The notes beneath the pieces were generated by a model. It was not told where the DNA came from, did not search any database, and saw nothing but the letters and a program-made list of their open reading frames with translations. Position numbers and translations under genes: made by a program. From assembly GCF_014171475.1 (NCBI RefSeq), contig NZ_CP048817.1:4742501-4806500 (forward strand): a DNA stretch of 64,000 bases, read 5' to 3'. Origin of the DNA: Sphingomonas sp. So64.6b. GTDB lineage: Bacteria > Pseudomonadota > Alphaproteobacteria > Sphingomonadales > Sphingomonadaceae. Of the stretch, positions 1 through 64,000 are shown one piece after another (within the stretch, counting starts at the first letter, position 1; every line of letters starts with the position of its first letter).

Positions 1-8
1 GGCGAGCT

Positions 9-791
9 TCACAGGCTGTCCTCGAAGATCGCGACCGCACGGGTCCAGCCGGCCGATGCCGCCTTCACCTTGACCGGAAAGCAGCTAACGGTGAAACCGA
101 ATGGCGGCAGCGTTTCGAGATTGTGCAGCTTCTCGATATGGCAATAACCGATCTCGCGGCCGGCCTTATGCCCCTCCCAGATGATCGAGGCGTCGCCGGT
201 CTCGGCATAGCGTTTCGCGGTGTACACGAACGGCGCGTCCCAGCTCCACGCATCGGTGCCGGTCACCCGCACTCCGCGCGAGGTCAAATAGAGCGTCGCC
301 TCACGCCCCATGCCGCACCCGGCGGCGAGATAATCGTCATGGCCATATCGCTCGCCCGCGCGCGTGTTGACGATGACGATATCGAACGGCTCCAGCGTGT
401 GGCCGATCCGTGCCAGCTCGGCTTCGACATCGGCGGCGGTCGCGACATAACCGTCCTCGAAATGGCGGAAGTCGAGCTTCACGCCGCGCCCGAAACACCA
501 GTCGAGCGGCACTTCGTCGATCGTGATCGCGCGCTCGCCGCCGTTCATGGTCGAGGCGAAATGATAGGGCGCGTCGAGATGCGTACCGTTATGCGTGATG
601 ATCTCGACCTTCTCGTTCGCCCAGCCTTCGCCATCGGGCAGATCGTCCGCGGTCAGTCCGGGAAAGAAACGCGCGAGATCGGCGACCGACTGTTTGTGGT
701 CGGTGTATTCGATTCTGGGCAGCGATACCGGCGGGTCTGAGGCAACACCCATTTCGAGCGGCACGGAGATATCGACGAAACGGCGCGCCAT
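9..791 (-). CDS. Cyclase family metal-dependent hydrolase (kynurenine formamidase-like)
   Basis: This 260-residue protein carries the cyclase/kynurenine-formamidase family metal motif HNGTHLDAPYH at residues 67-77, so it is probably a cytoplasmic metal-dependent hydrolase of an amide or ester. The ATG at 791 was chosen because the protein begins MARRFVDISVPL, the usual family start; the open frame runs further upstream but only through an unrelated gene. It is the last visible gene of the minus-strand operon that begins with the FAD hydroxylase at 4864 and starts 2 bases after the preceding stop. The context suggests a late hydrolytic step in aromatic or aromatic-like ring breakdown. The true substrate cannot be read from the sequence. 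Confidence 0.8.
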   Translation of the reverse strand: MARRFVDISVPLEMGVASDPPVSLPRIEYTDHKQSVADLARFFPGLTADDLPDGEGWANEKVEIITHNGTHLDAPYHFASTMNGGERAITIDEVPLDWCFGRGVKLDFRHFEDGYVATAADVEAELARIGHTLEPFDIVIVNTRAGERYGHDDYLAAGCGMGREATLYLTSRGVRVTGTDAWSWDAPFVYTAKRYAETGDASIIWEGHKAGREIGYCHIEKLHNLETLPPFGFTVSCFPVKVKAASAGWTRAVAIFEDSL

Positions 792-793
792 GA

Positions 794-1882
794 TCAGACT
801 CCCCGGCCGGTATAGCCATAAAGCGGATCGTCCGCGCCACGCCTGCCGAACAGGAATGGCTTGGCCGGGTGCTTCTCCCAGAATTTTTCCGTCTCGGGCT
901 CGACCCGGCTCCAGTCGAAGATCACGTCGCGGTGGACGATACCCCAGCGCCCGCCGCGTCGTTCGAACTTGTCGAGATAACGCCCACCGATCGTCGCGTC
1001 GGTGCCGTCGGTCATCTGGCACCAGGCGACATGATAGGATTCGACGAACGCATGATCGTCATCGGCGAAGTCGCTCAGGATATTGGTGATGACGTGCATC
1101 ATGCCCTTGATCGGCGATCCCGGCCTGGGGCGGGTGAACGACACCACATCGATGAACTCGGTCGCGAGGCCATCGAACATGCCATGCCGCTCGGTCGCGC
1201 CTTCGTGATAGCATGTATGCGCGAGCTCCGCGTCGGAACGGTCGCCGGCGCGTGCGCGGCGATAGAGGATTTCGGCAATCTCCTGCTTGTCGAGCAGGCG
1301 CTGGATCGGGTCCATATTGGTCTCTCCGGGATAAATCATGGTGGCGGGCAGGGCGCCGCGCTGCGCGCCGCCCAATATGTAAAGCGGGTCATTGGCTTCG
1401 CGCGTGCCGATCAAAGCGCGCGGATGCTCGTCGCCCCAGAAGGATCCGGTGCCCGGCGATACGCGCGACCAGTCATAGACGATGTCGCGGTGCTGGATCA
1501 GCCAGCGCCCATCGACCTGCCGGAAGGTATCGAGATAGCGCCCGCCGATATGGAAGAAGACCGTGCCGTCACCCTGCACGAAGGTCTCGTGCGCGACATG
1601 ATAGCTTTCACAGAACACATCGCCGTTCGGCAGAAACTCGAACAGCGCATTGGCGATGATATGCTCCTTCGCCAGGCATTTCGGACCGGTCGCCATGGCC
1701 TTTTCAAGTCCGTCGACGAAGCCGTGCATCAATCCCTGATAGGTGCCGTGATTATCGGTCCCATCGACCGGGTGGCACGCCCGCATCAGTGCCGGGTCGA
1801 ACCGGTCGGCACCGCGCGCACGGGCGTAGAGCAGATCGATTATCTCCTGCTTGATCGCGTATCGGGTCAGTGCATCGCTCAT
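794..1882 (-). CDS. Tandem SnoaL-like (NTF2-fold) protein, fused duplicate
   Basis: The 362-residue product consists of two similar SnoaL/NTF2-like halves of about 180 residues. Both contain a start like KQEI-(I/A)-(D/E)-(L/I)-LY-RAR, a central ESYHVA strand, GGRYLD and a late HRD-(I/V)-(V/F)-DWSRV motif, so the duplication is visible directly. Family members are small cone-shaped enzymes (isomerases, dehydratases, hydroxylases) or binding proteins; no specific reaction can be assigned. The second half begins with a methionine preceded by a GGAGAG ribosome-binding-like sequence, which suggests a recent fusion of two genes or an internal start. The start overlaps the stop of the upstream FAH-family gene by 4 bases, showing translational coupling. 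Confidence 0.75.
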   Translation of the reverse strand: MSDALTRYAIKQEIIDLLYARARGADRFDPALMRACHPVDGTDNHGTYQGLMHGFVDGLEKAMATGPKCLAKEHIIANALFEFLPNGDVFCESYHVAHETFVQGDGTVFFHIGGRYLDTFRQVDGRWLIQHRDIVYDWSRVSPGTGSFWGDEHPRALIGTREANDPLYILGGAQRGALPATMIYPGETNMDPIQRLLDKQEIAEILYRRARAGDRSDAELAHTCYHEGATERHGMFDGLATEFIDVVSFTRPRPGSPIKGMMHVITNILSDFADDDHAFVESYHVAWCQMTDGTDATIGGRYLDKFERRGGRWGIVHRDVIFDWSRVEPETEKFWEKHPAKPFLFGRRGADDPLYGYTGRGV

Positions 1883-2745
1883 ACCCGCTCCGCTTCGATC
1901 ACCGCTTCGATCGCGCCGATCTTCTCGATCTCGCAGCGTACCACGTCACCCACCGCGAGGTATTTCGGCGGCCGCATCGACCCGCCGGTGCCGAACGGCG
2001 TGCCGGTGGCGATCACATCGCCCGGCTCCAGCGTGCAGACGGTCGAGAGATAGGCGATCTGTTCGAAGCAATTGTTGATCATTTCCGATGTCGATCCGTC
2101 CTGCCGCACCTCACCATTGACGGTACAGGTGATGCGTAGCGCGTGCGGATCGCCGATCTCTTCGGGGGTGACGATCCACGGCCCCAGCGGACCATGGCCA
2201 TCGAAGGATTTGCCGAGCATGATTGTCGGGCTGCGCTTCTGCCAGTCGCGCACGCTGACATCGTTGCAGATGGTGTAGCCCGCGATCACCGCGGCAGCGT
2301 CTTCGACGGCGACGCGACGGCAGCGCTTGCCGATGACGATCGCCAGTTCCGCCTCGTAATCCAGTTGCGAGGATTCGGGCGGCAGCGGAATCGGATCATA
2401 GGGCCCGTTGATCGAGGTCGGCAGCTTGACGAACCAGCGCTGGTAGACTGGCGGGACATAGTCCGGATTTGCCGCCAGCACCTCGTCGATATGGCTTTGG
2501 TAATTGGCCGCGATGCCGAGATATTTGCGCGGCCGCAGCACCGGCGCGCGCAGATGGACCGAGGCCAGCGGTACAGCCGCACCCGTCCCGGCCGCGCGGC
2601 GCGCGGCATCCATGCCGTCGATGCCGAGTTCGAGCAGGGCCTCCATCGTATCGGGAACGTCGCCGCCGGCGATATCGACGATCGTCTCGCCGATCACTAC
2701 GCCGATCGAGGTCCGGCCGTTCGCGCTGAACGTAGCGAGCTTCAT
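1879..2745 (-). CDS. Fumarylacetoacetate hydrolase (FAH) family protein
   Basis: The 288-residue protein has the FAH-family core with the metal-ligand segment LDYEAELAIVIGK, the GYTICNDVSVRDWQ block, SFDGHGPLGPW and the C-terminal GDVIATGTPFGTG signature. Family enzymes hydrolyse C-C bonds of 2,4-diketo acids such as fumarylpyruvate or acylpyruvates, or decarboxylate/isomerise ring-cleavage products, using Mg or Mn. The ATG at 2745 gives the normal family N-terminus (MKLATFSANG) and overlaps the previous stop by 4 bases. Its place between a ring-cleavage-type VOC protein and SnoaL/cyclase genes fits a role after ring opening. The exact substrate is not determined. Confidence 0.85.
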   Translation of the reverse strand: MKLATFSANGRTSIGVVIGETIVDIAGGDVPDTMEALLELGIDGMDAARRAAGTGAAVPLASVHLRAPVLRPRKYLGIAANYQSHIDEVLAANPDYVPPVYQRWFVKLPTSINGPYDPIPLPPESSQLDYEAELAIVIGKRCRRVAVEDAAAVIAGYTICNDVSVRDWQKRSPTIMLGKSFDGHGPLGPWIVTPEEIGDPHALRITCTVNGEVRQDGSTSEMINNCFEQIAYLSTVCTLEPGDVIATGTPFGTGGSMRPPKYLAVGDVVRCEIEKIGAIEAVIEAERV

Positions 2746-3275
2746 GCTGCCAGCAGCTTTAACAGCTTCTGGCGATACGCCTCTGCGGACATATAGGTCG
2801 GGTTGGCGAGCGAGGCCTTTTCGGTCGCGGCATAGATCGTCTCGTCGCTTTGGCTGAAGTCGATCGGCGTGCCGTAGGGCTGGCTGACATGCCATGGCGT
2901 ATGGACATAGGTCTCGACGATATTGTCTTCCGGGTCCTTGAAATAGACCGTCCAGCTATTGCCGTGATCGAGCGTCCACACCTTGCTGATCCGGCTATCG
3001 CCGGTCGCTTTCTCATGCACCCGGCGCAGCGCGGCGAAATCGTCGAGCAGGAAGGAAATCTGCGCCACGGTCGACGGGCTTTCGGGCAAGCGCCCCTGCA
3101 CCAGCAGCAATTGGTGATGCTCGTCGGGCGACATCGTCATGAAGCGGATCGGGTTCACATCGATCCGTTCGTCGGTGACGACAAAACCGAAGAACGAGGT
3201 GTAGAAATCGGTCATCGCCTCGATATCGATGACATAGATTCCGACGTGATTGAGCGAATATCTGATGCGGTTCAT
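2742..3275 (-). CDS. VOC-family (glyoxalase/extradiol dioxygenase-like) protein
   Basis: This 177-residue single-module vicinal-oxygen-chelate protein keeps candidate metal ligands His10 (LNHVGIYV), His53/54 (DEHHQ) and Glu121 (DPEDNIVETY). The DPEDNIVE segment is characteristic of catechol 2,3-dioxygenase-like members, in which the metal activates a catecholic substrate. Coupling by 4-base overlaps to an FAD hydroxylase upstream and an FAH-family hydrolase downstream makes ring cleavage of a hydroxylated aromatic the likely role. It is shorter than two-module extradiol dioxygenases (about 300 residues), so a different VOC reaction remains possible. Confidence 0.75.
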   Translation of the reverse strand: MNRIRYSLNHVGIYVIDIEAMTDFYTSFFGFVVTDERIDVNPIRFMTMSPDEHHQLLLVQGRLPESPSTVAQISFLLDDFAALRRVHEKATGDSRISKVWTLDHGNSWTVYFKDPEDNIVETYVHTPWHVSQPYGTPIDFSQSDETIYAATEKASLANPTYMSAEAYRQKLLKLLAA

Positions 3276-4864
3276 GTGCGGTTCGCCTCCATGCTGACGG
3301 TCGGTTGGTCGGGCGCCGCTGCGCGCCGAAGGTGCAGATGATCGAACAGGGTCGCCATGACGGGCGCGGGGTCGCCGCTGCCCGTGGCGTAGATATAGCG
3401 GTCGGGGCGGACGATGATCCAGCGTGCGGCGCGTTCGCCGAGCCAGCCGGTCATCCGGCCATCGGCATCCGCATCGGTGATATCGACGATATGGCCGTCG
3501 ATCGCGTCCCACTCGGGCGGCGTATCGAACGGATCGAGCGTCAGCAGCGTGAAACGGCCATCGAGCAGCGTGTCGATATGCCGCTCCACGCCACTATCGA
3601 GGACGACGAATTCGGGCAGGCGCATTCCGCCGCTCTTCATGTCGATAATGCCGTCGCGGATCGGCGGCACGATGTCGGTCATGGCGACTTGACCGGCGCG
3701 CTCGCATTCGATCGCGCGAAACGCCGCGTCGCGCGCCACCGCTTCGGCCGGGTCCAGCTTGCACACTTCGGCGCCCGCCGCGACGGATGCGTTGACGATC
3801 GCGCGGACATGTGGCTCACGCTCGACCTGATAGCTGTCGAGCAAGCCATGGTCGGCGACCCCCGAATCGACCAGCTTCAACTTCCAGATCAGCTGCGCCG
3901 CATCGCGAATGCCATGGCACATGCCCTGACCGAAAAAGGGCGGCGTCTGATGCGCCGCGTCGCCAAGCAGCATGACCCGCCCCGCGCGCCAGCGATGCGC
4001 GACAAGCGCGCGGAAACGATAGACTGCGGTGCGGATGATCTCGACATGATCCGGGTCGATCCAGCAGCCGATCTGCGTGCGCAGCCAGTCCGGAGTCACG
4101 ACGTCAGCGTCGCGCTCGCCCGGCAACAGCATATATTCCCAGCGCCGGTGCGTGCCGCGTCCCGGGATCAGCGTCGCCGGCCGTTCGGGGTCGCACACCA
4201 TCAGCGAGAAGGCATTGCTGCGCACCTCGGGCGGAATCTCGTGCGTGTCGGGCCAGCGCATCGGACCGTGCACATTGGTGTCGATCACCAGCCAGCGTTC
4301 CTCGAACCCGATATCGTCGAGCGGGATGGCGAGCGCCTTGCGCACCGCGCTGCTCGCGCCGTCACAGGCGAAGAGGTAGCGCGCGCCGATCTCGATCGTC
4401 GCGCCCGTCGCATCGGTGGCGCGGGCGGTAACGCCGCTCTCATCCTGTGCGACATCGGTCAGCCTGTGGCCCGACATCACCGTGACGTTTGGATAACGGC
4501 TCAGGCCGGCGCGAATGATCGTCTCGAGCTGCGGCTGATAGAACAGGTTGCTCGGATACCAAGCGATTGGATGCGCCCTGGGGTGCGCGCGAAAAGTGCG
4601 GATCGGCTTGCGGTCGGCACCGAGATAGACCGACCCGCCCAGCGGCTTGGTCACCGCGGGGATTTCGTCGGCCAGGCCGATCGAAGCGAATACGCGCATG
4701 ATTTCGGAATCGAACACGATCGCGCGGGGCAGCTTGTAGGGTTCGCTATCCTGCTCGATCACCAGGGTGCGAAAACCCGCCTGGCCCGCCAGATTGGCCG
4801 CGACCGCGCCGACCGGTCCCATGCCGACGATCAACAGGTCGTAATCTGGAAACCCTGTCGTCAT
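3272..4864 (-). CDS. FAD-dependent aromatic monooxygenase (MhpA-like)
   Basis: The 530-residue flavoprotein starts with a Rossmann FAD site GMGPVG at residues 14-19 and has the second FAD motif RVMLLGDAAHQTPPFFGQG near residue 295, both typical of class A hydroxylases such as 3-(3-hydroxyphenyl)propionate hydroxylase MhpA. These enzymes use NAD(P)H and oxygen to hydroxylate a phenolic ring, and length and C-terminal extension fit that group. It is the first gene of a minus-strand operon (hydroxylase, VOC, FAH, SnoaL, cyclase) and lies just downstream of a LysR gene. The aromatic substrate is unknown; MhpA is cited for family resemblance only. Confidence 0.85.
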   Translation of the reverse strand: MTTGFPDYDLLIVGMGPVGAVAANLAGQAGFRTLVIEQDSEPYKLPRAIVFDSEIMRVFASIGLADEIPAVTKPLGGSVYLGADRKPIRTFRAHPRAHPIAWYPSNLFYQPQLETIIRAGLSRYPNVTVMSGHRLTDVAQDESGVTARATDATGATIEIGARYLFACDGASSAVRKALAIPLDDIGFEERWLVIDTNVHGPMRWPDTHEIPPEVRSNAFSLMVCDPERPATLIPGRGTHRRWEYMLLPGERDADVVTPDWLRTQIGCWIDPDHVEIIRTAVYRFRALVAHRWRAGRVMLLGDAAHQTPPFFGQGMCHGIRDAAQLIWKLKLVDSGVADHGLLDSYQVEREPHVRAIVNASVAAGAEVCKLDPAEAVARDAAFRAIECERAGQVAMTDIVPPIRDGIIDMKSGGMRLPEFVVLDSGVERHIDTLLDGRFTLLTLDPFDTPPEWDAIDGHIVDITDADADGRMTGWLGERAARWIIVRPDRYIYATGSGDPAPVMATLFDHLHLRRAAAPDQPTVSMEANRT

Positions 4865-4986
4865 CGTTATCGGCCGCCCGTTTCAAGCCCGTCCCATCAG
4901 GTTTGCGATCCGGCTTGGGACCGTAAATCCTGATCCCCGGGCTATCGTTCAGTGCCTTAATCGACAAACAGTATCGGAGACGATTT

Positions 4987-5005
4987 CGATAACCGGCGAT
5001 TATCG
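4987..5005. promoter_or_regulatory. Candidate LysR box (T-N11-A palindrome)
   Basis: The palindrome CGATAA-N7-TTATCG contains the T-N11-A arrangement that LysR regulators recognise. It overlaps the lysR stop codon and lies about 120 bases upstream of the hydroxylase start. Its first ten bases, CGATAACCGG, recur at 5976-5985 in front of the divergent TonB receptor. Function is inferred from pattern and position. Confidence 0.5.
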
Positions 5006-5917
5006 ATCGCGCGGCACAACATAGCCGGGCAGGGTGGCGCACTGGTCGCGGATCAACTGCATGATCGCGCGCGCGCCGGGCAGCAGCGTGCTGTTCTGGC
5101 GAAAAGCCAGGCCGACCTGCTCCTCCGGAAAAGTGAAATCGGCATCGAGCGCGACCAGGTCGGTGTCGCGCGCGGTGAGCAGCGTGGAGGGGACAATCGT
5201 CACCAGATCGGTCTCGCGGATCACCGCATCGAACATGATCACCGTGCTGACCTCGATCGCCCCGGTCGGCGGCGGCACGCCGGCGTTGATGAAAGCCTCG
5301 TTGACGATCGCACGGTGCGTCGGCGGATAATCGGGGATCAGCCAGGGAAAGGCCGAAAGGTCGGCCAGCGTCAGCCCCTTCTTGCCGGCAAGCGGATGCC
5401 CGCTACGCGCCGCGACCTTTGGACCGGTGCGCATCAGCGGCTCGAACGTCAGCCCAAGCGGCGCGTCGCTGCCGGGGAGCAGCAGCAGTGCGAAGTCAAG
5501 CTCGCCATCGAGCAATGCCGAGGTCAGTTCGGACGAAAAGGCGATCTTCAGCTTGAGTTTCAGCCCCGGCAAGGTCGCCATGACGTCGCGCGCGACGCTC
5601 GCCATCACGTCGCTCATCGTCGGGATCACCCCGACCACGATCATGCCGCGCGTCATACCGCGCATCGCATCGATCTCCGCCACCGCGCGGCGCATCTCGC
5701 TGTCGATCATCTTGGCATAGCGGAACAATGTCTCACCATAAGCGGTCGGCACCACGCCGCGCGGCCGGCGATCGAGCAGGGTCACGCCAAGCTGCGCTTC
5801 GAGATTATGGATCGCCTTGCTCAGCGCTGGCTGCGACACATGCACCGCGGCGGCGGCGGCGTGCATCGTCTTGTTTTCGACGCACGCCACGAAATAGCGC
5901 ATCAACCTCAGGTCCAT
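5000..5917 (-). CDS. LysR-family transcriptional regulator
   Basis: The 305-residue protein has the LysR N-terminal winged helix (residues 1-60, with the recognition segment AAAAAVHVSQPALSKAIHNLE) and a periplasmic-binding-like effector domain after residue about 90. It lies in the same orientation as, and immediately upstream of, the aromatic-type operon starting at 4864, and is divergent from the TonB receptor starting at 6077. LysR regulators usually activate adjacent catabolic genes when a pathway intermediate binds. Shared palindromic sequence on both sides of the gene suggests that it controls both flanking transcription units. The inducer is unknown. Confidence 0.9.
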   Translation of the reverse strand: MDLRLMRYFVACVENKTMHAAAAAVHVSQPALSKAIHNLEAQLGVTLLDRRPRGVVPTAYGETLFRYAKMIDSEMRRAVAEIDAMRGMTRGMIVVGVIPTMSDVMASVARDVMATLPGLKLKLKIAFSSELTSALLDGELDFALLLLPGSDAPLGLTFEPLMRTGPKVAARSGHPLAGKKGLTLADLSAFPWLIPDYPPTHRAIVNEAFINAGVPPPTGAIEVSTVIMFDAVIRETDLVTIVPSTLLTARDTDLVALDADFTFPEEQVGLAFRQNSTLLPGARAIMQLIRDQCATLPGYVVPRDR

Positions 5918-5957
5918 TTAGCCACTCCCTCTTTCTCGTAAAATAATGACGGCGAGT

Positions 5958-5985
5958 GTGATATTTGGCAATCACCGATAACCGG
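5958..5985. promoter_or_regulatory. Candidate LysR-controlled region before TonB receptor
   Basis: The lysR-TonB receptor gap holds the inverted repeat GTGAT-N8-ATCAC (5958-5975), followed directly by CGATAACCGG (5976-5985), the same ten bases found in the LysR box at 4987. This is about 90 bases before the receptor start. The repeat is seen in the sequence; regulation by the neighbouring LysR is inference. Confidence 0.4.
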
Positions 5986-6076
5986 AAGGAATAGCTTCGC
6001 GCCCAAGTTTCAATTTCGCGGCAAGTCTCCTCTGTCCAGTAAGGCCCCAAGAAAAGAAACCAGAATGGAGGGGATT

Positions 6077-8335
6077 ATGATGGGATTCACCGGCCTGCGC
6101 CGCCGCGGCGCGCTTCGCGCCTGCTGTGCGATCGCCGCACTTTCGGTCGGCTGCGGCGCGGTTCAGGCCAGCGCGCAGGATGTGCCCGCCAATCCACCGT
6201 CCGCCGATCAGACGGCGCCCGACCAGGATACCACCAACGACATCGTCGTCACCGCGCAGAAGCGGGCCGAGCGGCTGCAGGATGTGCCGATCGCGATCAC
6301 CGTGATCACCCCGGCGGTGCTCGACAGCACCAACGCGCGCAATTTCGCCGAACTGCAGGGGGCAGTGCCCGGTGTCTATTTCGCGGGCAATTCGGGCGGC
6401 GGTCGCACCTATATCACGCTGCGCGGCGCGACCGGCCTTGCGCTCAACACCGGCGACGAACCGGTCGCCATCTATATGGACGACATCTATCTCGCGCGCG
6501 GCGTGACGATCGGCATGTCCGACCTGGTCGATATCGGTTCGGTCGAAATCGTGCGTGGTCCGCAGGGCACGCTGCAGGGCCGCAACGCGACCGCTGGCGC
6601 GATCCTGCTGCGCAGCGCCGACCCGACATCCGATTTCCGCGCCAAGGTTTCGGCAAGCGTCGCCTGGCCGGAGGAATTCCGCGCGCAGGCCTCGATCTCC
6701 GGCCCGCTTGGCGGCGGCTTCGAGGCACGATTGTCCGGTGGTTATACCACTGAAAAGGGCTGGGCCTACAACCCGTATACCAAGGCGCATATCGGCGGAT
6801 CGGAAAGCGCGCAGGGCCGCCTGGTAGTGACCAAGGAAGCCGGCGCCTTCTCCGCGCGGATCGTCGCCGACTATGCCTGGACGGAGAATTTCCCGGCGAT
6901 CTTCCGCTACGCCAAAACCAATTTCAGCCCGCTGCCGACCGGCGCGCTGGTGCCGGCGGGCACCGCGACGCCCAACACGCCGCTCGACCCCGCGACGCGC
7001 GATGCGATCTTCAACCATAACCGCATCTCGCTCAATCCCGGCACCGACACGGTGGTCAAGGGCGGCGGCATTTCGGCCAAGTTCGAATATGCATTCGGCG
7101 GCGTCGATCTCATTTCGGTCAGTGGTTATCGCAAGGCGCATGTCGATGGGATCAACGATTCCGACGGCCTCGACGTGGCCCGCATGGGTTATAACCACAA
7201 TGACGACCGCAGTAATCAGTTCAGCCAGGAAATCCGGCTGCAATCCTCGGGCAAGAGCCGCTTTTCCTGGATTCTCGGCGCCTATCTGTTCGACGAAAAC
7301 CAGAATTACGTCGACGACATCTACAATCTGCGCCTGTCACTGCCGACCAACACCGTGACGCGCTATGCCGGCAAGCAATATACCCGCTCCTATGCCGCGT
7401 TCGCCGATGCGACCTTCAACATCACCGATCAATTCTCGGTGATCGGCGGCATTCGTTATACCGAGGATACCAAGCGACTTGTCTCGACGATCCGCGCGAC
7501 CAACCTCGACACCAATGTCTCGACCGTCACGCCTTATTCACCGCCTCAGGCGAAATGGACCGACACCTCATATCGCGCGAAACTGGTCTACAAGCCGAGC
7601 CGCGACCTGATGTTCTTCGCCGGCTATGGCAAGGGTTTCCGCGCCGGCGGCTACAACCCGTTCGCGGTGCAGGTTCCCTATGCGCCGGAAACCAACAAGT
7701 CGTTCGAGATCGGCAGCAAGGGCGAGCTGCTCGATGGTGCGCTGAGCTTCTCGCTCGCCGCCTATCGCAACAAATATTCCAACCTCCAGCTTCGCGCGGG
7801 CGTGCCGACCGGCGGCGCGATCATCACCAACGCGGCCGAAGCGCTGATCAAGGGCGTCGAGCTGGAAATGACCGCACGGCCGGCGGACGGGACCAGGTTG
7901 ACCGGCAATGTCGCGTATACCGATGCGAAGTTCACCAGCTTCCCGACCGCGCGCAACACGCTCGACCAGCCGGTCGATGCTTCGGGCAACACGCTGCCGC
8001 GCACGCCGAAATGGCAGTTCTTCGTGTCGGCCGAACAGGATTTCGCGATCGGCAGCTCGTTCCTGCTCACCGCGGAGGCCAATTATCGCTGGCGCGACCG
8101 GATCTATTTCTTCTTCACCGACCAGAATTCCCAGCCCTGGCAGGACCCGCCCGGCGACGAACTCGGCGCACGCCTGACCCTGAAGCCGATCGACGAGCGC
8201 TGGTCCTTCTCGGTGTTCGGCACCAACCTGACCAATTCGCGGATCATCAATACCGCGGCGGTGACGTTCAGCTACCCGCAGGTGGGGTTGAACAAGCCGC
8301 GCGTGATCGGTGTATCCACCGGGTTCAAATTCTGA
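6077..8335 (+). CDS. TonB-dependent outer-membrane receptor
   Basis: This protein of about 752 residues has a signal peptide ending near ASAQD, a TonB-box-like segment (NDIVVTAQKR), a plug domain with the conserved EIVRGPQGTLQGRNATAGAI motif, and a long beta-barrel ending in phenylalanine (VIGVSTGFKF). Such receptors take up large or scarce substrates across the outer membrane using TonB energy. The start at 6077 is preferred because GGAGGGG lies just before it; an in-frame ATG at 6065 lacks a good site. It is followed after 19 bases by an MFS carrier and then an SDR, and is divergent from lysR, so it is probably the uptake route for the substrate of the neighbouring catabolic operon. Confidence 0.9.
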   Translation: MMGFTGLRRRGALRACCAIAALSVGCGAVQASAQDVPANPPSADQTAPDQDTTNDIVVTAQKRAERLQDVPIAITVITPAVLDSTNARNFAELQGAVPGVYFAGNSGGGRTYITLRGATGLALNTGDEPVAIYMDDIYLARGVTIGMSDLVDIGSVEIVRGPQGTLQGRNATAGAILLRSADPTSDFRAKVSASVAWPEEFRAQASISGPLGGGFEARLSGGYTTEKGWAYNPYTKAHIGGSESAQGRLVVTKEAGAFSARIVADYAWTENFPAIFRYAKTNFSPLPTGALVPAGTATPNTPLDPATRDAIFNHNRISLNPGTDTVVKGGGISAKFEYAFGGVDLISVSGYRKAHVDGINDSDGLDVARMGYNHNDDRSNQFSQEIRLQSSGKSRFSWILGAYLFDENQNYVDDIYNLRLSLPTNTVTRYAGKQYTRSYAAFADATFNITDQFSVIGGIRYTEDTKRLVSTIRATNLDTNVSTVTPYSPPQAKWTDTSYRAKLVYKPSRDLMFFAGYGKGFRAGGYNPFAVQVPYAPETNKSFEIGSKGELLDGALSFSLAAYRNKYSNLQLRAGVPTGGAIITNAAEALIKGVELEMTARPADGTRLTGNVAYTDAKFTSFPTARNTLDQPVDASGNTLPRTPKWQFFVSAEQDFAIGSSFLLTAEANYRWRDRIYFFFTDQNSQPWQDPPGDELGARLTLKPIDERWSFSVFGTNLTNSRIINTAAVTFSYPQVGLNKPRVIGVSTGFKF

Positions 8336-8354
8336 CCTTCAGCGACCGGAGACG

Positions 8355-9596
8355 ATGATGACTGGACCAGCGCCGCGCGAGTTCGCCGAGCATTGGCGCG
8401 CGCTGGTCGGTTGCACGATCGCCGCGTCGATCGGTACGATCGGACTTCATGCCTATACCAGCGGCGCGTTCATGCCCGCGCTGATCACGGGCGCGGGATA
8501 CAGCAAGGAACAATTGTCGCTCGCGACCTTGCTGCTCTCCGGCATGGTCGCGATCTGCGCGCCCTTTGCCGGCTCGCTGATGGACCGGCATGGACCGCTC
8601 AGGATCATCACCATCGGCGTGCTCGGCGAGGCGGCGGTGTTCGGCCTGCTCAGCATGGCGCCGGCCAGCTTTCCCTATTATGCCGGGCTGATCGTGCTGC
8701 TCGCCCTGCTTGGCGTCGGCACCACGCCGCCCGGTTTCGCGCGCATCGTCACCGCGCGCTTCGACAAGGCGCGCGGCATGGCGCTTGGCTGCATGATCAG
8801 CGGGCTTGGCCTGATGGCGATCTCCGGACCGATCTGGGCGACTTGGGTGATCACCCATTTCGGCTGGCGTGCGGGTTATGCGACGATGGCCGGGCTGGTG
8901 CTGCTGCTCGGCGGCACCGGGCTGTTGCTGATCCGCAGCGACCGGCACCAGCACCCGGTCAAGGTGCAGGCGACCGTCGCGCAGCGTTCGGCGGGCAATG
9001 CCGCGCTCAAGAGCCCGTTATTCTGGACCTTGCTCGCCGGTTTCCTTGCGCCGAGCCTGTTCGGCGGCGGGTATCTTCTCCATTTGATCAGCTTGTTGCA
9101 GGAACGCGGCTTCTCGCCTGCCGCCGCGGCGCAAGTGCAATCGCTGATCGGTGTCGCGGTGCTCGCCGGGCGGCTCGTGTCGGGCGCGGCGCTCGATCGC
9201 TTCCCGCCGCGCTGGGTTGCGGCGATCGCCTTCACCATCTCGGCGGCGGGCTGCGCCCTGCTGCTGCTGTCCGATCCGCTGCTGATGGGCATCGCCGCGC
9301 TTGCCATCGGCCTGACGATCGGCGCCGAGCTCGACATCATGGCCTATTTCATCTCGCGCTATTTCGGCCTCGCCAATTTCGGGCGACTTTACGGCTTTGC
9401 TTATGGCGGGTTGATCTTCGCCGGCGGTGCGAGCCCGCTCCTGATCACCAAGCTCGCCGATCTGGGCGGCTATTCGCTCGCGCTGATCGTCTCGACCATC
9501 GGCACATTTGCCGGGGCGCTGATCTTGCTGTCGATGCCCGATCCGCGCGCGCGGGAAGCGGCGCGCGAATTGGGCGAAGCCGTGCCGGCCGAGTAG
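8355..9596 (+). CDS. MFS transporter
   Basis: The 413-residue protein shows about 12 hydrophobic segments and the MFS motif A-like loop GSLMDRHGPLRI between the second and third helices. It resembles oxalate/formate or monocarboxylate-type MFS carriers, so it probably moves a small carboxylate or aromatic acid across the inner membrane. The ATG pair at 8355/8358 follows GGAGA; the longer open frame upstream overlaps the receptor gene and is rejected. It sits 19 bases after the receptor and 10 bases before an SDR gene, consistent with one operon of outer-membrane uptake, inner-membrane uptake and oxidation. Confidence 0.85.
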   Translation: MMTGPAPREFAEHWRALVGCTIAASIGTIGLHAYTSGAFMPALITGAGYSKEQLSLATLLLSGMVAICAPFAGSLMDRHGPLRIITIGVLGEAAVFGLLSMAPASFPYYAGLIVLLALLGVGTTPPGFARIVTARFDKARGMALGCMISGLGLMAISGPIWATWVITHFGWRAGYATMAGLVLLLGGTGLLLIRSDRHQHPVKVQATVAQRSAGNAALKSPLFWTLLAGFLAPSLFGGGYLLHLISLLQERGFSPAAAAQVQSLIGVAVLAGRLVSGAALDRFPPRWVAAIAFTISAAGCALLLLSDPLLMGIAALAIGLTIGAELDIMAYFISRYFGLANFGRLYGFAYGGLIFAGGASPLLITKLADLGGYSLALIVSTIGTFAGALILLSMPDPRAREAARELGEAVPAE

Positions 9597-9606
9597 GGGG
9601 ATCGGC

Positions 9607-10329
9607 ATGATCGACTTCACCGGAAAGATCGCCCTGGTCACCGGCGCCGCCTCGGGCATCGGCGCGGCGACCGCCGCCTTGCTCGAACGCCATGGCGCGA
9701 CGGTGTGGCGCGCCGATATCAGCGATGGCGTGGCACTCCGGCTCGACGTCACCAGCGATGGCGACTGGGCCGCCGCGATGGAGCAGATCATGACCGATTC
9801 CGGCCGGCTCGATATCCTGATCAACGCCGCCGGGATCAGTCGCGCGGGCGGCGAACAGAGCGTTGCCGCGGTCGCGATCGATGATTGGCGCCGCGTCTTC
9901 GCGGTCAATGTCGAGGGAACGCTGCTCGGCTGCCAGCATGCGATGCGCGTGATGGGCGCGGGCGGCGGGGCGATCGTCAATATCGCTTCGACCGCCGGTA
10001 TCGCGCCGAGCGCGACGCTCGCCGCTTATGGCGCGTCCAAGGCCGCCGTCCATCAGTTGACCAAAAGCGTCGCCGCCGCCTGTGCGCTGGCCGGCCTGTC
10101 GATCCGCTGCAACGCGATGCTGCCCGGCATGGCCGAAACGCCGATGACCAGCGCGATGCCGCCGGCCTATCGCGAAAGCTGGGAAGCGCAAATCCCCGCC
10201 GGCCGCTTCGCCGACGCGGACGAAATCGCCTCGGCAATCGCTTTCCTGGCCAGCGATGCCGCGTCCTATGTCACCGGCACCGGCCTGTTGGTCGATGGCG
10301 GCCTGATCAATCGGCCGGTCGTGCGCTGA
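9607..10329 (+). CDS. Short-chain dehydrogenase/reductase (SDR)
   Basis: The 240-residue classical SDR has the cofactor motif TGAASGIG (residues 12-19), an Asp-containing acidic segment (ADISD) that favours NAD over NADP, NAAG at 73-76, and catalytic Ser128, Tyr141 and Lys145 (YGASK). It ends with the usual VTGTGLLVDGG segment. It should oxidise or reduce an alcohol/ketone using NAD(H). A GGGGG ribosome-binding sequence lies just before the ATG at 9607, 10 bases after the MFS stop, so it is likely co-transcribed with the transporter pair. The substrate is unknown. Confidence 0.9.
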   Translation: MIDFTGKIALVTGAASGIGAATAALLERHGATVWRADISDGVALRLDVTSDGDWAAAMEQIMTDSGRLDILINAAGISRAGGEQSVAAVAIDDWRRVFAVNVEGTLLGCQHAMRVMGAGGGAIVNIASTAGIAPSATLAAYGASKAAVHQLTKSVAAACALAGLSIRCNAMLPGMAETPMTSAMPPAYRESWEAQIPAGRFADADEIASAIAFLASDAASYVTGTGLLVDGGLINRPVVR

Positions 10330-10415
10330 TCCAGGTCGGCGGATGACCGCGGTGGAGCAAAGTGGCCGGATCGGCTAAGCTCCCCAAATCCGAAGCCGAA
10401 CGAGGCCATGGTCCG

Positions 10416-11072
10416 ATGTCCGATGACGATCTGCCCGACGACAGCAAGCTGACCCGCTCGAAGCAGCGTTGGGCGAGCGAAGGCAAGTTCCTGACCGGCC
10501 ATATCGCGCGCCCGGAAGCGGAACGCTTGCCGCCGGGCCAGCATCTGGTGCGCGACTGGCCGGTACTCGATTTGGGCAAGCAACCCGATATCGCGCGCGA
10601 GCGCTGGCGGCTCAGGGTTGGCGGCCTGGTCGAACGGCCGGTCGATCTCGACTGGGCGGGGTTCATGGCGCTGCCGCAGACGACGCTGCGCACCGACATC
10701 CACTGCGTCACGACCTGGTCGCGCTACGACAATGACTGGACCGGTGTGGCGACCCGCGACCTGATCGACCTGGTGGCCCCGCGCGACGAAGCGGGGTTCC
10801 TGATGCTGCATGGCTATGACGGCTACACCACCAATGTCCCGCTTGCCGATTTCGCGTCCGAACACGCACTGATCGCCCATAGCTGGCAAGGCAAACCGAT
10901 CACCCGCGAGCATGGCGGGCCTGCGCGGCTGATCATCCCGCACCTCTATTTCTGGAAGAGCGCGAAGTGGATCAAGGGCATCGATTTCCTTGGCGCGGAC
11001 AAGGCCGGCTTTTGGGAGGTCAATGGTTATCACATGCGCGGCGATCCATGGGCGGAGGAGCGCTATTCGTAA
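10416..11072 (+). CDS. Sulfite-oxidase-like molybdopterin oxidoreductase
   Basis: The 218-residue protein matches the sulfite-oxidase/YedY molybdopterin fold: it starts MSDDDLPDDSKLTRSKQRW, has the LRVGGLVERP segment, and holds the candidate molybdenum-ligand cysteine at residue 97 (TDIHCVTTWSRYDNDWTG). No signal peptide is visible, unlike MsrP/YedY. The ATG at 10416 gives the family N-terminus; an in-frame GTG at 10362 with GGTGGAG before it is an alternative that adds 18 residues. It stands alone after the SDR. The role is probably a redox reaction on a sulfur or nitrogen oxide, but the substrate is not known for this subgroup. Confidence 0.8.
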   Translation: MSDDDLPDDSKLTRSKQRWASEGKFLTGHIARPEAERLPPGQHLVRDWPVLDLGKQPDIARERWRLRVGGLVERPVDLDWAGFMALPQTTLRTDIHCVTTWSRYDNDWTGVATRDLIDLVAPRDEAGFLMLHGYDGYTTNVPLADFASEHALIAHSWQGKPITREHGGPARLIIPHLYFWKSAKWIKGIDFLGADKAGFWEVNGYHMRGDPWAEERYS

Positions 11073-11160
11073 GCGGGCATAGGTGGAATGTGTCTATTTT
11101 CTTCCTTTCGTGCCGAGCTTGTCGAAGCACCGCTCTTTCCATCGTGGGCAAGAAGAACGG

Positions 11161-11220
11161 CCCCCTTCGACTGCCTGCGACGGCAGCGCTCAGGACAGGC
11201 TTCGACAGGCTCAGGGCGAA
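11161..11220 (+). repeat. Dispersed palindromic repeat, copy 1
   Basis: A block of about 57 bases begins CCCCCTTCGA, contains a small GCC-rich stem, and ends CTTCGACAGGCTCAGGGC. A nearly identical block in reverse orientation occurs at 62473-62530, and a fragment (TTCGACAGGCTCA) occurs near 12071. It lies in the noncoding gap between the molybdopterin gene and the hydrolase-like gene. Such CTTCGACAGGCTCAG elements are recalled as frequent in sphingomonad genomes; the function is unknown. Confidence 0.8.
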
Positions 11221-11237
11221 CCGAATAGGGGGCTGCG

Positions 11238-11876
11238 TTAAGCTGTGGCGGACACCCGTGGCGAAACCGGATGCCGCGACCCCACGCCACCGACCGCCTC
11301 GCCGCCGACCGCCTCGCCACCATCGTCGCCGACCAGCAGCGCCAGCAACGATCGCTCCCGGGCCGATTGCCCGCCGCGCAGATCGCTACGATATGTACTG
11401 TCCTGCGCCGCGACGTCGATGAAGCGGCTGCCCCACACATCGGCCAGTTCAAGCACCGGTTCGATCTGACCCGTGTCGGAGAGCAGGATTGTCGCGAATG
11501 GCAAGCGCACTTTCGGGCTCGATCGTGGCGATTCCGCCGCAGCGGCCGCAGCCACCGCGGAAGGAAGGTGGAACAACGCGCCGGCGATCGCCACGGTATA
11601 GGTTGCCGGGGATAGCTGTGCCCAATGCGCCAGCGCGAGGCACGCGTCGCCCTGCGCGATGACGATGATCGATCCGACGCTGTTGCGCACGGCGCTGTCG
11701 ATCTGCACCGCCCAGATCGATCCATGCCGTCCCGCCTCCAGATGGAGACGCAGGTCGATTATGTCTTCGACCCAGTCGTCACGGAAATGGGCCAGTTGAT
11801 CGGGATAGGGTTCGGCCGCGCTCGACAGGAGCAGCGCGGTGCGCGGGCCGTGATGGTTCGACTCATTCGGCTTCAT
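11238..11876 (-). CDS. RBBP9/YdeN-like alpha/beta hydrolase, likely without nucleophile
   Basis: The 212-residue protein resembles the small RBBP9/YdeN serine-hydrolase family in length, in an early W-x-x-D-I-I-D-L helix and in the strand-turn segment IIVIAQGDACLALAHWA. Family members have a Gly-x-Ser-x-Gly elbow at that point; here the position reads AQGDA, so the nucleophilic serine appears to be missing. The ATG at 11876 follows GGAAGGA. It lies downstream of the organosulfur operon but is separated from it by 260 bases. A non-catalytic role or a lost gene is possible, and the family call itself is moderate. Confidence 0.5.
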   Translation of the reverse strand: MKPNESNHHGPRTALLLSSAAEPYPDQLAHFRDDWVEDIIDLRLHLEAGRHGSIWAVQIDSAVRNSVGSIIVIAQGDACLALAHWAQLSPATYTVAIAGALFHLPSAVAAAAAAESPRSSPKVRLPFATILLSDTGQIEPVLELADVWGSRFIDVAAQDSTYRSDLRGGQSARERSLLALLVGDDGGEAVGGEAVGGVGSRHPVSPRVSATA

Positions 11877-12136
11877 ACGACGTCCTTCCAGCAGCTGTGG
11901 CAGGTCGACTTGCGGAGAGGCGCCATGCGGCGCGTCCGACCTCAAGTTATTCCCATGCACTTGATATGCAATGGCCGTGCGCCGGATCGCCGCCCGTGCG
12001 CGCCACGTCGAGTGACGACGTGGCGGGCAACCCGGTCAGGCGCGCGCCGCGACCGCGACTCGCGCATGGGATTCGACAGGCTCAATCCGAACCGGTTTCA
12101 TCGCGCTCTGAAGGGGAAGATGCCTGGCCATCATGC

Positions 12137-12958
12137 TCAGCGAAGCTCGAAACCGAGCTCGCCCAGCACGTCGCGCAGGACATGTCGCCCGGCCATCGAC
12201 CGGGGGCCGCGCGTCCGCTCGCTCGCCTGGTCGCTCCAGTCGCGTTCGGTCAGGCCCTGCTCGCGCTGAAAGCTGCGCAGCCTCGTGTCATAATGTCGCG
12301 CGGCCTCGGCCTGCGCCTCGGTCCAGGCATAGGTTTCGTGGAACAGGACCGACGCCTGCGGCAGGCGCGGCTTGACCGATGCCGGGCGCGCCGGGTCCGG
12401 TTTTCCGACGACCAGTCCGAACAGCGGGAAGACGCGCGGCGGCAGGTCGAGCTCGGCCGCGACCTCGACCGGCTTGTTGCGTATGCCGCCGATATAGACC
12501 GAGCCCAGCCCAAGCGATTCAAGCGCGACCACCGCATTCTGCGCGGCGAGCGAGGCATCGACCGCGCCGAGCACAAAGCTTTCGGTATAGTCGAGCGCTT
12601 CGGGCCGCGTGCCGAGCGCCTCGCCGATTCGGGTCAGCCGGTCGAAGTCGATCAGCCAGACCAGCAGCAATGGCGCCTCGACGATATGCTTCTGGTTGCC
12701 GGCCAGCGCCGCAAGCCGGCCCTTGCGGTCGGGATCCTGCACCGCGATCACGCTCCACACCTGCAGGTTGGACGAGGACGCGGCGGATTGCGCGGCGGCG
12801 ACCAAAGTTTCGACCGTACCGGGATCAAGCGCATTGGGTAGATAGGCGCGGACCGACCGATGGTCGAACAGCGTGCGGAGCGTGGCATTGTCGGTGACCG
12901 GCACCGGCGCGTCATCGTGGCGATAGCGCGCGCGGATCGCATTGTGGGACTCGCTCAT
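12137..12958 (-). CDS. NfsA/FRP-type nitroreductase or flavin reductase
   Basis: The 273-residue protein belongs to the nitroreductase superfamily: it has the FMN-binding HRSVRAY motif near residue 33, AAQSAASSSNLQVWS (residues 55-69), and the LGSVYIGGIRN segment typical of NfsA/FRP. These enzymes use NAD(P)H to reduce nitro compounds, quinones or free flavin. Its start overlaps the stop of the LLM monooxygenase by 4 bases, so it may supply reduced FMN to that two-component monooxygenase. That partnership is inference; SsuE-type reductases usually belong to another family. Confidence 0.8.
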   Translation of the reverse strand: MSESHNAIRARYRHDDAPVPVTDNATLRTLFDHRSVRAYLPNALDPGTVETLVAAAQSAASSSNLQVWSVIAVQDPDRKGRLAALAGNQKHIVEAPLLLVWLIDFDRLTRIGEALGTRPEALDYTESFVLGAVDASLAAQNAVVALESLGLGSVYIGGIRNKPVEVAAELDLPPRVFPLFGLVVGKPDPARPASVKPRLPQASVLFHETYAWTEAQAEAARHYDTRLRSFQREQGLTERDWSDQASERTRGPRSMAGRHVLRDVLGELGFELR

Positions 12959-14325
12959 GCCTGTTCCAGCCTTGGCGTTACGGCGCGGTTGGTCAGGCCG
13001 TTCACCGGCCGCTTCAGCCCGAGATTCTCGCGCAACGTGCGACCCTCATACTCCTCACGGAACAAGCCGCGCCGCTGCAGGATCGGCACGACCTGATCGA
13101 CGAAATCGGTCAGTCCGGTCGGAAGGATCGGCGGCATGATGTTGAAGCCGTCCGCCGCTTCGCCCTCGAACCAGAACTGGATCACATCAGCGACCTGTTC
13201 GGGCGTGCCGACGGTGGTCAGGTGCCCGCGTGCGGTCGATACCTGGCGGTAGAGCTGGCGCAGCGTCGGCTGCTCGCGCTCGACCAGGTCGGACACGAGT
13301 TTCAGGCGGCTCTTGCTGCCATTGGTGTCGCTCGGCAGCGGCGGCGCGATATCGTCGAGCGAATAGCCCGACAGATCGGCCCCCTGATAATGCCGCCGCA
13401 AGATACCCCAGGCGATCGCCGGATGGACCAGCGATTGCAGCTCTTCATAATTGGCCTGCGCTTCCGCTTCGGTCCCGCCGAGCACCGGGAAGATTCCCGG
13501 CATGACCAGCAGGTCCTCCGCGCGGCGGCCATAGCGCGGCAGGCGCGCCTTCACGTCGCGGTAGAAATCCTGCGCATCGGCGAGGATCAGATTGGCGGTG
13601 AAGATCACCTCCGCGGTGCGCGCGGCAAGCTCGCGGCCAGGCTCCGACGCACCGGCCTGTACGATCACCGGATAGCCTTGCGGCGGCCGGGCGATATTGA
13701 GCGGTCCGCGCACCTGGAAATGCGTGCCGTCATGGCCGAGCACATGGAATTTGTCGGTGTCGAGATACACGCCGGCATCGCGGTCGCGCACGAACGCATC
13801 GTCTTCGTAGCTGTCCCACAGCCCTTTCACGACGTCGATATATTCCTCCGCGCGTTCGTAGCGGCGCGAATGTTCGAGATGCGCGGGCTTACTGAAATTG
13901 GCCGACACGTCCGCGCCGGTGGTGACGACGTTCCACGCCGCGCGGCCGCCCGAGATCCAGTCGAGCGAAGCGAATTTGCGCGCCGTCGTATAGGGGTCCT
14001 CATAGGTCGTGGTCGAGGTCGCGACGAAACCGATCCGCTCGGTCACCTGTGACAGCGCCGACCAAAGGGTGACCGGTTCGAAATGCGCCGCCTTGGCGTT
14101 CTGGCGGAAGGTCGCCTCGTCAGTGAAGTCGGCATAGCCGCCGGGACTGTCGGCAACGAATACCAGGTCGAACTTGCCGCGTTCGGCGGTCTGCACGATC
14201 TGTTTGTAATGATCGAGATTATGGCCGGCATCGGCCTGTGTGGCGGGGTGCAGCCAGGCCGAGACATGATGGCCGGTGGCCTGGAGAAACGCGCCGAGGC
14301 GCAGTTTGCGGATGGGCTGGCTCAT
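12955..14325 (-). CDS. LLM-class flavin monooxygenase (NtaA/SnaA/DszA type)
   Basis: The 456-residue protein is a bacterial-luciferase-like FMNH2-dependent monooxygenase of the NtaA/SnaA/DszA/SfnG group, with the N-terminal KLRLGAFLQATGHH, FVADSPGGYAD, SKPAHLEHSRRYERAEEY and GYPVIVQAGASEPGRELAA segments. Relatives oxidise sulfones, sulfonates, dibenzothiophene sulfone or aminopolycarboxylates. It lies in one coupled operon with an SsuA/C/B-type transporter and a TauD-like dioxygenase, which supports desulfonation of an organosulfur compound to release sulfite. The substrate is not defined by sequence alone. Confidence 0.85.
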   Translation of the reverse strand: MSQPIRKLRLGAFLQATGHHVSAWLHPATQADAGHNLDHYKQIVQTAERGKFDLVFVADSPGGYADFTDEATFRQNAKAAHFEPVTLWSALSQVTERIGFVATSTTTYEDPYTTARKFASLDWISGGRAAWNVVTTGADVSANFSKPAHLEHSRRYERAEEYIDVVKGLWDSYEDDAFVRDRDAGVYLDTDKFHVLGHDGTHFQVRGPLNIARPPQGYPVIVQAGASEPGRELAARTAEVIFTANLILADAQDFYRDVKARLPRYGRRAEDLLVMPGIFPVLGGTEAEAQANYEELQSLVHPAIAWGILRRHYQGADLSGYSLDDIAPPLPSDTNGSKSRLKLVSDLVEREQPTLRQLYRQVSTARGHLTTVGTPEQVADVIQFWFEGEAADGFNIMPPILPTGLTDFVDQVVPILQRRGLFREEYEGRTLRENLGLKRPVNGLTNRAVTPRLEQA

Positions 14326-15107
14326 GCGGTGATCCTTGTTGTGCCTGAGGGGGTTTTGCCTGAAGGGGCTCTGTCGGAGTGGGAGGCGGCGTAGGGGGAG
14401 GCGCCGGACTCGGTCTCGACGCCGAGCAGGCCGAGCAGTTCGTGCTGGAGCGCGGCGAACCGGTCGCGCCGGGCGGTACCCGCGGGCGGCAGCGCGACAC
14501 TGATATCGGCGACGATACGGCCCTGATCGAGCACCACCACGCGGTCGGCGAGCTCGATCGCCTCATCGACATCATGCGTGACCAGCAGCACCGCCGGATT
14601 ATGCGTGGCGGACAGGCGGCGCAGCAGGACGTGCATGCGGATGCGGGTAAGCGCGTCGAGTGCGCCGAACGGCTCGTCGGCCAGCAGCAGTTCGGGCCGC
14701 CGCACCAGCGAGCGCGCCAGCGCGACGCGCTGCTGCTCGCCACCCGACAATTCATAGGGCCAGGAGCGTTCGCGCCCGTCGAGCTCGACCTCGGCCAGCG
14801 CCTCCAACCCGCGTTGCCGCGCATTCGGGCCGTCGAGCCCGAGAATGACATTGTCGAGCACGCGCTTCCACGGCAGCAACCGGGCGTCCTGGAACACCAC
14901 CGACAGCCGGTGGGGCACGACAAGGTCGCCCGTTCCTTCCGCTTCATGGTCGAGATCGGCGAGCGCACGCAGCAGCGTGCTCTTGCCCGAGCCGCTGCGG
15001 CCGAGCAGCGCGACGAATTCGCCCGCACCGATGTCGAGGTCGATGCCGTCGAGCACGCCCTTTTTGGTGAAGCGGCGGACCAGGCCGCGGATACGGACCA
15101 GGCTCAT
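14322..15107 (-). CDS. ssuB: ABC transporter ATP-binding protein (SsuB-like)
   Basis: This 261-residue ATPase has Walker A GRSGSGKST near residue 37, the Q-loop QDARLLPW, the signature LSGGEQQRVALARSL, Walker B LLLADEPFGALD and the switch histidine in VTHDVDE. It matches the SsuB/TauB/NrtD group that energises uptake of sulfonates or nitrate. The start at 15107 gives MSLVRIRGLV and overlaps the permease stop by 4 bases; the longer upstream frame is a shadow of the permease gene. The C-terminal tail of about 30 residues is rich in Ser, Pro, Gly and Thr. Symbol by family resemblance. Confidence 0.85.
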   Translation of the reverse strand: MSLVRIRGLVRRFTKKGVLDGIDLDIGAGEFVALLGRSGSGKSTLLRALADLDHEAEGTGDLVVPHRLSVVFQDARLLPWKRVLDNVILGLDGPNARQRGLEALAEVELDGRERSWPYELSGGEQQRVALARSLVRRPELLLADEPFGALDALTRIRMHVLLRRLSATHNPAVLLVTHDVDEAIELADRVVVLDQGRIVADISVALPPAGTARRDRFAALQHELLGLLGVETESGASPYAASHSDRAPSGKTPSGTTRITA

Positions 15108-15988
15108 GCACCGAGCGTCCGGCGCCACACCAGCGCGCGCCGCTGGATTACGCGCACCACCGCGTCGGAGCCGAGCCCGAGCAACGCATAGACGACCAGC
15201 CCGACCAGCATCACATCGGTCTGCGCATAATTCCGCGCGAGCGTGATCATGTAACCGATGCCGCTGGTCGCATTGAGCTGCTCGACCACCACCAGCGCGA
15301 GCCAGGCCGCGGTCACGCCGAAGCGCAGGCCAAGCAGCATGCCGGGCAGCGCGCCGGGCAGCACGACATGGCGGACAAAGGCGAACCGCCCCAGCCCCAA
15401 TGTCTCGGCCAGTTCGACCTGCTTGAGATCGATCGCGCGCAAGGCGCTGTGCGTGTGGATATAGATCGGCGCGAACACGGTGACGGCGATGACCGTGACC
15501 TTCATCGCTTCGCCGACGCCGAACCACAGGATCATGAAAGGGATCAGCGCGAGCACCGGGATGCCGCGTTTCAGCTGTACCAGCCCGTCGATGACATAGC
15601 CGCCCAGCAGGCTCAGCCCCGAGATCAACGCCAGCGCCACGCCGATGAGTGTGCCGAACGCCAGCCCCTGCGCGGCGCGCCAGGCGGAGACGGCGAGATT
15701 TTCCTGCAACCGCCCGTCGCGGATCAACTCGATCCCGGCGGTGACCGCGGTCCATGGCGCGGGCAGGATTCGCGTGTCGAGAAACCCGGTGAGCGAGAAG
15801 GCCGACCAATAGATCAGCAGCAACACCGGCCCGAGCACCCATCCCCAGGCGAGCGGTGCTTCGAGCCCGAGCCGGCGCTTGCCGCGTCGGGCCGGGGCTT
15901 CGGGTACGGCCTTGGGGGGAAACAGCTCGACCATGGTCGGCAGCGTCGTGAAGTTGGGGGTCGCGATGTTGGGGAAGGGCGCGTTCAT
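15104..15988 (-). CDS. ssuC: ABC transporter permease (SsuC-like)
   Basis: The 294-residue inner-membrane protein has about six hydrophobic helices and the permease EAA-type cytoplasmic loop ETLGLGRFAFVRHVVLPGALPG, which contacts the ATPase. Composition and the ILPAPWTAVTAG segment match the SsuC/TauC sulfonate-transporter permeases. The N-terminal 35 residues form a Pro-rich cytoplasmic lead. The gene lies 12 bases after the substrate-binding gene and overlaps the ATPase gene by 4 bases, so the three subunits are produced from one message. Confidence 0.88.
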   Translation of the reverse strand: MNAPFPNIATPNFTTLPTMVELFPPKAVPEAPARRGKRRLGLEAPLAWGWVLGPVLLLIYWSAFSLTGFLDTRILPAPWTAVTAGIELIRDGRLQENLAVSAWRAAQGLAFGTLIGVALALISGLSLLGGYVIDGLVQLKRGIPVLALIPFMILWFGVGEAMKVTVIAVTVFAPIYIHTHSALRAIDLKQVELAETLGLGRFAFVRHVVLPGALPGMLLGLRFGVTAAWLALVVVEQLNATSGIGYMITLARNYAQTDVMLVGLVVYALLGLGSDAVVRVIQRRALVWRRTLGA

Positions 15989-16000
15989 GACAGCTCCTTG

Positions 16001-17113
16001 TCAGCGGTCTGCCGCCAGGCCCGCGGCAAAACCGTTGGCGGCGATCTCTTCGAAACGGCGATCGAACAGGGTGGCCGCGTCGAAGCGCGGCTGGTCCATT
16101 TCCGGGGCGAGCAGGTCGATCGCGGCCTGTTGATAGGCGATCGGCTGATCCCAGCCGCGCGCCACGTCGATGTCGCCGATCGCGGCGATGATCAGCTTAG
16201 CGTCCGCCAGCGACAGGCCCTGATGATCGACATAATAACCACGCGAGAGTTCGTCGCGATGCGTCTGCTGCCAGGCCTGGGCGCGACCCCACCAATGGAA
16301 GAACTGCTTGAGCGCCGCCGCCTTGGCCGGATTGTGCACGACCTCTGTGGGCACATAGGCGACCAGCGCATCGTCGCGGAATTCGGGATGGGGGATTACC
16401 TTCGCGCCGTCCTGCCCGAACTTGCGCAGATAGCGTTCGGCGACGATGCCGCTGCCGATCGGCGCGACATCGACCAGGTTGCTGGCCAGTGCGCTGGTAT
16501 AGACATCGCCGCCGATGCTCGACGGCAATTCGACCAGCTTCACGTCCTTCCTGGTCAGGCCGAGCGCCTTCAGCGTCTGCAGCACGACCTGGCTCTGCAC
16601 CTGGCTCGGGCTGAACGCGATGCGTTTGCCGCGCAGGTCGGCAAGCGTCCGGATTCTCGCCTTGGGCGCGATGGCGAGCACGAAGGCGGGATGCGCCAGC
16701 GGATCGCGGCGCTGGCGGAACGCGACGATGCGGACCGGCAGGCCGACCCAGGTCGCATGGATTGGCGGCACATTGGCACCGAGTCCGACATCGAGCGCCT
16801 TGGCATGGAACGCCTCGGTCACGTCGGGGCCGCCGGTGATCTGCACCCATTTCACCGTGAAGGGCAGCTTCTTGTCCCAGCCGAGATGCTCGAACACCCA
16901 TTGCGTCACCGGGTCGCCGACCACCAGCACGGTGCCCTTGGGCACGGTATCGGGCAGCGCCTCCGCCTCCGACAGGTCGGCGCTGCTGTCACGCGGCGGC
17001 TGGCGATTGGGCGCGAAGACGAAGAGCAGCGCGATCGTGACCGCGACGAATGCGGCCAGGCCGATAAACCCCCAGGGCCGGGGGCGTGCACCAGTCCTGG
17101 CCGCGTGTGGCAT
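16001..17113 (-). CDS. ssuA: ABC transporter substrate-binding protein (SsuA-like)
   Basis: The 370-residue protein begins with a basic stretch and one hydrophobic segment (IGLAAFVAVTIALLFVF) that may be an uncleaved anchor or signal, followed by a periplasmic-binding fold with LGANVPPIHATW, LADLRGKRIAFSPSQVQ and ASNLVDVAPIGSG segments typical of aliphatic sulfonate or taurine binding proteins. There is no lipobox cysteine. The ATG at 17113 shares one base with the TauD-like stop; the longer upstream frame is rejected. It should present the organosulfur ligand to the SsuC/SsuB components. Confidence 0.8.
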   Translation of the reverse strand: MPHAARTGARPRPWGFIGLAAFVAVTIALLFVFAPNRQPPRDSSADLSEAEALPDTVPKGTVLVVGDPVTQWVFEHLGWDKKLPFTVKWVQITGGPDVTEAFHAKALDVGLGANVPPIHATWVGLPVRIVAFRQRRDPLAHPAFVLAIAPKARIRTLADLRGKRIAFSPSQVQSQVVLQTLKALGLTRKDVKLVELPSSIGGDVYTSALASNLVDVAPIGSGIVAERYLRKFGQDGAKVIPHPEFRDDALVAYVPTEVVHNPAKAAALKQFFHWWGRAQAWQQTHRDELSRGYYVDHQGLSLADAKLIIAAIGDIDVARGWDQPIAYQQAAIDLLAPEMDQPRFDAATLFDRRFEEIAANGFAAGLAADR

Positions 17114-18090
17114 CAGCCGAGCACGTTGAACAGCTCGCCTTCCAGCGGCTGCGAGACAAAGCCATCGGGGCCGCGCGTCAAATCGCCGGCAATTGTGATG
17201 CGCCGCACCGCGCGCGGCAGGTCGAAATTCGAATAGTCGATTGGCCCGGCATGGGCGACCGCCTGATTGTCCCACACCACCAGCGATTTGGGCCGCCAGT
17301 GGAAACGTACCTGATATTCCGGCCGCGTCGCTTCGTAGAACAGCAAGTCGAGCAGCGCCTTGCTCTCCGGCTCCTTCAGTCCGACGATATGGCTGATCGT
17401 GCCGGGGTTGAGGAACAGCAGCTTCTCGCCGGTCTCGGGATGGATCCGCACCAGCGGATGGAGCGAGACGAACGGGCCGGTCGAACGCCCATCGCGGCGC
17501 GGCTTGGCGCCAGCGGAATCATAACCGCTGGTGCGATGCACCGCTTGCAGCCCGTCGATCAGCAAGCGGATCGGCGCGGACAGGCCTTCATAGGCGGCGA
17601 TCAGATTGGCGAACAACGTGTCGCCGCCATAGGGCGGTATCTCGACGCCGTGCAGGATCGAATAGCGGTTGGGGTTGGCGACGAAGGTGATGTCGATGTG
17701 CCAGCCCTTGTAGTCGCGCGGCGGCTCGCGGCCCGGCGGAGCGGCTTCGTTGCGGCTGCGGCGCGTGCGATATTCCTCGACGCTGCGCTCCCAGATCTCG
17801 GGGTGATCCTCCAGCCCCTCGGCGATCGGATGGGCTGGCGTCAGCGGGCCGAACGCGCGGCCGAACGCCTTTAGCTGGTCGTTGCTGATGTCCTGGTCGC
17901 GGAAGAACACGACGCGCCAGTCGTGCAGCGCCTTCTGGATGTCGGCGGCGGTTTCCGCATCGATCGGCTGGCGCAGGTCGACGCCGGAGATTTCAGCGCC
18001 GATGATCGGCGTGACCGGATCGACGGTGATGTGGCGATAGCTGAAACGGTCGGTCGCGCCATCGGGGCGCAGGGCGGTGACATTGCTCAT
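17113..18090 (-). CDS. TauD/TfdA-family Fe(II)/2-oxoglutarate dioxygenase
   Basis: The 325-residue enzyme has the iron-binding pair His131-x-Asp133 (GWHIDITF), a distal histidine in AVAHAGPID, and the 2-oxoglutarate-binding arginine in RAVRRITIAGD, all in the spacing of TauD and alkyl-sulfatase AtsK relatives. It oxidises the carbon next to the sulfur-bearing group, releasing sulfite or sulfate, with succinate and CO2 as by-products. A GAGGAG site precedes the ATG. It is the second gene of the organosulfur operon, 42 bases after the aldo/keto reductase. Which sulfonate or sulfate ester it uses is not known. Confidence 0.88.
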   Translation of the reverse strand: MSNVTALRPDGATDRFSYRHITVDPVTPIIGAEISGVDLRQPIDAETAADIQKALHDWRVVFFRDQDISNDQLKAFGRAFGPLTPAHPIAEGLEDHPEIWERSVEEYRTRRSRNEAAPPGREPPRDYKGWHIDITFVANPNRYSILHGVEIPPYGGDTLFANLIAAYEGLSAPIRLLIDGLQAVHRTSGYDSAGAKPRRDGRSTGPFVSLHPLVRIHPETGEKLLFLNPGTISHIVGLKEPESKALLDLLFYEATRPEYQVRFHWRPKSLVVWDNQAVAHAGPIDYSNFDLPRAVRRITIAGDLTRGPDGFVSQPLEGELFNVLG

Positions 18091-18132
18091 GAGTTTCTCC
18101 TCTCGGCGGATGCTGTTCGATGGATCTGGGAC

Positions 18133-19092
18133 TCAGGCGGCGACCGGCTCCGGCGGCACCAGCTTCAGGCTCTCGGTCGGGTAGCGCGCGCCGACCGTCG
18201 ATCCGCGCGCGAACGCCGCCTCCAGCGCGACGACGGATTCGGCATCAAGCGCCAGGTCATTGGCCGCCCAGTTCGCCTCGAGATGCGCGATGTGCCGCGT
18301 GCCCGGGATCGGCACCACGCCCTTGGACAGGACCCAGGCGAGGCTCACCTGCGCGACGCTCACGCCGAGGCGCTGGGCGACTTCCTCGATCACCGCGCGG
18401 CGTCGGCTGTTCGCGGCGACCGCGTCGGGCTGGAAGCGCGGATGCTGATGGCGGCGATCGTTCGGGTCGGTCACTTCGGCCCCTGCGAGGAAGCCGCGGC
18501 CGAGCGGGCTATAGGCGACGAAGCCGATGCCCAGTTCGCGCACGGTGGGCAGGATCTCGACCTCGACATCGCGGGTCCACAGCGAATATTCGCTCTGCAG
18601 CGCGGTCAGCTTATAGGTCGCATGCGCGCGGCGAATGCCGTCGGCGGTCGCTTCGGAGACACCGACCGCGCCGATCTTGCCCTCATCGACCAGCCGGCCG
18701 AGCTCGCCGATCGATTCCTCGATCGCGATCAGGGGGTCGACGCGGTGCAGGTAATAAAGGTCGATACGCTCAACGCCCAACCGCTTCAGGCTGGCCTCCA
18801 CGGCGTCGCGTGGATGGACCGGTTCGACCTCGGGTCCGCCGCCATGGGGGCGGTGGACGAACTTGCTGGCGATCACCAGTTCGTCGCGCCGCGCGGCGAT
18901 CGCCTCGCCGAGCAGCCTTTCGTTATGGCCCTCGCCATAGCCCGTCGCGGTATCGAAAAAGGTGACGCCGAGATCGATCGCGCGGTGGATCGTGGCGATC
19001 GAAGCGCTGTCCTCCGCCTGACCATAAGCGTGGGACAATCCCATCGCGCCAAAGCCCTGACGGCTGACCGTGAGATTTCCGAGATTGGGCAT
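18133..19092 (-). CDS. Aldo/keto reductase
   Basis: The 319-residue TIM-barrel oxidoreductase has the family signatures FFDTATGYGEGHNE (catalytic Asp and Tyr), IASKF (catalytic Lys), YYLHRVDP (catalytic His) and the NADP-binding IPGTRHIAHLEAN block. It probably reduces an aldehyde; the TauD-type reaction releases an aldehyde after sulfonate cleavage, which gives a plausible link. The ATG at 19092 has AGGAGT 6 bases upstream; the longer open frame through the promoter region is rejected. It is the first gene of the minus-strand organosulfur operon. Confidence 0.88.
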   Translation of the reverse strand: MPNLGNLTVSRQGFGAMGLSHAYGQAEDSASIATIHRAIDLGVTFFDTATGYGEGHNERLLGEAIAARRDELVIASKFVHRPHGGGPEVEPVHPRDAVEASLKRLGVERIDLYYLHRVDPLIAIEESIGELGRLVDEGKIGAVGVSEATADGIRRAHATYKLTALQSEYSLWTRDVEVEILPTVRELGIGFVAYSPLGRGFLAGAEVTDPNDRRHQHPRFQPDAVAANSRRRAVIEEVAQRLGVSVAQVSLAWVLSKGVVPIPGTRHIAHLEANWAANDLALDAESVVALEAAFARGSTVGARYPTESLKLVPPEPVAA

Positions 19093-19193
19093 GTGATTAC
19101 TCCTGAAGGCGCGGCCGGTCAGGCCGGGGACAGGTAAAGGGTGCGCGCGGCTCGCCGCTTCGGGAACGTAGAAAAACTTTATCGTAACGCAGA

Positions 19194-19215
19194 ATCCATA
19201 TTGAACTAGTAGGAT
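19194..19215. promoter_or_regulatory. Operator-like element A
   Basis: The imperfect palindrome reads ATCCATATTGAACTAG followed by TAGGAT. It shares TATTGA-N3-AGTAGGA with element B at 19397. It lies about 100 bases upstream of the aldo/keto reductase start and would overlap a minus-strand -35 region. The regulator is unknown; sulfur-status control is inference. Confidence 0.5.
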
Positions 19216-19396
19216 ATAGGCAGAGCGGTTTTTTTGACCGACGAATGCCATCACTGGTGAGTGGCAAAACCCCGCTTGGTGCAAAATTTGCAAACCTTAT
19301 CAGCCTTAAAATTCTGGCTGGTTTGCCGGATTGGAATAACCACGGCGGCCGGACACTAGAAAATCTTTCCCGATCAAAGGCTCATTCTCGCCTCTA

Positions 19397-19417
19397 TTCC
19401 TATTGACTAAGTAGGAA
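19397..19417. promoter_or_regulatory. Operator-like element B
   Basis: The inverted repeat TTCCTA-N9-TAGGAA surrounds a TTGACT that could be the -35 box for the TonB receptor, about 110 bases before its start. The core TATTGA-N3-AGTAGGA is shared with element A at 19194, so both divergent units probably answer to the same regulator. Confidence 0.55.
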
Positions 19418-19526
19418 TTGAGACGGACCCTTAAAGACGTCGATCGATGCCGACCGGGCCTGGCGGAAGCCAGCCTTGGGACGAGCCTGGCGACGACCAA
19501 GTCACTGCAATCCCGGGGTAATGAGA

Positions 19527-21839
19527 ATGAAGCGATCCTATCGCCGCGCACTGTTTCTATCGTCGGCCGCCGGCCTCGTCCTGATGGCGCAGCCAGTCTT
19601 CGCCAAGGAGGACCCGACCGAGGAAGCTGCGCCGGTAGTCGATGAGGCGGGCGACGATGCAGGCGGCGAAATCGTGGTCACCGCGCGGCGCCAGTCGGAA
19701 CGGGCGCAGGATGTGCCGATCGCGCTGTCGGTGCTGACCGGCGCCTCGCTCGAACGCACCGGCGGCTATACGCTGACCGATGTCCAGTTCCAGACGCCAA
19801 GCCTCACCGCGTATAATTCGAACCCGCGCAACAGCTCGATCGGCATTCGCGGGATTGGTGTGTCGTCGGCCTCGGACGGGCTCGATACGTCGGTCGGCGT
19901 CTATATCGACAATGTCTATCTCGGCCGGCCCGGCATGGCGCTGTCCGACCTGATCGATGTCGATCGGGTCGAGGTTCTGCGCGGACCGCAGGGCACCCTG
20001 TTCGGCCGCAACAATTCGGCCGGCGTGCTGAATATCACCACGCGCAAACCCGAATTCACCTTTGGCGGCACCGCCGAACTTTCGGCGGGCAATTACAGCT
20101 ATAACCAGGAACGCATCAGCATCACCGGACCGCTGATCGACGGCCTGCTCGCCTTTCGCGTGACCGGTTTCAACACGCACCGCGACGGCGTGTTCGACAA
20201 CATCAAGACCGGGATCGGCGCCAACAGCGTCGGACGGAGCGGTGGCCGTATCCAGTTGCTGGCGACCCCGGCGAGCAATTTCACGCTGCGCCTGAGCGCC
20301 GATTATTCGATCGAGGACGATACCTGCTGCGTCAGCGCGACGAAGCTGGTGCTGCCCGCCAGCCTGAGTGCGACGACCAACCGTACGCTGCAGACGCTCG
20401 CCGCGCTCGGTTATGTCCCGGCACCGAACAATTACAGCCAGAACAATGCGTTGCAGAATATGAAGACCGACCAGAAGGGCGTCTCGCTGCAAGCCGATTG
20501 GGATCTCGGTTTCGCCAGCCTGACGTCGATCACGGCATGGCGCTACTGGCATTTTAACCCGCTTCAGGACAGCGACGGCACGCCGCTCGACGTGATCCAG
20601 GTCAATGTCGCGCAGACCAAGGACGATCAATATTCGCAAGAGGTTCGGCTAGCATCGCCTCCGGGCCGGTTCAGCTGGCAGGTCGGCGCCTATCTGTTCC
20701 ATCAGAAGCTGAAGGATCATTTCATCCTCAACCAGTTCGGCACCGACGCGAGCAATTTCTACACGACCTATGCGCGGTTCGCCAATCCGGCGGCCCCGGC
20801 GATCGTCATCGCGCCGGGATCGCAATATCTCGACGATGTCGACACGACGGTCGACAGCGTCGCGGCGTTCGCCCAGGCCAATTTCTCGGTCACCGATCGC
20901 CTCACGCTGACCGGCGGCATCCGTTACACGCACGACAAGCGGTCTGGCACGTCGGACACATCGACCATCGGCACGCCCTATGTCCCGACCTCGATTCCGT
21001 TCCATTATGACGTGTCGGTGACTGACGATAATGTGTCGTATCTTGCCAGCATCTCCTACAAGCTGGCCGATGACGTCCTCACCTATGCCTCCTATTCGAC
21101 CGGCTATAAGGGGTCGGGTTTGAACCTGAATTCGGCGGTCTCGGCCGGCACGCCTCTAGTGCTCGCGCCGGAAAAGGTCCGCAACTGGGAATTGGGGCTG
21201 AAGAGCCAATTCTTCGACCGGCGCCTGACGCTCAACCTCAGTGGCTTTTCGACCAATTTGTCGGGACTGCAGGCCAATATCGTCCCGACCAATGGCAACC
21301 GCTCCTATCTCGCCAATGTCGGTGATGTGCGCTCGCGCGGCGTGGAGGTGGATGCGTCGCTCCGCGCGACCGACAACCTGACGATCAGCGCCAATGGTTC
21401 GTACAACGACGCGACTTATAAGAGTTACGCTAACGCGCCGTGCCCGGTCGGTGTGACCGGGATCTGCGACCTGACCGGCAAGCCGTTGTTCCAGGCGCCG
21501 AAATGGGTCGGCAACGCGACGATCGACTATCATTTCGAACTGGCGAACGAGGTCCGCCCCTACGCTCTGGCTCAGGTGAGTTATCGCTCGAGCACCTTCG
21601 GCACCGCCGACGCCGGCCCGTATAGCCGGATCGACAGCTACGCGCTGGCAAATTTCCGTATCGGCGCAGCGTTCGGGAAGGGGCGGTACGACTTGTCCGC
21701 CTGGGTCAACAATGTGTTCGACAAGAAATATTTCCAGAACCTGTCGACCACCGCGATCGTCGGCACCTCACCCTTTGCTTATTCCGGGCAACTCGGCACG
21801 CCGCGGACCGCGGGGGCGACATTGCGGGTGAATTTCTGA
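19527..21839 (+). CDS. TonB-dependent outer-membrane receptor
   Basis: The product of about 770 residues has a signal peptide (MKRSYRRALFLSSAAG lead, cleavage near VFAKE), a TonB-box-like GGEIVVTARRQSER segment, a plug with VEVLRGPQGTLFGRNNSAGV, and a beta-barrel ending in LRVNF. The start at 19527 is placed 8 bases after GGGG; 19521 is an in-frame alternative. It is divergent from the organosulfur operon and preceded by the second copy of the shared operator-like element, so it probably imports the organosulfur substrate or a sulfur-bearing compound. It contains an adjacent Cys-Cys pair (DDTCCVSA) in the barrel. Confidence 0.9.
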   Translation: MKRSYRRALFLSSAAGLVLMAQPVFAKEDPTEEAAPVVDEAGDDAGGEIVVTARRQSERAQDVPIALSVLTGASLERTGGYTLTDVQFQTPSLTAYNSNPRNSSIGIRGIGVSSASDGLDTSVGVYIDNVYLGRPGMALSDLIDVDRVEVLRGPQGTLFGRNNSAGVLNITTRKPEFTFGGTAELSAGNYSYNQERISITGPLIDGLLAFRVTGFNTHRDGVFDNIKTGIGANSVGRSGGRIQLLATPASNFTLRLSADYSIEDDTCCVSATKLVLPASLSATTNRTLQTLAALGYVPAPNNYSQNNALQNMKTDQKGVSLQADWDLGFASLTSITAWRYWHFNPLQDSDGTPLDVIQVNVAQTKDDQYSQEVRLASPPGRFSWQVGAYLFHQKLKDHFILNQFGTDASNFYTTYARFANPAAPAIVIAPGSQYLDDVDTTVDSVAAFAQANFSVTDRLTLTGGIRYTHDKRSGTSDTSTIGTPYVPTSIPFHYDVSVTDDNVSYLASISYKLADDVLTYASYSTGYKGSGLNLNSAVSAGTPLVLAPEKVRNWELGLKSQFFDRRLTLNLSGFSTNLSGLQANIVPTNGNRSYLANVGDVRSRGVEVDASLRATDNLTISANGSYNDATYKSYANAPCPVGVTGICDLTGKPLFQAPKWVGNATIDYHFELANEVRPYALAQVSYRSSTFGTADAGPYSRIDSYALANFRIGAAFGKGRYDLSAWVNNVFDKKYFQNLSTTAIVGTSPFAYSGQLGTPRTAGATLRVNF

Positions 21840-21843
21840 TCTT

Positions 21844-21875
21844 TTTCGCCCCTCCCTTGAAAGGGAGGGGCGAAA
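21844..21875. repeat. Perfect hairpin repeat (CCCCTCCCTT type)
   Basis: Two perfect 15-base arms (TTTCGCCCCTCCCTT and its complement) are separated by GA, just after the TonB receptor stop and before the convergent regulator stop. It could end transcription from both sides but lacks a T-run after the stem. Related CCCCTCCC hairpins occur at 43143-43163 and 43250-43270, so it also belongs to a dispersed family. Confidence 0.75.
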
Positions 21876-21883
21876 GGGCGGCC

Positions 21884-22537
21884 CTAACCCCTGGCTTCTG
21901 CTGGCAGCGCGATTTCGCCGTCGCCGTGCAGCGTCAGCAGTGACTCCATCAGCCCCTCATCGGCGCTCGAACATACGCCGAGCACCAGCGCTTCGTCATG
22001 GCCCGGCGCGGTCAGATAGGCGTGGCCCATGTTCGAATCGATATAGATCGATTCGCCTTTTTTGAGCACGACCGGATCGTAGAATTCGGTGTGGATCTCG
22101 ATCCCGCCTTCGATGACGAAGATATATTCCTCGCCCGAATGATGGACCAGTTCGCCAAACTCGGCGACGCTCTTGGCGCGGATCTTGGTCAGCACGGGGA
22201 TCATCCGTTTCCGGCGCAGTTCGGTGCACAGATAATAATAATCGTAATTGGGCGTCTCGACATGCACCGCGCGCGCCATGTCGCCGATGCTGCGCCGTGC
22301 GGTGACCGCCTGTTCGGCCGTACCGGTCGATTCGGCGAACAGTTCCGACATGCGCAAACCAAGCCGCTGGCTGAGCTGCAGCAGCTTGTCATAGGTCAGG
22401 GTGAGGCGGTCATGCTCGATCTTGGACAGAGTCGAAACGGGGATGCCGCTTTTCGCGCTCATCTCCTTCAGCGTCCAGCCTTCGCGGGTGCGCAATCCTC
22501 GGAGCAGCGCGCCGAGCGTGGGATTGGTCGAAGCCAC
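21884..22537 (-). CDS. XRE-family regulator with cupin domain
   Basis: The 217-residue protein joins an N-terminal helix-turn-helix (residues 8-65; TLKEMSAKSGIPVSTLSKIEHD) to a C-terminal cupin barrel (about residues 110-195; VHHSGEEYIFVIEGGIEIHTEFY and GESIYIDSNMGHAYL). Cupin-bearing XRE proteins sense small ligands and often control amino-acid, polyamine or peptide catabolism. It is divergent from the serine-hydrolase operon starting at 22682, and a 12-base element in the shared gap recurs before the second operon at 28191. It is therefore the likely local regulator of the whole 22.7-36.8 kb locus. Confidence 0.88.
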   Translation of the reverse strand: MASTNPTLGALLRGLRTREGWTLKEMSAKSGIPVSTLSKIEHDRLTLTYDKLLQLSQRLGLRMSELFAESTGTAEQAVTARRSIGDMARAVHVETPNYDYYYLCTELRRKRMIPVLTKIRAKSVAEFGELVHHSGEEYIFVIEGGIEIHTEFYDPVVLKKGESIYIDSNMGHAYLTAPGHDEALVLGVCSSADEGLMESLLTLHGDGEIALPAEARG

Positions 22538-22539
22538 AG

Positions 22540-22597
22540 TGTCAATTCTCTCCCGGGATCATATTGACAATTCTCTGATTAGGATCATCATGTCCCA
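22540..22597 (+). promoter_or_regulatory. Promoter/operator copy 1 of peptide locus
   Basis: Two direct copies of TGWCAATTCTCT (22540-22551 and 22565-22576) lie in the gap between the XRE-cupin gene and the serine-hydrolase operon. The second is part of a strong -35 box TTGACA (22564-22569). Downstream is the partial palindrome GGAT-N6-GTCC (22582-22595) near the -10 region. The same arrangement is repeated at 28190-28221. The sharing is visible directly; binding by the XRE-cupin protein is inference. Confidence 0.65.
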
Positions 22598-22681
22598 ATC
22601 AGAACATTTCGACCAAGGTAATGGTTCATCCGCGGCGAGGCAATCCCGACCGCGGGGATACCGGAAAAGAGGGACCTGGAC

Positions 22682-24685
22682 ATGCGATCGATCAAGTTAT
22701 TCGCCGCGGCAGCTTTGCTGCTGATCGGCGGCGTTACCGCCGCGCAGCAGTCCGCGCCGCTGGCGCCGACGCTCGCACCGGCCCCCGCCGGCAAACCGGT
22801 GATCGCTGCGGCGACTCCCGCCGCGCCGCTTGGCGAAGGACAGGCGCCACTGAACAAGCAGGATCTCGACGCCTGGCTCGACGGTTACATGCCCTATGCG
22901 CTGAAGACCGGCGATATTGCCGGCGCGGTGGTGGTCGTGGTCAAGGACGGCCAGATCGTCTCGAAGCGCGGCTTCGGTTATGCCGATATCGCCAAGCGCA
23001 AGCCGGTCGATCCCGATCTGACGCTGTTCCGGCCCGGCTCGGTGTCCAAGCTGTTCACCTGGACCGCGGTCATGCAGCAGGTCGAGGCGGGCAAGATCGA
23101 TCTCGATGCCGATGTGAATAAATATATCGATTTCAAGATTCCGCTGAAGGACGGCAAGCCCGTCACGATGCGTGAAATCATGCAGCACACCACGGGTTTC
23201 GAAGAGCATGGCAAGGACATCATGTTCTACGATGCGAAGAACCTGAAGACGCTCGGCAATTATGTGAAGGAAGGACTGCCGCACCGTATCTTCACGCCGG
23301 GCAGCACGCCTGCCTATTCGAACTATGCGACCGCACTCGCCGGCTATATCGTCGAGCGGACCAGCGGCCTGTCGTTCGACGACTATATCGACCAGCGCGT
23401 CTTCAAGCCGCTCGGCATGGCGCATTCGACCTTTCGCCAGCCTTTGCCGACACAGTTCACGCCGCTGATGGCGACGGGGTATCCGCAAGCCTCGGAAGAT
23501 CCGATCAAGTACGAGATCGTCGGGCCGGGGCCGGCGGGCAGCCTGGCCTCTTCCGGCACCGACATGGCGCGTTTCATGGTCGCGCATCTCAATCAGGGCG
23601 CCGGGCTGATGAAACCCGAAACCGCGCGGATCATGCATGATTCCCCGTTGACCGTCGTGCCGCCGCTCAACCGCATGGAACTCGGTTTCTTCGAAACCAA
23701 CATCAATGGCCGCCAGGTCATCGCCCATCTCGGCGACACCACCGTGTTCCACACGTCGCTGCACCTTTTCATGAAGGAAAATGTCGGCTTCTACGTGTCG
23801 TTCAACAGCGCCGGAAAGAACGGCGCGGTCGGCGCGCTGCGGGGTGCGATGTTCCAGGATTTCGCCGACCGCTACCTGCCCTCGATCGCGCCCGCCGATG
23901 GCAAGGTCGATGCCAAGACCTCGGCCGAACATGCCAAGCTGATGGTCGGCAATTGGCTCAACAGCCGTCGCGACGAAACCAATTTCATGGCGATCGGCAA
24001 TCTCATCGGACAGGTCGCGATCAGCGTAGACGGCAAGGGCAATCTCGTCGTGCCGGCCGCGCACGCGCTTAACGGTGCGCCGATGAAATGGGTCGAGATC
24101 GCGCCGTTCGTGTGGCGCCAGGTCGGCGGGCATGAACGCCTCGCCGCCAAGGTCGTCGACGGAAAGGTCGTGCGCTGGAGCTTCGACGGTGTCTCGCCGT
24201 TCATGGTCTTCGACCGCGCTCCCGCCTCGCAATCGGCGGCCTGGATCATGCCGTTGCTGTACGCCAGTATCGGCATTCTCCTCCTGACCTTGCTGCAATG
24301 GCCGGTCGCCGCGCTGATCCGCCGTCGTTACAAGGCGCCGCTCGCGCTGGAAGGGCGCGCCCGCCAGGCCTATCGCGGCGTTCGCGCCGGTGCCGGACTG
24401 GTGCTGATCATGCTGGTCGGCTGGATGATCGGCTTCTCCAAGCTGACCGGCGATATCGCCAACCTCACCGCGTCGTCCGACGGCATGTTGTGGTCGCTCC
24501 AGATCCTCGGCGCGCTCGCCTTTGTCGGCGGCGTACTGCTCGCCGGCTGGAACCTGTGGCTGACCTGGAAAGATAAGCGTGGCTGGTTCGCCAAGCTGTG
24601 GTCGGTGCTGGTGCTGATCGCGATGCTGACCGTCCTCTACGTGGCATGGACCTTCGGTCTGCTCGCCATGACGGTGCTTTACTGA
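22682..24685 (+). CDS. Beta-lactamase-fold serine hydrolase with C-terminal membrane domain
   Basis: The 667-residue protein has a signal peptide, an Ala/Pro-rich linker (residues 21-55) and a class C beta-lactamase/D-peptidase domain with Ser120-x-x-Lys123 (RPGSVSKLF) and Tyr212-Ser-Asn214. A C-terminal part follows with four hydrophobic helices from about residue 520. Such penicillin-binding-like enzymes act on D-amino-acid peptides, esters or beta-lactams outside the cytoplasm; the helices would anchor it in the inner membrane. It is the first gene of an operon with an epimerase and a peptide carrier, overlapping the epimerase gene by one base. It is probably a periplasmic peptidase or esterase, not a resistance enzyme. 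Confidence 0.85.
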   Translation: MRSIKLFAAAALLLIGGVTAAQQSAPLAPTLAPAPAGKPVIAAATPAAPLGEGQAPLNKQDLDAWLDGYMPYALKTGDIAGAVVVVVKDGQIVSKRGFGYADIAKRKPVDPDLTLFRPGSVSKLFTWTAVMQQVEAGKIDLDADVNKYIDFKIPLKDGKPVTMREIMQHTTGFEEHGKDIMFYDAKNLKTLGNYVKEGLPHRIFTPGSTPAYSNYATALAGYIVERTSGLSFDDYIDQRVFKPLGMAHSTFRQPLPTQFTPLMATGYPQASEDPIKYEIVGPGPAGSLASSGTDMARFMVAHLNQGAGLMKPETARIMHDSPLTVVPPLNRMELGFFETNINGRQVIAHLGDTTVFHTSLHLFMKENVGFYVSFNSAGKNGAVGALRGAMFQDFADRYLPSIAPADGKVDAKTSAEHAKLMVGNWLNSRRDETNFMAIGNLIGQVAISVDGKGNLVVPAAHALNGAPMKWVEIAPFVWRQVGGHERLAAKVVDGKVVRWSFDGVSPFMVFDRAPASQSAAWIMPLLYASIGILLLTLLQWPVAALIRRRYKAPLALEGRARQAYRGVRAGAGLVLIMLVGWMIGFSKLTGDIANLTASSDGMLWSLQILGALAFVGGVLLAGWNLWLTWKDKRGWFAKLWSVLVLIAMLTVLYVAWTFGLLAMTVLY

Positions 24686-25695
24686 TGGCCGGGATCAAGC
24701 TCTCGGTCGCCAGTGAAACGCTCAGACTCGCCGCTCCCTTTCGTATCTCTGGCTATGTGTTCGACAGTGCGGATGTGGTCGTCGTCACATTGGATGACGG
24801 CGATCACCAGGGGCGCGGCGAGGCGTCGGGGGTCTATTATCTCGGCGACGACGTGCCCGCGATGCTCGCCGCTATCGAGGAGGCACGGGACGCGGTCGAG
24901 GGCGGCATCTCGCGCGACGAATTGCGCGACCTGTTGCCCGCCTGCGGTGCGCGCAACGCGATCGATGCGGCACTGTGGGAGCTTGAATCCAGGCAGACGG
25001 GCAAGCCGGTCTGGGCGCTGGCGGGGCTCGACGCGCCGCGTCCGCTGGTCACCACCTTCACGCTCGGCGCGGATGAGCCGGCAAAGATGGCCGACGGCGC
25101 GCGTGCTTACGACCATGCGCGATCGATCAAGGTCAAACTGACCGGCGACCTCGCGCTCGACATCGCGCGGGTCGAGGCGATCCGCGCCGCGCGGCCCGAT
25201 GTGTGGTTGGGTGTCGATGGCAATCAGGGCTTTGCGATCGGCGATCTCGACGCGCTGGTTACAGCGATGGTCGCCGCCAATGTCTCGCTGATCGAACAGC
25301 CGCTCGCGCGCGGTCGCGAAGCCGATCTCGACGGGTATCGCTCGCCGATCCCGATCGCGGCGGACGAAAGCGCGCTGACGCTCGCCGATGTTCCCACGCT
25401 GGCCGGCCGGTTCGATGTGTTCAACATCAAGCTCGACAAATGTGGGGGGCTGACCGAGGGGCTGATGATTGCCGCCGCGGCGCGGGCCGCGGGACTCGGC
25501 GTGATGGTCGGCAACATGGTGTGCACCAGCCTGGGCATGGCGCCGGGCTTCGTGCTCGGCCAGCTGTGCGACCTCAACGATCTGGACGGGCCGATCTTCC
25601 TCAAACGGGATCGCACGCCGGGCATGATCTATCGCGACGGCACCGCCTGGTGTCCCGAAGCGGTGTGGGGCGCCGAAGCCCGAGTCCCCGCGTGA
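24685..25695 (+). CDS. dgcA: Enolase-superfamily dipeptide epimerase / N-acyl-amino-acid racemase (DgcA-like)
   Basis: The 336-residue enzyme has the muconate-cycloisomerase-subgroup active site: Lys149-Val-Lys151, metal ligands Asp178 (GVDGNQ), Glu204 (IEQP) and Asp227 (AADES), and the second base Lys249 (NIKLDKCGG). Two-lysine members epimerise L-Ala-D/L-Glu dipeptides or racemise N-acetyl-D-glutamate (DgcA). In the described D-glutamate pathway DgcA works with the DUF1611 protein DgcN, and a DUF1611 gene is encoded in this same locus at 31766. The ATG at 24685 shares one base with the previous stop. The family is secure; the choice between dipeptide and N-acetyl-glutamate substrate is inference from context. 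Confidence 0.75.
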   Translation: MAGIKLSVASETLRLAAPFRISGYVFDSADVVVVTLDDGDHQGRGEASGVYYLGDDVPAMLAAIEEARDAVEGGISRDELRDLLPACGARNAIDAALWELESRQTGKPVWALAGLDAPRPLVTTFTLGADEPAKMADGARAYDHARSIKVKLTGDLALDIARVEAIRAARPDVWLGVDGNQGFAIGDLDALVTAMVAANVSLIEQPLARGREADLDGYRSPIPIAADESALTLADVPTLAGRFDVFNIKLDKCGGLTEGLMIAAAARAAGLGVMVGNMVCTSLGMAPGFVLGQLCDLNDLDGPIFLKRDRTPGMIYRDGTAWCPEAVWGAEARVPA

Positions 25696-26990
25696 CCGAT
25701 ACGGGGCCCGAGCCGACCTGGTTCGGCCAGCCACGCGGCCTTACCGTGTTGTTCCTGACCAATATGTGGGAGCAATTCTCCTATTACGGCATGCGTGCGC
25801 TGCTGGTCTATTACATGACCAAGCAGTTGCTGCTGGGGCAGGGGCATTCGTCGTTCATCTATGGCGCCTATACCGCCTGCGCCTATTTCACCCCGATCAT
25901 CGGCGGGGTGATCGCCGACCGGTTGCTCGGCAAGCGCCGCGCGGTGATCATCGGCGCCAGCATCATGGCCGCCGGGCATTTCATGATGACGTTCGAGGCA
26001 CTTTTTTATGCCGGGCTGATCACCATCGCACTGGGCAACGGCCTGTTCCTTCCGAGCCTACCGAGCCAGATCAACGACCTCTACAAGGCGGGCGATCCGC
26101 GCCGCGGCTGGGCCTATAATGTCTATTATGTCGGCGTGAACATCGGCGGATTCCTTGCGCCGCTGATCTGCGGCACGCTCGGCGAAGTCTATGGCTGGCA
26201 TTATGGTTTCGGCGCTGCCGGGATCGGCATGCTGATCGGCCTGATCATCTATGTGAAGGGACAGCGCTACCTCCCGCCCGAGGCACCGCGCGTACCGACC
26301 GAGGATCTGCCCGCGACGCGCTGGGCCGATCACAAGCGTGTTTTCTTGGTGCTGCTCGCCATCGCCCTGTCGGTCACGGTATTCCGCGGCGCTTATGAAC
26401 AGGTCGGCAATACCGTCGCGCTATGGGCCGATACCGGCGTCGACCGATCGATGGGCAGCGTGTCGATCCCGATGACCTGGTTCCAGTCACTCAACCCGCT
26501 GATGGTGATGCTGATGACGCCGCCCTTGCTCGCTTATTGGCGCCGTCGCGCCGATGCCGGGCGCGACACCTCGCCAGCGCGGCGCATGGCGCTTGGCGCG
26601 ATGATCGTCGCGGCCGCCTATCTGTTGCTCGCGCTGATCGAATGGACCGGCGGCGGTGCGCGCGCCGACTGGCTGTGGTTCGTGCTGTTCTTCGCGATCT
26701 TCACGCTCGGCGAATTGTTCATCCTGCCGACCGGGCTTGGCCTGTTCGCACGGCTTGCGCCGCCGCGGCTCGGCGCGACCACGGTTGCCGCCTGGTACCT
26801 CGCGATCTTCAGCGGCAGTTTGTCCGCCGGGCTGGTCGGCATGTTGTGGAGCCGTACCGGGCACGCGTCATTCTTTGCCCTGCTGGCGATGATCGCGGTG
26901 GCGGCCGCCGCCTTGTTGCGTGCGCTCGACCGGCCGGTGCGCAGCGTCGATCCGACCTGGATCGCGACGAACCGAAATGCGGAGTCGTGA
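25692..26990 (+). CDS. POT/PTR-family peptide transporter
   Basis: The 432-residue membrane protein belongs to the proton-coupled oligopeptide transporters: it has an early NMWEQFSYYGMRALLVYYM helix, followed by GGVIADRLLGKRRAV, and about 12 hydrophobic helices. Canonical POT proteins carry ExxERF at the first motif; here the segment reads WEQF, so one proton-coupling residue differs from the paralogue at 50521. It is shorter than the usual 480-530 residues. The GTG start at 25692 overlaps the epimerase stop by 4 bases. It probably brings di- or tripeptides into the cytoplasm for the epimerase and related enzymes. Confidence 0.82.
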   Translation: MTDTGPEPTWFGQPRGLTVLFLTNMWEQFSYYGMRALLVYYMTKQLLLGQGHSSFIYGAYTACAYFTPIIGGVIADRLLGKRRAVIIGASIMAAGHFMMTFEALFYAGLITIALGNGLFLPSLPSQINDLYKAGDPRRGWAYNVYYVGVNIGGFLAPLICGTLGEVYGWHYGFGAAGIGMLIGLIIYVKGQRYLPPEAPRVPTEDLPATRWADHKRVFLVLLAIALSVTVFRGAYEQVGNTVALWADTGVDRSMGSVSIPMTWFQSLNPLMVMLMTPPLLAYWRRRADAGRDTSPARRMALGAMIVAAAYLLLALIEWTGGGARADWLWFVLFFAIFTLGELFILPTGLGLFARLAPPRLGATTVAAWYLAIFSGSLSAGLVGMLWSRTGHASFFALLAMIAVAAAALLRALDRPVRSVDPTWIATNRNAES

Positions 26991-28165
26991 CCCAAGGCCA
27001 GGTGACGCGACGGGGTGCGCTCGGCATCGGCATGACCGCCATGGCGGCCGCGACACCGATCGCGCGCGCCGCCGTGCCGGATGCGTGGGCGGGCGCGGAC
27101 GCCGCCGCCAGAGCGGTGATAGACAAGCGGCTTGCGCCGGGCGTCTCCTATGCGGTGATGCGCGACGGGAGGATCGTCCACAGCTTCTATGCCGGACTCG
27201 CCAATATGGAGGCGGGTACGGTTCCCGCGCCACACAGCCCGTGGCGGATCGGTTCGCTCAGCAAGCAATTCACCGTGGCCGCGCTGTTCCTGCTTGCCGA
27301 ACAGGGCAAGCTGTCGCTCGACGATCCGCTCGCGCGGTACATGCCGGAGTTTCCGCGTGCCGATGCGATCAGGCTTCGCCAGATGCTCAATCATACCAGC
27401 GGGCTCGGCAATTATACCGATATCGAGAATGTGAAGCTGCTGCTCAACCTCGCCCGGTCCGACTATGACGATGCCGAGCTGGTTCAGCTCCTGCTGACGC
27501 AGGGCACGTCGTTCAAGTTCGAGGCGGGCAAGAGCTGGGCCTATAGCAACACCGCTTATGTCCTGCTTGGCATGGTCGCGGCCAGGGTGGCCGGGACACC
27601 GCTGGCGCGATTGTTGCGCGAAAGACTGTTCGATCCCCTGGGCCTGAACGACACACGTGCCGACGATGAGGCGGAGATCGTGCCCGGGCGAGTCTCGGGT
27701 TATACGCCGTCCACGACCGGCGCTGGCTTTGCCAACGCATCGTTTCTTTCGCTGAGCTTTGTCGGGGCGGCGGGCAATCTCCGCTCGACCGTCACCGATC
27801 TGTGCCGCTGGCACGACCGCTTGCTTGGTGGGCACGTGCTCCAGCCGGCAAGTCTGGCGGCGATGCTCGCGCCGGTGCGGCTGGCGGACGGCACGCTCGC
27901 GATGGAAGGCGAAGGCGCGAAGCGGGCACCGAGCGGCCATGTTATGGGCCTGCAGGTGGCGACGAGCGAGCAGGGGCGAGTCATCTCGCACACCGGTGGC
28001 CTGATGGGCTTCGTCGCGCGGATGAAAAGTTTTCCCGATCGCGGCACGACGGTTGCGCTCATGGTGAATTGCGAAGGCGGTTTCGGGGCGCCCACCGGCC
28101 TGCGCGAAGCGGCGATCGCATTGGAAGCGGAGGCCGCAAGGACGGTCAACGGCAACGTCCGCTAA
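26987..28165 (+). CDS. Beta-lactamase-fold serine hydrolase, Tat-type signal
   Basis: The 392-residue protein has a twin-arginine-like leader (TRRGALGIGMTAM), then a serine beta-lactamase/D-aminopeptidase-type domain with Ser90-x-x-Lys93 (GSLSKQF), Tyr186-Ser-Asn188 and a third motif HTGG. It is probably exported folded to the periplasm and cleaves a D-amino-acid-containing peptide or ester. The GTG at 26987 overlaps the peptide-carrier stop by 4 bases and follows GGAG. It closes the first operon of the locus; the next operon starts 90 bases later behind a repeated promoter. Confidence 0.85.
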   Translation: MTQGQVTRRGALGIGMTAMAAATPIARAAVPDAWAGADAAARAVIDKRLAPGVSYAVMRDGRIVHSFYAGLANMEAGTVPAPHSPWRIGSLSKQFTVAALFLLAEQGKLSLDDPLARYMPEFPRADAIRLRQMLNHTSGLGNYTDIENVKLLLNLARSDYDDAELVQLLLTQGTSFKFEAGKSWAYSNTAYVLLGMVAARVAGTPLARLLRERLFDPLGLNDTRADDEAEIVPGRVSGYTPSTTGAGFANASFLSLSFVGAAGNLRSTVTDLCRWHDRLLGGHVLQPASLAAMLAPVRLADGTLAMEGEGAKRAPSGHVMGLQVATSEQGRVISHTGGLMGFVARMKSFPDRGTTVALMVNCEGGFGAPTGLREAAIALEAEAARTVNGNVR

Positions 28166-28189
28166 ATCGGTCTTTAGTTTCGATTAGCG

Positions 28190-28221
28190 TTGACAATTCT
28201 CTGATCAGGACAATACAGTCC
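28190..28221 (+). promoter_or_regulatory. Promoter/operator copy 2 of peptide locus
   Basis: TTGACAATTCTCTGAT begins at 28190, identical to the sequence at 22564, followed by AGGA and the perfect palindrome GGAC-AATACA-GTCC (28208-28221) covering the probable -10 region. It lies 35 bases before the M19 dipeptidase start. The repetition of a long promoter stretch 5.6 kb apart shows co-regulation of the two operons. Confidence 0.7.
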
Positions 28222-28255
28222 CAAATAGGTCATAAACGCGAGGAAGGGGATTCGT

Positions 28256-29401
28256 ATGGCAGATTTGCCCGGTTTCAATCGCCGCGTCGTGATCGGAAGC
28301 CTGGTTGCGGGCTCTGCGCTTGGTTTCCCGATGATCAATTCGGGCAGCTTCGCCGCCGCGCCGGGATCGGCGAAACGCTATTCGAAGCGCACGCTCGACC
28401 TGCTCGACAAGACCCTGGTCATCGACATGCTCGCGGTGCCCAAGATCGACTTTTCACCCGATGTCTTTTCGCGCCCGCTGACCGCGCAGCAGATCGCCGA
28501 TTTCCGCAGTTGCGGGATCACCGGCTTTCATAATTCCGAAGGTGTCGGCGGGCCGGATGCACGCGAGCAGGCACTGACCTTCCTCGCCGCCTGGCAGGGC
28601 TTTGCCGGACGCAACAGCGACCTGTTCTCGCTGGTCGGCAGCGTACACGATCTCGATCGCGCCAAGAAGGAGCGCAAGATCGGCATGATCATGGGCCTCC
28701 AGAACGCCGAACAATTCTCCACGCCCGACGATGTGCTGCTGTTCTACCGGCTGGGCCTGCGCTGCGCCCAGCTCACCTACAACACGCAGAATTTGATCGG
28801 ATCGGGCAGCACCGACCGGGTCGATGGCGGGGTCAGCGATTTCGGCGCGGACATCATCGCCGCAATGAACTCGGCGGGCATGCTCGTCGATGTGTCGCAC
28901 AGCGGCGACCGCACCACGCTCGACGCGATCAAGTTGTCGAAACAGCCGATCGCGATCACTCATTCCAACTGCCGTGCCTTGTCCAACCACCCGCGTGCCA
29001 AGACCGACGAAGCGATCCTCGCGCTCGGCAAGACCGATGGCGTGATGGGGATCAGCGGCGTGCGCATGTTCGTCAGGGACAAGGATCCGACCACGCTGTC
29101 GGACATGGTCGATCACATCGATCATGTCGTGAAGCTGATCGGGATCGAGCATGTCGGCATCGGGTCGGACGCGGATCTCAACGGCTATGACGACATGCCG
29201 CCCGACCAATATGCCCGGCTCAAGGCGGGCTACAAGGCGAGCTACGCCTTTCGCGACAAGATCGACATCGAGGGGTTCGACCATCCGATGAAGATGTTCG
29301 ACCTGACCGAGGAACTGATCCGGCGCGGCTGGTCCGATGCCAATATCGCGCCCGTGCTCGGCGGAAACTTCCGCCGGCTGCTCGGCGCCGTGTGGAAATA
29401 G
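28256..29401 (+). CDS. M19 membrane-dipeptidase-like protein with altered metal site
   Basis: The 381-residue protein has a Tat-like leader (FNRRVVIGSLVAGSALG) and a renal-dipeptidase (M19) barrel. The ligands of one metal are present: His215 (DVSHS), His236 (THSNCRAL) and the GSDADL segment. The usual first motif D-G-H-x-D is replaced by DMLAV (residues 57-61), and the bridging Glu of GVEGG is replaced by Gln149 (GLQNAE). It therefore probably binds one metal or has another reaction. Normal M19 enzymes cleave dipeptides, including those with a C-terminal D-residue. It is the first gene of the second operon, followed by a TonB receptor. Confidence 0.8.
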   Translation: MADLPGFNRRVVIGSLVAGSALGFPMINSGSFAAAPGSAKRYSKRTLDLLDKTLVIDMLAVPKIDFSPDVFSRPLTAQQIADFRSCGITGFHNSEGVGGPDAREQALTFLAAWQGFAGRNSDLFSLVGSVHDLDRAKKERKIGMIMGLQNAEQFSTPDDVLLFYRLGLRCAQLTYNTQNLIGSGSTDRVDGGVSDFGADIIAAMNSAGMLVDVSHSGDRTTLDAIKLSKQPIAITHSNCRALSNHPRAKTDEAILALGKTDGVMGISGVRMFVRDKDPTTLSDMVDHIDHVVKLIGIEHVGIGSDADLNGYDDMPPDQYARLKAGYKASYAFRDKIDIEGFDHPMKMFDLTEELIRRGWSDANIAPVLGGNFRRLLGAVWK

Positions 29402-29444
29402 CGGCCGCGAAGACGGCTCGAACGACATTCAAGGGGAAAAGATC

Positions 29445-31757
29445 ATGACCAATATTCGCAAGACGCTCGGCGCCACCACCGCATTTTCGATGTTCCTGCT
29501 CGCCCTACCGGCCTTTGCCCAGCAGGGGCCGTCGGTCGAGGAAGCGGCCGCGGCACCGGATAATGACGACATCATCGTCACCGCACAGAAGCGCGAACAG
29601 ACGCTGTTCGAAATCCCCCAGTCGATCGCAGTGGTCGGTGGCAGCACGCTTTTACGTCAGCAGGCGGTGAGCTTCGTCGATTATGCCGCGCTGGTCCCCG
29701 GCCTTACCATCCAGCAGGACAATCCCGGCGAGGCGCGCGTGGTCTTGCGTGGTATTAATACCGGTTCAGTCGGATCGACTGTCGGTATTTATGTTGACGA
29801 AACGCCGTATGGTTCGAGTTCGAGCTTGGGTAATGCCGGCGTGCTGGCTGGCGACTTCGACACGTTTGATCTCGCCCGAGTCGAAGTATTGCGCGGTCCG
29901 CAGGGCACGCTCTACGGCGCGAATTCACTCGGCGGCGTGCTCAAGTTCGTAACCAACGCGCCCAAGCTCGACACGTTCGAAGTGCGTGGCCAGGCCGGGC
30001 TCGAAAAAATCGAAGATGGCGGCACTGGTTATCTCGGCAACGCGGTGGTCAATCTTCCACTCGGCAAAACGCTCGCCCTCCGCGCCAGTGGTTTTTATCG
30101 CAAGAATGCCGGCTTCATTGATGCGACCGGACGATCGGGCGAGAACATCAATCAATCCGAAGTCTATGGCGGTCGCGCGTCGTTGTTGTTCCAGCCCGTC
30201 GATGCCTTGTCGGTGCGTCTGACGGCGGTCGCGCAGAACATCCGTGCCAATTCGCCATCGTCCTACGACGCCGATCCGGTGACGTTCCGGCCGCTTGCGG
30301 CCGACCCGTTTACCGGCGCCGCGCTCAACGGGCAGCTGACTCGGGCAGAATTCTTCCCCGACAGCAACAAGGTCGATTACCGGCTGTATAACGGCACGCT
30401 GCGCTACGATTTCGGCTTTGCGAACCTCACCTCGGTGACCAGCTACGGCATTCTCGACCAGCGTCAGCTGATTGACGCCTCGATCACGCTGGGTGGCACG
30501 ATCAACGCCGTCTATGGCGGCACGACGCCACTGGGCGTCGCGCTGCAAGCCGATATCAAACAGAAAAAATTCACTCAGGAGGTGCGCCTCGCCTCGGCCG
30601 ATTCGGAAAGCTTCGAATGGCTGATCGGCGGTTATTATACGCGTGAGACGGTCGGCCTTTTCCAACGCTATGCGCCGTTTATCGACGGCACGACCGATTT
30701 CATCGATCCGACACTGAACATTGGCGGCACGGTGTTTCCGCAATTTCTCACCGTCTCGCTGGATTCGGTCTATAAGGAATATGCCGCATTCGGCAGCGCG
30801 ACGCTTCACCTGTTGCCGAGCTTCGATATTACTGCGGGCGGCCGTTACAGTCACAATGATCAGCATTCGGTGCAGATTCAGGATGGCGCCTATCTGCCAT
30901 TGGTCGGCATCCCGTTCATTCCGTTCGTCACCAACGGCAAGTCGGACGAGAATGTGTTCACCTGGTCGGTCGCGCCGCGCTTCGAACTGAGCGATCATGC
31001 CTCAATCTATGCGCGTGTCGCGAAGGGTTATCGCCCCGGCGGTCCCAACGTCGTACCGCCCGGCGCCGCCGCCGACTATCCGGTCACGTTCAAGGCCGAC
31101 ACGCTGATCAGTTATGAGGTCGGCGTGCGGGCCGAAACTGCGGATCGCACCTTTGGAATTGACGCTTCGGTATATTATCTCGATTGGAAGAACATCCTGG
31201 TGTTCGGCTCCTATGACAGCGCCGTCGGGCCGATCGGCGCCAACGCCAATGGCAAAAGGGCGCGCAGCTACGGTGCGGAAGCGACCGCGACGATCCGCCC
31301 GATCGCCGGGTTCAGTGTCGTGCTTAACGCCGCGTACAATGATGCCAAGCTGAGGCAGAGTACACCCGAAGTCACGGGCGGGCTGAAAGGCGATCAGTTG
31401 CCATTCTCTCCAAAATGGAGCGCGAACCTGAGCGCGGATTACGAATGGGCTATATCAGGTAGCGCCAAGGCTTTCGTTGGCGGCAATGTTCGGCTGGTTG
31501 ACGATCAAGCGGCGGATTTCGATGTTGCATACCGCGCGGCCTTCGGCCGTCGACTGGTGCTCGATGGATATGGAACCGTCGATCTGCGGGCCGGTGTCGA
31601 TCTTGGCGCGGTGACAATCACCGCTTATGCCAAAAACCTCGCGAACGAACGCGCCTTTACCAATCTTTCGGGCTTTGGCACGCGACCCGGCACCGCGCTC
31701 GCCGCATCGCCGATCCGTCCGCGAACGATCGGCGTCAATCTCGGCTTCGCGTTCTGA
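29445..31757 (+). CDS. TonB-dependent outer-membrane receptor
   Basis: The 770-residue receptor has a signal peptide ending near AFAQQ, a TonB-box-like DDIIVTAQKREQ segment, a plug with VEVLRGPQGTLYGANSLGGVL, and a barrel ending in LGFAF. The ATG at 29445 follows AAGGGGA; the upstream open frame overlaps the dipeptidase and is rejected. It is placed inside the peptide locus, 43 bases after the M19-like gene and 8 bases before the DUF1611 gene, so it probably imports the peptide substrate through the outer membrane. The middle part has somewhat more A/T-ending codons than its neighbours. Confidence 0.9.
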   Translation: MTNIRKTLGATTAFSMFLLALPAFAQQGPSVEEAAAAPDNDDIIVTAQKREQTLFEIPQSIAVVGGSTLLRQQAVSFVDYAALVPGLTIQQDNPGEARVVLRGINTGSVGSTVGIYVDETPYGSSSSLGNAGVLAGDFDTFDLARVEVLRGPQGTLYGANSLGGVLKFVTNAPKLDTFEVRGQAGLEKIEDGGTGYLGNAVVNLPLGKTLALRASGFYRKNAGFIDATGRSGENINQSEVYGGRASLLFQPVDALSVRLTAVAQNIRANSPSSYDADPVTFRPLAADPFTGAALNGQLTRAEFFPDSNKVDYRLYNGTLRYDFGFANLTSVTSYGILDQRQLIDASITLGGTINAVYGGTTPLGVALQADIKQKKFTQEVRLASADSESFEWLIGGYYTRETVGLFQRYAPFIDGTTDFIDPTLNIGGTVFPQFLTVSLDSVYKEYAAFGSATLHLLPSFDITAGGRYSHNDQHSVQIQDGAYLPLVGIPFIPFVTNGKSDENVFTWSVAPRFELSDHASIYARVAKGYRPGGPNVVPPGAAADYPVTFKADTLISYEVGVRAETADRTFGIDASVYYLDWKNILVFGSYDSAVGPIGANANGKRARSYGAEATATIRPIAGFSVVLNAAYNDAKLRQSTPEVTGGLKGDQLPFSPKWSANLSADYEWAISGSAKAFVGGNVRLVDDQAADFDVAYRAAFGRRLVLDGYGTVDLRAGVDLGAVTITAYAKNLANERAFTNLSGFGTRPGTALAASPIRPRTIGVNLGFAF

Positions 31758-31765
31758 TCGGCGGG

Positions 31766-32821
31766 ATGATGTCAGGCACCAATGTCATGCGTGAACCGCG
31801 CGAGCGGGCGTTCGGGGCACTTCCGCAACCCTATCTCCTATTCCTCGGGGATACGACCGAGCCGGGTTATGCCAAGACCGCGTTCGGCCTGCGCGACTGG
31901 GCACGCGATTCCTGCGTCGGCGAATTCGCGCTCGCCGGGGCAAGCGTGTCGACCGGGTTGCCACGCCTCTCCCCGGCCGAGGCGCGACTGCGCGGGGCGC
32001 GGTCCATGGTCATTGGCGTCGCCAATTCGGGTGGGCTGATCCCGGACAGCTGGATCGGTGGTCTGGTCGAGGCGCTCGAGGCCGGGCTGGACCTGGTCAG
32101 CGGCATGCATATGAAGCTGAGCGATATGCCCGCCTTGCGCAGCGCCGCCGACCGCCTTGGTCGTGACCTGATCGACGTGCGCACGCCGCCGCCGGGCATT
32201 CGCGTCGGCAGCGGTGCGAAGCGCGGCGGCAAGCGGCTGCTGACCGTCGGCACCGATTGCGCGCTGGGCAAGAAATATACCGCGCTCGCCATCGCCCGCG
32301 CGTTCAAGGCACGCGGCGTCGCGGCCGATTTCCGTGCTTCCGGACAGACCGGCATCATGATCGCCGGCGGCGGCATTCCGATGGACGCGGTGGTGTCGGA
32401 TTTCATTGCCGGCGCGGCGGAAATGCTCAGCCCCGCTGCCGCGCCCGATCATTGGGATGTGATCGAGGGGCAGGGGTCGTTGTTCCATCCGGCCTATGCC
32501 GCGGTGACGCTCGGCCTGCTGCATGGCAGCCAGCCCGATCTGTTCGTCGTCTGTCATGAACCCGGGCGAACCACCATGCTCGGTCATCCCGGTTACACCC
32601 TGCCGTCGATCGAGACGGTGATCGAACAAACCGTTGCGCTTGGCCGGCTGACCAATCCGGCGATCCGATGCGTCGGGATCAGCCTCAACACCGCCACGCT
32701 TGGCAGCGATACGGCGGCGGCACTGATCGCCGCCGAATCGGACCGCCTCGGCTTGCCGGTGGCCGACCCGATCCGCGGCGGCGCCGCGTTCGAGCAACTC
32801 ATCGACGCGTGCCTCGCATGA
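31766..32821 (+). CDS. dgcN: DUF1611 P-loop protein, DgcN-like D-glutamate N-acetyltransferase family
   Basis: The 351-residue protein shows the DUF1611 layout: an N-terminal Rossmann-like domain with PGYAKTAFGLRDWARD and GVANSGG, then a P-loop domain with GTDCALGKKYT (residues 162-172), RASGQTGIMIAGGGIPMDAVVSDF and GQGSLFHPAYA. In the described D-glutamate pathway DgcN of this family makes N-acetyl-D-glutamate, which DgcA racemises; a DgcA-like gene is present at 24685. The gene starts 8 bases after the TonB receptor and overlaps the YkvI-like carrier by 4 bases. The function is inferred from family and partner. The start could also be at the ATG at 31787. Confidence 0.75.
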   Translation: MMSGTNVMREPRERAFGALPQPYLLFLGDTTEPGYAKTAFGLRDWARDSCVGEFALAGASVSTGLPRLSPAEARLRGARSMVIGVANSGGLIPDSWIGGLVEALEAGLDLVSGMHMKLSDMPALRSAADRLGRDLIDVRTPPPGIRVGSGAKRGGKRLLTVGTDCALGKKYTALAIARAFKARGVAADFRASGQTGIMIAGGGIPMDAVVSDFIAGAAEMLSPAAAPDHWDVIEGQGSLFHPAYAAVTLGLLHGSQPDLFVVCHEPGRTTMLGHPGYTLPSIETVIEQTVALGRLTNPAIRCVGISLNTATLGSDTAAALIAAESDRLGLPVADPIRGGAAFEQLIDACLA

Positions 32822-33948
32822 CCAAGGCAGCGGCAGGCGCCGGGCCAAGCTGGTTCCAGCGCTTCCTGCTGCCCGGGTTCGCCTTCAAGGCGGTGATCAT
32901 CGGCGGCGGTTATGCGACGGGCCGCGAGCTCGCCGAATTCTTCCTGCCGAGCGGCCCGTGGGGCGGGCTCGCCGGCATGATCCTGGCGATGCTGATCTGG
33001 AGCGTGGTCGCCGCCGCCACTTTCCTGTTCGCGCGGATGACCGGTGCGCGCGACTATCGCAGCTTCTTCGAGGCCTTGCTCGGGCGTGGCTGGGCGGTGT
33101 TCGAGATCGCCTATATCCTGTTCATCGTGCTGATCCTCGCGGTGTTCGGTGCAGCGGCGGGAGCGATCGCGCAGGCCGCGCTTGGCTTGCCGCCGATCAT
33201 CGGCACGCTTGCGCTGATGGCGGGAATCGCGACCTTTGCCGGCTATGGCAACACAGCGGTCGAGCAGCTGTTCAAATATGTCTCGTTCCTGCTCTACGGC
33301 GTCTATGCGTTGTTTCTGGTCCTTGCACTGTCCGGCTTTGGCGAGCGCATCGCCACCGGCTTCGCTTTGCCCGCCGTCTCGGATGGCTGGGCACTCGGGG
33401 GCATCACTTATGCCGGCTACAACATCATCGGCGCGGTGGTGATCCTGCCGGTGTTGCGTCATATGACCAGCGACCGCGATGCGATCGTCGCCGGGCTGAT
33501 CGCCGGGCCGCTGGCGATGATCCCGGCGATCATCTTCTTCGTGTGCATGATCGCCTTTTATCCGCAGATTGGCGCCGAGGTGTTGCCGTCGGATTATCTG
33601 CTCACGCAACTCGGCAACCCGATATTCCATCTGCTGTTCCAGCTGATGATTTTCGCCGCGCTGCTCGAAAGCGGCACCGGCGCGGTCCATGCGGTCAACG
33701 AACGTGTCGCCAAGGCCTGGCATATCCGCCGCGGCGCGGTGCTCGGCAATGGCTGGCGCCTGACGATCGCGATCGCGCTGCTTGTCATGTGCATGCTGCT
33801 CGCCGATCGCTTCGGGCTCGTGACCCTGATCGCCAAGGGCTATCGCGCGCTCGCCTATATCTTCCTCGCCGTCTACGTCCTGCCGCTGATGACGCTCGGC
33901 GTCTTCCGCTTGTGGCGCAGAGGCAACCCAGCTCCGGAGGTCCTATGA
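32818..33948 (+). CDS. YkvI-family membrane carrier
   Basis: The 376-residue inner-membrane protein has about ten helices and the YkvI-family start VIIGGGYATGRELAEFFLPSGPWGGL, resembling LeuT-fold amino-acid carriers. No member of this group is known to me with a proven substrate. The ATG at 32818 overlaps the DUF1611 stop by 4 bases, and its own stop overlaps the next serine-hydrolase gene by 4 bases. The tight coupling to DgcN-like and peptidase genes suggests it carries an amino acid or acylated amino acid of the same pathway, either inwards or outwards. Confidence 0.72.
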   Translation: MTKAAAGAGPSWFQRFLLPGFAFKAVIIGGGYATGRELAEFFLPSGPWGGLAGMILAMLIWSVVAAATFLFARMTGARDYRSFFEALLGRGWAVFEIAYILFIVLILAVFGAAAGAIAQAALGLPPIIGTLALMAGIATFAGYGNTAVEQLFKYVSFLLYGVYALFLVLALSGFGERIATGFALPAVSDGWALGGITYAGYNIIGAVVILPVLRHMTSDRDAIVAGLIAGPLAMIPAIIFFVCMIAFYPQIGAEVLPSDYLLTQLGNPIFHLLFQLMIFAALLESGTGAVHAVNERVAKAWHIRRGAVLGNGWRLTIAIALLVMCMLLADRFGLVTLIAKGYRALAYIFLAVYVLPLMTLGVFRLWRRGNPAPEVL

Positions 33949-35522
33949 AGCGGTTCGTATTCGCATTTGCGCTCGCATCGACCCAGCTCGCCACGCCGCT
34001 CTGGGCGGCGCCGCCCAAGGATCTCGAGGCGCGCGTCGAAACCTTGCGCAAGGCGGCCGGTGTGCCCGGCATGGCGATCGCCATCGTCGAGGACGGCAAG
34101 ACCGTGCTGGCGCGCGGCTGGGGTGAGAAGAAACTCGGTTCGAACGATCCGGTCACGCCCAATACCATCTTCCCGACCGGATCGACCGGCAAGGCGTTTA
34201 CCGTGGCGGCGCTTGCCACGCTGGTCGATGCCGGCAAGATCGGCTGGGACGACAAGGTGATCGACCGCTTGCCCGGCTTCCAGATGTACGATCCCTGGGT
34301 GACGCGTGAGATGACGATCCGCGACCTGCTGGTCCATCGCAGCGGCCTCGGCCTCGGCGCGGGCGACCTGTTGTTCGTACCGCGCAGCGACCTGCCGCGC
34401 GCCGAAGCGGTCAAGCGGCTGCGCTATATCAAGCCGGCGACCAGTTTTCGCAGCGGCTATGCCTATGACAATGTCCTCTACATGGTCGCCGGCCAGCTGA
34501 TCGAGTCCGTCTCGGGCGACACATGGGAGAAATATGTCGTCGACCATGTGCTGAGACCGGCTGGCATGACCGTATCGACCAGCGACGATGACAGCTATTT
34601 CGCCACCGCCGACCGGGCTCAGCCGCATGCGCGGATGAGCAGCGGGTTGCGCGGCGTCGGCAATCAGGAAGTGCTCGACGAGCGCGACGGCCTGGCGCGT
34701 AACGCAGCGCCGGCCGGTGGCCTCGCGGTCAGCCCGACCGACATGGCGAAATGGCTCGCCGTTCAGCTCGCGCACGGCAAGCTGCCTGGCGGGGGGCAGC
34801 TCTATAGCGAGGCGCAGGCGGCGGAAATGTGGGCGCCGGTGACGCTCCAGCCGATCTCGCCCAGGCCGGACAATCTGAAACTGACCCAGCCGATGTTCTA
34901 TACCTATGCGCTGGGCTGGGACGTGCAGGATTATCGCGGCGCGAAGATCATCTGGCACGGCGGCGCGGTGTTCGGTTTTCAGACCGCGGTGGTGCTGATC
35001 CCGGAAAAGAATGTCGGCTTCTCGATCGAGATCAACAGCGAGGATGGCGAGCTGATCGTCGGCCTGATGTACGAATTGCTCGACCATTATATGGATTTGC
35101 CCAAGGCCGACTGGCCGGAGAAATATGCCGCGTTCAAGAAAGAGCGCGTCGCCAAGGGGCTGGCGATGTTCAAGGCGAGCGCGGCCAAGCCGGCCAAGGT
35201 CGGCCCGTCGCTTGCGCTGACCCGTTACACCGGCATTTTTGCCGATCCATGGTATGGCAATATCGAAGTCGCGCAGGGTAAATCGGGCCTGACGATCGAT
35301 TTCAAATCGACCCCGCGCATGGGCGGGCGGCTCGACCATTGGCAATATGATACGTTCGTCACGCGTTTTGACGACAAGACAATCGAACCGGCCTATGTCA
35401 CTTTCGGTCTCGATGCCGAAGGTAAAGTGGAGCGTGTCACGATGAAGCCGGTCTCTCCGATTGCGGATTTCAGTTACGATTATCAGGATCTTCTCTTCGC
35501 ACCGGTCGCCGCGGCAAAATGA
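33945..35522 (+). CDS. Beta-lactamase-fold serine hydrolase
   Basis: The 525-residue exported enzyme has a signal peptide ending near PLWAA, Ser80-Thr-Gly-Lys83 (PTGSTGKAFT), Tyr174-Asp-Asn176 and an HGGAVFG third motif, followed by a C-terminal lipocalin-like domain of about 110 residues (starting near LTRYTGIFADPWYGN). This layout is common in class C-type serine hydrolases such as D-aminopeptidases and esterases. A GGAGG site precedes the ATG at 33945, which overlaps the carrier stop. It is the third such hydrolase in the locus, and its stop overlaps the next dipeptidase gene by 4 bases. Confidence 0.85.
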   Translation: MKRFVFAFALASTQLATPLWAAPPKDLEARVETLRKAAGVPGMAIAIVEDGKTVLARGWGEKKLGSNDPVTPNTIFPTGSTGKAFTVAALATLVDAGKIGWDDKVIDRLPGFQMYDPWVTREMTIRDLLVHRSGLGLGAGDLLFVPRSDLPRAEAVKRLRYIKPATSFRSGYAYDNVLYMVAGQLIESVSGDTWEKYVVDHVLRPAGMTVSTSDDDSYFATADRAQPHARMSSGLRGVGNQEVLDERDGLARNAAPAGGLAVSPTDMAKWLAVQLAHGKLPGGGQLYSEAQAAEMWAPVTLQPISPRPDNLKLTQPMFYTYALGWDVQDYRGAKIIWHGGAVFGFQTAVVLIPEKNVGFSIEINSEDGELIVGLMYELLDHYMDLPKADWPEKYAAFKKERVAKGLAMFKASAAKPAKVGPSLALTRYTGIFADPWYGNIEVAQGKSGLTIDFKSTPRMGGRLDHWQYDTFVTRFDDKTIEPAYVTFGLDAEGKVERVTMKPVSPIADFSYDYQDLLFAPVAAAK

Positions 35523-36775
35523 GCCGGATCACGAAGGCCAAGGGCCTGGTCGCATCGGTTGCGCTGCTGGCGTTCACCGTACCCGCTCACGCGCAGGATG
35601 AGGCGGCGCGTGTCGCACGCGTGCTCAAGACGACGCCGATCATCGATGGTCATAATGACTGGCCGGAGACGCTGCGCGAGCGCGAAGGCGAGGGGCGCTG
35701 GACGATCGACCTGCGCCGCGGTCTCGACCGCAAGCCCGAGCCGTACAACACCGATATCGAGCGGCTGCGCAAAGGCATGGTCGGCGGCCAGTTCTGGTCA
35801 GTCTATGTCTCGGCCAATCTGCCCGGGCCGGAACAGGTCAAGGAGACGCTCGAACAGATCGATTTCGTCCACCAATTGGCCGCGCGCTATCCGGAAACCT
35901 TCGCGCTCGCCCGCACCGCGGATGATGTCCGGCGCATCCAGCGCAGCGGCCGCATCGCCTCGATGATCGGTGTCGAGGGCGGCGGCCAGATCGACGGCAG
36001 CCTGTCGGTGCTGCGCACCTATCATGATCTTGGCGCGGGTTATCTGACGTTGACTCATTCGCTGACCATCGACTGGGCCGATTCCGCAACCGACAATCCG
36101 AAACATGACGGCCTGACCGCGTTCGGCGAGGAGGTGGTGCGCGAGCTCAACCGGCTCGGCATGCTGGTCGATCTCAGCCATGTCAGCGAAGCGACGATGC
36201 GCGACGCGCTGCGCGTGTCGAAGGCGCCGGTGATCTACTCGCATTCGGGCGCGCGGGCGCTCGACGACCATCCGCGCAACGTGTCCGACGATGTGCTCAA
36301 GCTGGTCGCGGCGAATGGCGGCGTGGTGATGGTCAATTATGCGCCGGGCTATGTCTCCGACGCCTATCGACGCTGGTCGGCGGACCGGGCGGCGGAGCGC
36401 ACACGGCTCAATGCGCCGCCTTTTGGCGGTCTCTATATCGGCCAGCCGGACAAAGCGAAGGCGGCGTTCGCCGAGTGGGAGAAGGATCATCCCGCACCAC
36501 GCGTGACGCTGGCGCAAGTGGCCGATCATATCGAGCATATCGCGAAGGTCGCCGGGCCGGACCATGTCGGCATCGGATCGGATTTCGACGGCACCGGCAA
36601 TGAGTTGCCCGACGGGCTGGGCGATGTCTCGACCTATCCGCAGCTTATGGCCGAACTGATGCGGCGCGGCTGGAGCGATGCGGATATCGCCAAGCTGGCC
36701 GGCGGCAACATCCTGCGCGTTATGGCAGCGGCGGAACAAACCGCTGCGTCGATGGCGTCGGCCAGGAAGCGTTAG
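35519..36775 (+). CDS. M19 membrane dipeptidase (intact)
   Basis: The 418-residue protein has a signal peptide (cleavage near AHAQDE) and a complete M19 binuclear metal site: His45-x-Asp47 (IIDGHND), bridging Glu153 (GVEGGG), His221 (DLSHVS), His242 (YSHSGARAL) and GSDFDG. It should hydrolyse dipeptides in the periplasm; enzymes of this family tolerate a D-residue at the C-terminal side. It closes the second operon, overlapping the serine-hydrolase gene by 4 bases, and complements the degenerate paralogue at 28256. Its stop directly abuts the stop of the convergent zinc-finger gene. Confidence 0.92.
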   Translation: MSRITKAKGLVASVALLAFTVPAHAQDEAARVARVLKTTPIIDGHNDWPETLREREGEGRWTIDLRRGLDRKPEPYNTDIERLRKGMVGGQFWSVYVSANLPGPEQVKETLEQIDFVHQLAARYPETFALARTADDVRRIQRSGRIASMIGVEGGGQIDGSLSVLRTYHDLGAGYLTLTHSLTIDWADSATDNPKHDGLTAFGEEVVRELNRLGMLVDLSHVSEATMRDALRVSKAPVIYSHSGARALDDHPRNVSDDVLKLVAANGGVVMVNYAPGYVSDAYRRWSADRAAERTRLNAPPFGGLYIGQPDKAKAAFAEWEKDHPAPRVTLAQVADHIEHIAKVAGPDHVGIGSDFDGTGNELPDGLGDVSTYPQLMAELMRRGWSDADIAKLAGGNILRVMAAAEQTAASMASARKR

Positions 36776-37084
36776 CTAGATGAATCGCGGTATCGGCCGT
36801 GGATGCGGCGTCATCCGGTCGCTCAGGTCGAAGACGATTTCATCGACATAACACCAGCCCCATCCTTCCGGCGGATCATAACCTTCGATGATCGGATGGG
36901 TGGTGGCCTGGTAATGTTTGGTCGCATGCTTGTTGGGCGAATCGTCGCAACAGCCGACATGGCCACAGGTCCGGCACAACCGCAGATGGACCCACCAGCC
37001 GCCGATACGCAGACACTCCTCGCACCCATCGGCGCTCGGCGTCACATCCGCGATGCCCTGCTGATGGAGACAAGTGTCGGTCAT
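36776..37084 (-). CDS. UBP-type zinc-finger protein
   Basis: The 102-residue protein is a stand-alone zf-UBP domain: Cys and His pairs occur in CLHQ, CEECLRIGGWWVHLRLCRTCGHVGCCDDSPNKHATKHYQATTHP in the order expected for ubiquitin-hydrolase-type zinc fingers (written here as key spacing only: C-x2-C, C-x2-C, C, H-x3-H, H). Bacterial homologues have no ubiquitin partner and their function is unknown. The ATG at 37084 gives MTDTCLHQ; an in-frame GTG lies at 37105. The gene stands alone. Confidence 0.85.
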   Translation of the reverse strand: MTDTCLHQQGIADVTPSADGCEECLRIGGWWVHLRLCRTCGHVGCCDDSPNKHATKHYQATTHPIIEGYDPPEGWGWCYVDEIVFDLSDRMTPHPRPIPRFI

Positions 37085-37179
37085 CTGAAATACCCCGTAT
37101 TGCACACCGGATTGGACATGATGCTAGCAGCGCAGGGCCCGCGCAGAAAGCCGGTATCACACCGCACGCGCCCGGTCGT

Positions 37180-37566
37180 TCAGCGATCGTGCAATGTCGC
37201 CAGCGCAATCCCGGCGAGATTGTGGGCGCGCCCGATCCGCCTGACCCGCACGCCGCCCAGCGGTAAAGCGAGTGCACGGAACGTCTCCAGATGCGTGCGA
37301 AATTCCGGACTGCCGCACTTTGCGCCATTGGCCTGATTCACCACCATCGCGGAATCGCCGACCAGCACGAAGTCCGGCAAATCGAGCGACCGCGCGATAC
37401 GCAAGCCCTCGATCAGCGCCAGCCATTCGGCATCATTGTTCGTGCCGAACCCCAGATTCTGCGAGATAAAAGTGCGACCCTGCGCGACAACCGCGATCTC
37501 CATCTCGCCCGGGTTCGGCCGACACCCGCCATCGAAGAAAATTCTGACCTTGCGCTGTCGCATCAT
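37180..37566 (-). CDS. RNase HI-like protein
   Basis: The 128-residue protein has the RNase H fold signature FDGGCRPNPG with Asp12, Glu47 (NNDAEWLALIEGL) and Asp71 (VGDSAMVVNQ). The fourth acidic residue, usually in an A-D pair near the end, is replaced: the segment RAHNLAGIAL has Gly119 there. Bacterial and archaeal short RNase HI proteins cut RNA in RNA-DNA hybrids with two metals; activity here may be reduced or changed. It stands alone between the zinc-finger gene and the GGDEF gene, all on the minus strand. Confidence 0.8.
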   Translation of the reverse strand: MMRQRKVRIFFDGGCRPNPGEMEIAVVAQGRTFISQNLGFGTNNDAEWLALIEGLRIARSLDLPDFVLVGDSAMVVNQANGAKCGSPEFRTHLETFRALALPLGGVRVRRIGRAHNLAGIALATLHDR

Positions 37567-37621
37567 GTCGCCCGCTTAGCGCGTCGCTAAACGCTACCCA
37601 AGAGCGAGGAGAAATAGTCGT

Positions 37622-38563
37622 CTACGCTGCCAGGCGCCATTGTCCGCGACCTGCGCGCTTCGCGGCGTATAACGCGACATCGGCCTGAGCCATCATTTCG
37701 CGCAGGGTGACCTTGCCGCCGTCGGAACAGGATAGCCCGACGCTCGCACCGATATGCGCGCGCGCGCCCTTGATATGGAAGGCCGACCCGAGCTCGCTGA
37801 CGATCCGTTCGGCAATAGCCTCGGCCAGAGGCTTGTCGGCATCGAGCAGGATGATGCCGAATTCGTCCCCGCCGACGCGCGCGACATAGTCTTTCTCACG
37901 CACCTGGCGCGGCAATCTTTTGCCGACTTCGCTCAGCACCATGTCGCCGGCGGTATGCCCCATCTGGTCGTTGATACGTTTGAAATCGTCGAGGTCGATC
38001 AGCAACAGGCAGGCCGAGCGTGCGCCAAGATTCCCCGCCCCGATCGGCGTGGAGAGCATCTCCTCGAACCCGCGGCGGTTGTACAACCCGGTCAGATGGT
38101 CGCGCACCACTTGCTCGCGCAGCTTGGCGTTCGCCTCCTGCAGTTCGAGGCCGACGCGCCGGCGCTCGCTCAGATCGACGATTTCGGAAATGAACTGGAT
38201 CGGCGTGCCATCTTCTTCGCGCACCACGGTTGCGCTGAGCAGGACATGCAGGATCGCGCCGTCGCGGTGCAGATAGCGTTTCTCCATCTGATAGCTGTCG
38301 CGCTCGCCGCGCATCACGCTTTCGAACAGATGGAGGTCGGCCTTGATGTCATGGGGGTGCGTGAAATCGGCAAAGTGCATGCCGGTAAGATCTTCGACCG
38401 CATAACCGAGCATCGTCGCAAAGGACCGGTTCACTTCGATGCATTGGCCAGTGACGCTGATGATCGCCTTGCCGATCGCCGCGGCGTGGAAGCTCGCGCG
38501 GAACATCTGGCGACTGGTCCGGAGTTCCCGCTCCAGCGTGCCAATGTCCTGCATGAAGCTCAT
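37622..38563 (-). CDS. PAS-GGDEF diguanylate cyclase
   Basis: The 313-residue cytoplasmic protein has a PAS domain (about residues 20-140; MLGYAVEDLTGMHFADFTHP and the PAC segment RDGAILHVLLSATVVREEDGTP), a short coiled linker and a GGDEF domain (about residues 150-313) with an intact RVGGDEFGIIL active site. It should make cyclic di-GMP in response to an unknown PAS ligand. No RxxD inhibitory site is evident at the expected place before the active site. It has no membrane segment and no obvious operon partner. Confidence 0.92.
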   Translation of the reverse strand: MSFMQDIGTLERELRTSRQMFRASFHAAAIGKAIISVTGQCIEVNRSFATMLGYAVEDLTGMHFADFTHPHDIKADLHLFESVMRGERDSYQMEKRYLHRDGAILHVLLSATVVREEDGTPIQFISEIVDLSERRRVGLELQEANAKLREQVVRDHLTGLYNRRGFEEMLSTPIGAGNLGARSACLLLIDLDDFKRINDQMGHTAGDMVLSEVGKRLPRQVREKDYVARVGGDEFGIILLDADKPLAEAIAERIVSELGSAFHIKGARAHIGASVGLSCSDGGKVTLREMMAQADVALYAAKRAGRGQWRLAA

Positions 38564-38621
38564 CTTGATCCCGCGGCTTGGCCGGTCGGCCCATTCCGAT
38601 CGCTGGAACAGGCTTAACGCG

Positions 38622-38653
38622 ACCCGGTTAAGGATTGTTTTCCTTAACCGGGT
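38622..38653. terminator. Perfect 13-base hairpin
   Basis: ACCCGGTTAAGGA and its complement flank the loop TTGTTT between the DUF1772 stop and the GGDEF start, both on the minus strand. It may end DUF1772 transcription or form part of the GGDEF leader. No T-run follows the stem in the minus direction, so an intrinsic terminator is only one reading. Confidence 0.5.
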
Positions 38654-38678
38654 GCGTCGGGCATGATTTTTTTACAAT

Positions 38679-39155
38679 TCAGCGTCGCATCAACACGATG
38701 ATGAACAGCAGGGCGGAGAGTGTCGGCGCGATCGTACGGACATGGTTCCACTGCACCCACTCGCGCAGATAAGTCTGCCACACCGCGACGATCTCGGTCG
38801 GCGGCGCGACGGCAAGCTGGTTGTTCAGCGGCACGTTGAACATCATCGTCACGCCGAAACAGCCGACCACGTAGGACAGGCTTGCGGCCAGGATGAGCTT
38901 GGAGTCGAGCGCGGCGAAGGAGAATAAGGACCAGCCGGCCAAGCCGAAGCACAGCAAGGTCGCGCCCATGAACAGGATCATGAAAGGGGCCATGACCGCC
39001 GTCACGTTGAGCCCGTTCATGGCGTTGGCGCCCTGCTCCGGCGGGATGCGGCCGAGACCCGCCATCACGAAGGAGGAAAAGGCGTAGAACACGCCCGCAT
39101 TGAGCGCGGTAGCGATGGCCGCGACGAGCAGCAGCAGCGACGGGATCGATTTCAT
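38679..39155 (-). CDS. DUF1772 membrane protein
   Basis: The 158-residue protein has four hydrophobic helices and the DUF1772 features MNGLNVTAVMAPFM, a central NVPLNNQLA and a late WVQWNHVRTIAPTLSALLF segment. Its function is not known. A GGGAGG site lies before the ATG at 39155, which shares one base with the stop of the NmrA-like gene, so the two are co-transcribed. Control by the divergent TetR gene at 40090 is likely. A second DUF1772 member is present at 62589. Confidence 0.82.
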   Translation of the reverse strand: MKSIPSLLLLVAAIATALNAGVFYAFSSFVMAGLGRIPPEQGANAMNGLNVTAVMAPFMILFMGATLLCFGLAGWSLFSFAALDSKLILAASLSYVVGCFGVTMMFNVPLNNQLAVAPPTEIVAVWQTYLREWVQWNHVRTIAPTLSALLFIIVLMRR

Positions 39156-40000
39156 CACTTTGCCTCCCACACGCCGGTTGCCGCGGTGCGCGCGACATAA
39201 TCGGCGAAATTGCCCGGCGCGCGGCCGAGTGCGCGTTGAATGTCGTTGGTGGGCTGAAGGTTACGCCCGTCGAGCACGGTGCTGAACAGATAGATGACCA
39301 GGCCGATGATGTCGGCGGGCAGTTGCGCCGCCTCCAGGGCCTGGCGATACGCCTCCATCGACATCTCGCGATAGGCGATCTCGCGGCCTGTGGCGCTTGC
39401 GATTTGCGCGATCGCATCGGCGAAGCTGATCGCCTGCGGCCCGGTGACTTCGTAAAGCTGGTGGTTGTGGCGGTCGCTGATCAGCGCTGCGACGGCGATG
39501 TCGGCGATATCCTCGGCATCGACGAACGGCTCGTCGGCAAGGCTGTCGGGCAGCGCGATCTCACCGGCGAGGATTTCGTCGAGGAAAAACCCCTCGCTGA
39601 AATTCTGGAAGAACCAGCTCGCACGGATGATCGTCCAGTCGAGTGTGGTCGCCTGCAGTGCTCGTTCGGCATCCAGGCACTCGGGCTCGCCGCGTCCGGA
39701 CAACAGCACGATCCTGGCGACGCCTGCGCCGGCTGCGGCATCGAAAAAGTCGCTGATGGTCTCGACCGCGCCGGGCACGCAAAGGTCGGGCTGATAGGCG
39801 GCATAGACCGCTGAAACGCCGGCAAGCGCCGCACCCCAGGTTGCGCGATCGTCCCAGTCGAAGCCGGGTGTCGCCGAACGCGATCCGATCCGTACATCAT
39901 GGCCCGAATCCCACAGCCGGGCAGCAACTCGGCTGCCGGTCTTTCCATTGGCGCCAAGCACTAGAGTGGTGCCGGGCCGGAGCGTGTTTTCGCTTGTCAT
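39155..40000 (-). CDS. NmrA-like NAD(P)-binding protein
   Basis: The 281-residue protein has a Rossmann site VLGANGKTGSRVA (residues 14-26) and the NmrA/YtfG-like segments RIVLLSGRGE, LDWTIIRASWFFQNFSEGFF and PFVDAEDIADIA. Relatives are quinone reductases or redox sensors that bind NADP. It is the first gene of a two-gene unit with DUF1772 and is divergent from a TetR regulator, a common arrangement for inducible detoxification of a quinone or similar compound. The substrate is unknown. Confidence 0.85.
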   Translation of the reverse strand: MTSENTLRPGTTLVLGANGKTGSRVAARLWDSGHDVRIGSRSATPGFDWDDRATWGAALAGVSAVYAAYQPDLCVPGAVETISDFFDAAAGAGVARIVLLSGRGEPECLDAERALQATTLDWTIIRASWFFQNFSEGFFLDEILAGEIALPDSLADEPFVDAEDIADIAVAALISDRHNHQLYEVTGPQAISFADAIAQIASATGREIAYREMSMEAYRQALEAAQLPADIIGLVIYLFSTVLDGRNLQPTNDIQRALGRAPGNFADYVARTAATGVWEAK

Positions 40001-40020
40001 GTTTCAATCCTCGCTTTAAC

Positions 40021-40057
40021 GTGAGTATCTCTCACATTAAATGTGATATATACTCAC
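40021..40057. promoter_or_regulatory. 37-base palindromic TetR operator
   Basis: A near-perfect palindrome centred on 40039 has outer arms GTGAGTAT/ATACTCAC and an inner perfect core TCACATTAAATGTGA; 16 of 18 base pairs match. It lies in the gap between the NmrA-like gene and the divergent tetR gene and could bind two TetR dimers. It is the most likely operator for both genes. Confidence 0.75.
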
Positions 40058-40089
40058 TTTTTGGGTTGTCAACAGCCCGGAGCGCGAAA

Positions 40090-40734
40090 ATGAACACGAA
40101 CGAACAGGCGACCGATTACCCCGATGAGGAAGCCCCGGCCGCGCGGCGTAAGCCGATGCAGCAGCGCAGCAAGGACCGGCTCGAGCGGATTCTCGCCGTC
40201 GGGTCGGAGCTCATCGTGCGCACCGGCAGTGATCAGGTGAAGATGAACGAGATCGCGGCGCTTGCCGGCATCTCGATCGGCTCGCTCTATCAATATTTTC
40301 CGGAGAAAAGCGCGCTGATCCGCACGCTCGCCGAACGCTATAATGCTGCGAGCCGCGCCTGTATCGAGGAGGCACTGAGCGGCGTCGCGACGCTCGACGA
40401 TCTGCTCGGGGCCTATGCCGAGCTGATCGATCAATATTATGAGATCGTCATGGCCGAACCGGTGATGCGCGACATCTGGTCGGGGATGCAGGCGGACAAG
40501 CAGTTGATGGCGCTGCAACTGGCCGAGAGCCGGATTTGTAGTGCGATGCTGGCGGCCGCGATGGCGCGGGCGCATCCGGCGATCGATCCGGCGCGACTCG
40601 AATTGGTCGCGTTCCTCACCTGGGAACTAGGCGAAGCGACGATCCGGTTGGCAATCTCGGTCGATCCGGCCGAAGGGCGCGCGCTGGTCGAGGCATTCAA
40701 GCGCATGACGTTGCGGGAGATCGCGGCGCCGTAA
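40090..40734 (+). CDS. TetR-family transcriptional regulator
   Basis: The 214-residue protein has a TetR helix-turn-helix (about residues 25-75; RILAVGSELIVRTG, MNEIAALAGISIGSLYQYFPEKSALI) after a charged lead of about 20 residues, and an all-helical ligand domain. It is divergent from the NmrA/DUF1772 pair, with a 37-base palindrome between them, so it probably represses both itself and that pair until an inducer binds. The ATG at 40090 was chosen because earlier in-frame codons lie inside the operator and the divergent gene. Confidence 0.9.
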   Translation: MNTNEQATDYPDEEAPAARRKPMQQRSKDRLERILAVGSELIVRTGSDQVKMNEIAALAGISIGSLYQYFPEKSALIRTLAERYNAASRACIEEALSGVATLDDLLGAYAELIDQYYEIVMAEPVMRDIWSGMQADKQLMALQLAESRICSAMLAAAMARAHPAIDPARLELVAFLTWELGEATIRLAISVDPAEGRALVEAFKRMTLREIAAP

Positions 40735-40738
40735 CTGT

Positions 40739-40763
40739 GATCCTCCCCGTGCCGGGGAGGATC
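40739..40763. terminator. Hairpin after tetR
   Basis: Perfect 11-base arms GATCCTCCCCG and CGGGGAGGATC flank the loop TGC immediately after the tetR stop. It is a probable transcription end, although no T-run follows. A similar CTCCCC/GGGGAG hairpin is found at 52993, so it may also be a dispersed repeat. Confidence 0.6.
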
Positions 40764-40807
40764 AAGGGTTCTACCTTGACTCACATCCACCCTTGCGCCC
40801 AATAATG

Positions 40808-40822
40808 GAACATATCAGGAAC
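40808..40822. promoter_or_regulatory. SOS (LexA) box of imuA
   Basis: GAAC-ATATCAG-GAAC is the complement of the alphaproteobacterial LexA site GTTC-N7-GTTC. It lies 4 bases before the imuA start codon. Damage-induced expression of imuA-imuB-dnaE2 by LexA release is established for this cassette in Caulobacter and relatives. Confidence 0.8.
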
Positions 40823-40826
40823 AATT

Positions 40827-41666
40827 ATGGCCGAGTCGCTTTCACCCCTTACCGCGCTTCGGCAGCGGATCGCCGCCATGGCGGGGGTGCAGGCGGCCGA
40901 ATCGGCCAATCTCGCGTCGCTCGGCCATGCCGGGATCGATGCGCGATTGGAAGGCGGGCTGGCGCGCGGGCAATTGCATGAGGTGATTGCCGGCGAGGCC
41001 GATGATGCGAGCAGCGCGGCGGGTTTCGCCTCGATGCTCGCGCGACGCATCGTGCCGGCGAACGCGACGATCATCTGGCTGCGCGAAGGGGAGGCGCAGC
41101 ACGGCGGGGGCGGGCTTTATGCGCCGGGCCTGGTCGATCTCGGGATCGATCCGGCGCGGCTGGTGATCGGGGTGCTGCCCGATGCGCTGTCGCTGCTGCG
41201 CGTCGCGGCGGAGGTGGTGCGCTGTCCCGATGTCGGGGTGGCGGTGATCGAATTGTGGAAGAGCCCGCGCGCGCTCGACCTGACCGCGACGCGGCGACTG
41301 GCGGTGGCGGCGGAGAGCTCAGGCGTGACCGCCTTGCTGCTGCGCGTCGCCGCCGAGGAGGCGCCGAGTGCTGCGCATACCCGCTGGCGGGTGCGCAGCG
41401 TCGCGGCGCTGCCGCTCGAGGCGGATGCGCCGGGGCACACCGCGCTTGAGGTAGAATTGGTGCGTCAGCGCGGCGGGAGGGCCGGGGGGCGATGGATTTT
41501 GGAGTGGGATCGTGACCAGGCTATCTTCCGTGACCAGGCGGGCGTCGGCCAAAGAGGCTATCATGCCGTCCCAGAAACCGGTGGGACGCGAGGCGCGGCG
41601 CTATCTGGCGCTGTGGTTTCCGCTGTTTCCGGCGAACCGCCTCGCCCGCACCGGCGCGCCGGATGA
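40827..41666 (+). CDS. imuA: ImuA, SOS mutasome RecA-like protein
   Basis: The 279-residue protein is a RecA/SulA-related ImuA: LEGGLARGQLHEVIAGEADDASSAAGFASMLA and LVIGVLPDALSLLRVAAEVVRC match the family. ImuA works with ImuB and DnaE2 in error-prone lesion bypass. The start lies directly behind a LexA box. The frame runs 104 bases into imuB, a long overlap; the C-terminal 35 residues may be lost in other strains and look low in conservation. Confidence 0.85.
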   Translation: MAESLSPLTALRQRIAAMAGVQAAESANLASLGHAGIDARLEGGLARGQLHEVIAGEADDASSAAGFASMLARRIVPANATIIWLREGEAQHGGGGLYAPGLVDLGIDPARLVIGVLPDALSLLRVAAEVVRCPDVGVAVIELWKSPRALDLTATRRLAVAAESSGVTALLLRVAAEEAPSAAHTRWRVRSVAALPLEADAPGHTALEVELVRQRGGRAGGRWILEWDRDQAIFRDQAGVGQRGYHAVPETGGTRGAALSGAVVSAVSGEPPRPHRRAG

Positions 41667-43122
41667 TGCCCCTTATGTCTTTGTCGAGAAGCAACGCGGC
41701 GCAATGCGCATCGTCGCGGTCGATACCGCTGCGCAAAGCCTGGGGCTCGGGCCGGGGCTGACGCTGGCCGATGCCCGGGCGCGCGTGCCTGAGCTTGTCG
41801 TGATCGATCATGATCCGGCAGCCGATCTCGTTTTGCTCGACCGCATCGCCGATGGCTGCGACCGCTATACCCCGCTGGTCGCGGTCGAGCCGCCCGACGG
41901 GCTGACGCTCGACATCACCGGCTGCGGCGCCGGTTGTGGGGGAGGCTTTGCCGATGAAGCGGCGCTCGCCGGCGATATCGAGGCGCGGCTGACCGCATAC
42001 GGCATGAAGCTGCGCTACGCGATTGCCGGCACGCCCGAGGCGGCGCAGGCGCTTGCCCGCTACCAGACCATGCCCGCGACCGACGAACAGGCGGCGGTGC
42101 GCCGTTTGCCGATCGCCGCGCTCGATCTGGACGAGGAGACCGAGCTGGCGTTGCGGCGCGCGGGGCTGAAGACCATTGCCGATCTCGCCGGCCGCCCGAC
42201 CGCGCCGCTCTCGACTCGCTTTGGCGAGGATGTGACGGCATTGCTCGCGCGGCTGCTCGGCAAATCGGACAGTCGCATCACGCCGCGCCGCGTGCCGCCG
42301 GCCTTGCTGGTCGAGCGCCGCCTGGCCGAGCCGATCGCGCGCGCCGAGCATGCGCTGGCGATCCTGGGTGAGCTGGTCGCGGAAGCGGCGGAGACGATGG
42401 AGGAACGCCATCTCGGTGGCCGGCGTTTCGCCGCGCGCTTCTTTCGCAGTGACGGGATCGCGATCGACCTTACGGTCGAGACCAGCCTGGCGGTGCGCGA
42501 TCCGGCGATCGTGATGCGGCTGTTCGACGAGCGGCTCGACAGCCTGGCCGACCCGCTCGATCCCGGCTTCGGTTTCGACCTGATCCGGCTCGCGGTGCCC
42601 GTGCTCGCGCCGCTTGCACCGACGCAATTGCTGCTCGAAGGGGGCGAAGTGGCGGCGGGCGAACTTGCCGCGCTGATCGACCGGCTGAGCGTGCGCATGG
42701 GGCGCGGCCGTTTCCGCCGGCTGACGCCACGCGACACGCATATTCCCGAACAGGCGGTGCTGGCGCTGCCCGCGGTTGAGGCTGCGGCGCCGGAAAGCTG
42801 GCCGCAGCCGGAGGTGGGAGAGCCGCCGCTGCGGCCTTTGCACCTGTTCGACCCTCCCCAGCCGATCCGGGTCACCGCCGAAGTGCCCGACGGCCCGCCG
42901 CGCCAGTTTCGCTGGCGCCGTACCCTGCATGAAGTGACGCGGTTCGAAGGCCCCGAACGCATCGCCGCCGAATGGTGGAAGCGCGATGCCGGTCAAGGCC
43001 TGACGCGCGATTATTACCGCATCGAGGACGCGCGCGGGCGGCGCTTCTGGGTGTTCCGGCATGGGTTATACGGCAGCGAGAAGAGCGATCCGGGCTGGTA
43101 TGTGCATGGGCTGTTCGCATGA
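41563..43122 (+). CDS. imuB: ImuB, Y-family-like polymerase without catalytic site
   Basis: The 519-residue protein is related to Y-family polymerases but, as in other ImuB proteins, the catalytic N-terminal acidic motif is replaced (YLALWFPLFPANRLAR). It has the helix-hairpin-helix region (ALRRAGLKTIADLAGRP) and the conserved C-terminal segment PERIAAEWWKRD...DYYRIED. ImuB acts as the hub that binds the beta clamp, ImuA and DnaE2. The ATG at 41563 follows AGAGG; an earlier in-frame ATG at 41512 is possible. It overlaps imuA by 104 bases. Confidence 0.88.
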   Translation: MPSQKPVGREARRYLALWFPLFPANRLARTGAPDDAPYVFVEKQRGAMRIVAVDTAAQSLGLGPGLTLADARARVPELVVIDHDPAADLVLLDRIADGCDRYTPLVAVEPPDGLTLDITGCGAGCGGGFADEAALAGDIEARLTAYGMKLRYAIAGTPEAAQALARYQTMPATDEQAAVRRLPIAALDLDEETELALRRAGLKTIADLAGRPTAPLSTRFGEDVTALLARLLGKSDSRITPRRVPPALLVERRLAEPIARAEHALAILGELVAEAAETMEERHLGGRRFAARFFRSDGIAIDLTVETSLAVRDPAIVMRLFDERLDSLADPLDPGFGFDLIRLAVPVLAPLAPTQLLLEGGEVAAGELAALIDRLSVRMGRGRFRRLTPRDTHIPEQAVLALPAVEAAAPESWPQPEVGEPPLRPLHLFDPPQPIRVTAEVPDGPPRQFRWRRTLHEVTRFEGPERIAAEWWKRDAGQGLTRDYYRIEDARGRRFWVFRHGLYGSEKSDPGWYVHGLFA

Positions 43123-43142
43123 GTCAGGCATTTCATCTTACT

Positions 43143-43270
43143 CCCCTCCCTGAAAGGGAGGGGTTGAGGGTGGGTACCGGCGCACCAGCGCCGGGCGATC
43201 CGCGCGCGGCAGTTGTGGAAAGCTCGCTACGCTCGCCACCCACCCCCCGCCCCTCCCTTGCAGGGAGGGG
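43143..43270. repeat. Composite hairpin repeat between imuB and dnaE2
   Basis: Two CCCCTCCC/GGGAGGGG hairpins (43143-43163 and 43250-43270) face each other with GGGTGGGT and ACCCACCC stretches inside, so the whole block is roughly palindromic. It resembles paired REP-type (BIME-like) elements. It fills most of the 172-base gap that separates dnaE2 from imuB. Confidence 0.75.
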
Positions 43271-43294
43271 AGCAGGGAAGCATGACCTCATCTC

Positions 43295-46200
43295 ATGACC
43301 CAGTTCGCCGAACTGGTCACGGCGACCAATTACTCCTTCCTGCGCGGGGCGTCGCATCCGTCGGACTTTGTCGCTCACGCCAACAAGCTCGGCATGACCG
43401 GCGTCGGTATTGCCGACCGCAACACCGTGGCTGGGGTGGTGCGTGCCTATAGCGCGCTCAAGGAAGCGCCAGAAAAAGCGCGCGCGGCGCACCTCGCCGA
43501 CAAGAAGGCCAAAGGCGAGGCGGAAGTGCTGACGCCGGAGGAATCGGCCAGTTGCGAGATCGATATAAGGCTCGTGGTTGGCGCGCGGCTCATATTCTCC
43601 GACGGCACGCCGGACATCGTTGCCTATCCCGCGACACGTTATGGCTGGGGACGGCTCACCCGCTTGCTGACGGTCGGCAATCTGCGCGCGGTGAAGGGCG
43701 ACTGCATCCTCAAATTCGATGACCTGATCGACTATAGTCAGGACCTGCTGCTGATCGTGCTGCCCTATTCCACCGCGCAGGAGGAAGAGGAGCACCGCAA
43801 GCCGGTGGATTATGAGTTCGACGACGCGAGTGACCCGCCTAAGCCTTTGCTGCGTCTCGTCGAGACACAGCCCGAGGATGTCGGGGACGTGCTCGCCCGC
43901 CTGTCGCGCGCCGCGCCCGATCGGGTCTGGCTGGGGGCAGCGATGCCGCGCGGGGGCCGTGACGGCCGCGCGCTGAGCAAGCTGCAAACCACGGCGCGGG
44001 CAGCAGGTGTGCCGTTGATCGCGACCAACGATGCGCTTTATGCCACGCCGGAACAGCGGCCGTTGCACGATGTGCTCACCTGTATCCGCCAAGGCACGAC
44101 GATCACTGCGGCGGGCAAGCGGCTCGAGGCTAATGCTGAGCGTCACCTGAAAAGCCCCGGCGAGATGACGCGGCTGTTCCGCGACTACCCCGATGCGATT
44201 GCGCAGACTCAGGTCCTGCTGTCGCGCATCGGCTTCGATCTCGGGCAGCTGCGTTACGAATATCCCCACGAACCAGTGCCCAAAGGCTGGGAAGCACAGG
44301 CCTGGCTCGAACATATCGCATGGCAGGCGGCGATCGACCGTTACGACCGGATGCCGGACAAGGTGCTTGCCTCGCTGACCGAGGAATTCACCCTGATCCG
44401 CGAGCGCAACTACGCTTATTACTTCCTGACCGTCTATGATCTGGTGCGCTTCGCCCGTTCGCAAAATCCGCCGATCCTGTGCCAGGGGCGCGGCTCGGCG
44501 GCCAATTCCGCCGTCTGTTTCCTGCTTGGCGTGACCTCGATCGATCCGATGAAGCATGACCTGCTTTTCTCGCGCTTCGTGTCGGAGGAACGCGGCGAGC
44601 CGCCCGATATCGATGTCGATTTCGAACATGAGCGGCGCGAAGAGGTGATGCAGTATATCTATCGTCGCTATGGCCGGCATCGCGCGGGCATCGCCGCGAC
44701 GGTGGCGCATTACCGATCGCGCAGCACGGTGCGCGAGGTCGCCAAGGCGCTGGGGATGAGTCAGGATATCCCGGAGCGGATGGCGAGTACTGTCTGGGGC
44801 AGTTATTCCGGCGATATGGAGGGGCGGCGGATCGAGGAAGCCGGCTTCGACCTCGCCAATCCCGAGATCGTGCGGCTGCGCTTCATCATGGACCAGATCC
44901 TCGCCGCGCCGTTTCCGCGACATTTGTCGCAGCATGTCGGCGGTTTCGTGCTGACCGAAAACCGGCTCGACGAGACGGTGCCGCTGCACCATGCGGCGAT
45001 GGCGGATCGTAGCTTCATCGAATGGGACAAGGACGATATCGACGCGCTTGGCCTGATGAAGGTCGATATCCTTGCGCTCGGTATGCTGACCTGCATCCGC
45101 AAGAGCTTCGACCTGCTGCGCGATCATGGCCTGGGCGATCATACGCTCGAGGTCGATATCGATACCAGCGATACGGCGGTTTACGACATGCTGTGCAAGG
45201 GCGACAGCATCGGCGTGTTCCAGGTCGAGAGCCGTGCACAGATCAACATGCTGCCGCGTCTCAAGCCGCGTGATCTCTACGATCTGACGGTTCAGGTCGC
45301 GATCGTCCGGCCCGGCCCGATCGAGGGCGATATGGTTCATCCCTATTTGCGTCGGCGCAGCGGGGTCGAGAAAGTCGATTATCCTTCGCCCGCGCCGCCG
45401 CATGATCCGGACGAGCTCAAAACCCTGCTCGGCAAGACCTATGGCGTGCCGCTGTTCCAGGAACAGGCGATGAAGCTGGCGATCACTGCTGCCGCCTTCA
45501 CCCCGTCCGAGGCGAACCAGTTGCGCCGCGCCATGGCGACATTCCGTAACCTCGGCACGATCCATAATTTTCACGCCAAGCTGGTCGATGGCATGGTCGG
45601 GCGCGGTTACGAACGCGACTTCGCCGAACGCTGCTACAAGCAGATCGAGGGGTTCGGCAGCTATGGCTTTCCCGAAAGCCATGCGCTGTCCTTCGCGCGG
45701 CTGGTCTATGTTTCTTCCTGGATCAAATGTCACCATCCGGTGGTGTTCGCCTGCGCTTTGCTTAATTCGCAGCCGATGGGATTCTATGCGCCCGCGCAGA
45801 TCGTGCGTGATGCGATCGAGCATGGCGTCGAAGTGCATGCGGTCGATGTGAATGCGAGTGGATGGGACAATAAGCTGGAGCCTGCGGATGACACGGCCGC
45901 GCACCCCTTCGCTCTGCGGCTGGGTATGCGCCAGATCACCGGGTTCAAGCAGGAATGGGCCGATAATCTAGCAAAAGCACGAGACGAGGGCGGCGCCTTC
46001 ACCTCGATCGAGACGCTCGCGCGTCGCGCCGGCCTGCCCGAACGCGCGCTGCGCCTGCTCGCCGATGCGGATTCGTTCCGCTCGATCGGGCTCGACCGGC
46101 GCGACGCGCTCTGGGATGCGCGGCGCACCCCGTCCGCCGCTTTGCCGCTGTTCGCGGCGGCGCGCGCGGCTGAGCTTGGCGCGGAAGAGGACATGGCGCT

Positions 46201-46744
46201 GCCGGAAATGACTGGCGCCGAGCATGTTGTGGCCGATTACCAGATGACGCGGTTATCACTGAAAGCGCATCCGATGCAGTTCCTGCGCTCGGCCTTCACT
46301 GCGCGGGGCGTGTTGAGTTGTGCCGCGACATCGGCGACCCGAAATGGCCGCCGCGTGAAGACCGCGGGGATCGTGCTGGTCCGCCAGCGTCCGGGCAAGG
46401 GTAACGCGATCTTCGTCACGATCGAGGACGAAACCGGCATCACCAACATCGTGCTCTGGGCGCGGATGTTCGAACGCTTCCGGCGCCAGGTGATGGCGGC
46501 GCGGCTGATGATGGTCGAGGGTGAGTTGCAGAAGAGCCCGGAAGGGGTGGTCCATCTGATGGCGGATCGTATCCATGATTGCACCGACCTGCTCGACCGG
46601 CTGTCCGATACCGATGAGGCGAAACCGCAATTGTCGCGTGCCGATGTGTTCGAAAATCCGCAGCCGCCGCGCTATCCGGGCGCGGGCAAGCACCGCCATC
46701 CGCGCGACGTACGGATCATCCCCAAATCACGCGACTTCCATTGA
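43295..46744 (+). CDS. dnaE2: Error-prone DNA polymerase DnaE2 (ImuC)
   Basis: The 1149-residue polymerase is a C-family alpha subunit of the DnaE2 type. It has an N-terminal PHP-like domain (FAELVTATNYSFLRGASHP), the catalytic PDIDVDFEHERREEVMQYIY segment, and FQEQAMKLAI and GFPESHALSFA blocks. A C-terminal OB-fold follows (VLVRQRPGKGNAIFVTIEDETG). It carries out mutagenic translesion synthesis together with ImuA and ImuB. No LexA box is visible directly before it, so it probably depends on the imuA promoter through the repeat-containing gap. An insertion of about 40 residues rich in Lys/Glu/Ala lies near residues 55-95. Confidence 0.93.
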   Translation: MTQFAELVTATNYSFLRGASHPSDFVAHANKLGMTGVGIADRNTVAGVVRAYSALKEAPEKARAAHLADKKAKGEAEVLTPEESASCEIDIRLVVGARLIFSDGTPDIVAYPATRYGWGRLTRLLTVGNLRAVKGDCILKFDDLIDYSQDLLLIVLPYSTAQEEEEHRKPVDYEFDDASDPPKPLLRLVETQPEDVGDVLARLSRAAPDRVWLGAAMPRGGRDGRALSKLQTTARAAGVPLIATNDALYATPEQRPLHDVLTCIRQGTTITAAGKRLEANAERHLKSPGEMTRLFRDYPDAIAQTQVLLSRIGFDLGQLRYEYPHEPVPKGWEAQAWLEHIAWQAAIDRYDRMPDKVLASLTEEFTLIRERNYAYYFLTVYDLVRFARSQNPPILCQGRGSAANSAVCFLLGVTSIDPMKHDLLFSRFVSEERGEPPDIDVDFEHERREEVMQYIYRRYGRHRAGIAATVAHYRSRSTVREVAKALGMSQDIPERMASTVWGSYSGDMEGRRIEEAGFDLANPEIVRLRFIMDQILAAPFPRHLSQHVGGFVLTENRLDETVPLHHAAMADRSFIEWDKDDIDALGLMKVDILALGMLTCIRKSFDLLRDHGLGDHTLEVDIDTSDTAVYDMLCKGDSIGVFQVESRAQINMLPRLKPRDLYDLTVQVAIVRPGPIEGDMVHPYLRRRSGVEKVDYPSPAPPHDPDELKTLLGKTYGVPLFQEQAMKLAITAAAFTPSEANQLRRAMATFRNLGTIHNFHAKLVDGMVGRGYERDFAERCYKQIEGFGSYGFPESHALSFARLVYVSSWIKCHHPVVFACALLNSQPMGFYAPAQIVRDAIEHGVEVHAVDVNASGWDNKLEPADDTAAHPFALRLGMRQITGFKQEWADNLAKARDEGGAFTSIETLARRAGLPERALRLLADADSFRSIGLDRRDALWDARRTPSAALPLFAAARAAELGAEEDMALPEMTGAEHVVADYQMTRLSLKAHPMQFLRSAFTARGVLSCAATSATRNGRRVKTAGIVLVRQRPGKGNAIFVTIEDETGITNIVLWARMFERFRRQVMAARLMMVEGELQKSPEGVVHLMADRIHDCTDLLDRLSDTDEAKPQLSRADVFENPQPPRYPGAGKHRHPRDVRIIPKSRDFH

Positions 46745-46833
46745 GGTCTATGGCGGGCCGATGTCTTTACGACTCACCGGGAATGCCTTAATTTGCGCGA
46801 TGCCGGGAAGCATCTGATAAATGGATTCATGCG

Positions 46834-47379
46834 ATGATCCTGATGGCTGTTCTGGCGGCGGTGACCGTTCCTGCGACCGACAAGATAATGATGACGGCTT
46901 ATGACGAGCTTTGCGTGCCGGGCAGGGCGTCACAGACGGTGTTGTCACGCGCCGATCAGGATGGGTGGCAAAGCAGCGGTCCAGGCAAGCCGAAGGATTT
47001 CGACCCCTCCGCCGATCGGTTCGAGGTCGTCGGGACGGCGACCTTGAAACTGAGCGCGCGCGCGACCAGCGCGCGTGACGAACGATTTGTCACGTGCGGC
47101 ATTTCGGCCGCAACGGCACAGCCCGATCTTGCTTCCGATGTCCAAGCCATGCTTGGCTTCGCTCCTGCGCTCAATTTCGGCACTTCGGCAAATTTCTTTG
47201 CGCTTCGCGAGAATGACCGGTGGCTGGATGGGTCGAAGCTGACCGGAAAAGAGTTCGCCGCCGCAAAGGCAACAGGCAAGTTCTACAGCCTGTTGACGCT
47301 CAGCCATGAGGGCGGGGCATCCGTATTGTCGTTCCAGGCATTGCCAATGGCCCGTGCAAAGGGCGCTAGCGCGCCTTGA
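46834..47379 (+). CDS. Hypothetical exported protein
   Basis: I do not recognise this 181-residue protein. It begins with a short hydrophobic stretch (MILMAVLAAVTV) that could be a signal peptide and has two cysteines (ELCVPGR, VTCGIS) that might form a disulfide. No membrane helix follows. The gene stands alone after dnaE2 and is convergent with the methyltransferase gene. No strong ribosome-binding site precedes the ATG, so the start is uncertain. Confidence 0.6.
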   Translation: MILMAVLAAVTVPATDKIMMTAYDELCVPGRASQTVLSRADQDGWQSSGPGKPKDFDPSADRFEVVGTATLKLSARATSARDERFVTCGISAATAQPDLASDVQAMLGFAPALNFGTSANFFALRENDRWLDGSKLTGKEFAAAKATGKFYSLLTLSHEGGASVLSFQALPMARAKGASAP

Positions 47380-47419
47380 TTGCAGAGGCTTCCGATCACG
47401 ACGGACCGGGCTTGTGCTG

Positions 47420-48073
47420 TCAGAGCCCGGTCCGCTCGATCGATCCTGCCCATGCATAACCGCGATAAAGCGACACGAATTCATCCCGCGCGCCGATGGC
47501 GCCCGCGATCTCGTCGATCGCCGTCCGCATCTCCGCACGGGGCGAGACGTCGAACTTCGCCAGCCACGCGAACAACACGCTGCGCCAGCCCCGCGGCAAT
47601 TTTTCCTGCTGCCCGAAATCGACCAAATCGAGCCGTCCGCCGGGCGCTAGCTTGCCTGCACCTTCACGCAATGCGCCGCGCCAGTCGGGGATCATCGACA
47701 GCGTATAGCTCTGGAACACCCGGTCGAACGCCGCGACGCCGAGCAATTCTAGCGCGTCGAACGCAGTCGCATCGCCCTGCGCCAGCGTGATGCGATCCGT
47801 CAGCCCGGCTTTGGCGACCTTGGCCCGCGCCGTCTCCAGCATCGCTTCGGAAATATCGATGCCGTAGAAGCGCGCGTCGGGCCAAGCCTTCGCCGCCGCG
47901 ATCAAATTGCGGCCAGTGCCGCAGCCGATCTCGATCACGCTGCCGCCCTTGGGCGGAGCGAGCCGGCGGATCAGCCGGTCGCGGCCGAGCAGGTAATATT
48001 TGCGCGTCAGGTCGTAGAAATGGCGCTGCGTGCCGTAGATCGCATCCATATGTCCGGCGTGAGACGATTCCAT
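47420..48073 (-). CDS. btaB: BtaB-like SAM-dependent N-methyltransferase
   Basis: The 217-residue class I methyltransferase has the SAM site VIEIGCGTGRNL, the acidic loop YGIDISEAML and the late LVDFGQQEKLP strand. It lies one base after btaA, and the HMDAIYGTQRHFYDLTRKYYLLGRD start matches BtaB proteins. BtaB adds three methyl groups to diacylglyceryl-homoserine to give the betaine lipid DGTS. The ATG at 48073 was chosen because the upstream frame lies inside btaA. Confidence 0.88.
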   Translation of the reverse strand: MESSHAGHMDAIYGTQRHFYDLTRKYYLLGRDRLIRRLAPPKGGSVIEIGCGTGRNLIAAAKAWPDARFYGIDISEAMLETARAKVAKAGLTDRITLAQGDATAFDALELLGVAAFDRVFQSYTLSMIPDWRGALREGAGKLAPGGRLDLVDFGQQEKLPRGWRSVLFAWLAKFDVSPRAEMRTAIDEIAGAIGARDEFVSLYRGYAWAGSIERTGL

Positions 48074-48074
48074 C

Positions 48075-49307
48075 TCAGGCGGTGGCGTCCAGAACGTAGA
48101 GATGCACCCCGCCATAGATCGAGGAGCGGTCGCGCCTGGTATAATCCAGCGACTCTTCCGCACGATATGCCCAGCGCGACAGGGTCGCGTCGGCCACGCG
48201 ACCCGGCAATATGCTCGGCGCGCCGGCGGTGCGGAACAGCACGCGAGCGCCCGCGCGCGCGGAGCGCGTGATCTCGTTCCACAGATCGTTCAGCTGTTCG
48301 TCCGTCATCCAGTCCTGTGCATCGAGCAGGATATAGCGGTCGAGCGTACCGTCCGGTCGGCTGCGCAGATAATCGGTGAAATTGGTGTGGCGCACGTCGA
48401 TCCGGTCAGCGCGCGCGACGATCTCGTCATAATGGTCGTGCTGCAGATAGGGGGGCAGCGACGCCATCGGCCCCCGGCCATAACCGCGGCCGAACGCCTG
48501 CCAGGCGAAATAATTATCCTTGATGTCGAAATCGCAGGCGAGCTTTTCGAGCCGCTCGCGCAGCACCACCGCCATTTTCTCGTCACCGGCCAGCGCTTCA
48601 TATTGCGCCGGTGGAATGCCCAGGCCGAACAGCGAAGCCGGCTGGTCGGTCAGCCATTTGATGAAACCCTTGTCGAACAGCGGCGCGAAATCGCGGTCGA
48701 AGATTTCGCGTTGCTCCTCGATCGTCCGCGCCTTGAGCAGGATCCTCGGATTGACCCCGCCAAGCCGCGCGACGAGGTGCGCCGCGCCGATGAAATTGCC
48801 CAGCAGGCCGCTTTTATAGACGCCGCGCGCAAAACCATCGATGCGCCGCCGGCCGATCAGGTCGCGCCCTTCCCAATAACGCCGCGTCGTCTCGTCGAGA
48901 TGCGGGCGGATATGGGAGCGATAGGCGAGCACATTGGCATGGCTGTCGGCCCGCGCGAAGAAGCGGTGAAACGCTTCGTAATCGGGCAAATGCCGCGCGG
49001 CGACCAGCTTGAGCCGGTTAAGCGCGATATGTGCGGTGTTGAGATCGACCGCGGTGATCGCGCGCGGATCGGCGGTCAGATAGGACAGCACGTTGCAGCC
49101 GCCCGAGGCGATCGTCACGACATGATTGTCGGGCTGGATCGCCAGTGCCTCCATGTCGACCGCCGGGTCTTCCCAGATCTGCGCATAGACCAGGCCGCGA
49201 AAGGCGAAGGTGAAGGCGCGCTCGAGCAGACCCTGTTTCGACAGGTGATCGTGGCGATGGACAGCGGCGCGGACGGCACGGTTTTTGGGTGATTTGGCGG
49301 CAAGCAT
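48075..49307 (-). CDS. btaA: BtaA, SAM:diacylglycerol 3-amino-3-carboxypropyltransferase
   Basis: The 410-residue protein matches BtaA: GLVYAQIWEDPAVDMEAL near the start, the SAM site TIASGGCNVLSYL, VDLNTAHIALNRLKL, and late YILLDAQDWMTDEQL and RVLFRTAGAPSILPGR. BtaA transfers the aminocarboxypropyl group of SAM to diacylglycerol, the first step of DGTS synthesis; BtaB completes it. These lipids replace phospholipids when phosphate is scarce in Rhodobacter and Sinorhizobium. A Pho-box-like repeat lies 68 bases upstream. Confidence 0.93.
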   Translation of the reverse strand: MLAAKSPKNRAVRAAVHRHDHLSKQGLLERAFTFAFRGLVYAQIWEDPAVDMEALAIQPDNHVVTIASGGCNVLSYLTADPRAITAVDLNTAHIALNRLKLVAARHLPDYEAFHRFFARADSHANVLAYRSHIRPHLDETTRRYWEGRDLIGRRRIDGFARGVYKSGLLGNFIGAAHLVARLGGVNPRILLKARTIEEQREIFDRDFAPLFDKGFIKWLTDQPASLFGLGIPPAQYEALAGDEKMAVVLRERLEKLACDFDIKDNYFAWQAFGRGYGRGPMASLPPYLQHDHYDEIVARADRIDVRHTNFTDYLRSRPDGTLDRYILLDAQDWMTDEQLNDLWNEITRSARAGARVLFRTAGAPSILPGRVADATLSRWAYRAEESLDYTRRDRSSIYGGVHLYVLDATA

Positions 49308-49374
49308 CGGCGTGCGTCTCCCTGTGCTGCGGGTGGCCGCGCATGGCCACTCAAGGCGGCGCTAGGACATTCGG

Positions 49375-49392
49375 GTGACGGTTCGATGACGG
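49375..49392 (-). promoter_or_regulatory. Putative Pho box of btaAB
   Basis: On the minus strand CCGTCAT-CGAA-CCGTCAC shows two seven-base direct repeats with a four-base spacer, the geometry of the PhoB site CTGTCAT-N4-CTGTCAT, with one base different in each repeat (two in the second). Its place upstream of btaA fits the known phosphate control of this operon. Confidence 0.6.
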
Positions 49393-49419
49393 CGCCGGCA
49401 AAATGCGCCCGCGAGTGCG

Positions 49420-49776
49420 TCAGGCGCTCTCGCGTTCCAGCAGGTCGCTCGTGCTCAGCCCGAGCAGCGTGATATGGTCGCGGATGCGCGGCCAGCTGGT
49501 ATTGAGGAAATGGTGACGCTCGGCGATGCGCAGTTTTTCGGCGGCACCGGGCAGCACGAACATGCCGACGCCGCGACGGACCTCGACATAACCATCGTCC
49601 TGGAAACTCTGATAGGCCTTGGCCACGGTCAGCGGATTGGCGCCGTGTTCGGCGGCCAGCGCCCGGACCGAAGGCAGTTGGTCGCCCGCGCGGAAATCGC
49701 CGCGCAGGATCGCTGCTGAAATGGTTGCCCGCAGCTTGATATAGACCGGACTGTCTTCGGAATTAAGTGCTGTCAT
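49420..49776 (-). CDS. GntR-family regulator (YtrA-like, short)
   Basis: The 118-residue protein is a GntR winged helix (residues 10-75; VYIKLRATISAAILRGDF, LPSVRALAAEHGANPLTVAKAYQSF, GYVEVRRGVGMFV) followed by a short helical tail, as in the YtrA subgroup, which lacks a large effector domain. YtrA-type regulators usually control ABC transporters or stress genes; none is adjacent here. The ATG at 49776 overlaps a palindrome, so it may repress itself. The nitroreductase gene lies 40 bases upstream in the same direction. Confidence 0.85.
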   Translation of the reverse strand: MTALNSEDSPVYIKLRATISAAILRGDFRAGDQLPSVRALAAEHGANPLTVAKAYQSFQDDGYVEVRRGVGMFVLPGAAEKLRIAERHHFLNTSWPRIRDHITLLGLSTSDLLERESA

Positions 49777-49793
49777 GCTGCTATAATACAGCA
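49776..49793. promoter_or_regulatory. GntR operator-like palindrome at start codon
   Basis: TGCTG-N8-CAGCA surrounds TATTATAG on the minus strand, which could be the -10 box. It touches the first base of the GntR start codon, so the message would have almost no leader. This is a candidate autoregulatory site. Confidence 0.45.
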
Positions 49794-49816
49794 ATTGGCT
49801 GATTAGTCCAGCAACT

Positions 49817-50395
49817 TTAACCAGCCCAATTGGTAATAATCGTGCGCAAATCAGGGCGTGGACGCTCCTCAAATTCCCTTGTCGGCGTGCCGAGGAAAAT
49901 GAAGCCGGCAATGCGCTCCGGCGCGGCGCCGAACGAATCGCGCACCGCGTCGGAATAGGTCGCCCATCCGGTCAGCCAGCCGCCGGCAAAGCCCGTCGCG
50001 TTCGCGGCATGGAGCAGGTTCATGCACGCCGCACCGACCGATAATTCCTGCTCCCACAATGGGATATGGCTTTCGATCCGCGGTGAGAAGAGCGCGACCA
50101 CCAGTGTCGGGGCCTGATGCGCGAATTGTTCGATCGCTTCGATCTCCAGCCGCGCCGCCTGCGGACGCTCGAGGCGATAGGCGTCGAGCAGCATCGCCGC
50201 AAAGCGATCGCGCGCCTCGGCCGGCACGATCACGAAGCGCCACGGTGCAAGCTTGCCATGATCCGGCGTGCGACCGGCGATCTGCAGGATCGCCGCGAGT
50301 TGCGCATCGTCGGGTCCAGGCGCGATCATGTCGCGGGGTTTGCCCGAGCGGCGCGTGGCGAGATAGGTCAGCGGGGTGGAGAGATCGTTGAACAT
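49817..50395 (-). CDS. Nitroreductase-family protein (YdjA-like)
   Basis: The 192-residue protein has the nitroreductase FMN motif ATRRSGKPRDM near residue 15, GRTPDHGKLAPWRFVIV, and a late GFIFLGTP segment typical of the small YdjA/RutE-related group. It should be a cytoplasmic FMN enzyme reducing nitro groups, enones or similar compounds with NAD(P)H. The ATG at 50395 gives the usual start MFNDLSTPL. It lies upstream of the GntR gene in the same direction and divergent from the POT carrier. Confidence 0.85.
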   Translation of the reverse strand: MFNDLSTPLTYLATRRSGKPRDMIAPGPDDAQLAAILQIAGRTPDHGKLAPWRFVIVPAEARDRFAAMLLDAYRLERPQAARLEIEAIEQFAHQAPTLVVALFSPRIESHIPLWEQELSVGAACMNLLHAANATGFAGGWLTGWATYSDAVRDSFGAAPERIAGFIFLGTPTREFEERPRPDLRTIITNWAG

Positions 50396-50520
50396 GGCTC
50401 GCCCGTAACGCCGCCCGCGCGGCACGCCAACCGTCGATATTTACACCGTGCGCTTTGCCGCTACTTTGAGCTCATCAAAGCCGGTTAAAATCGGCGGAAA
50501 TTCAGGGAGCTTAACACCCG

Positions 50521-52119
50521 ATGGCAACTGCCCATCCGACCGGCGGCGTTCCCGCCGACGCCAAGACCTTTCTTGGCCATCCCACCGCGCTGTTCATGCT
50601 GTTCTTCGCCGAGATGTGGGAACGCTTCTCCTATTACGGCATGCGCGCCATCCTGATCTTCTATCTGACCAAGCATTTCCTGTTCACCGACGATCCTGCC
50701 TATGCGGTGTACGGCGCCTATACCTCGCTGGTGTATATCACCCCGGTGATCGGCGGTTATCTCGCGGATCGCTATATCGGCGCACGCAAAGCGGTGCTGG
50801 TCGGCGGTATATTCATCGCCATCGGACATTTGCTGATCGCGCTGCTCGAAGGCCCCAAGGGCGAACAGGGCATCTATCTCAATGGCTTCTATCTCGGGCT
50901 GGCGGCGATCGTCATCGGCACCGGCTTCCTGAAGGCCAATATCTCGGTGCTGGTCGGCCAGCTTTATCCGCGCGACGATATCCGGCGCGATCCGGCCTTT
51001 TCGATCTTTTACATGGGCATCAACGCCGGTGCGTGGCTCGGGCCGATCATTATCGGTATTCTGGGCGAGACGGTCGGCTGGTCATATGGCTTCGGCGCGG
51101 CCGGCATCGGCATGCTCCTCGGCCTGGTCTGCTTCGTCCTGTTCCAGAAATCGCTCCACGGCGCGGGCGAACCGCCGGCACCCGAATTGCTGTGTGCGCC
51201 GGCCTTTGCCGGGCTGTCGCGCGAATGGCTGATCTATCTCGGCGCCGTGCTCGGCATCGCGGTCGCCTGGTGGCTGATCCGCTCGCAGGGTGCGGTCGGG
51301 ATAATGCTGATCATCTTCGCCGTGCTGGTGGTCGGTTTCATCGTCTATCGGTCGGTCTGGATCCTGCCGGCGGTGGAGCGCGACCGGGTGTTCGCGGCAT
51401 TGTTCCTGATCGCGCTCAGCCCGCTGTTCTGGGCGCTGTTCGAGCAAGCGGGATCGTCGCTCAACGTCTTCACCGATCGCCGCGTCGATCGGGTGATGCT
51501 TGGTTGGGATGTGCCCGCATCGGTGTTCCAATCGGTCAACTCGGCCTTCATCATCACGCTCGCGCCGCTCTTCGCCGGCCTGTGGACCTGGCTTGCCAAG
51601 CGTAATCTCGAACCCAATGCACCGCTCAAATTCGGCATCGGCCTGATCCTGGTCGGATTGGGCTTCCTCGTGCTCGTCGCAGGCGCGATCGCCAGCGGCA
51701 CCGGCCTGACCCCGGCGCTGTTCATCATCCTGCTCTATCTCTTCCACACCATGGCGGAGCTTTGCTTCTCGCCGGTCGGCCTGTCGTCGATGACGCGGTT
51801 GTCGATCGGCAGCATGACCGGGCTGATGATGGGCACCTGGTTTCTCGCCACGGCGGCGGGCAATTTTATCGCCGCGCTGATCGCGCAGACCACCGGCGGC
51901 GAGAATGTCGGGCCGGAGAAGATCCTCGACGTTTACAGCAATATCGGCTGGTTCTCGATGGGGGTCGGGGTGGTCGTGATCGGCGTCAGCCCGTTCGTCA
52001 AACGGCTGATGCATCTCGACAAGCTGGGCGATCCGGCGGTCGATCATGCGCTGGCGGGCGAACGGCAATTGGGCGAGCCGGCGGCCGCCGGCATCGACAC
52101 CAGCGGCGAGACGCGCTGA
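50521..52119 (+). CDS. POT/PTR-family peptide transporter (intact)
   Basis: The 532-residue protein is a proton-coupled oligopeptide transporter with the full ExxERF motif (AEMWERFSYYGMRAIL), GGYLADRYIGARKAV, FYMGINAGAWLGPII and a late FFHTMAELC-like region (LFHTMAELCFSPVGLS), with about 14 helices. It should import di- and tripeptides. Compared with the shorter paralogue at 25692 it keeps the proton-coupling arginine. It stands alone, and its stop codon overlaps the start of a long inverted-repeat element. Confidence 0.93.
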   Translation: MATAHPTGGVPADAKTFLGHPTALFMLFFAEMWERFSYYGMRAILIFYLTKHFLFTDDPAYAVYGAYTSLVYITPVIGGYLADRYIGARKAVLVGGIFIAIGHLLIALLEGPKGEQGIYLNGFYLGLAAIVIGTGFLKANISVLVGQLYPRDDIRRDPAFSIFYMGINAGAWLGPIIIGILGETVGWSYGFGAAGIGMLLGLVCFVLFQKSLHGAGEPPAPELLCAPAFAGLSREWLIYLGAVLGIAVAWWLIRSQGAVGIMLIIFAVLVVGFIVYRSVWILPAVERDRVFAALFLIALSPLFWALFEQAGSSLNVFTDRRVDRVMLGWDVPASVFQSVNSAFIITLAPLFAGLWTWLAKRNLEPNAPLKFGIGLILVGLGFLVLVAGAIASGTGLTPALFIILLYLFHTMAELCFSPVGLSSMTRLSIGSMTGLMMGTWFLATAAGNFIAALIAQTTGGENVGPEKILDVYSNIGWFSMGVGVVVIGVSPFVKRLMHLDKLGDPAVDHALAGERQLGEPAAAGIDTSGETR

Positions 52120-52275
52120 GAGTCTGTTTGGAAATTCGCGAAAGAGCGAATTTTAAGGCGGTGCCGGCCCGCTCCCCCTCCCGGCCACCCATTCAGAATA
52201 TGCTGTGGGTGGCCGGGAGGGGGAGCGGGCCGGCACCGCCAAATGCGCCCACAGGCGCATTTCCAAACAGACTCT
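52119..52275. repeat. Cloverleaf-like inverted-repeat element
   Basis: The 157-base element has perfect 16-base ends AGAGTCTGTTTGGAAA and its complement (52119-52134, 52260-52275). Inside are a hairpin AAATTCGC/GCGAATTT, a central perfect 35-base stem (52157-52191 with 52206-52240, 14-base loop) and a second side hairpin TGCGCC/GGCGCA. Together these form a cloverleaf. It begins in the POT stop codon and ends before the NnrU-like gene. No open frame is inside. It may be a nonautonomous mobile element or a strong terminator. Confidence 0.85.
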
Positions 52276-52296
52276 GACCGGTAAAAGGGGATGATG

Positions 52297-52989
52297 ATGC
52301 ACGGCACGGAAATGGTCCTCGCGGCGGCGGTCGCGTTCGTCGGTTCGCATTTCCTGCTGTCGCATCCGCTCAGGCGGCCGATCGTCGCCAGGGTAGGGGA
52401 GGGGCCGTTCCTCGGCCTCTATTCCCTCGTTGCGGCAATCACGCTCGGCTGGCTCGTCTTCGCCTATCGCGCGGCCGGGCCGGAGGCGCCGCTCTGGCAG
52501 GTCAGCGATGTCCTCTGGGTGGTGGTGACGGTGGTGATGCTAGTCGCGAGCGTGCTGCTGCTCGGGTCGCTGATCGGCAATCCCGCCCTGCCAAATCCCG
52601 GCACGCCGGGTGACGCGCCGGGCGAAGCGAGAGGTGTCTTCTCGATCACGCGTCACCCGATGATGTGGGCCTTCGCGCTTTGGGGCGCGTGCCATATCGC
52701 AGTGTTCCCCATACCCGCCAACATCGCGCTGTCGGGCGCGGTGATCATTCTCGCGCTGGCCGGGGCTGCATTGCAGGACAAGAAGAAGGAAGCATTGCAG
52801 CCGGAACGCTGGCGGGCATGGGAGGCGAAAACGAGCTATTGGCCGTTTGCGGCAATCGTCGCCGGCCGCGCGAATTTCGGCGGCTTCCGTCCGCACGATA
52901 TCGCCGGCGGCGTGGTGCTGTGGCTCGTCGCAACCTGGGCGCATATCCCGCTGGCGGGCTGGGCGGCCGGGATATGGCGCTGGATTTAG
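52297..52989 (+). CDS. NnrU-family membrane protein
   Basis: The 230-residue inner-membrane protein has about six hydrophobic helices and NnrU/isoprenylcysteine-methyltransferase-like features, including an SHFLLSHP start and the GVFSITRHPMMWAFALWGACH segment with conserved Arg-His-Pro. NnrU was first seen near nitric-oxide reductase genes, but no denitrification gene is near here and the reaction is unknown. The ATG at 52297 is best spaced from AAAAGGGG; 52291 and 52294 are alternatives. Confidence 0.82.
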   Translation: MHGTEMVLAAAVAFVGSHFLLSHPLRRPIVARVGEGPFLGLYSLVAAITLGWLVFAYRAAGPEAPLWQVSDVLWVVVTVVMLVASVLLLGSLIGNPALPNPGTPGDAPGEARGVFSITRHPMMWAFALWGACHIAVFPIPANIALSGAVIILALAGAALQDKKKEALQPERWRAWEAKTSYWPFAAIVAGRANFGGFRPHDIAGGVVLWLVATWAHIPLAGWAAGIWRWI

Positions 52990-52992
52990 TTA

Positions 52993-53011
52993 CTCCCCCC
53001 GCGCCGGGGAG
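52993..53011. terminator. Short hairpin after NnrU-like gene
   Basis: CTCCCC and GGGGAG arms flank a 7-base loop directly after the stop, between this gene and the convergent symporter. It resembles the CTCCCC hairpin after tetR at 40739. It is a possible transcription end or a dispersed repeat. Confidence 0.45.
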
Positions 53012-53075
53012 GAATGAGCTTAAAGCCGCACGATCTTCTTGCCCCGCTCGGAATTGGGCCCAAGCGCGCGATACT

Positions 53076-54329
53076 TCATGCTGGCTCCACGTCCAGGTCA
53101 GCGCCGCCATCGGCGCGCGCGACGGATATGGTGACGGCGACATCCATCGTCACATTGCCCACGGTACGAAACAGGTCGGGAATCGTCTCGACCGCGACGA
53201 GCAGCCCCAAGGCTTCGATCGGCACCCCCATCGCCACCGCGACCGGCGCGACCGAGGCGAAGAAACTGATCGTGCCCGGCAAGCTGACCGATCCCATCGT
53301 CGTGATCGCCGCGGTCGCGACGCCGGCGGCCAGCGCGCCCGGGCCGATCGGCATGCCAAGCAGATGCGCGACATACAGCGCGACCGCGAGGTTCATCGCC
53401 GGGCTGGTCGCGCGAAAGATCGCCACTGCGATCGGCAGGGTGATGCCAGCGCTGGTCGCGGGCGCGCCAAGTTCGGCACTCGCCTTGAGCATCGCGGGGA
53501 GCGATGCGAGCGAGGATTGCGTGCTGATCGCGACCGCCTGGGCCGGGGCGACCGCGCGGGCGAAGCGCAGGATGCCGACCCGGCCGAAGATCGCCGCGAC
53601 CGGATAAGCCGCGAGCAACACGATCAGCCCGATCGCCGAGACGGTGACAATGTAATGGAGCAACGCGCCAAAAGCGGCCGCACCGGTCTGCGCACCGACG
53701 CCATAGGCCAGCGCGAAAATGCCGATCGGGGCGAGTTTCAGCACCCAGGTGATGATCACCAGCATGGTATCGACGATCGCCTGGAAGAAGTTGGTCAGCA
53801 GCGCGCGTGGCTCCGGCGGCAGCCGCGTGATCGCAAAGGCAAAGGTGATCGCGAACACGGTCAGCGGCAGGAACGCATCGGCCGCCGCCGCGGTCACGAC
53901 ATTGGTCGGTACCACCGTGTCGAAGAACGCAGCCAGATTCGGCACCGTGCCGGCGGGCGCCGCCGCATGGCTGAGCGAGGCGCGCAATGCTTCGGCCCAG
54001 GCCGTCGGCAATGGCCACAGGTTGAGCAGCAACGGCACGAGCAGCGCCGACATCAATGTCGCGCTCCACAACAGGATGACGAACATCACCACCGACCGCC
54101 CCGCGATTCGCCCGGCGCGCGCGGCATCGGCGGTCGCTCCGACGCCGGTCACCAGCAGGCCGACGATCAGCGGCACGATCACCATCTGCAACCCGTGCAG
54201 CCAAGCCGATCCGATCGGCTGAGTGATCTTGGTCGCGCCCAGCGCCCAGTCGGGCGACACGGAAGCGGCGATGATTCCGATAATCAATCCGCCGACCAGC
54301 GCGACAAGGATACGAGTGGCTTGCGACAT
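53076..54329 (-). CDS. Dicarboxylate/amino acid:cation symporter (DAACS)
   Basis: The 417-residue protein has about eight long helices and two re-entrant hairpins. It shows the DAACS/glutamate-transporter features QMVIVPLIVGLLVTG, the serine-rich loop AISTQSSLASLPAML and the late ATAAITTMGSVSLPG segment. It should take up dicarboxylates or acidic amino acids with protons or sodium. The usual Asn-Met-Asp-Gly-Thr motif of glutamate carriers reads SPAMNLAVALY here, so the ligand may differ. It is divergent from glmM and has no operon partner. Confidence 0.85.
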   Translation of the reverse strand: MSQATRILVALVGGLIIGIIAASVSPDWALGATKITQPIGSAWLHGLQMVIVPLIVGLLVTGVGATADAARAGRIAGRSVVMFVILLWSATLMSALLVPLLLNLWPLPTAWAEALRASLSHAAAPAGTVPNLAAFFDTVVPTNVVTAAAADAFLPLTVFAITFAFAITRLPPEPRALLTNFFQAIVDTMLVIITWVLKLAPIGIFALAYGVGAQTGAAAFGALLHYIVTVSAIGLIVLLAAYPVAAIFGRVGILRFARAVAPAQAVAISTQSSLASLPAMLKASAELGAPATSAGITLPIAVAIFRATSPAMNLAVALYVAHLLGMPIGPGALAAGVATAAITTMGSVSLPGTISFFASVAPVAVAMGVPIEALGLLVAVETIPDLFRTVGNVTMDVAVTISVARADGGADLDVEPA

Positions 54330-54406
54330 GCTGATCCTTCGATATGGCTGCTTTTACGATGATGGCGCTAGAAACGCTGCTCGCATAGCGAATGGGAATG
54401 CGCGGA

Positions 54407-55747
54407 ATGGCAAGGAAATATTTCGGCACCGACGGTATTCGCGGAGCGACCAACGCGCATCCGATGACCGCGGCGATGGCGATGAAGGTCGGCATGGCGG
54501 CGGGCGCGCACTTCCAGCGCGGCGACCACAAGCACCGCGTCGTGATCGGCAAGGACACGCGTCTGTCCGGTTATATGCTCGAATCGGCGATGGTTGCCGG
54601 GTTCACCAGCGTCGGCATGGACGTGGTGCTGCTCGGCCCGATGCCGACGCCCGCCGTCGCCATGCTGACTCATTCGATGCGCGCCGATCTCGGCGTGATG
54701 ATCTCCGCCAGCCACAATCCCTATGCCGATAACGGGATCAAGCTGTTCGGCCCGGATGGCTACAAGCTCAGCGATGAGGACGAACTGGCGATTGAGGCCT
54801 TGATCGACGGCGAAATCCCGCTCGTGCCCGGGCCGGACATCGGCCGCGCCCGGCGGGTCGACGACGCCAAGGGCCGTTATATCCATTTCGCCAAATCGAC
54901 CTTCCCGGAAAGCCTTCGGCTCGACGGCATGCGCATCGTCGTCGATTGCGCGAACGGCGCCGGCTATCAGGTCGCGCCCTCCGCACTGTGGGAACTGGGT
55001 GCCGACGTGATCGCGATCGGGGTCAGCCCGAACGGCAAGAATATCAATGACGGCGTCGGTTCGACCGCGCCCGACCTGCTGTGCGAGACGGTCGTGGCCT
55101 CGGGCGCGCAACTCGGCATCGCGCTCGACGGCGATGCCGACCGGCTGATCGTGGTCGACGAACTCGGCCATGTCGTGGATGGCGATCAGCTGATGGCGAC
55201 GATCGCCAGCGGCTATGCACGCGCCGGGCGGCTGAAGAATGGCGGGCTGGTCGCGACGGTGATGTCGAACCTGGGTCTCGAACGCCATCTCGCGGCACAG
55301 GGCATCGGCCTGATCCGTACCGGCGTCGGTGACCGGCAAGTGCTCGAGGCGATGCGCGCGCAAGGCTATAATGTCGGCGGCGAGCAATCGGGGCATATCA
55401 TCCTCAGCGACCATGCGACCACCGGCGACGGGCTGGTCGCGGCGCTTCAGGTGCTCGCCGAACTGGTCTGGGCCGGCGCACCCGCCAGCCAGTTTCTCCA
55501 CCGCTTCGATCCCGTGCCGCAATTGCTCAAGAATGTGCGCTTCAAGGGCGGCAAGCCGCTCGACAACGCGACCGTCAAGGCGGTGATCGCCGAAGCCGAG
55601 GCCGAGCTCGAAGGGAAGGGCCGGCTGGTGATTCGTCCGTCGGGGACCGAACCGGTGATCCGCGTGATGGCCGAGGGCGACGATTCCGCGCAGGTCGAGC
55701 GTCTGGTGGACCGGATCTGCGACGCGGTCAGGGTCGCCGCGGCCTGA
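54407..55747 (+). CDS. glmM: Phosphoglucosamine mutase GlmM
   Basis: The 446-residue enzyme starts [13 protein letters not shown] and has the phosphoserine loop [12 protein letters not shown] (Ser102), the metal loop [11 protein letters not shown], the sugar loop GGEQSGHII and the phosphate loop [11 protein letters not shown], all as in GlmM. It converts glucosamine-6-phosphate to glucosamine-1-phosphate for UDP-GlcNAc, needed for peptidoglycan and lipopolysaccharide. The ATG at 54407 was chosen over one at 54392 by the conserved N-terminus. It leads a cluster with DUF1272, thiD and rnhB. Confidence 0.97.
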
Positions 55748-55807
55748 TAAACGCAACTCATCCATCGTTCGCTCGAAACGAACCGATTTTAGAACTAAGG
55801 AGCGCTC

Positions 55808-56038
55808 ATGCTTGAAATGCGACCCGATTGCGAACGCTGCGGCGTTGACGTTCCCGCCGATGCGCCAGGTGCGTTCATCTGTTCGTTCGAATGCACTTTC
55901 TGTGCGCCCTGTGCCGAGGCGATGGACGATAATTGCCCCAATTGCGGCGGCGAGCTGATCGACCGCCCGACCCGCACCGGCAAGCGGCTGGAACGCCATC
56001 CCGCATCGACGGTACGGGTCTATAAAGGCGCGCAGTGA
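55808..56038 (+). CDS. DUF1272 zinc-binding protein
   Basis: The 76-residue protein has eight cysteines in pairs (CERC, CSFECTFCAPCAE, CPNCGG), the DUF1272 arrangement expected to hold two zinc ions. Its role is unknown; the size suggests a small RNA-, DNA- or protein-binding module. AAGGAG lies 5 bases before the ATG. Its stop overlaps the GTG start of thiD by 4 bases. Confidence 0.9.
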   Translation: MLEMRPDCERCGVDVPADAPGAFICSFECTFCAPCAEAMDDNCPNCGGELIDRPTRTGKRLERHPASTVRVYKGAQ

Positions 56039-56832
56039 CGCCGCGCATCCTGATCATCGCCGGCTCGGATTCGGGCGGCGGCGCCGGCATCCAGGCCGAC
56101 ATCAAGACGGTGACGATGCTCGGCGGCCACGCGATGACCGCGATCACCGCGATCACCGCGCAGAACACGCTTGGAGTCGAGGCTGTCCACAGGGTTCCCG
56201 CCAATATCGTGGCGCAGCAGATGGCGGCTGTGGTGGAAGATATCGGCGTCGATGCGATCAAGATCGGCATGCTCGGTGGTGCCGACATCGTTGCCGAAGT
56301 GACGAGCCAGCTTGGATGCGGGCTCTATCCGCGCGCCATCGTGCTCGATCCCGTGATGATTGCGACCAGCGGCGCAATCCTGGCAGACGATCGGACGATC
56401 GCCGCAATGGAGCAATTGGGACGTCTGGCCACGGTCATCACACCGAACCTTCCTGAACTGGCCGTGCTGTGCGGGCGTGAGATGTCATCTGTGGAAATAA
56501 TCGAGGAAGAAGCGTCGCTTCTGGCCGGACGATTGGGTGCTGCGATACTCGTCAAGGGTGGGCACGCCGATGGCGATGTGGTGATCGACAGGTTGATCGC
56601 CGCCGATGGTTCGATAGCCCGCTGGGAAAACGAACGCATCGTCACGACCAGTACCCATGGCACCGGCTGCACCTTGTCCAGCGCCATCGCGACTGGCCTT
56701 GGTCAGGGCATGACGCTTGCCGACGCAGTGGAACGGGCGATCCGTTTTGTCCGCCGCGCTCTGGAAGAAGCACCGGATCTCGGGCATGGTCACGGGCCGA
56801 TGGGCCAACAATATGTGACGGATTTTCGGTGA
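56035..56832 (+). CDS. thiD: HMP/HMP-phosphate kinase ThiD
   Basis: The 265-residue ribokinase-fold enzyme has AGSDSGGGAGIQADIKT near the start, the DPVMIATSG segment, LVKGGHADGD and the catalytic GTGCTLSSAIA near residue 210. It phosphorylates hydroxymethylpyrimidine and its phosphate for thiamine synthesis or salvage. The GTG start overlaps the DUF1272 stop by 4 bases and its own stop overlaps rnhB by 4 bases. No other thi gene or TPP riboswitch was seen here. Confidence 0.95.
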   Translation: MTPRILIIAGSDSGGGAGIQADIKTVTMLGGHAMTAITAITAQNTLGVEAVHRVPANIVAQQMAAVVEDIGVDAIKIGMLGGADIVAEVTSQLGCGLYPRAIVLDPVMIATSGAILADDRTIAAMEQLGRLATVITPNLPELAVLCGREMSSVEIIEEEASLLAGRLGAAILVKGGHADGDVVIDRLIAADGSIARWENERIVTTSTHGTGCTLSSAIATGLGQGMTLADAVERAIRFVRRALEEAPDLGHGHGPMGQQYVTDFR

Positions 56833-57431
56833 CGCGTCCCAGCCTCAAACACGAAAAGCTTTGCCTCGCGCCCGTCGCCGGCGTTGACGAGGCCGGGCGT
56901 GGACCGCTCGCCGGACCGGTCGTCGCGGCCGCGGTGATCCTGCCCGCCAAGGGCATCCCGCGTGGCATCGATGATTCGAAGAAACTCTCGCCCGCCGAAC
57001 GCGCCCGGCTGCACGACCGACTGCGCGACTGCGCGATGATCGGCGTCGGCATCGTCGAGGCGGATGAGATCGACACGCTCAACATCTACTGGGCGACGAT
57101 GAAGGCGATGACGCTCGCGGTCGAGGCGCTGGGCTGTCTGCCCGCGCATGTCCTGGTCGACGGCAACCGCTTGCCGCGCTGGGGCCATGCGGCGACCGCG
57201 ATCGTTTCGGGCGACGCGATCTCATTGTCGATCGCCGCCGCGTCGATCATCGCCAAGCACACCCGCGACACGATCATGATCGCTCACGCACAAGCGCATC
57301 CGCACTATGGATGGCATTCGAACAAGGGTTACGGATCGCGCACGCACCTCGCTGCGCTTCGCGAACATGGGCCTTCGCCGCTGCATCGGCGCAGCTTCGG
57401 ACCGGTCGCGCAGGCCTGGCTTGATTTTTAA
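56829..57431 (+). CDS. rnhB: Ribonuclease HII
   Basis: The 200-residue enzyme has the RNase HII signature VAGVDEAGRGPLAGPV with Asp20 and Glu21, the DGNRLPRW segment with the third acidic residue, and AAASIIAKHTRD with the GYGSRTH motif. It removes ribonucleotides from DNA. The GTG start overlaps thiD. In many alphaproteobacteria rnhB precedes ccrM, as here. Confidence 0.96.
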   Translation: MTRPSLKHEKLCLAPVAGVDEAGRGPLAGPVVAAAVILPAKGIPRGIDDSKKLSPAERARLHDRLRDCAMIGVGIVEADEIDTLNIYWATMKAMTLAVEALGCLPAHVLVDGNRLPRWGHAATAIVSGDAISLSIAAASIIAKHTRDTIMIAHAQAHPHYGWHSNKGYGSRTHLAALREHGPSPLHRRSFGPVAQAWLDF

Positions 57432-57450
57432 TCACCGGAATTCGGCGTGT

Positions 57451-58769
<1,319 letters not shown>

Positions 58770-58770
<1 letters not shown>

Positions 58771-58812
58771 AGTCGTTTTCAGGTGCCGATTCAATTCAGC
58801 TGAAAACGACTC
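58770..58812. repeat. Hairpin repeat after ccrM
   Basis: GAGTCGTTTTCAG and its complement (58770-58782, 58800-58812) flank a 17-base loop; the left arm starts in the ccrM stop codon. Each arm ends in a GANTC site. It may act as a terminator. It is followed by CCCCGG-rich short repeats and then by AT-rich DNA leading into the immunity gene. Confidence 0.7.
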
Positions 58813-58930
58813 CGGCATATCCGTCACCCCGGACTTGGCCGGGGTTACCTCTTTAGGCAGGTAATTTTTTCTTTGCTTCCCCGGCGAAGGTCGAGGCCCG
58901 GTTGAGAAAATTGACCAAAAAAAATATGAT

Positions 58931-59341
58931 CTATCGAGGAAGATCAAAAATACCGGACCAATCAATAAACGGATCTTGATTAATTATTGTCTGAAAAGTC
59001 AGCGGGAATAGCCTAAGCCCGTCACTGATATCGAGATCTGTGCTGTCCAGGGCGAGCTTGTCGAATTGAGCAATGGATATTTCTTTCCAAGCTTTGTTTG
59101 CTCCATACCACCGTCCATTACGAAATACAGCAATGGCATCTTCTCCTGTCGACGTTAATCGCCCTTCGAATTCAAATCCCTGATGGGACGTGAACTTCGC
59201 CCGGTAGAACAAATAGTCAATCGAATCAATTGGGTGATCAAGTGATAAAACTGGAGAGTATTCTTCAGTCTCATAATCAAAATGCCACACTGGGTGTTCT
59301 ACAAAATCACTATATGTTATTTCTTTCTCGCTTCTATTCAT
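58931..59341 (-). CDS. Putative immunity protein
   Basis: I do not recognise a named family for this 136-residue acidic, soluble protein (rich in Asp, Glu, Trp, Phe and Tyr, with no signal peptide). It directly follows the polymorphic-toxin-like gene, overlapping its stop by 4 bases, and its base composition is much more AT-rich than the rest of the window. Small acidic proteins in this place usually neutralise the toxin C-terminus. The immunity role is therefore inferred from position, size and composition. Confidence 0.6.
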   Translation of the reverse strand: MNRSEKEITYSDFVEHPVWHFDYETEEYSPVLSLDHPIDSIDYLFYRAKFTSHQGFEFEGRLTSTGEDAIAVFRNGRWYGANKAWKEISIAQFDKLALDSTDLDISDGLRLFPLTFQTIINQDPFIDWSGIFDLPR

Positions 59342-61134
59342 TTATTTTGTCCCTTAATAAGATTGCGTTCACGAAGCGCTCGTCGTATCTCGGCTTGGTT
59401 TGATTTGCCGTTTTTTGGAACGATCGCAATGACATGACCTTCTCCAGCGATAGGGTCCATTCGCGTCTTATTCTTCAACAAATTCAAGACAGTCGGGTCA
59501 TTGGGGCTCATTACCTGAATTGGGATGTTATTGAGCTTGGCCGCCTTGAAAGCCACAAGCCGGCGGTTATCCAGCGTGAATGCCTTCCCATTCAGAAAGA
59601 TCACTCTGATCGGAGTTCCAACCAGATCGGGTGACTTGCCGTTTTTGAGTTCCCCGATGAGCTCGCGGATCGTTCCATCCTTACTGAAATTCGGGCTGGC
59701 CACATGCTGACCATAGCGGATTGCGCCTGGGTGCGCACGATAGAAGCCCGGCTGGTAATTGGCGGCGCGCGAAAGATCGAGGAAAGAGCCTTCGGCCAGA
59801 CCGGAAGGTCGATTGTCAAATTTCGTGATGGCGGTGCCATAGCTGACCGGAGGTCGCGCCTGCGATACACCATCTCTGGCCGCACCGGCCCCAGCAACGG
59901 CCCCGGCGACGCCAAGCGTGGCATCCATGAACTGGCCTCGGGCAATAACCTGCTTGAGTTCCGCCAGGCTCGCGCCCTGCGCCCGCGCCGTAAAATAAGT
60001 CCGCTCGACCGCACTCGGCAAGGCGTCATTACGGTCTGCCAGGATCTGTCGATCCAGCGCAGCCTTCTCCCGCTCCTCGATCATTTCCGGGGTTAGCGCC
60101 GAAACGCTCGGCTGCGTCGACTGGTTATGCAGACGAGCCTGATTGGCGAGGGCGAAATCCGGATAATCGATCCCATTATAGCTGAAGAAATCGGAAATCG
60201 GATTCGCGCCAATCCATCGCCCGTCCGACATCGCGGTCGATGCCAGTTCCAGTGCATTGGCGAATTCCAGCAGATGGTTTTTATCGGATTCCGGGGAATC
60301 AGGGTTGGCAGCGACGAGGGCGCGCGATGACTCGGCCAGCGAAGCAAGCTCGTACCCGGTCCTGGCGTTGTCGTACGAATTGGTCAGCGAGCTGGCCGTG
60401 TCAATTCCAGGGCCAGCTGTAAGAGGGCGTTTAGGCTTAGCCTGCTCGATCGCCAAATTGGCGGCATTCTGGACCGTGGCGGCTTTCAGCCAGGCATTGA
60501 CTTCGCTCAGCCGAATTGCCGAGTTTTCCTCGACCGGGACATTTTTCCCCCGAACATAGTCCCCGACCGGCGTGGTACCATCCATCCTTCGGGCGGTTTG
60601 GTTGGCCGGCACAGTGAATTCAGGGACGGCGGCGTTCGGTTGACCATCGGTGCTTTGGGAATTGCCGACAACACGTTGGTCATTGACGGGCTCGGGCCAG
60701 CCGACGGGCTGCACGGACAGATCCTGCACCTGGGTTCGAACAAGGTCGCGAGACTCTGCGACGCCGGCGCCGGATTTAGGCTCAACCGGCGCATGTTTGA
60801 CCGCGGCATCACGAATCGGCCCGTGCATCGCGGCACTGGCGATGCCGTCTGCGGCGAAGCCGTCGAGCGTCCCATATGACGCGAATTGCAACCCCGACTG
60901 CACACTGCCCGTCCGCTTTTGCCAGGCCGCTTCAAGCTGTGGGGTCCACACCCCATAAGCCCGCGCCGCGCGGCGCAGTTCGGTCTGGATCTCGTCATCG
61001 CTCGGCAGGCGCTTGCCGCCGGTCAGCAGCGTCAGATCGGTCATCATCCGCGCATGGAGTTGTAACGTAAGCCGACGCTGCGCCCGGCCCGGATCGACCG
61101 CATCGTCAAGTTCGGATGGTATCTGCACCGACAT
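59338..61134 (-). CDS. Polymorphic-toxin-like protein with ParB/Srx-like C-terminal domain
   Basis: The product of about 598 residues has a long, weakly conserved N-terminal part, an Ala/Gly-rich segment (ATLGVAGAVAGAGAA) near residue 425, and a C-terminal domain of about 125 residues. That domain (YGQHVASPNFSKDGTIREL, IRVIFLNGKAFTLDNRRLVAF) resembles the ParB/sulfiredoxin-like domains found at toxin ends. The C-terminal third is more AT-rich, as expected for an exchangeable toxin tip. No signal peptide or secretion motif was identified, so the export route is unknown. The start is uncertain: 61134 gives MSVQIPSEL, but an open frame runs to 61230. Confidence 0.6.
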   Translation of the reverse strand: MSVQIPSELDDAVDPGRAQRRLTLQLHARMMTDLTLLTGGKRLPSDDEIQTELRRAARAYGVWTPQLEAAWQKRTGSVQSGLQFASYGTLDGFAADGIASAAMHGPIRDAAVKHAPVEPKSGAGVAESRDLVRTQVQDLSVQPVGWPEPVNDQRVVGNSQSTDGQPNAAVPEFTVPANQTARRMDGTTPVGDYVRGKNVPVEENSAIRLSEVNAWLKAATVQNAANLAIEQAKPKRPLTAGPGIDTASSLTNSYDNARTGYELASLAESSRALVAANPDSPESDKNHLLEFANALELASTAMSDGRWIGANPISDFFSYNGIDYPDFALANQARLHNQSTQPSVSALTPEMIEEREKAALDRQILADRNDALPSAVERTYFTARAQGASLAELKQVIARGQFMDATLGVAGAVAGAGAARDGVSQARPPVSYGTAITKFDNRPSGLAEGSFLDLSRAANYQPGFYRAHPGAIRYGQHVASPNFSKDGTIRELIGELKNGKSPDLVGTPIRVIFLNGKAFTLDNRRLVAFKAAKLNNIPIQVMSPNDPTVLNLLKNKTRMDPIAGEGHVIAIVPKNGKSNQAEIRRALRERNLIKGQNK

Positions 61135-61373
61135 CTCCCGTGACGTCACGGACCGGCGCGTGATCGCCTCGCCATCGTGACGGAGCGAGTTGTAGCGGGC
61201 GGATGAAATGGTTGAATCGACGCGCCGCACTCAAAACCGCAGCGAACTGCCCCACAGACTAATCGTGCTGATTCGCCCTTGTGGCGGGGCGATCGGTACG
61301 CCATCGCGACGGACGTGACGCCGGTTCCCAGCATCTGGACAGGTGAGCGAAGGGACACTGGAAGGAAATAATC

Positions 61374-62429
61374 ATGACTGCACCGCCCCTCCACCTCCGC
61401 CCGATCCAGTTTGTCGACACGCCGGTCGGCCGCGATGGCGAGGTCGTGCGGCTTGCCGGCGGGATGCAGTGGTTCGCCGCCTATGAAGTGATCGAAGGCG
61501 GCGCACGGCGTACCGTCCAGATCGCCGATCTCGACCGCGCACTTGGATCCGACGAACGCGCCGCAAAACTCCATCAGGCAATCACCACCCCACGCACGCC
61601 GCTGACGCTCGGCGATCGGGTGCTGCGCTTCGATCAGCCGCTGATCGCCGGCATCCTCAACGTCACGCCCGACAGCTTCTCCGACGGCGGCAAGCATGAT
61701 GACGCGGCAGGCGCCGGTTTCGACATGGCGGTGAAAGGCGCGGCGCTGATCGATGTCGGCGGCGAATCGACTCGTCCCAACGCGCCGACCGTGTGGGAAG
61801 GCGATGAGATCGCCCGCGTCGTCCCGGTGATCCAGAAACTGGCGGGCGGCGGGACATTGGTCTCGATCGATACGCGCAAGGCGGCGGTGATGGAGGCGGC
61901 GCTCAAGGCCGGAGCGGCGATCGTTAATGACGTCTCAGCGCTGCTATGGGATGACCGCGCGCTGGAAATCGTCGCGCGCGCCGGATGCCCGGTGATCCTG
62001 ATGCATTCGCCCGACCCGAAAAAGGGCCCGCATGGCGGCACCGGTTACAAGGCCGTGCTGACCGAAGTCTATGACTGGCTGGAGACGCGCATCGCCGCGG
62101 CGGTCGCGGGCGGGATCGATCGTGCGAAGATCATTGTCGATCCGGGCATCGGTTTCGGTAAGTCGCTGCAGGACAATCTCGCCTTGCTGAATGGTCTTGC
62201 GCTGTTTCATGGCCTTGGCTGCCCGATCATGCTGGGGGCGAGCCGCAAGCGGATGATCGGTGCGCTGTCCAATGAGGCACCAGCGGATCAGCGCTTGGGT
62301 GGCTCGATCGCGCTGGCGATGAAAGGCGTGGAGGCCGGGGTGCAACTGCTCCGCGTGCACGATGTGGCCGAAACCGGTCAGGCGTTGAAGGTCTGGCGCG
62401 GGCTAAAGGATCAGGCTTTGGTTGGATGA
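61374..62429 (+). CDS. folP: Dihydropteroate synthase
   Basis: The 351-residue enzyme has the DHPS signatures LIAGILNVTPDSFSDGG (near residue 95) and DVGGESTRPNAP, plus SIDTRKAAV, INDVSAL-like VNDVSALL and LGASRKRMI. It condenses para-aminobenzoate with dihydropterin pyrophosphate in folate synthesis. It carries an extra N-terminal region of about 85 residues compared with E. coli FolP. A GGAAGGAA site precedes the ATG. It stands alone after the toxin locus. Confidence 0.95.
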   Translation: MTAPPLHLRPIQFVDTPVGRDGEVVRLAGGMQWFAAYEVIEGGARRTVQIADLDRALGSDERAAKLHQAITTPRTPLTLGDRVLRFDQPLIAGILNVTPDSFSDGGKHDDAAGAGFDMAVKGAALIDVGGESTRPNAPTVWEGDEIARVVPVIQKLAGGGTLVSIDTRKAAVMEAALKAGAAIVNDVSALLWDDRALEIVARAGCPVILMHSPDPKKGPHGGTGYKAVLTEVYDWLETRIAAAVAGGIDRAKIIVDPGIGFGKSLQDNLALLNGLALFHGLGCPIMLGASRKRMIGALSNEAPADQRLGGSIALAMKGVEAGVQLLRVHDVAETGQALKVWRGLKDQALVG

Positions 62430-62472
62430 GCTGGAGCGGTTTCGGGCCGAGTTGATCAACTGCTTCCGTTTG

Positions 62473-62562
62473 CCCTGAGCCTGTCGAAGCCTGTCCTGAG
62501 CGCCTGCCTTGGCAGGCCGTCGAAGGGGGCAAGCGCTACGCTTGGGCTTCGACAGGCTCAGC
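62473..62562 (-). repeat. Dispersed palindromic repeat, copy 2
   Basis: CCCTGAGCCTGTCGAAGC through GTCGAAGGGGGC (62473-62530) is nearly the reverse complement of the block at 11161-11217. A second half, GCTTCGACAGGCTCAG (62546-62561), makes a large inverted pair. It lies between the convergent folP and DUF1772 genes and may serve as a terminator. Confidence 0.8.
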
Positions 62563-62588
62563 CCGAACCGCGGCTGGAGTGATTTCAG

Positions 62589-63023
62589 TCAGCTCCAGCC
62601 GCACTGCGCGACGGCATAAATCAGCATCGCCACCACACCGATCGCGGTGCGCCCGGCATGGAGCTGGCCCCAGCGATGCAGCATCGCGATCGTCTCGGGC
62701 GATGCCTGGTCCAGCGGCGTGGCTTTCAGCCGGCCGTTGAGGTTCCAGATGACCAGAAAGGTATAGGCGATCGCCGACAGCATCACGACACCGCCGACGA
62801 TCCACAATATACCGCCATCGATCAGCCCTGCCGCAATACCGAGCAGGCCAGAGATCACCGCAAGCCCCGCCTGCATCACCGTGCCGCGCGCATAAGCGGG
62901 TTTCCACTGCGTCAGTTGCGCGCGTGCGTCGAGATACGCGCGTGCGGGATGTTCGACGGCAAGGATGTAGATCGCGGCGCCCGAAAACAGCGCGGCGGTG
63001 ACGAGTGCGGCGATACCCAGCAT
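62589..63023 (-). CDS. DUF1772 membrane protein
   Basis: The 144-residue protein has four hydrophobic helices with the DUF1772 pattern ALFSGAAIYILAVEHPAR, QWKPAYARGTVMQAGLA and a late LHRWGQLHAGRTAIGVVA segment. The function is unknown. The ATG at 63023 follows GGGAG with good spacing. It is a second member of the family in this window (the other at 38679), with low direct similarity. Confidence 0.82.
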   Translation of the reverse strand: MLGIAALVTAALFSGAAIYILAVEHPARAYLDARAQLTQWKPAYARGTVMQAGLAVISGLLGIAAGLIDGGILWIVGGVVMLSAIAYTFLVIWNLNGRLKATPLDQASPETIAMLHRWGQLHAGRTAIGVVAMLIYAVAQCGWS

Positions 63024-63107
63024 ATAAATGCTCCCGGTTAATGGGAAAGCGGTTGGGCAACAAAGCGACCCAGTTGCGGACATTTGATCTACGCGTACTA
63101 TCGAGCC

Positions 63108-63626
63108 ATGGTCGATCGATATTTACCCTCGTCAGAATTTTTGAATTATATATTGGCAGGTGAGGTCGCATTCGATCTCACCACGCTTGGACAGGCAAAT
63201 TTGAAGTGCCTGCTCACGCTGGTAACCGATGAAGATCGCGCGAACCGCGATTGGGCTGCTTTCCTAATTGCCGGCTTGTCCCTAGACACTGAGGAAATAC
63301 GTCTCGCGCTTATTACGGCTGCCGACGATGCAGACCACGATACTCGAGACGAAGCAATCGTTGGTCTGGCACGGAGAGATCGCGCAGCGGCGCTTGAACG
63401 CCTTCGCCCCCTGCTTGAGGAAGAAATTGGCCTGGTATTGTTGGAGGCTGCCACAATCTTAGGCGACCGCAGCCTCATTTCCGCGCTCAAGGAAATCGAA
63501 AGTTGGGAAGGAGATGACGATGCCGTTCGGGAGCAATTACGGCTCGCGTTAGCTGCGTGTGAAGCTGGGGTGGGGCACGACGTGGCAGGTCACGACCTCG
63601 TCTATCAGCACAGACTCAGCGAGTAA
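63108..63626 (+). CDS. HEAT-repeat-like protein
   Basis: The 172-residue protein has two to three helical HEAT-like repeats (NRDWAAFLIAGLSLDTEEIRLAL, DTRDEAIVGLARRDRAAALERL, EIGLVLLEAATILGDRSLISAL), a protein-protein binding scaffold. It is more AT-rich than its neighbours and has no clear ribosome-binding site. Similar small HEAT proteins occur as immunity or orphan proteins near toxin loci, but no toxin is adjacent here. The start at 63108 (MVDRYLP) is the first ATG. Confidence 0.65.
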   Translation: MVDRYLPSSEFLNYILAGEVAFDLTTLGQANLKCLLTLVTDEDRANRDWAAFLIAGLSLDTEEIRLALITAADDADHDTRDEAIVGLARRDRAAALERLRPLLEEEIGLVLLEAATILGDRSLISALKEIESWEGDDDAVREQLRLALAACEAGVGHDVAGHDLVYQHRLSE

Positions 63627-63691
63627 GCCGAAGGTGTCGGACATCGGCTAACCACCATAGCATCGGGCCTCGCTGTTGATTGGGGCGCGGC

Positions 63692-64000
63692 CTACGAACC
63701 AAACTTCGCCTTCAGCTTCGGCCCGGTCAGCGATTTCAAAGCATCCTTGCCGATCCACCGCTCAGTTCGTTCGTCGGACGCGGCAAGCCGTTCAGCCAGT
63801 TCGGTCGCCGCGCGGTTCAACACGACGTTACGCTCGCCGATTGCGCGCAATGCCCAGCTCACGCCTTTCTTGACGAAGTTGCGCGGGTCGGTCGCCGCCG
63901 CTTCGATCAGCGGCAGGCAGGCGAGGAATGGCGCGTTCGGCGCCTTGCGATCATGCAGCGCGACGCTCGCAAGCAGCGCGAACGCGGCGCGGCGGCCGAA
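63692..64000 (-). CDS. DNA alkylation repair protein, AlkD-like (partial)
   Basis: The last 102 residues of a gene that continues past the window end are visible. They contain NFVKKGVSWALRAIGERN, the conserved helix of AlkC/AlkD-type HEAT-like DNA glycosylases, and ALLASVALHDRKAP. The protein should remove alkylated bases from DNA. It ends with TAG at 63692-63694. The N-terminal part cannot be assessed. Confidence 0.78.
   Translation of the reverse strand, partial: FGRRAAFALLASVALHDRKAPNAPFLACLPLIEAAATDPRNFVKKGVSWALRAIGERNVVLNRAATELAERLAASDERTERWIGKDALKSLTGPKLKAKFGS

Follow-up and report, generated by a model that had tools for sequence, protein, structure and literature searches.

Closest described systems

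D-amino acids form a large pool in soil and water and are degraded slowly. The DgcN-DgcA D-glutamate pathway is presented in PMC12363236 and PMC10845958 as an N-acetyltransferase acting together with a racemase (Yu et al. 2023, ISME J). The locus described here resembles that pathway in that it pairs a DUF1611 N-acetyltransferase-like protein (DgcN2) with an enolase-superfamily racemase-like protein (DgcA2), and the folds and catalytic residues are the same. The settings differ, however, as the D-glutamate pair is accompanied by a LysR regulator and an SDF carrier, whereas DgcN2 and DgcA2 lie in a regulon with XRE-cupin, TonB receptor, S12, M19, POT and YkvI genes.

The mlr cluster of sphingomonads, which targets microcystin, is a second point of comparison. 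MlrB belongs to an S12-type hydrolase family, and MlrD of the microcystin cluster is described as oligopeptide transporter-like. The locus shares with mlr an S12-type hydrolase and a POT-like carrier for D-residue peptides, but no MlrA- or MlrC-type gene is among the families found in it. The family of D-aminoacylase and N-acyl-D-glutamate deacylase (1m7j and 3gip) also includes an amidohydrolase that is part of the regulon in relatives but is absent from the locus studied here. Literature searches on the route and the gene combination, with subscription papers mostly outside their scope, found no publication on this locus. Its gene content is best read as a putative D-peptide uptake-and-use regulon.

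Layout of the locus and its operator-promoters

The window, which is the whole 64,000-nucleotide stretch of Sphingomonas sp. So64.6b DNA that was analysed, contains at 21884-36775 eleven genes, one for a divergently oriented XRE-cupin regulator and the rest in two tightly packed operons. Gene content, operon layout and the two-site regulon were read from the sequence, as were the conservation, separate clades and residue replacements described below. All the genes named in the initial annotation (XRE-cupin, three Beta-lactamase/S12, MR_MLE, PTR2/POT, two M19, TonB receptor and DUF1611) were located where it had placed them. The features are as follows:

21884..22537, - strand, divergent XRE-cupin regulator (HTH_3 and Cupin_2; Pfam) with a GTG start; presumed repressor/sensor
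22564..22588, + strand, operator-promoter 1, with -35 TTGACA and conserved spacer ATTCTCTGATTAGGATCAT (pattern search)
22682..24685, + strand, S12a, S12 domain (Pfam, motifs)
24685..25695, + strand, DgcA2, enolase-superfamily racemase/epimerase (MR_MLE), divergent from DgcA and YcjG (Pfam, NCBIfam, tree)
25692..26990, + strand, POT/PTR2 oligopeptide:H+ symporter (Pfam; TIGR00924 above cut-off)
26987..28165, + strand, S12b (Pfam, motifs)
28190..28214, + strand, operator-promoter 2, upstream of M19a (pattern search)
28256..29401, + strand, M19a, M19 family (Pfam, motifs)
29445..31757, + strand, TonB-dependent receptor (Pfam)
31766..32821, + strand, DgcN2, P-loop protein with DUF1611 N and C domains, divergent from canonical DgcN
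32818..33948, + strand, YkvI-family membrane carrier (names of relatives, hydropathy)
33945..35522, + strand, S12c (Pfam, motifs)
35519..36775, + strand, M19b, M19 family (Pfam, motifs)

Overlaps of 1-4 bases had been described in both operons. Most pairs do overlap in this way, by 1 base for S12a/DgcA2 and by 4 bases each for DgcA2/POT, POT/S12b, DgcN2/YkvI, YkvI/S12c and S12c/M19b. However, M19a and the TonB receptor are separated by 43 bases, given the receptor start chosen at 29445, and the receptor and DgcN2 by 8 bases.

The SxxK, YxN and HxG motifs of the S12/Beta-lactamase family (PF00144) occur in all three S12 proteins, as SVSK/YSN/HLG in S12a, SLSK/YSN/HTG in S12b and STGK/YDN/HGG in S12c. 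S12a and S12c have signal peptide-like starts and S12b a twin-arginine start; S12c carries a C-terminal DUF3471, and S12a has four C-terminal TM-like segments and sequence matches among solved chains that include alkaline D-peptidase and D-Ala-D-Ala carboxypeptidase. M19b (PF01244) has a signal peptide-like start and HND as its HxD zinc ligands. M19a, which has a twin-arginine start, has VIDML in place of HxD, a motif missing from all 40 aligned M19a sequences, and retains the remaining ligand motifs. The YkvI carrier had no match in the Pfam search; its relatives are partly named "YkvI family membrane protein" or "uncharacterized membrane protein YkvI", and a simple hydropathy scan gave 8 TM-like segments. 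A defence role was considered and set aside, as PADLOC returned only weak helix-turn-helix matches for the regulator and none for eight other proteins of the locus.

The sequence TTGACAATTYTCYRATYAGGAYNAT is present at 22564-22588 and at 28190-28214 with 0 mismatches at both. When the 5.06-Mb genome was searched with the full operator pattern at up to 3 mismatches, 2 sites were found, both being the promoters of the two operons, and the reversed pattern used as a control gave 0 sites genome-wide. When its first two bases were left out, the pattern matched the window twice at up to 3 mismatches, and none of 100 shuffles gave a match. The shared promoter element proposed in the initial annotation is thus borne out and unusually specific, and the common operator-promoter supports treatment of the two operons as one co-regulated locus. 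We propose that the XRE-cupin protein would control both promoters through a site inside the -35/-10 spacer; as the putative site is so placed, the protein is probably a repressor.

Recurrence of the gene set in relatives

Co-occurrence of these genes was checked in 79 selected DgcN2 loci and in 13 loci from an order-wide sample, and the combination recurs. The gene set was found again in sphingomonads, xanthomonads, Steroidobacteraceae, Caulobacteraceae and Oxalobacteraceae, usually accompanied by the operator, which supports its conservation across classes of Proteobacteria as judged from these loci. Beside DgcN2 in the 13 sampled loci were S12a (13), XRE (12), YkvI (12), S12c (12), the TonB receptor (11), M19a (6) and M19b (6). 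An XRE homologue was present in 66 of the 79 selected loci, and S12b, assigned by best match, in one. At a DgcN2-like locus of 62% identity the module was almost wholly missing.

The operator was found in 61 of the 79 relatives' loci and in none of 18 canonical DgcN-DgcA loci (up to 4 mismatches). Whole genomes of 38 relatives, holding 38 of the 79 loci, contained 56 operator sites in 35 genomes (reversed control, 0), and the 5 sites beyond the primary loci were all upstream of further module genes. At up to 2 mismatches the operator was absent from two Duganella genomes, one of which carries a single 3-mismatch site, and from the Novosphingobium AP12 genome. The system is patchy, since just 2 of 398 genomes in an even phylum sample had the operator.

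These loci also bear on whether the target might be one special natural product, a non-ribosomal peptide or lipopeptide with D-residues, as microcystin is for mlr, rather than D-peptides in general. In ClbP an S12 domain is followed by C-terminal membrane segments, an architecture shared by S12a, and the S12 hydrolase and POT-like carrier resemble MlrB and MlrD. In addition, deacylase-like amidohydrolases occur in 36 of the 79 selected and 10 of the 13 sampled DgcN2 loci. However, the classified genes include no conserved one for a single-substrate enzyme, and the broad range of hosts points to a common substrate; we consider a dedicated natural product improbable.

Divergence of DgcN2 and DgcA2 from the D-glutamate enzymes

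The initial annotation equated DgcN2 and DgcA2 with the enzyme pair of the known D-glutamate route, which our comparisons do not support. DgcN2 has both DUF1611 domains and the DgcN fold, but scored 458 bits against the NCBIfam equivalog NF041892 (cut-off 480), and DgcA2 scored 355 bits against NF042940 (cut-off 400). The same genome holds a second, separate pair that passes both, with DgcN at 504 bits and DgcA at 431 bits, in an operon that also encodes an SDF carrier, of the dicarboxylate/glutamate type, and a LysR regulator. Among the 18 canonical loci, LysR was found in 16 and SDF in 10; neither was detected by Pfam in the 21884-36775 locus.

In trees, DgcN2 and canonical DgcN formed separate clades, as did DgcA2 and canonical DgcA, with YcjG on the canonical DgcA side. 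The DgcN2 clade lacks the equivalents of R42 and R268, which canonical sequences keep in 18/19 and 19/19 cases, respectively, and which are both retained in the solved structure 7xrj, titled N-acetyltransferase DgcN-25328; the two lost arginines are at most candidate active-site residues. DgcN2-like proteins in other families have a mixed pattern, with R at 46 in 13 of 17. For DgcA2, the catalytic residues K149, K151, D178, E204, D227 and K249 are invariant in 70/70 sequences, and differences from canonical DgcA were seen at G23/R22, F26/K25, Y52/R51 and N277/C274. The replacements of the basic 20s/50s-loop residues, which canonical DgcA and YcjG have in common, hold clade-wide (G23 in 69/70, F26 and Y52 each in 67/70).

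Canonical R22 aligns with Arg24 of the E. coli L-Ala-D/L-Glu epimerase, which presumably binds the glutamate side chain. This enzyme, YcjG (1jpd), and other dipeptide epimerases are a further point of comparison. DgcA2 has Gly at the Arg24 column (69/70 sequences, with a gap in the remaining one), and it scored 222 bits against NF011708/PRK15129 (L-Ala-D/L-Glu epimerase; cut-off 343). An argument from Arg24 only is tempered because in the L-Ala-D-Glu epimerase of B. thetaiotaomicron (3iji) the Arg is found not in exactly that column but in the K25 column. In DgcA2, 41/70 sequences have His at position 24, which could carry a charge.

Since a distinct and widely distributed branch of both key enzymes has lost conserved charged residues, their substrate is probably not D-glutamate, which was set aside as the default after the comparisons of family cut-offs, clades and residues. 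A neutral D-amino acid (hydrophobic, aromatic or amide) appears more likely. That the pair is instead simply a second copy of the D-glutamate enzymes (N-acetyltransferase and N-acetyl-D-Glu racemase), serving muropeptides or other D-Glu peptides, is unlikely given the scores below both equivalog cut-offs, the separate clades, the replaced loop residues and the passing pair with its SDF carrier. Peptidoglycan recycling proper was also rejected, as no muramoyl amidase or LD-carboxypeptidase is among the families of the locus.

DgcA2 could also be a dipeptide epimerase (L-X-D-Y to L-X-L-Y) for POT-imported peptides, followed by ordinary peptidases, with DgcN2 acting separately on free D-amino acids. 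The POT gene shares the operon of DgcA2, which retains a DxD motif (D299 and D301) of the kind used by dipeptide epimerases for a free ammonium group; the motif is compatible with dipeptides and with N-acetyl substrates alike. When the DgcA2 model was compared with solved structures, 4gfi came first and dipeptide epimerases next, some with bound dipeptides. However, DgcA2 is present in 69 of the 79 selected and 11 of the 13 sampled DgcN2 loci, and POT in 27 and 6, respectively. This more frequent association favors a joint DgcN-DgcA reaction, and we regard the dipeptide epimerase reading as rather unlikely.

Proposed route and deacylase context

All the biochemical steps, the direction of regulation and the substrate of the following route are inferred. 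The TonB receptor would take in peptides with D-residues, which five exported hydrolases (three S12 and two M19) would trim in the periplasm. Small peptides would then enter through POT, and free D-amino acids probably through YkvI. In the cytoplasm, DgcN2 would N-acetylate the D-amino acid with acetyl-CoA, DgcA2 would racemise the N-acetyl-D to the N-acetyl-L form, and a deacetylase would release the L-amino acid. DgcN2-DgcA2 and the D-glutamate pair would be sister systems, the side-chain pocket having changed in DgcN2-DgcA2. The outer-membrane-to-cytoplasm peptide path first suggested for the locus is retained, for D-peptides, as what the gene set most naturally suggests. We give about an even chance to the full proposal, a D-peptide scavenging regulon with N-acetylation-racemisation of neutral D-amino acids. 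More tentatively, the pair may represent a second, unrecognised DgcN-DgcA subfamily for neutral/aromatic D-amino acids, performing the last steps of a horizontally spread D-peptide regulon with an XRE-cupin regulator and spacer operator.

If this is correct, bacteria would have a general means of converting D-residues other than D-glutamate in peptides to L-amino acids, by way of a dedicated pathway that is co-regulated, runs from the outer membrane to the cytoplasm and rests on an altered N-acetylation route. This branch of DUF1611 and DgcA-like proteins would then be kept from D-glutamate enzyme labels.

A relative (66%) of the regulon-type N-acyl-D-amino-acid deacylase is found elsewhere in the genome, at 3.337 Mb, and has a signal peptide-like start. 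It is doubtful that this amidohydrolase type is the missing deacetylase because the two nearest copies in the genome both have such starts. M20 proteins were also considered, with 20 matches in the genome, none of which was assigned.

In 7 of the 79 selected loci and 1 of the 13 sampled loci, the genes directly downstream encode an Lrp regulator and an amino-acid dehydrogenase, a context which, coming from few and related genomes, offers a hint as to the substrate. Their relatives in the So64.6b genome (72% and 62% identical, the dehydrogenase being ScyB-like) adjoin the regulon-type deacylase, and this deacylase/Lrp/dehydrogenase group is near a phenylalanine 4-monooxygenase and an aromatic transaminase.

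Gene content and exported hydrolases of the locus

All eleven genes that the initial annotation had listed were found at the locus, which probably serves peptides containing D-residues. They are arranged as follows, with S12a–c denoting three Beta-lactamase/S12 hydrolases, M19a and M19b two M19 family proteins, POT and YkvI carriers, DgcA2 an enolase-superfamily racemase and DgcN2 a DUF1611 protein.

21884-22537, minus strand: XRE-cupin regulator (XRE helix-turn-helix and cupin)
22682-28165: operon 1, comprising S12a, DgcA2, POT and S12b
28256-36775: operon 2, comprising M19a, TonB receptor, DgcN2, YkvI, S12c and M19b

The gene overlaps of 1–4 bases described for both operons were present at six of the eight intra-operon junctions (1 or 4 bases) and absent from two, M19a/TonB receptor (gap of 43 bases) and TonB receptor/DgcN2 (gap of 8 bases). 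A further TonB receptor gene lies directly upstream of the locus (19476-21839, plus strand), and no operator of the regulon was found at it.

A simple hydropathy and motif scan, used with no dedicated predictor, indicated signal peptide-like N-terminal stretches in S12a, S12c and M19b, twin arginines at the start of S12b and M19a, and four membrane-like segments at the C-terminal end of S12a. The SxxK, YxN and HxG motifs were all kept in the three S12 proteins, as was HxD in M19b. The HxD zinc ligands were absent from M19a (28256-29401) and from all 40 of 40 aligned M19a sequences (34 from 79 relative loci, the best 79 of at least 517, five from other loci, and that of the window), although the remaining zinc ligand motifs were retained in this clade. 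By sequence, the top-scoring solved relative of M19a was 2i5g.

Conservation and spread of the gene set

Module genes were sought in these 79 loci, some of them truncated at contig ends, by BLASTP best hit (E-value of 1e-10 or lower, query coverage of 40% or more). S12a was identified in 77, DgcA2 in 69, XRE in 66, S12c in 61, YkvI in 57, the TonB receptor in 47, an amidohydrolase in 36, M19a in 35, M19b in 32, POT in 27 and S12b in one; being made of the best matches, this set is biased to near kin. Co-occurrence, for which a search had been proposed initially, was also seen in a less biased set. A sample of 197 genomes from the order gave 13 matches with an identity of 67% or more, the window's own not counted, and their loci held S12a (13), XRE, YkvI and S12c (12 each), DgcA2 and the TonB receptor (11 each), a deacylase-like gene (10), and M19a, M19b and POT (6 each). 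At the next match, L110 (62% identity), the module was almost wholly absent.

For contrast, 20 loci were picked as likely to be of the canonical D-glutamate type (47-62% identity, L110 included), of which 18 proved canonical. These carried DgcA (17), LysR (16), an amidohydrolase (13) and an SDF carrier (10), and only one of them, L106, gave weak S12 and TonB hits, the flanks compared being ~6 kb for canonical loci and ~10 kb for the 79.

By record title, the module occurs in sphingomonads, xanthomonads, Steroidobacteraceae, Caulobacteraceae and Oxalobacteraceae. Caulobacter, Duganella and Novosphingobium copies group together in the DgcN tree (support 85-87, not starred), a mixture that suggests horizontal spread. 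A window-type copy occurred in only one of the 17 listed genomes of the genus, the window's own; in other families of the order, DgcN relatives of 53-60% identity were often accompanied by S12, M19, YkvI or TonB genes. Four loci (L047, L049, L012 and L086) have two DgcN2 genes within 21 kb, pointing to local expansion of the family. The module was also seen in Sphingosinicella microcystinivorans and Sphingopyxis microcysteis (L062, L054), species named for microcystin.

The shared operator

The promoter element reported as common to both operons was confirmed: TTGACAATTYTCYRATYAGGAYNAT lies upstream of each with 0 mismatches, and has no other match at up to 3 mismatches in the 5.06-Mb genome, in which the reversed pattern had 0 matches. 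Its conserved part occupies the spacer between the -35 (TTGACA) and the presumed -10, a usual position for a repressor site, which the element is presumed to be. Between the XRE gene and the stronger site there is a weaker second copy of the core, GTCAATTCTCTCCCGGGATCATAT (22541-22564), with a possible autoregulatory role.

At up to 4 mismatches the operator was present in 12 of the 13 sampled loci and in 61 of the 79 relative loci (best 79 of at least 517), where 94 sites were located before S12a (46), the TonB receptor (18), M19a (17), DgcN2 (5) and XRE (1), with 7 unassigned. The reversed pattern gave 0 matches in the same 1.6 Mb, and the operator 0 in the 18 canonical dgcN loci (230 kb). 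The whole genomes of 38 of the 79 loci held 56 sites at up to 2 mismatches, in 35 genomes (reversed control 0), the three without being two Duganella and Novosphingobium sp. AP12. All five sites outside the primary loci lay upstream of more module genes, in these orders:

S12a-DgcA2-M19a-DgcN2-amidohydrolase
amidohydrolase, S12 genes lying further along
M19a-TonB-DgcN2-YkvI-S12c-M19b
M19a-YkvI
DgcN2-amidohydrolase

In an even sample of the phylum, the operator was found at up to 2 mismatches in 2 of 398 genomes, both from the window's family. In Sphingomonas sp. QA11 (the genome of L016), an M19a-YkvI pair with an operator (L164, 485-12944) is followed downstream by genes that, by eye only, resemble histidine utilisation genes.

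Two DgcN-DgcA pairs and their substrates

The initial annotation had taken the window's enzymes for the D-glutamate pair, an assignment that found no support: DgcN2 (458) and DgcA2 (355) score below the NCBIfam cut-offs of 480 and 400, and a second pair at 0.909 Mb, in an operon LysR-DgcN-DgcA-amidohydrolase-SDF, clears both (504 and 431). The genome's two pairs are 52% (DgcN) and 41% (DgcA) identical. In trees made by a quick method with no bootstrap, from subsets of 32 window-type DgcN and 26 window-type DgcA rows, the window types each formed one clade (SH-aLRT 97 and 99, respectively), and E. coli YcjG grouped on the canonical DgcA side. The settings also differ, XRE-cupin/TonB/S12/M19/POT/YkvI at the window locus in contrast to LysR/SDF at canonical loci. 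In L003 (noted at 13659-15742), the neighbours of this genome's canonical operon include T2SSE and TrbI-like genes of conjugation or secretion.

With rows shorter than 280 residues excluded, a comparison of DgcA sequences, 70 of the window type and 18 canonical, identified 22 columns at least 90% conserved within each type yet different between them, including (window/canonical) G23/R22, F26/K25, G49/P48, V50/Y49, Y52/R51, D55/E54, T153/D152, Q181/E178, N277/C274 and F305/W302; the catalytic residues were invariant. Six of the 22 columns fall in the 20s and 50s loops (19 residues; hypergeometric p 6e-4, with loop bounds chosen after the columns were seen), which in the enolase superfamily close over the active site and determine specificity. 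The E. coli counterpart of canonical R22 in the alignment is Arg24, which we take to bind the side chain of glutamate. Among 85 window-type and 19 canonical DgcN sequences (under 300 residues excluded), the swaps include A46/R42 and L272/R268, and 7xrj, described as the N-acetyltransferase DgcN-25328, has Arg at both positions. Basic residues have thus been lost clade-wide from both window-type enzymes, a pattern that fits a substrate whose side chain is not acidic, provided, for DgcN, that the two positions belong to the active site. We consider it reasonably likely that the DgcN2-DgcA2 pair prefers a non-acidic D-amino acid.

In the full scheme, D-peptides would first be imported, then trimmed in the periplasm and taken up by a carrier, with N-acetylation and then racemisation of a non-acidic substrate, all under control of the XRE-cupin protein; we give this complete statement about even chances.

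As to the residue itself, PMC12363236, in which the pathway is cited, presents dgcN as the key gene for D-amino acids that are acidic and for the corresponding amides, and D-Asn or D-Gln would therefore be possible. Gene neighbourhood points weakly to hydrophobic or aromatic residues. Directly 3' of M19b, 7 of the 79 loci (best 79 of at least 517) and one of the 13 sampled have genes for an Lrp regulator and an amino-acid dehydrogenase. The window's genome has a relative of the regulon-type deacylase, the amidohydrolase that joins the module in relatives, 66% identical to the operator-linked copy in the locus L165. At L172 (8955-16270) this deacylase relative adjoins relatives of the Lrp regulator and the dehydrogenase (72% and 62% identical), the latter nearest to ScyB (294 bits against a cut-off of 600), and within 4 kb are a phenylalanine 4-monooxygenase and an aromatic transaminase.
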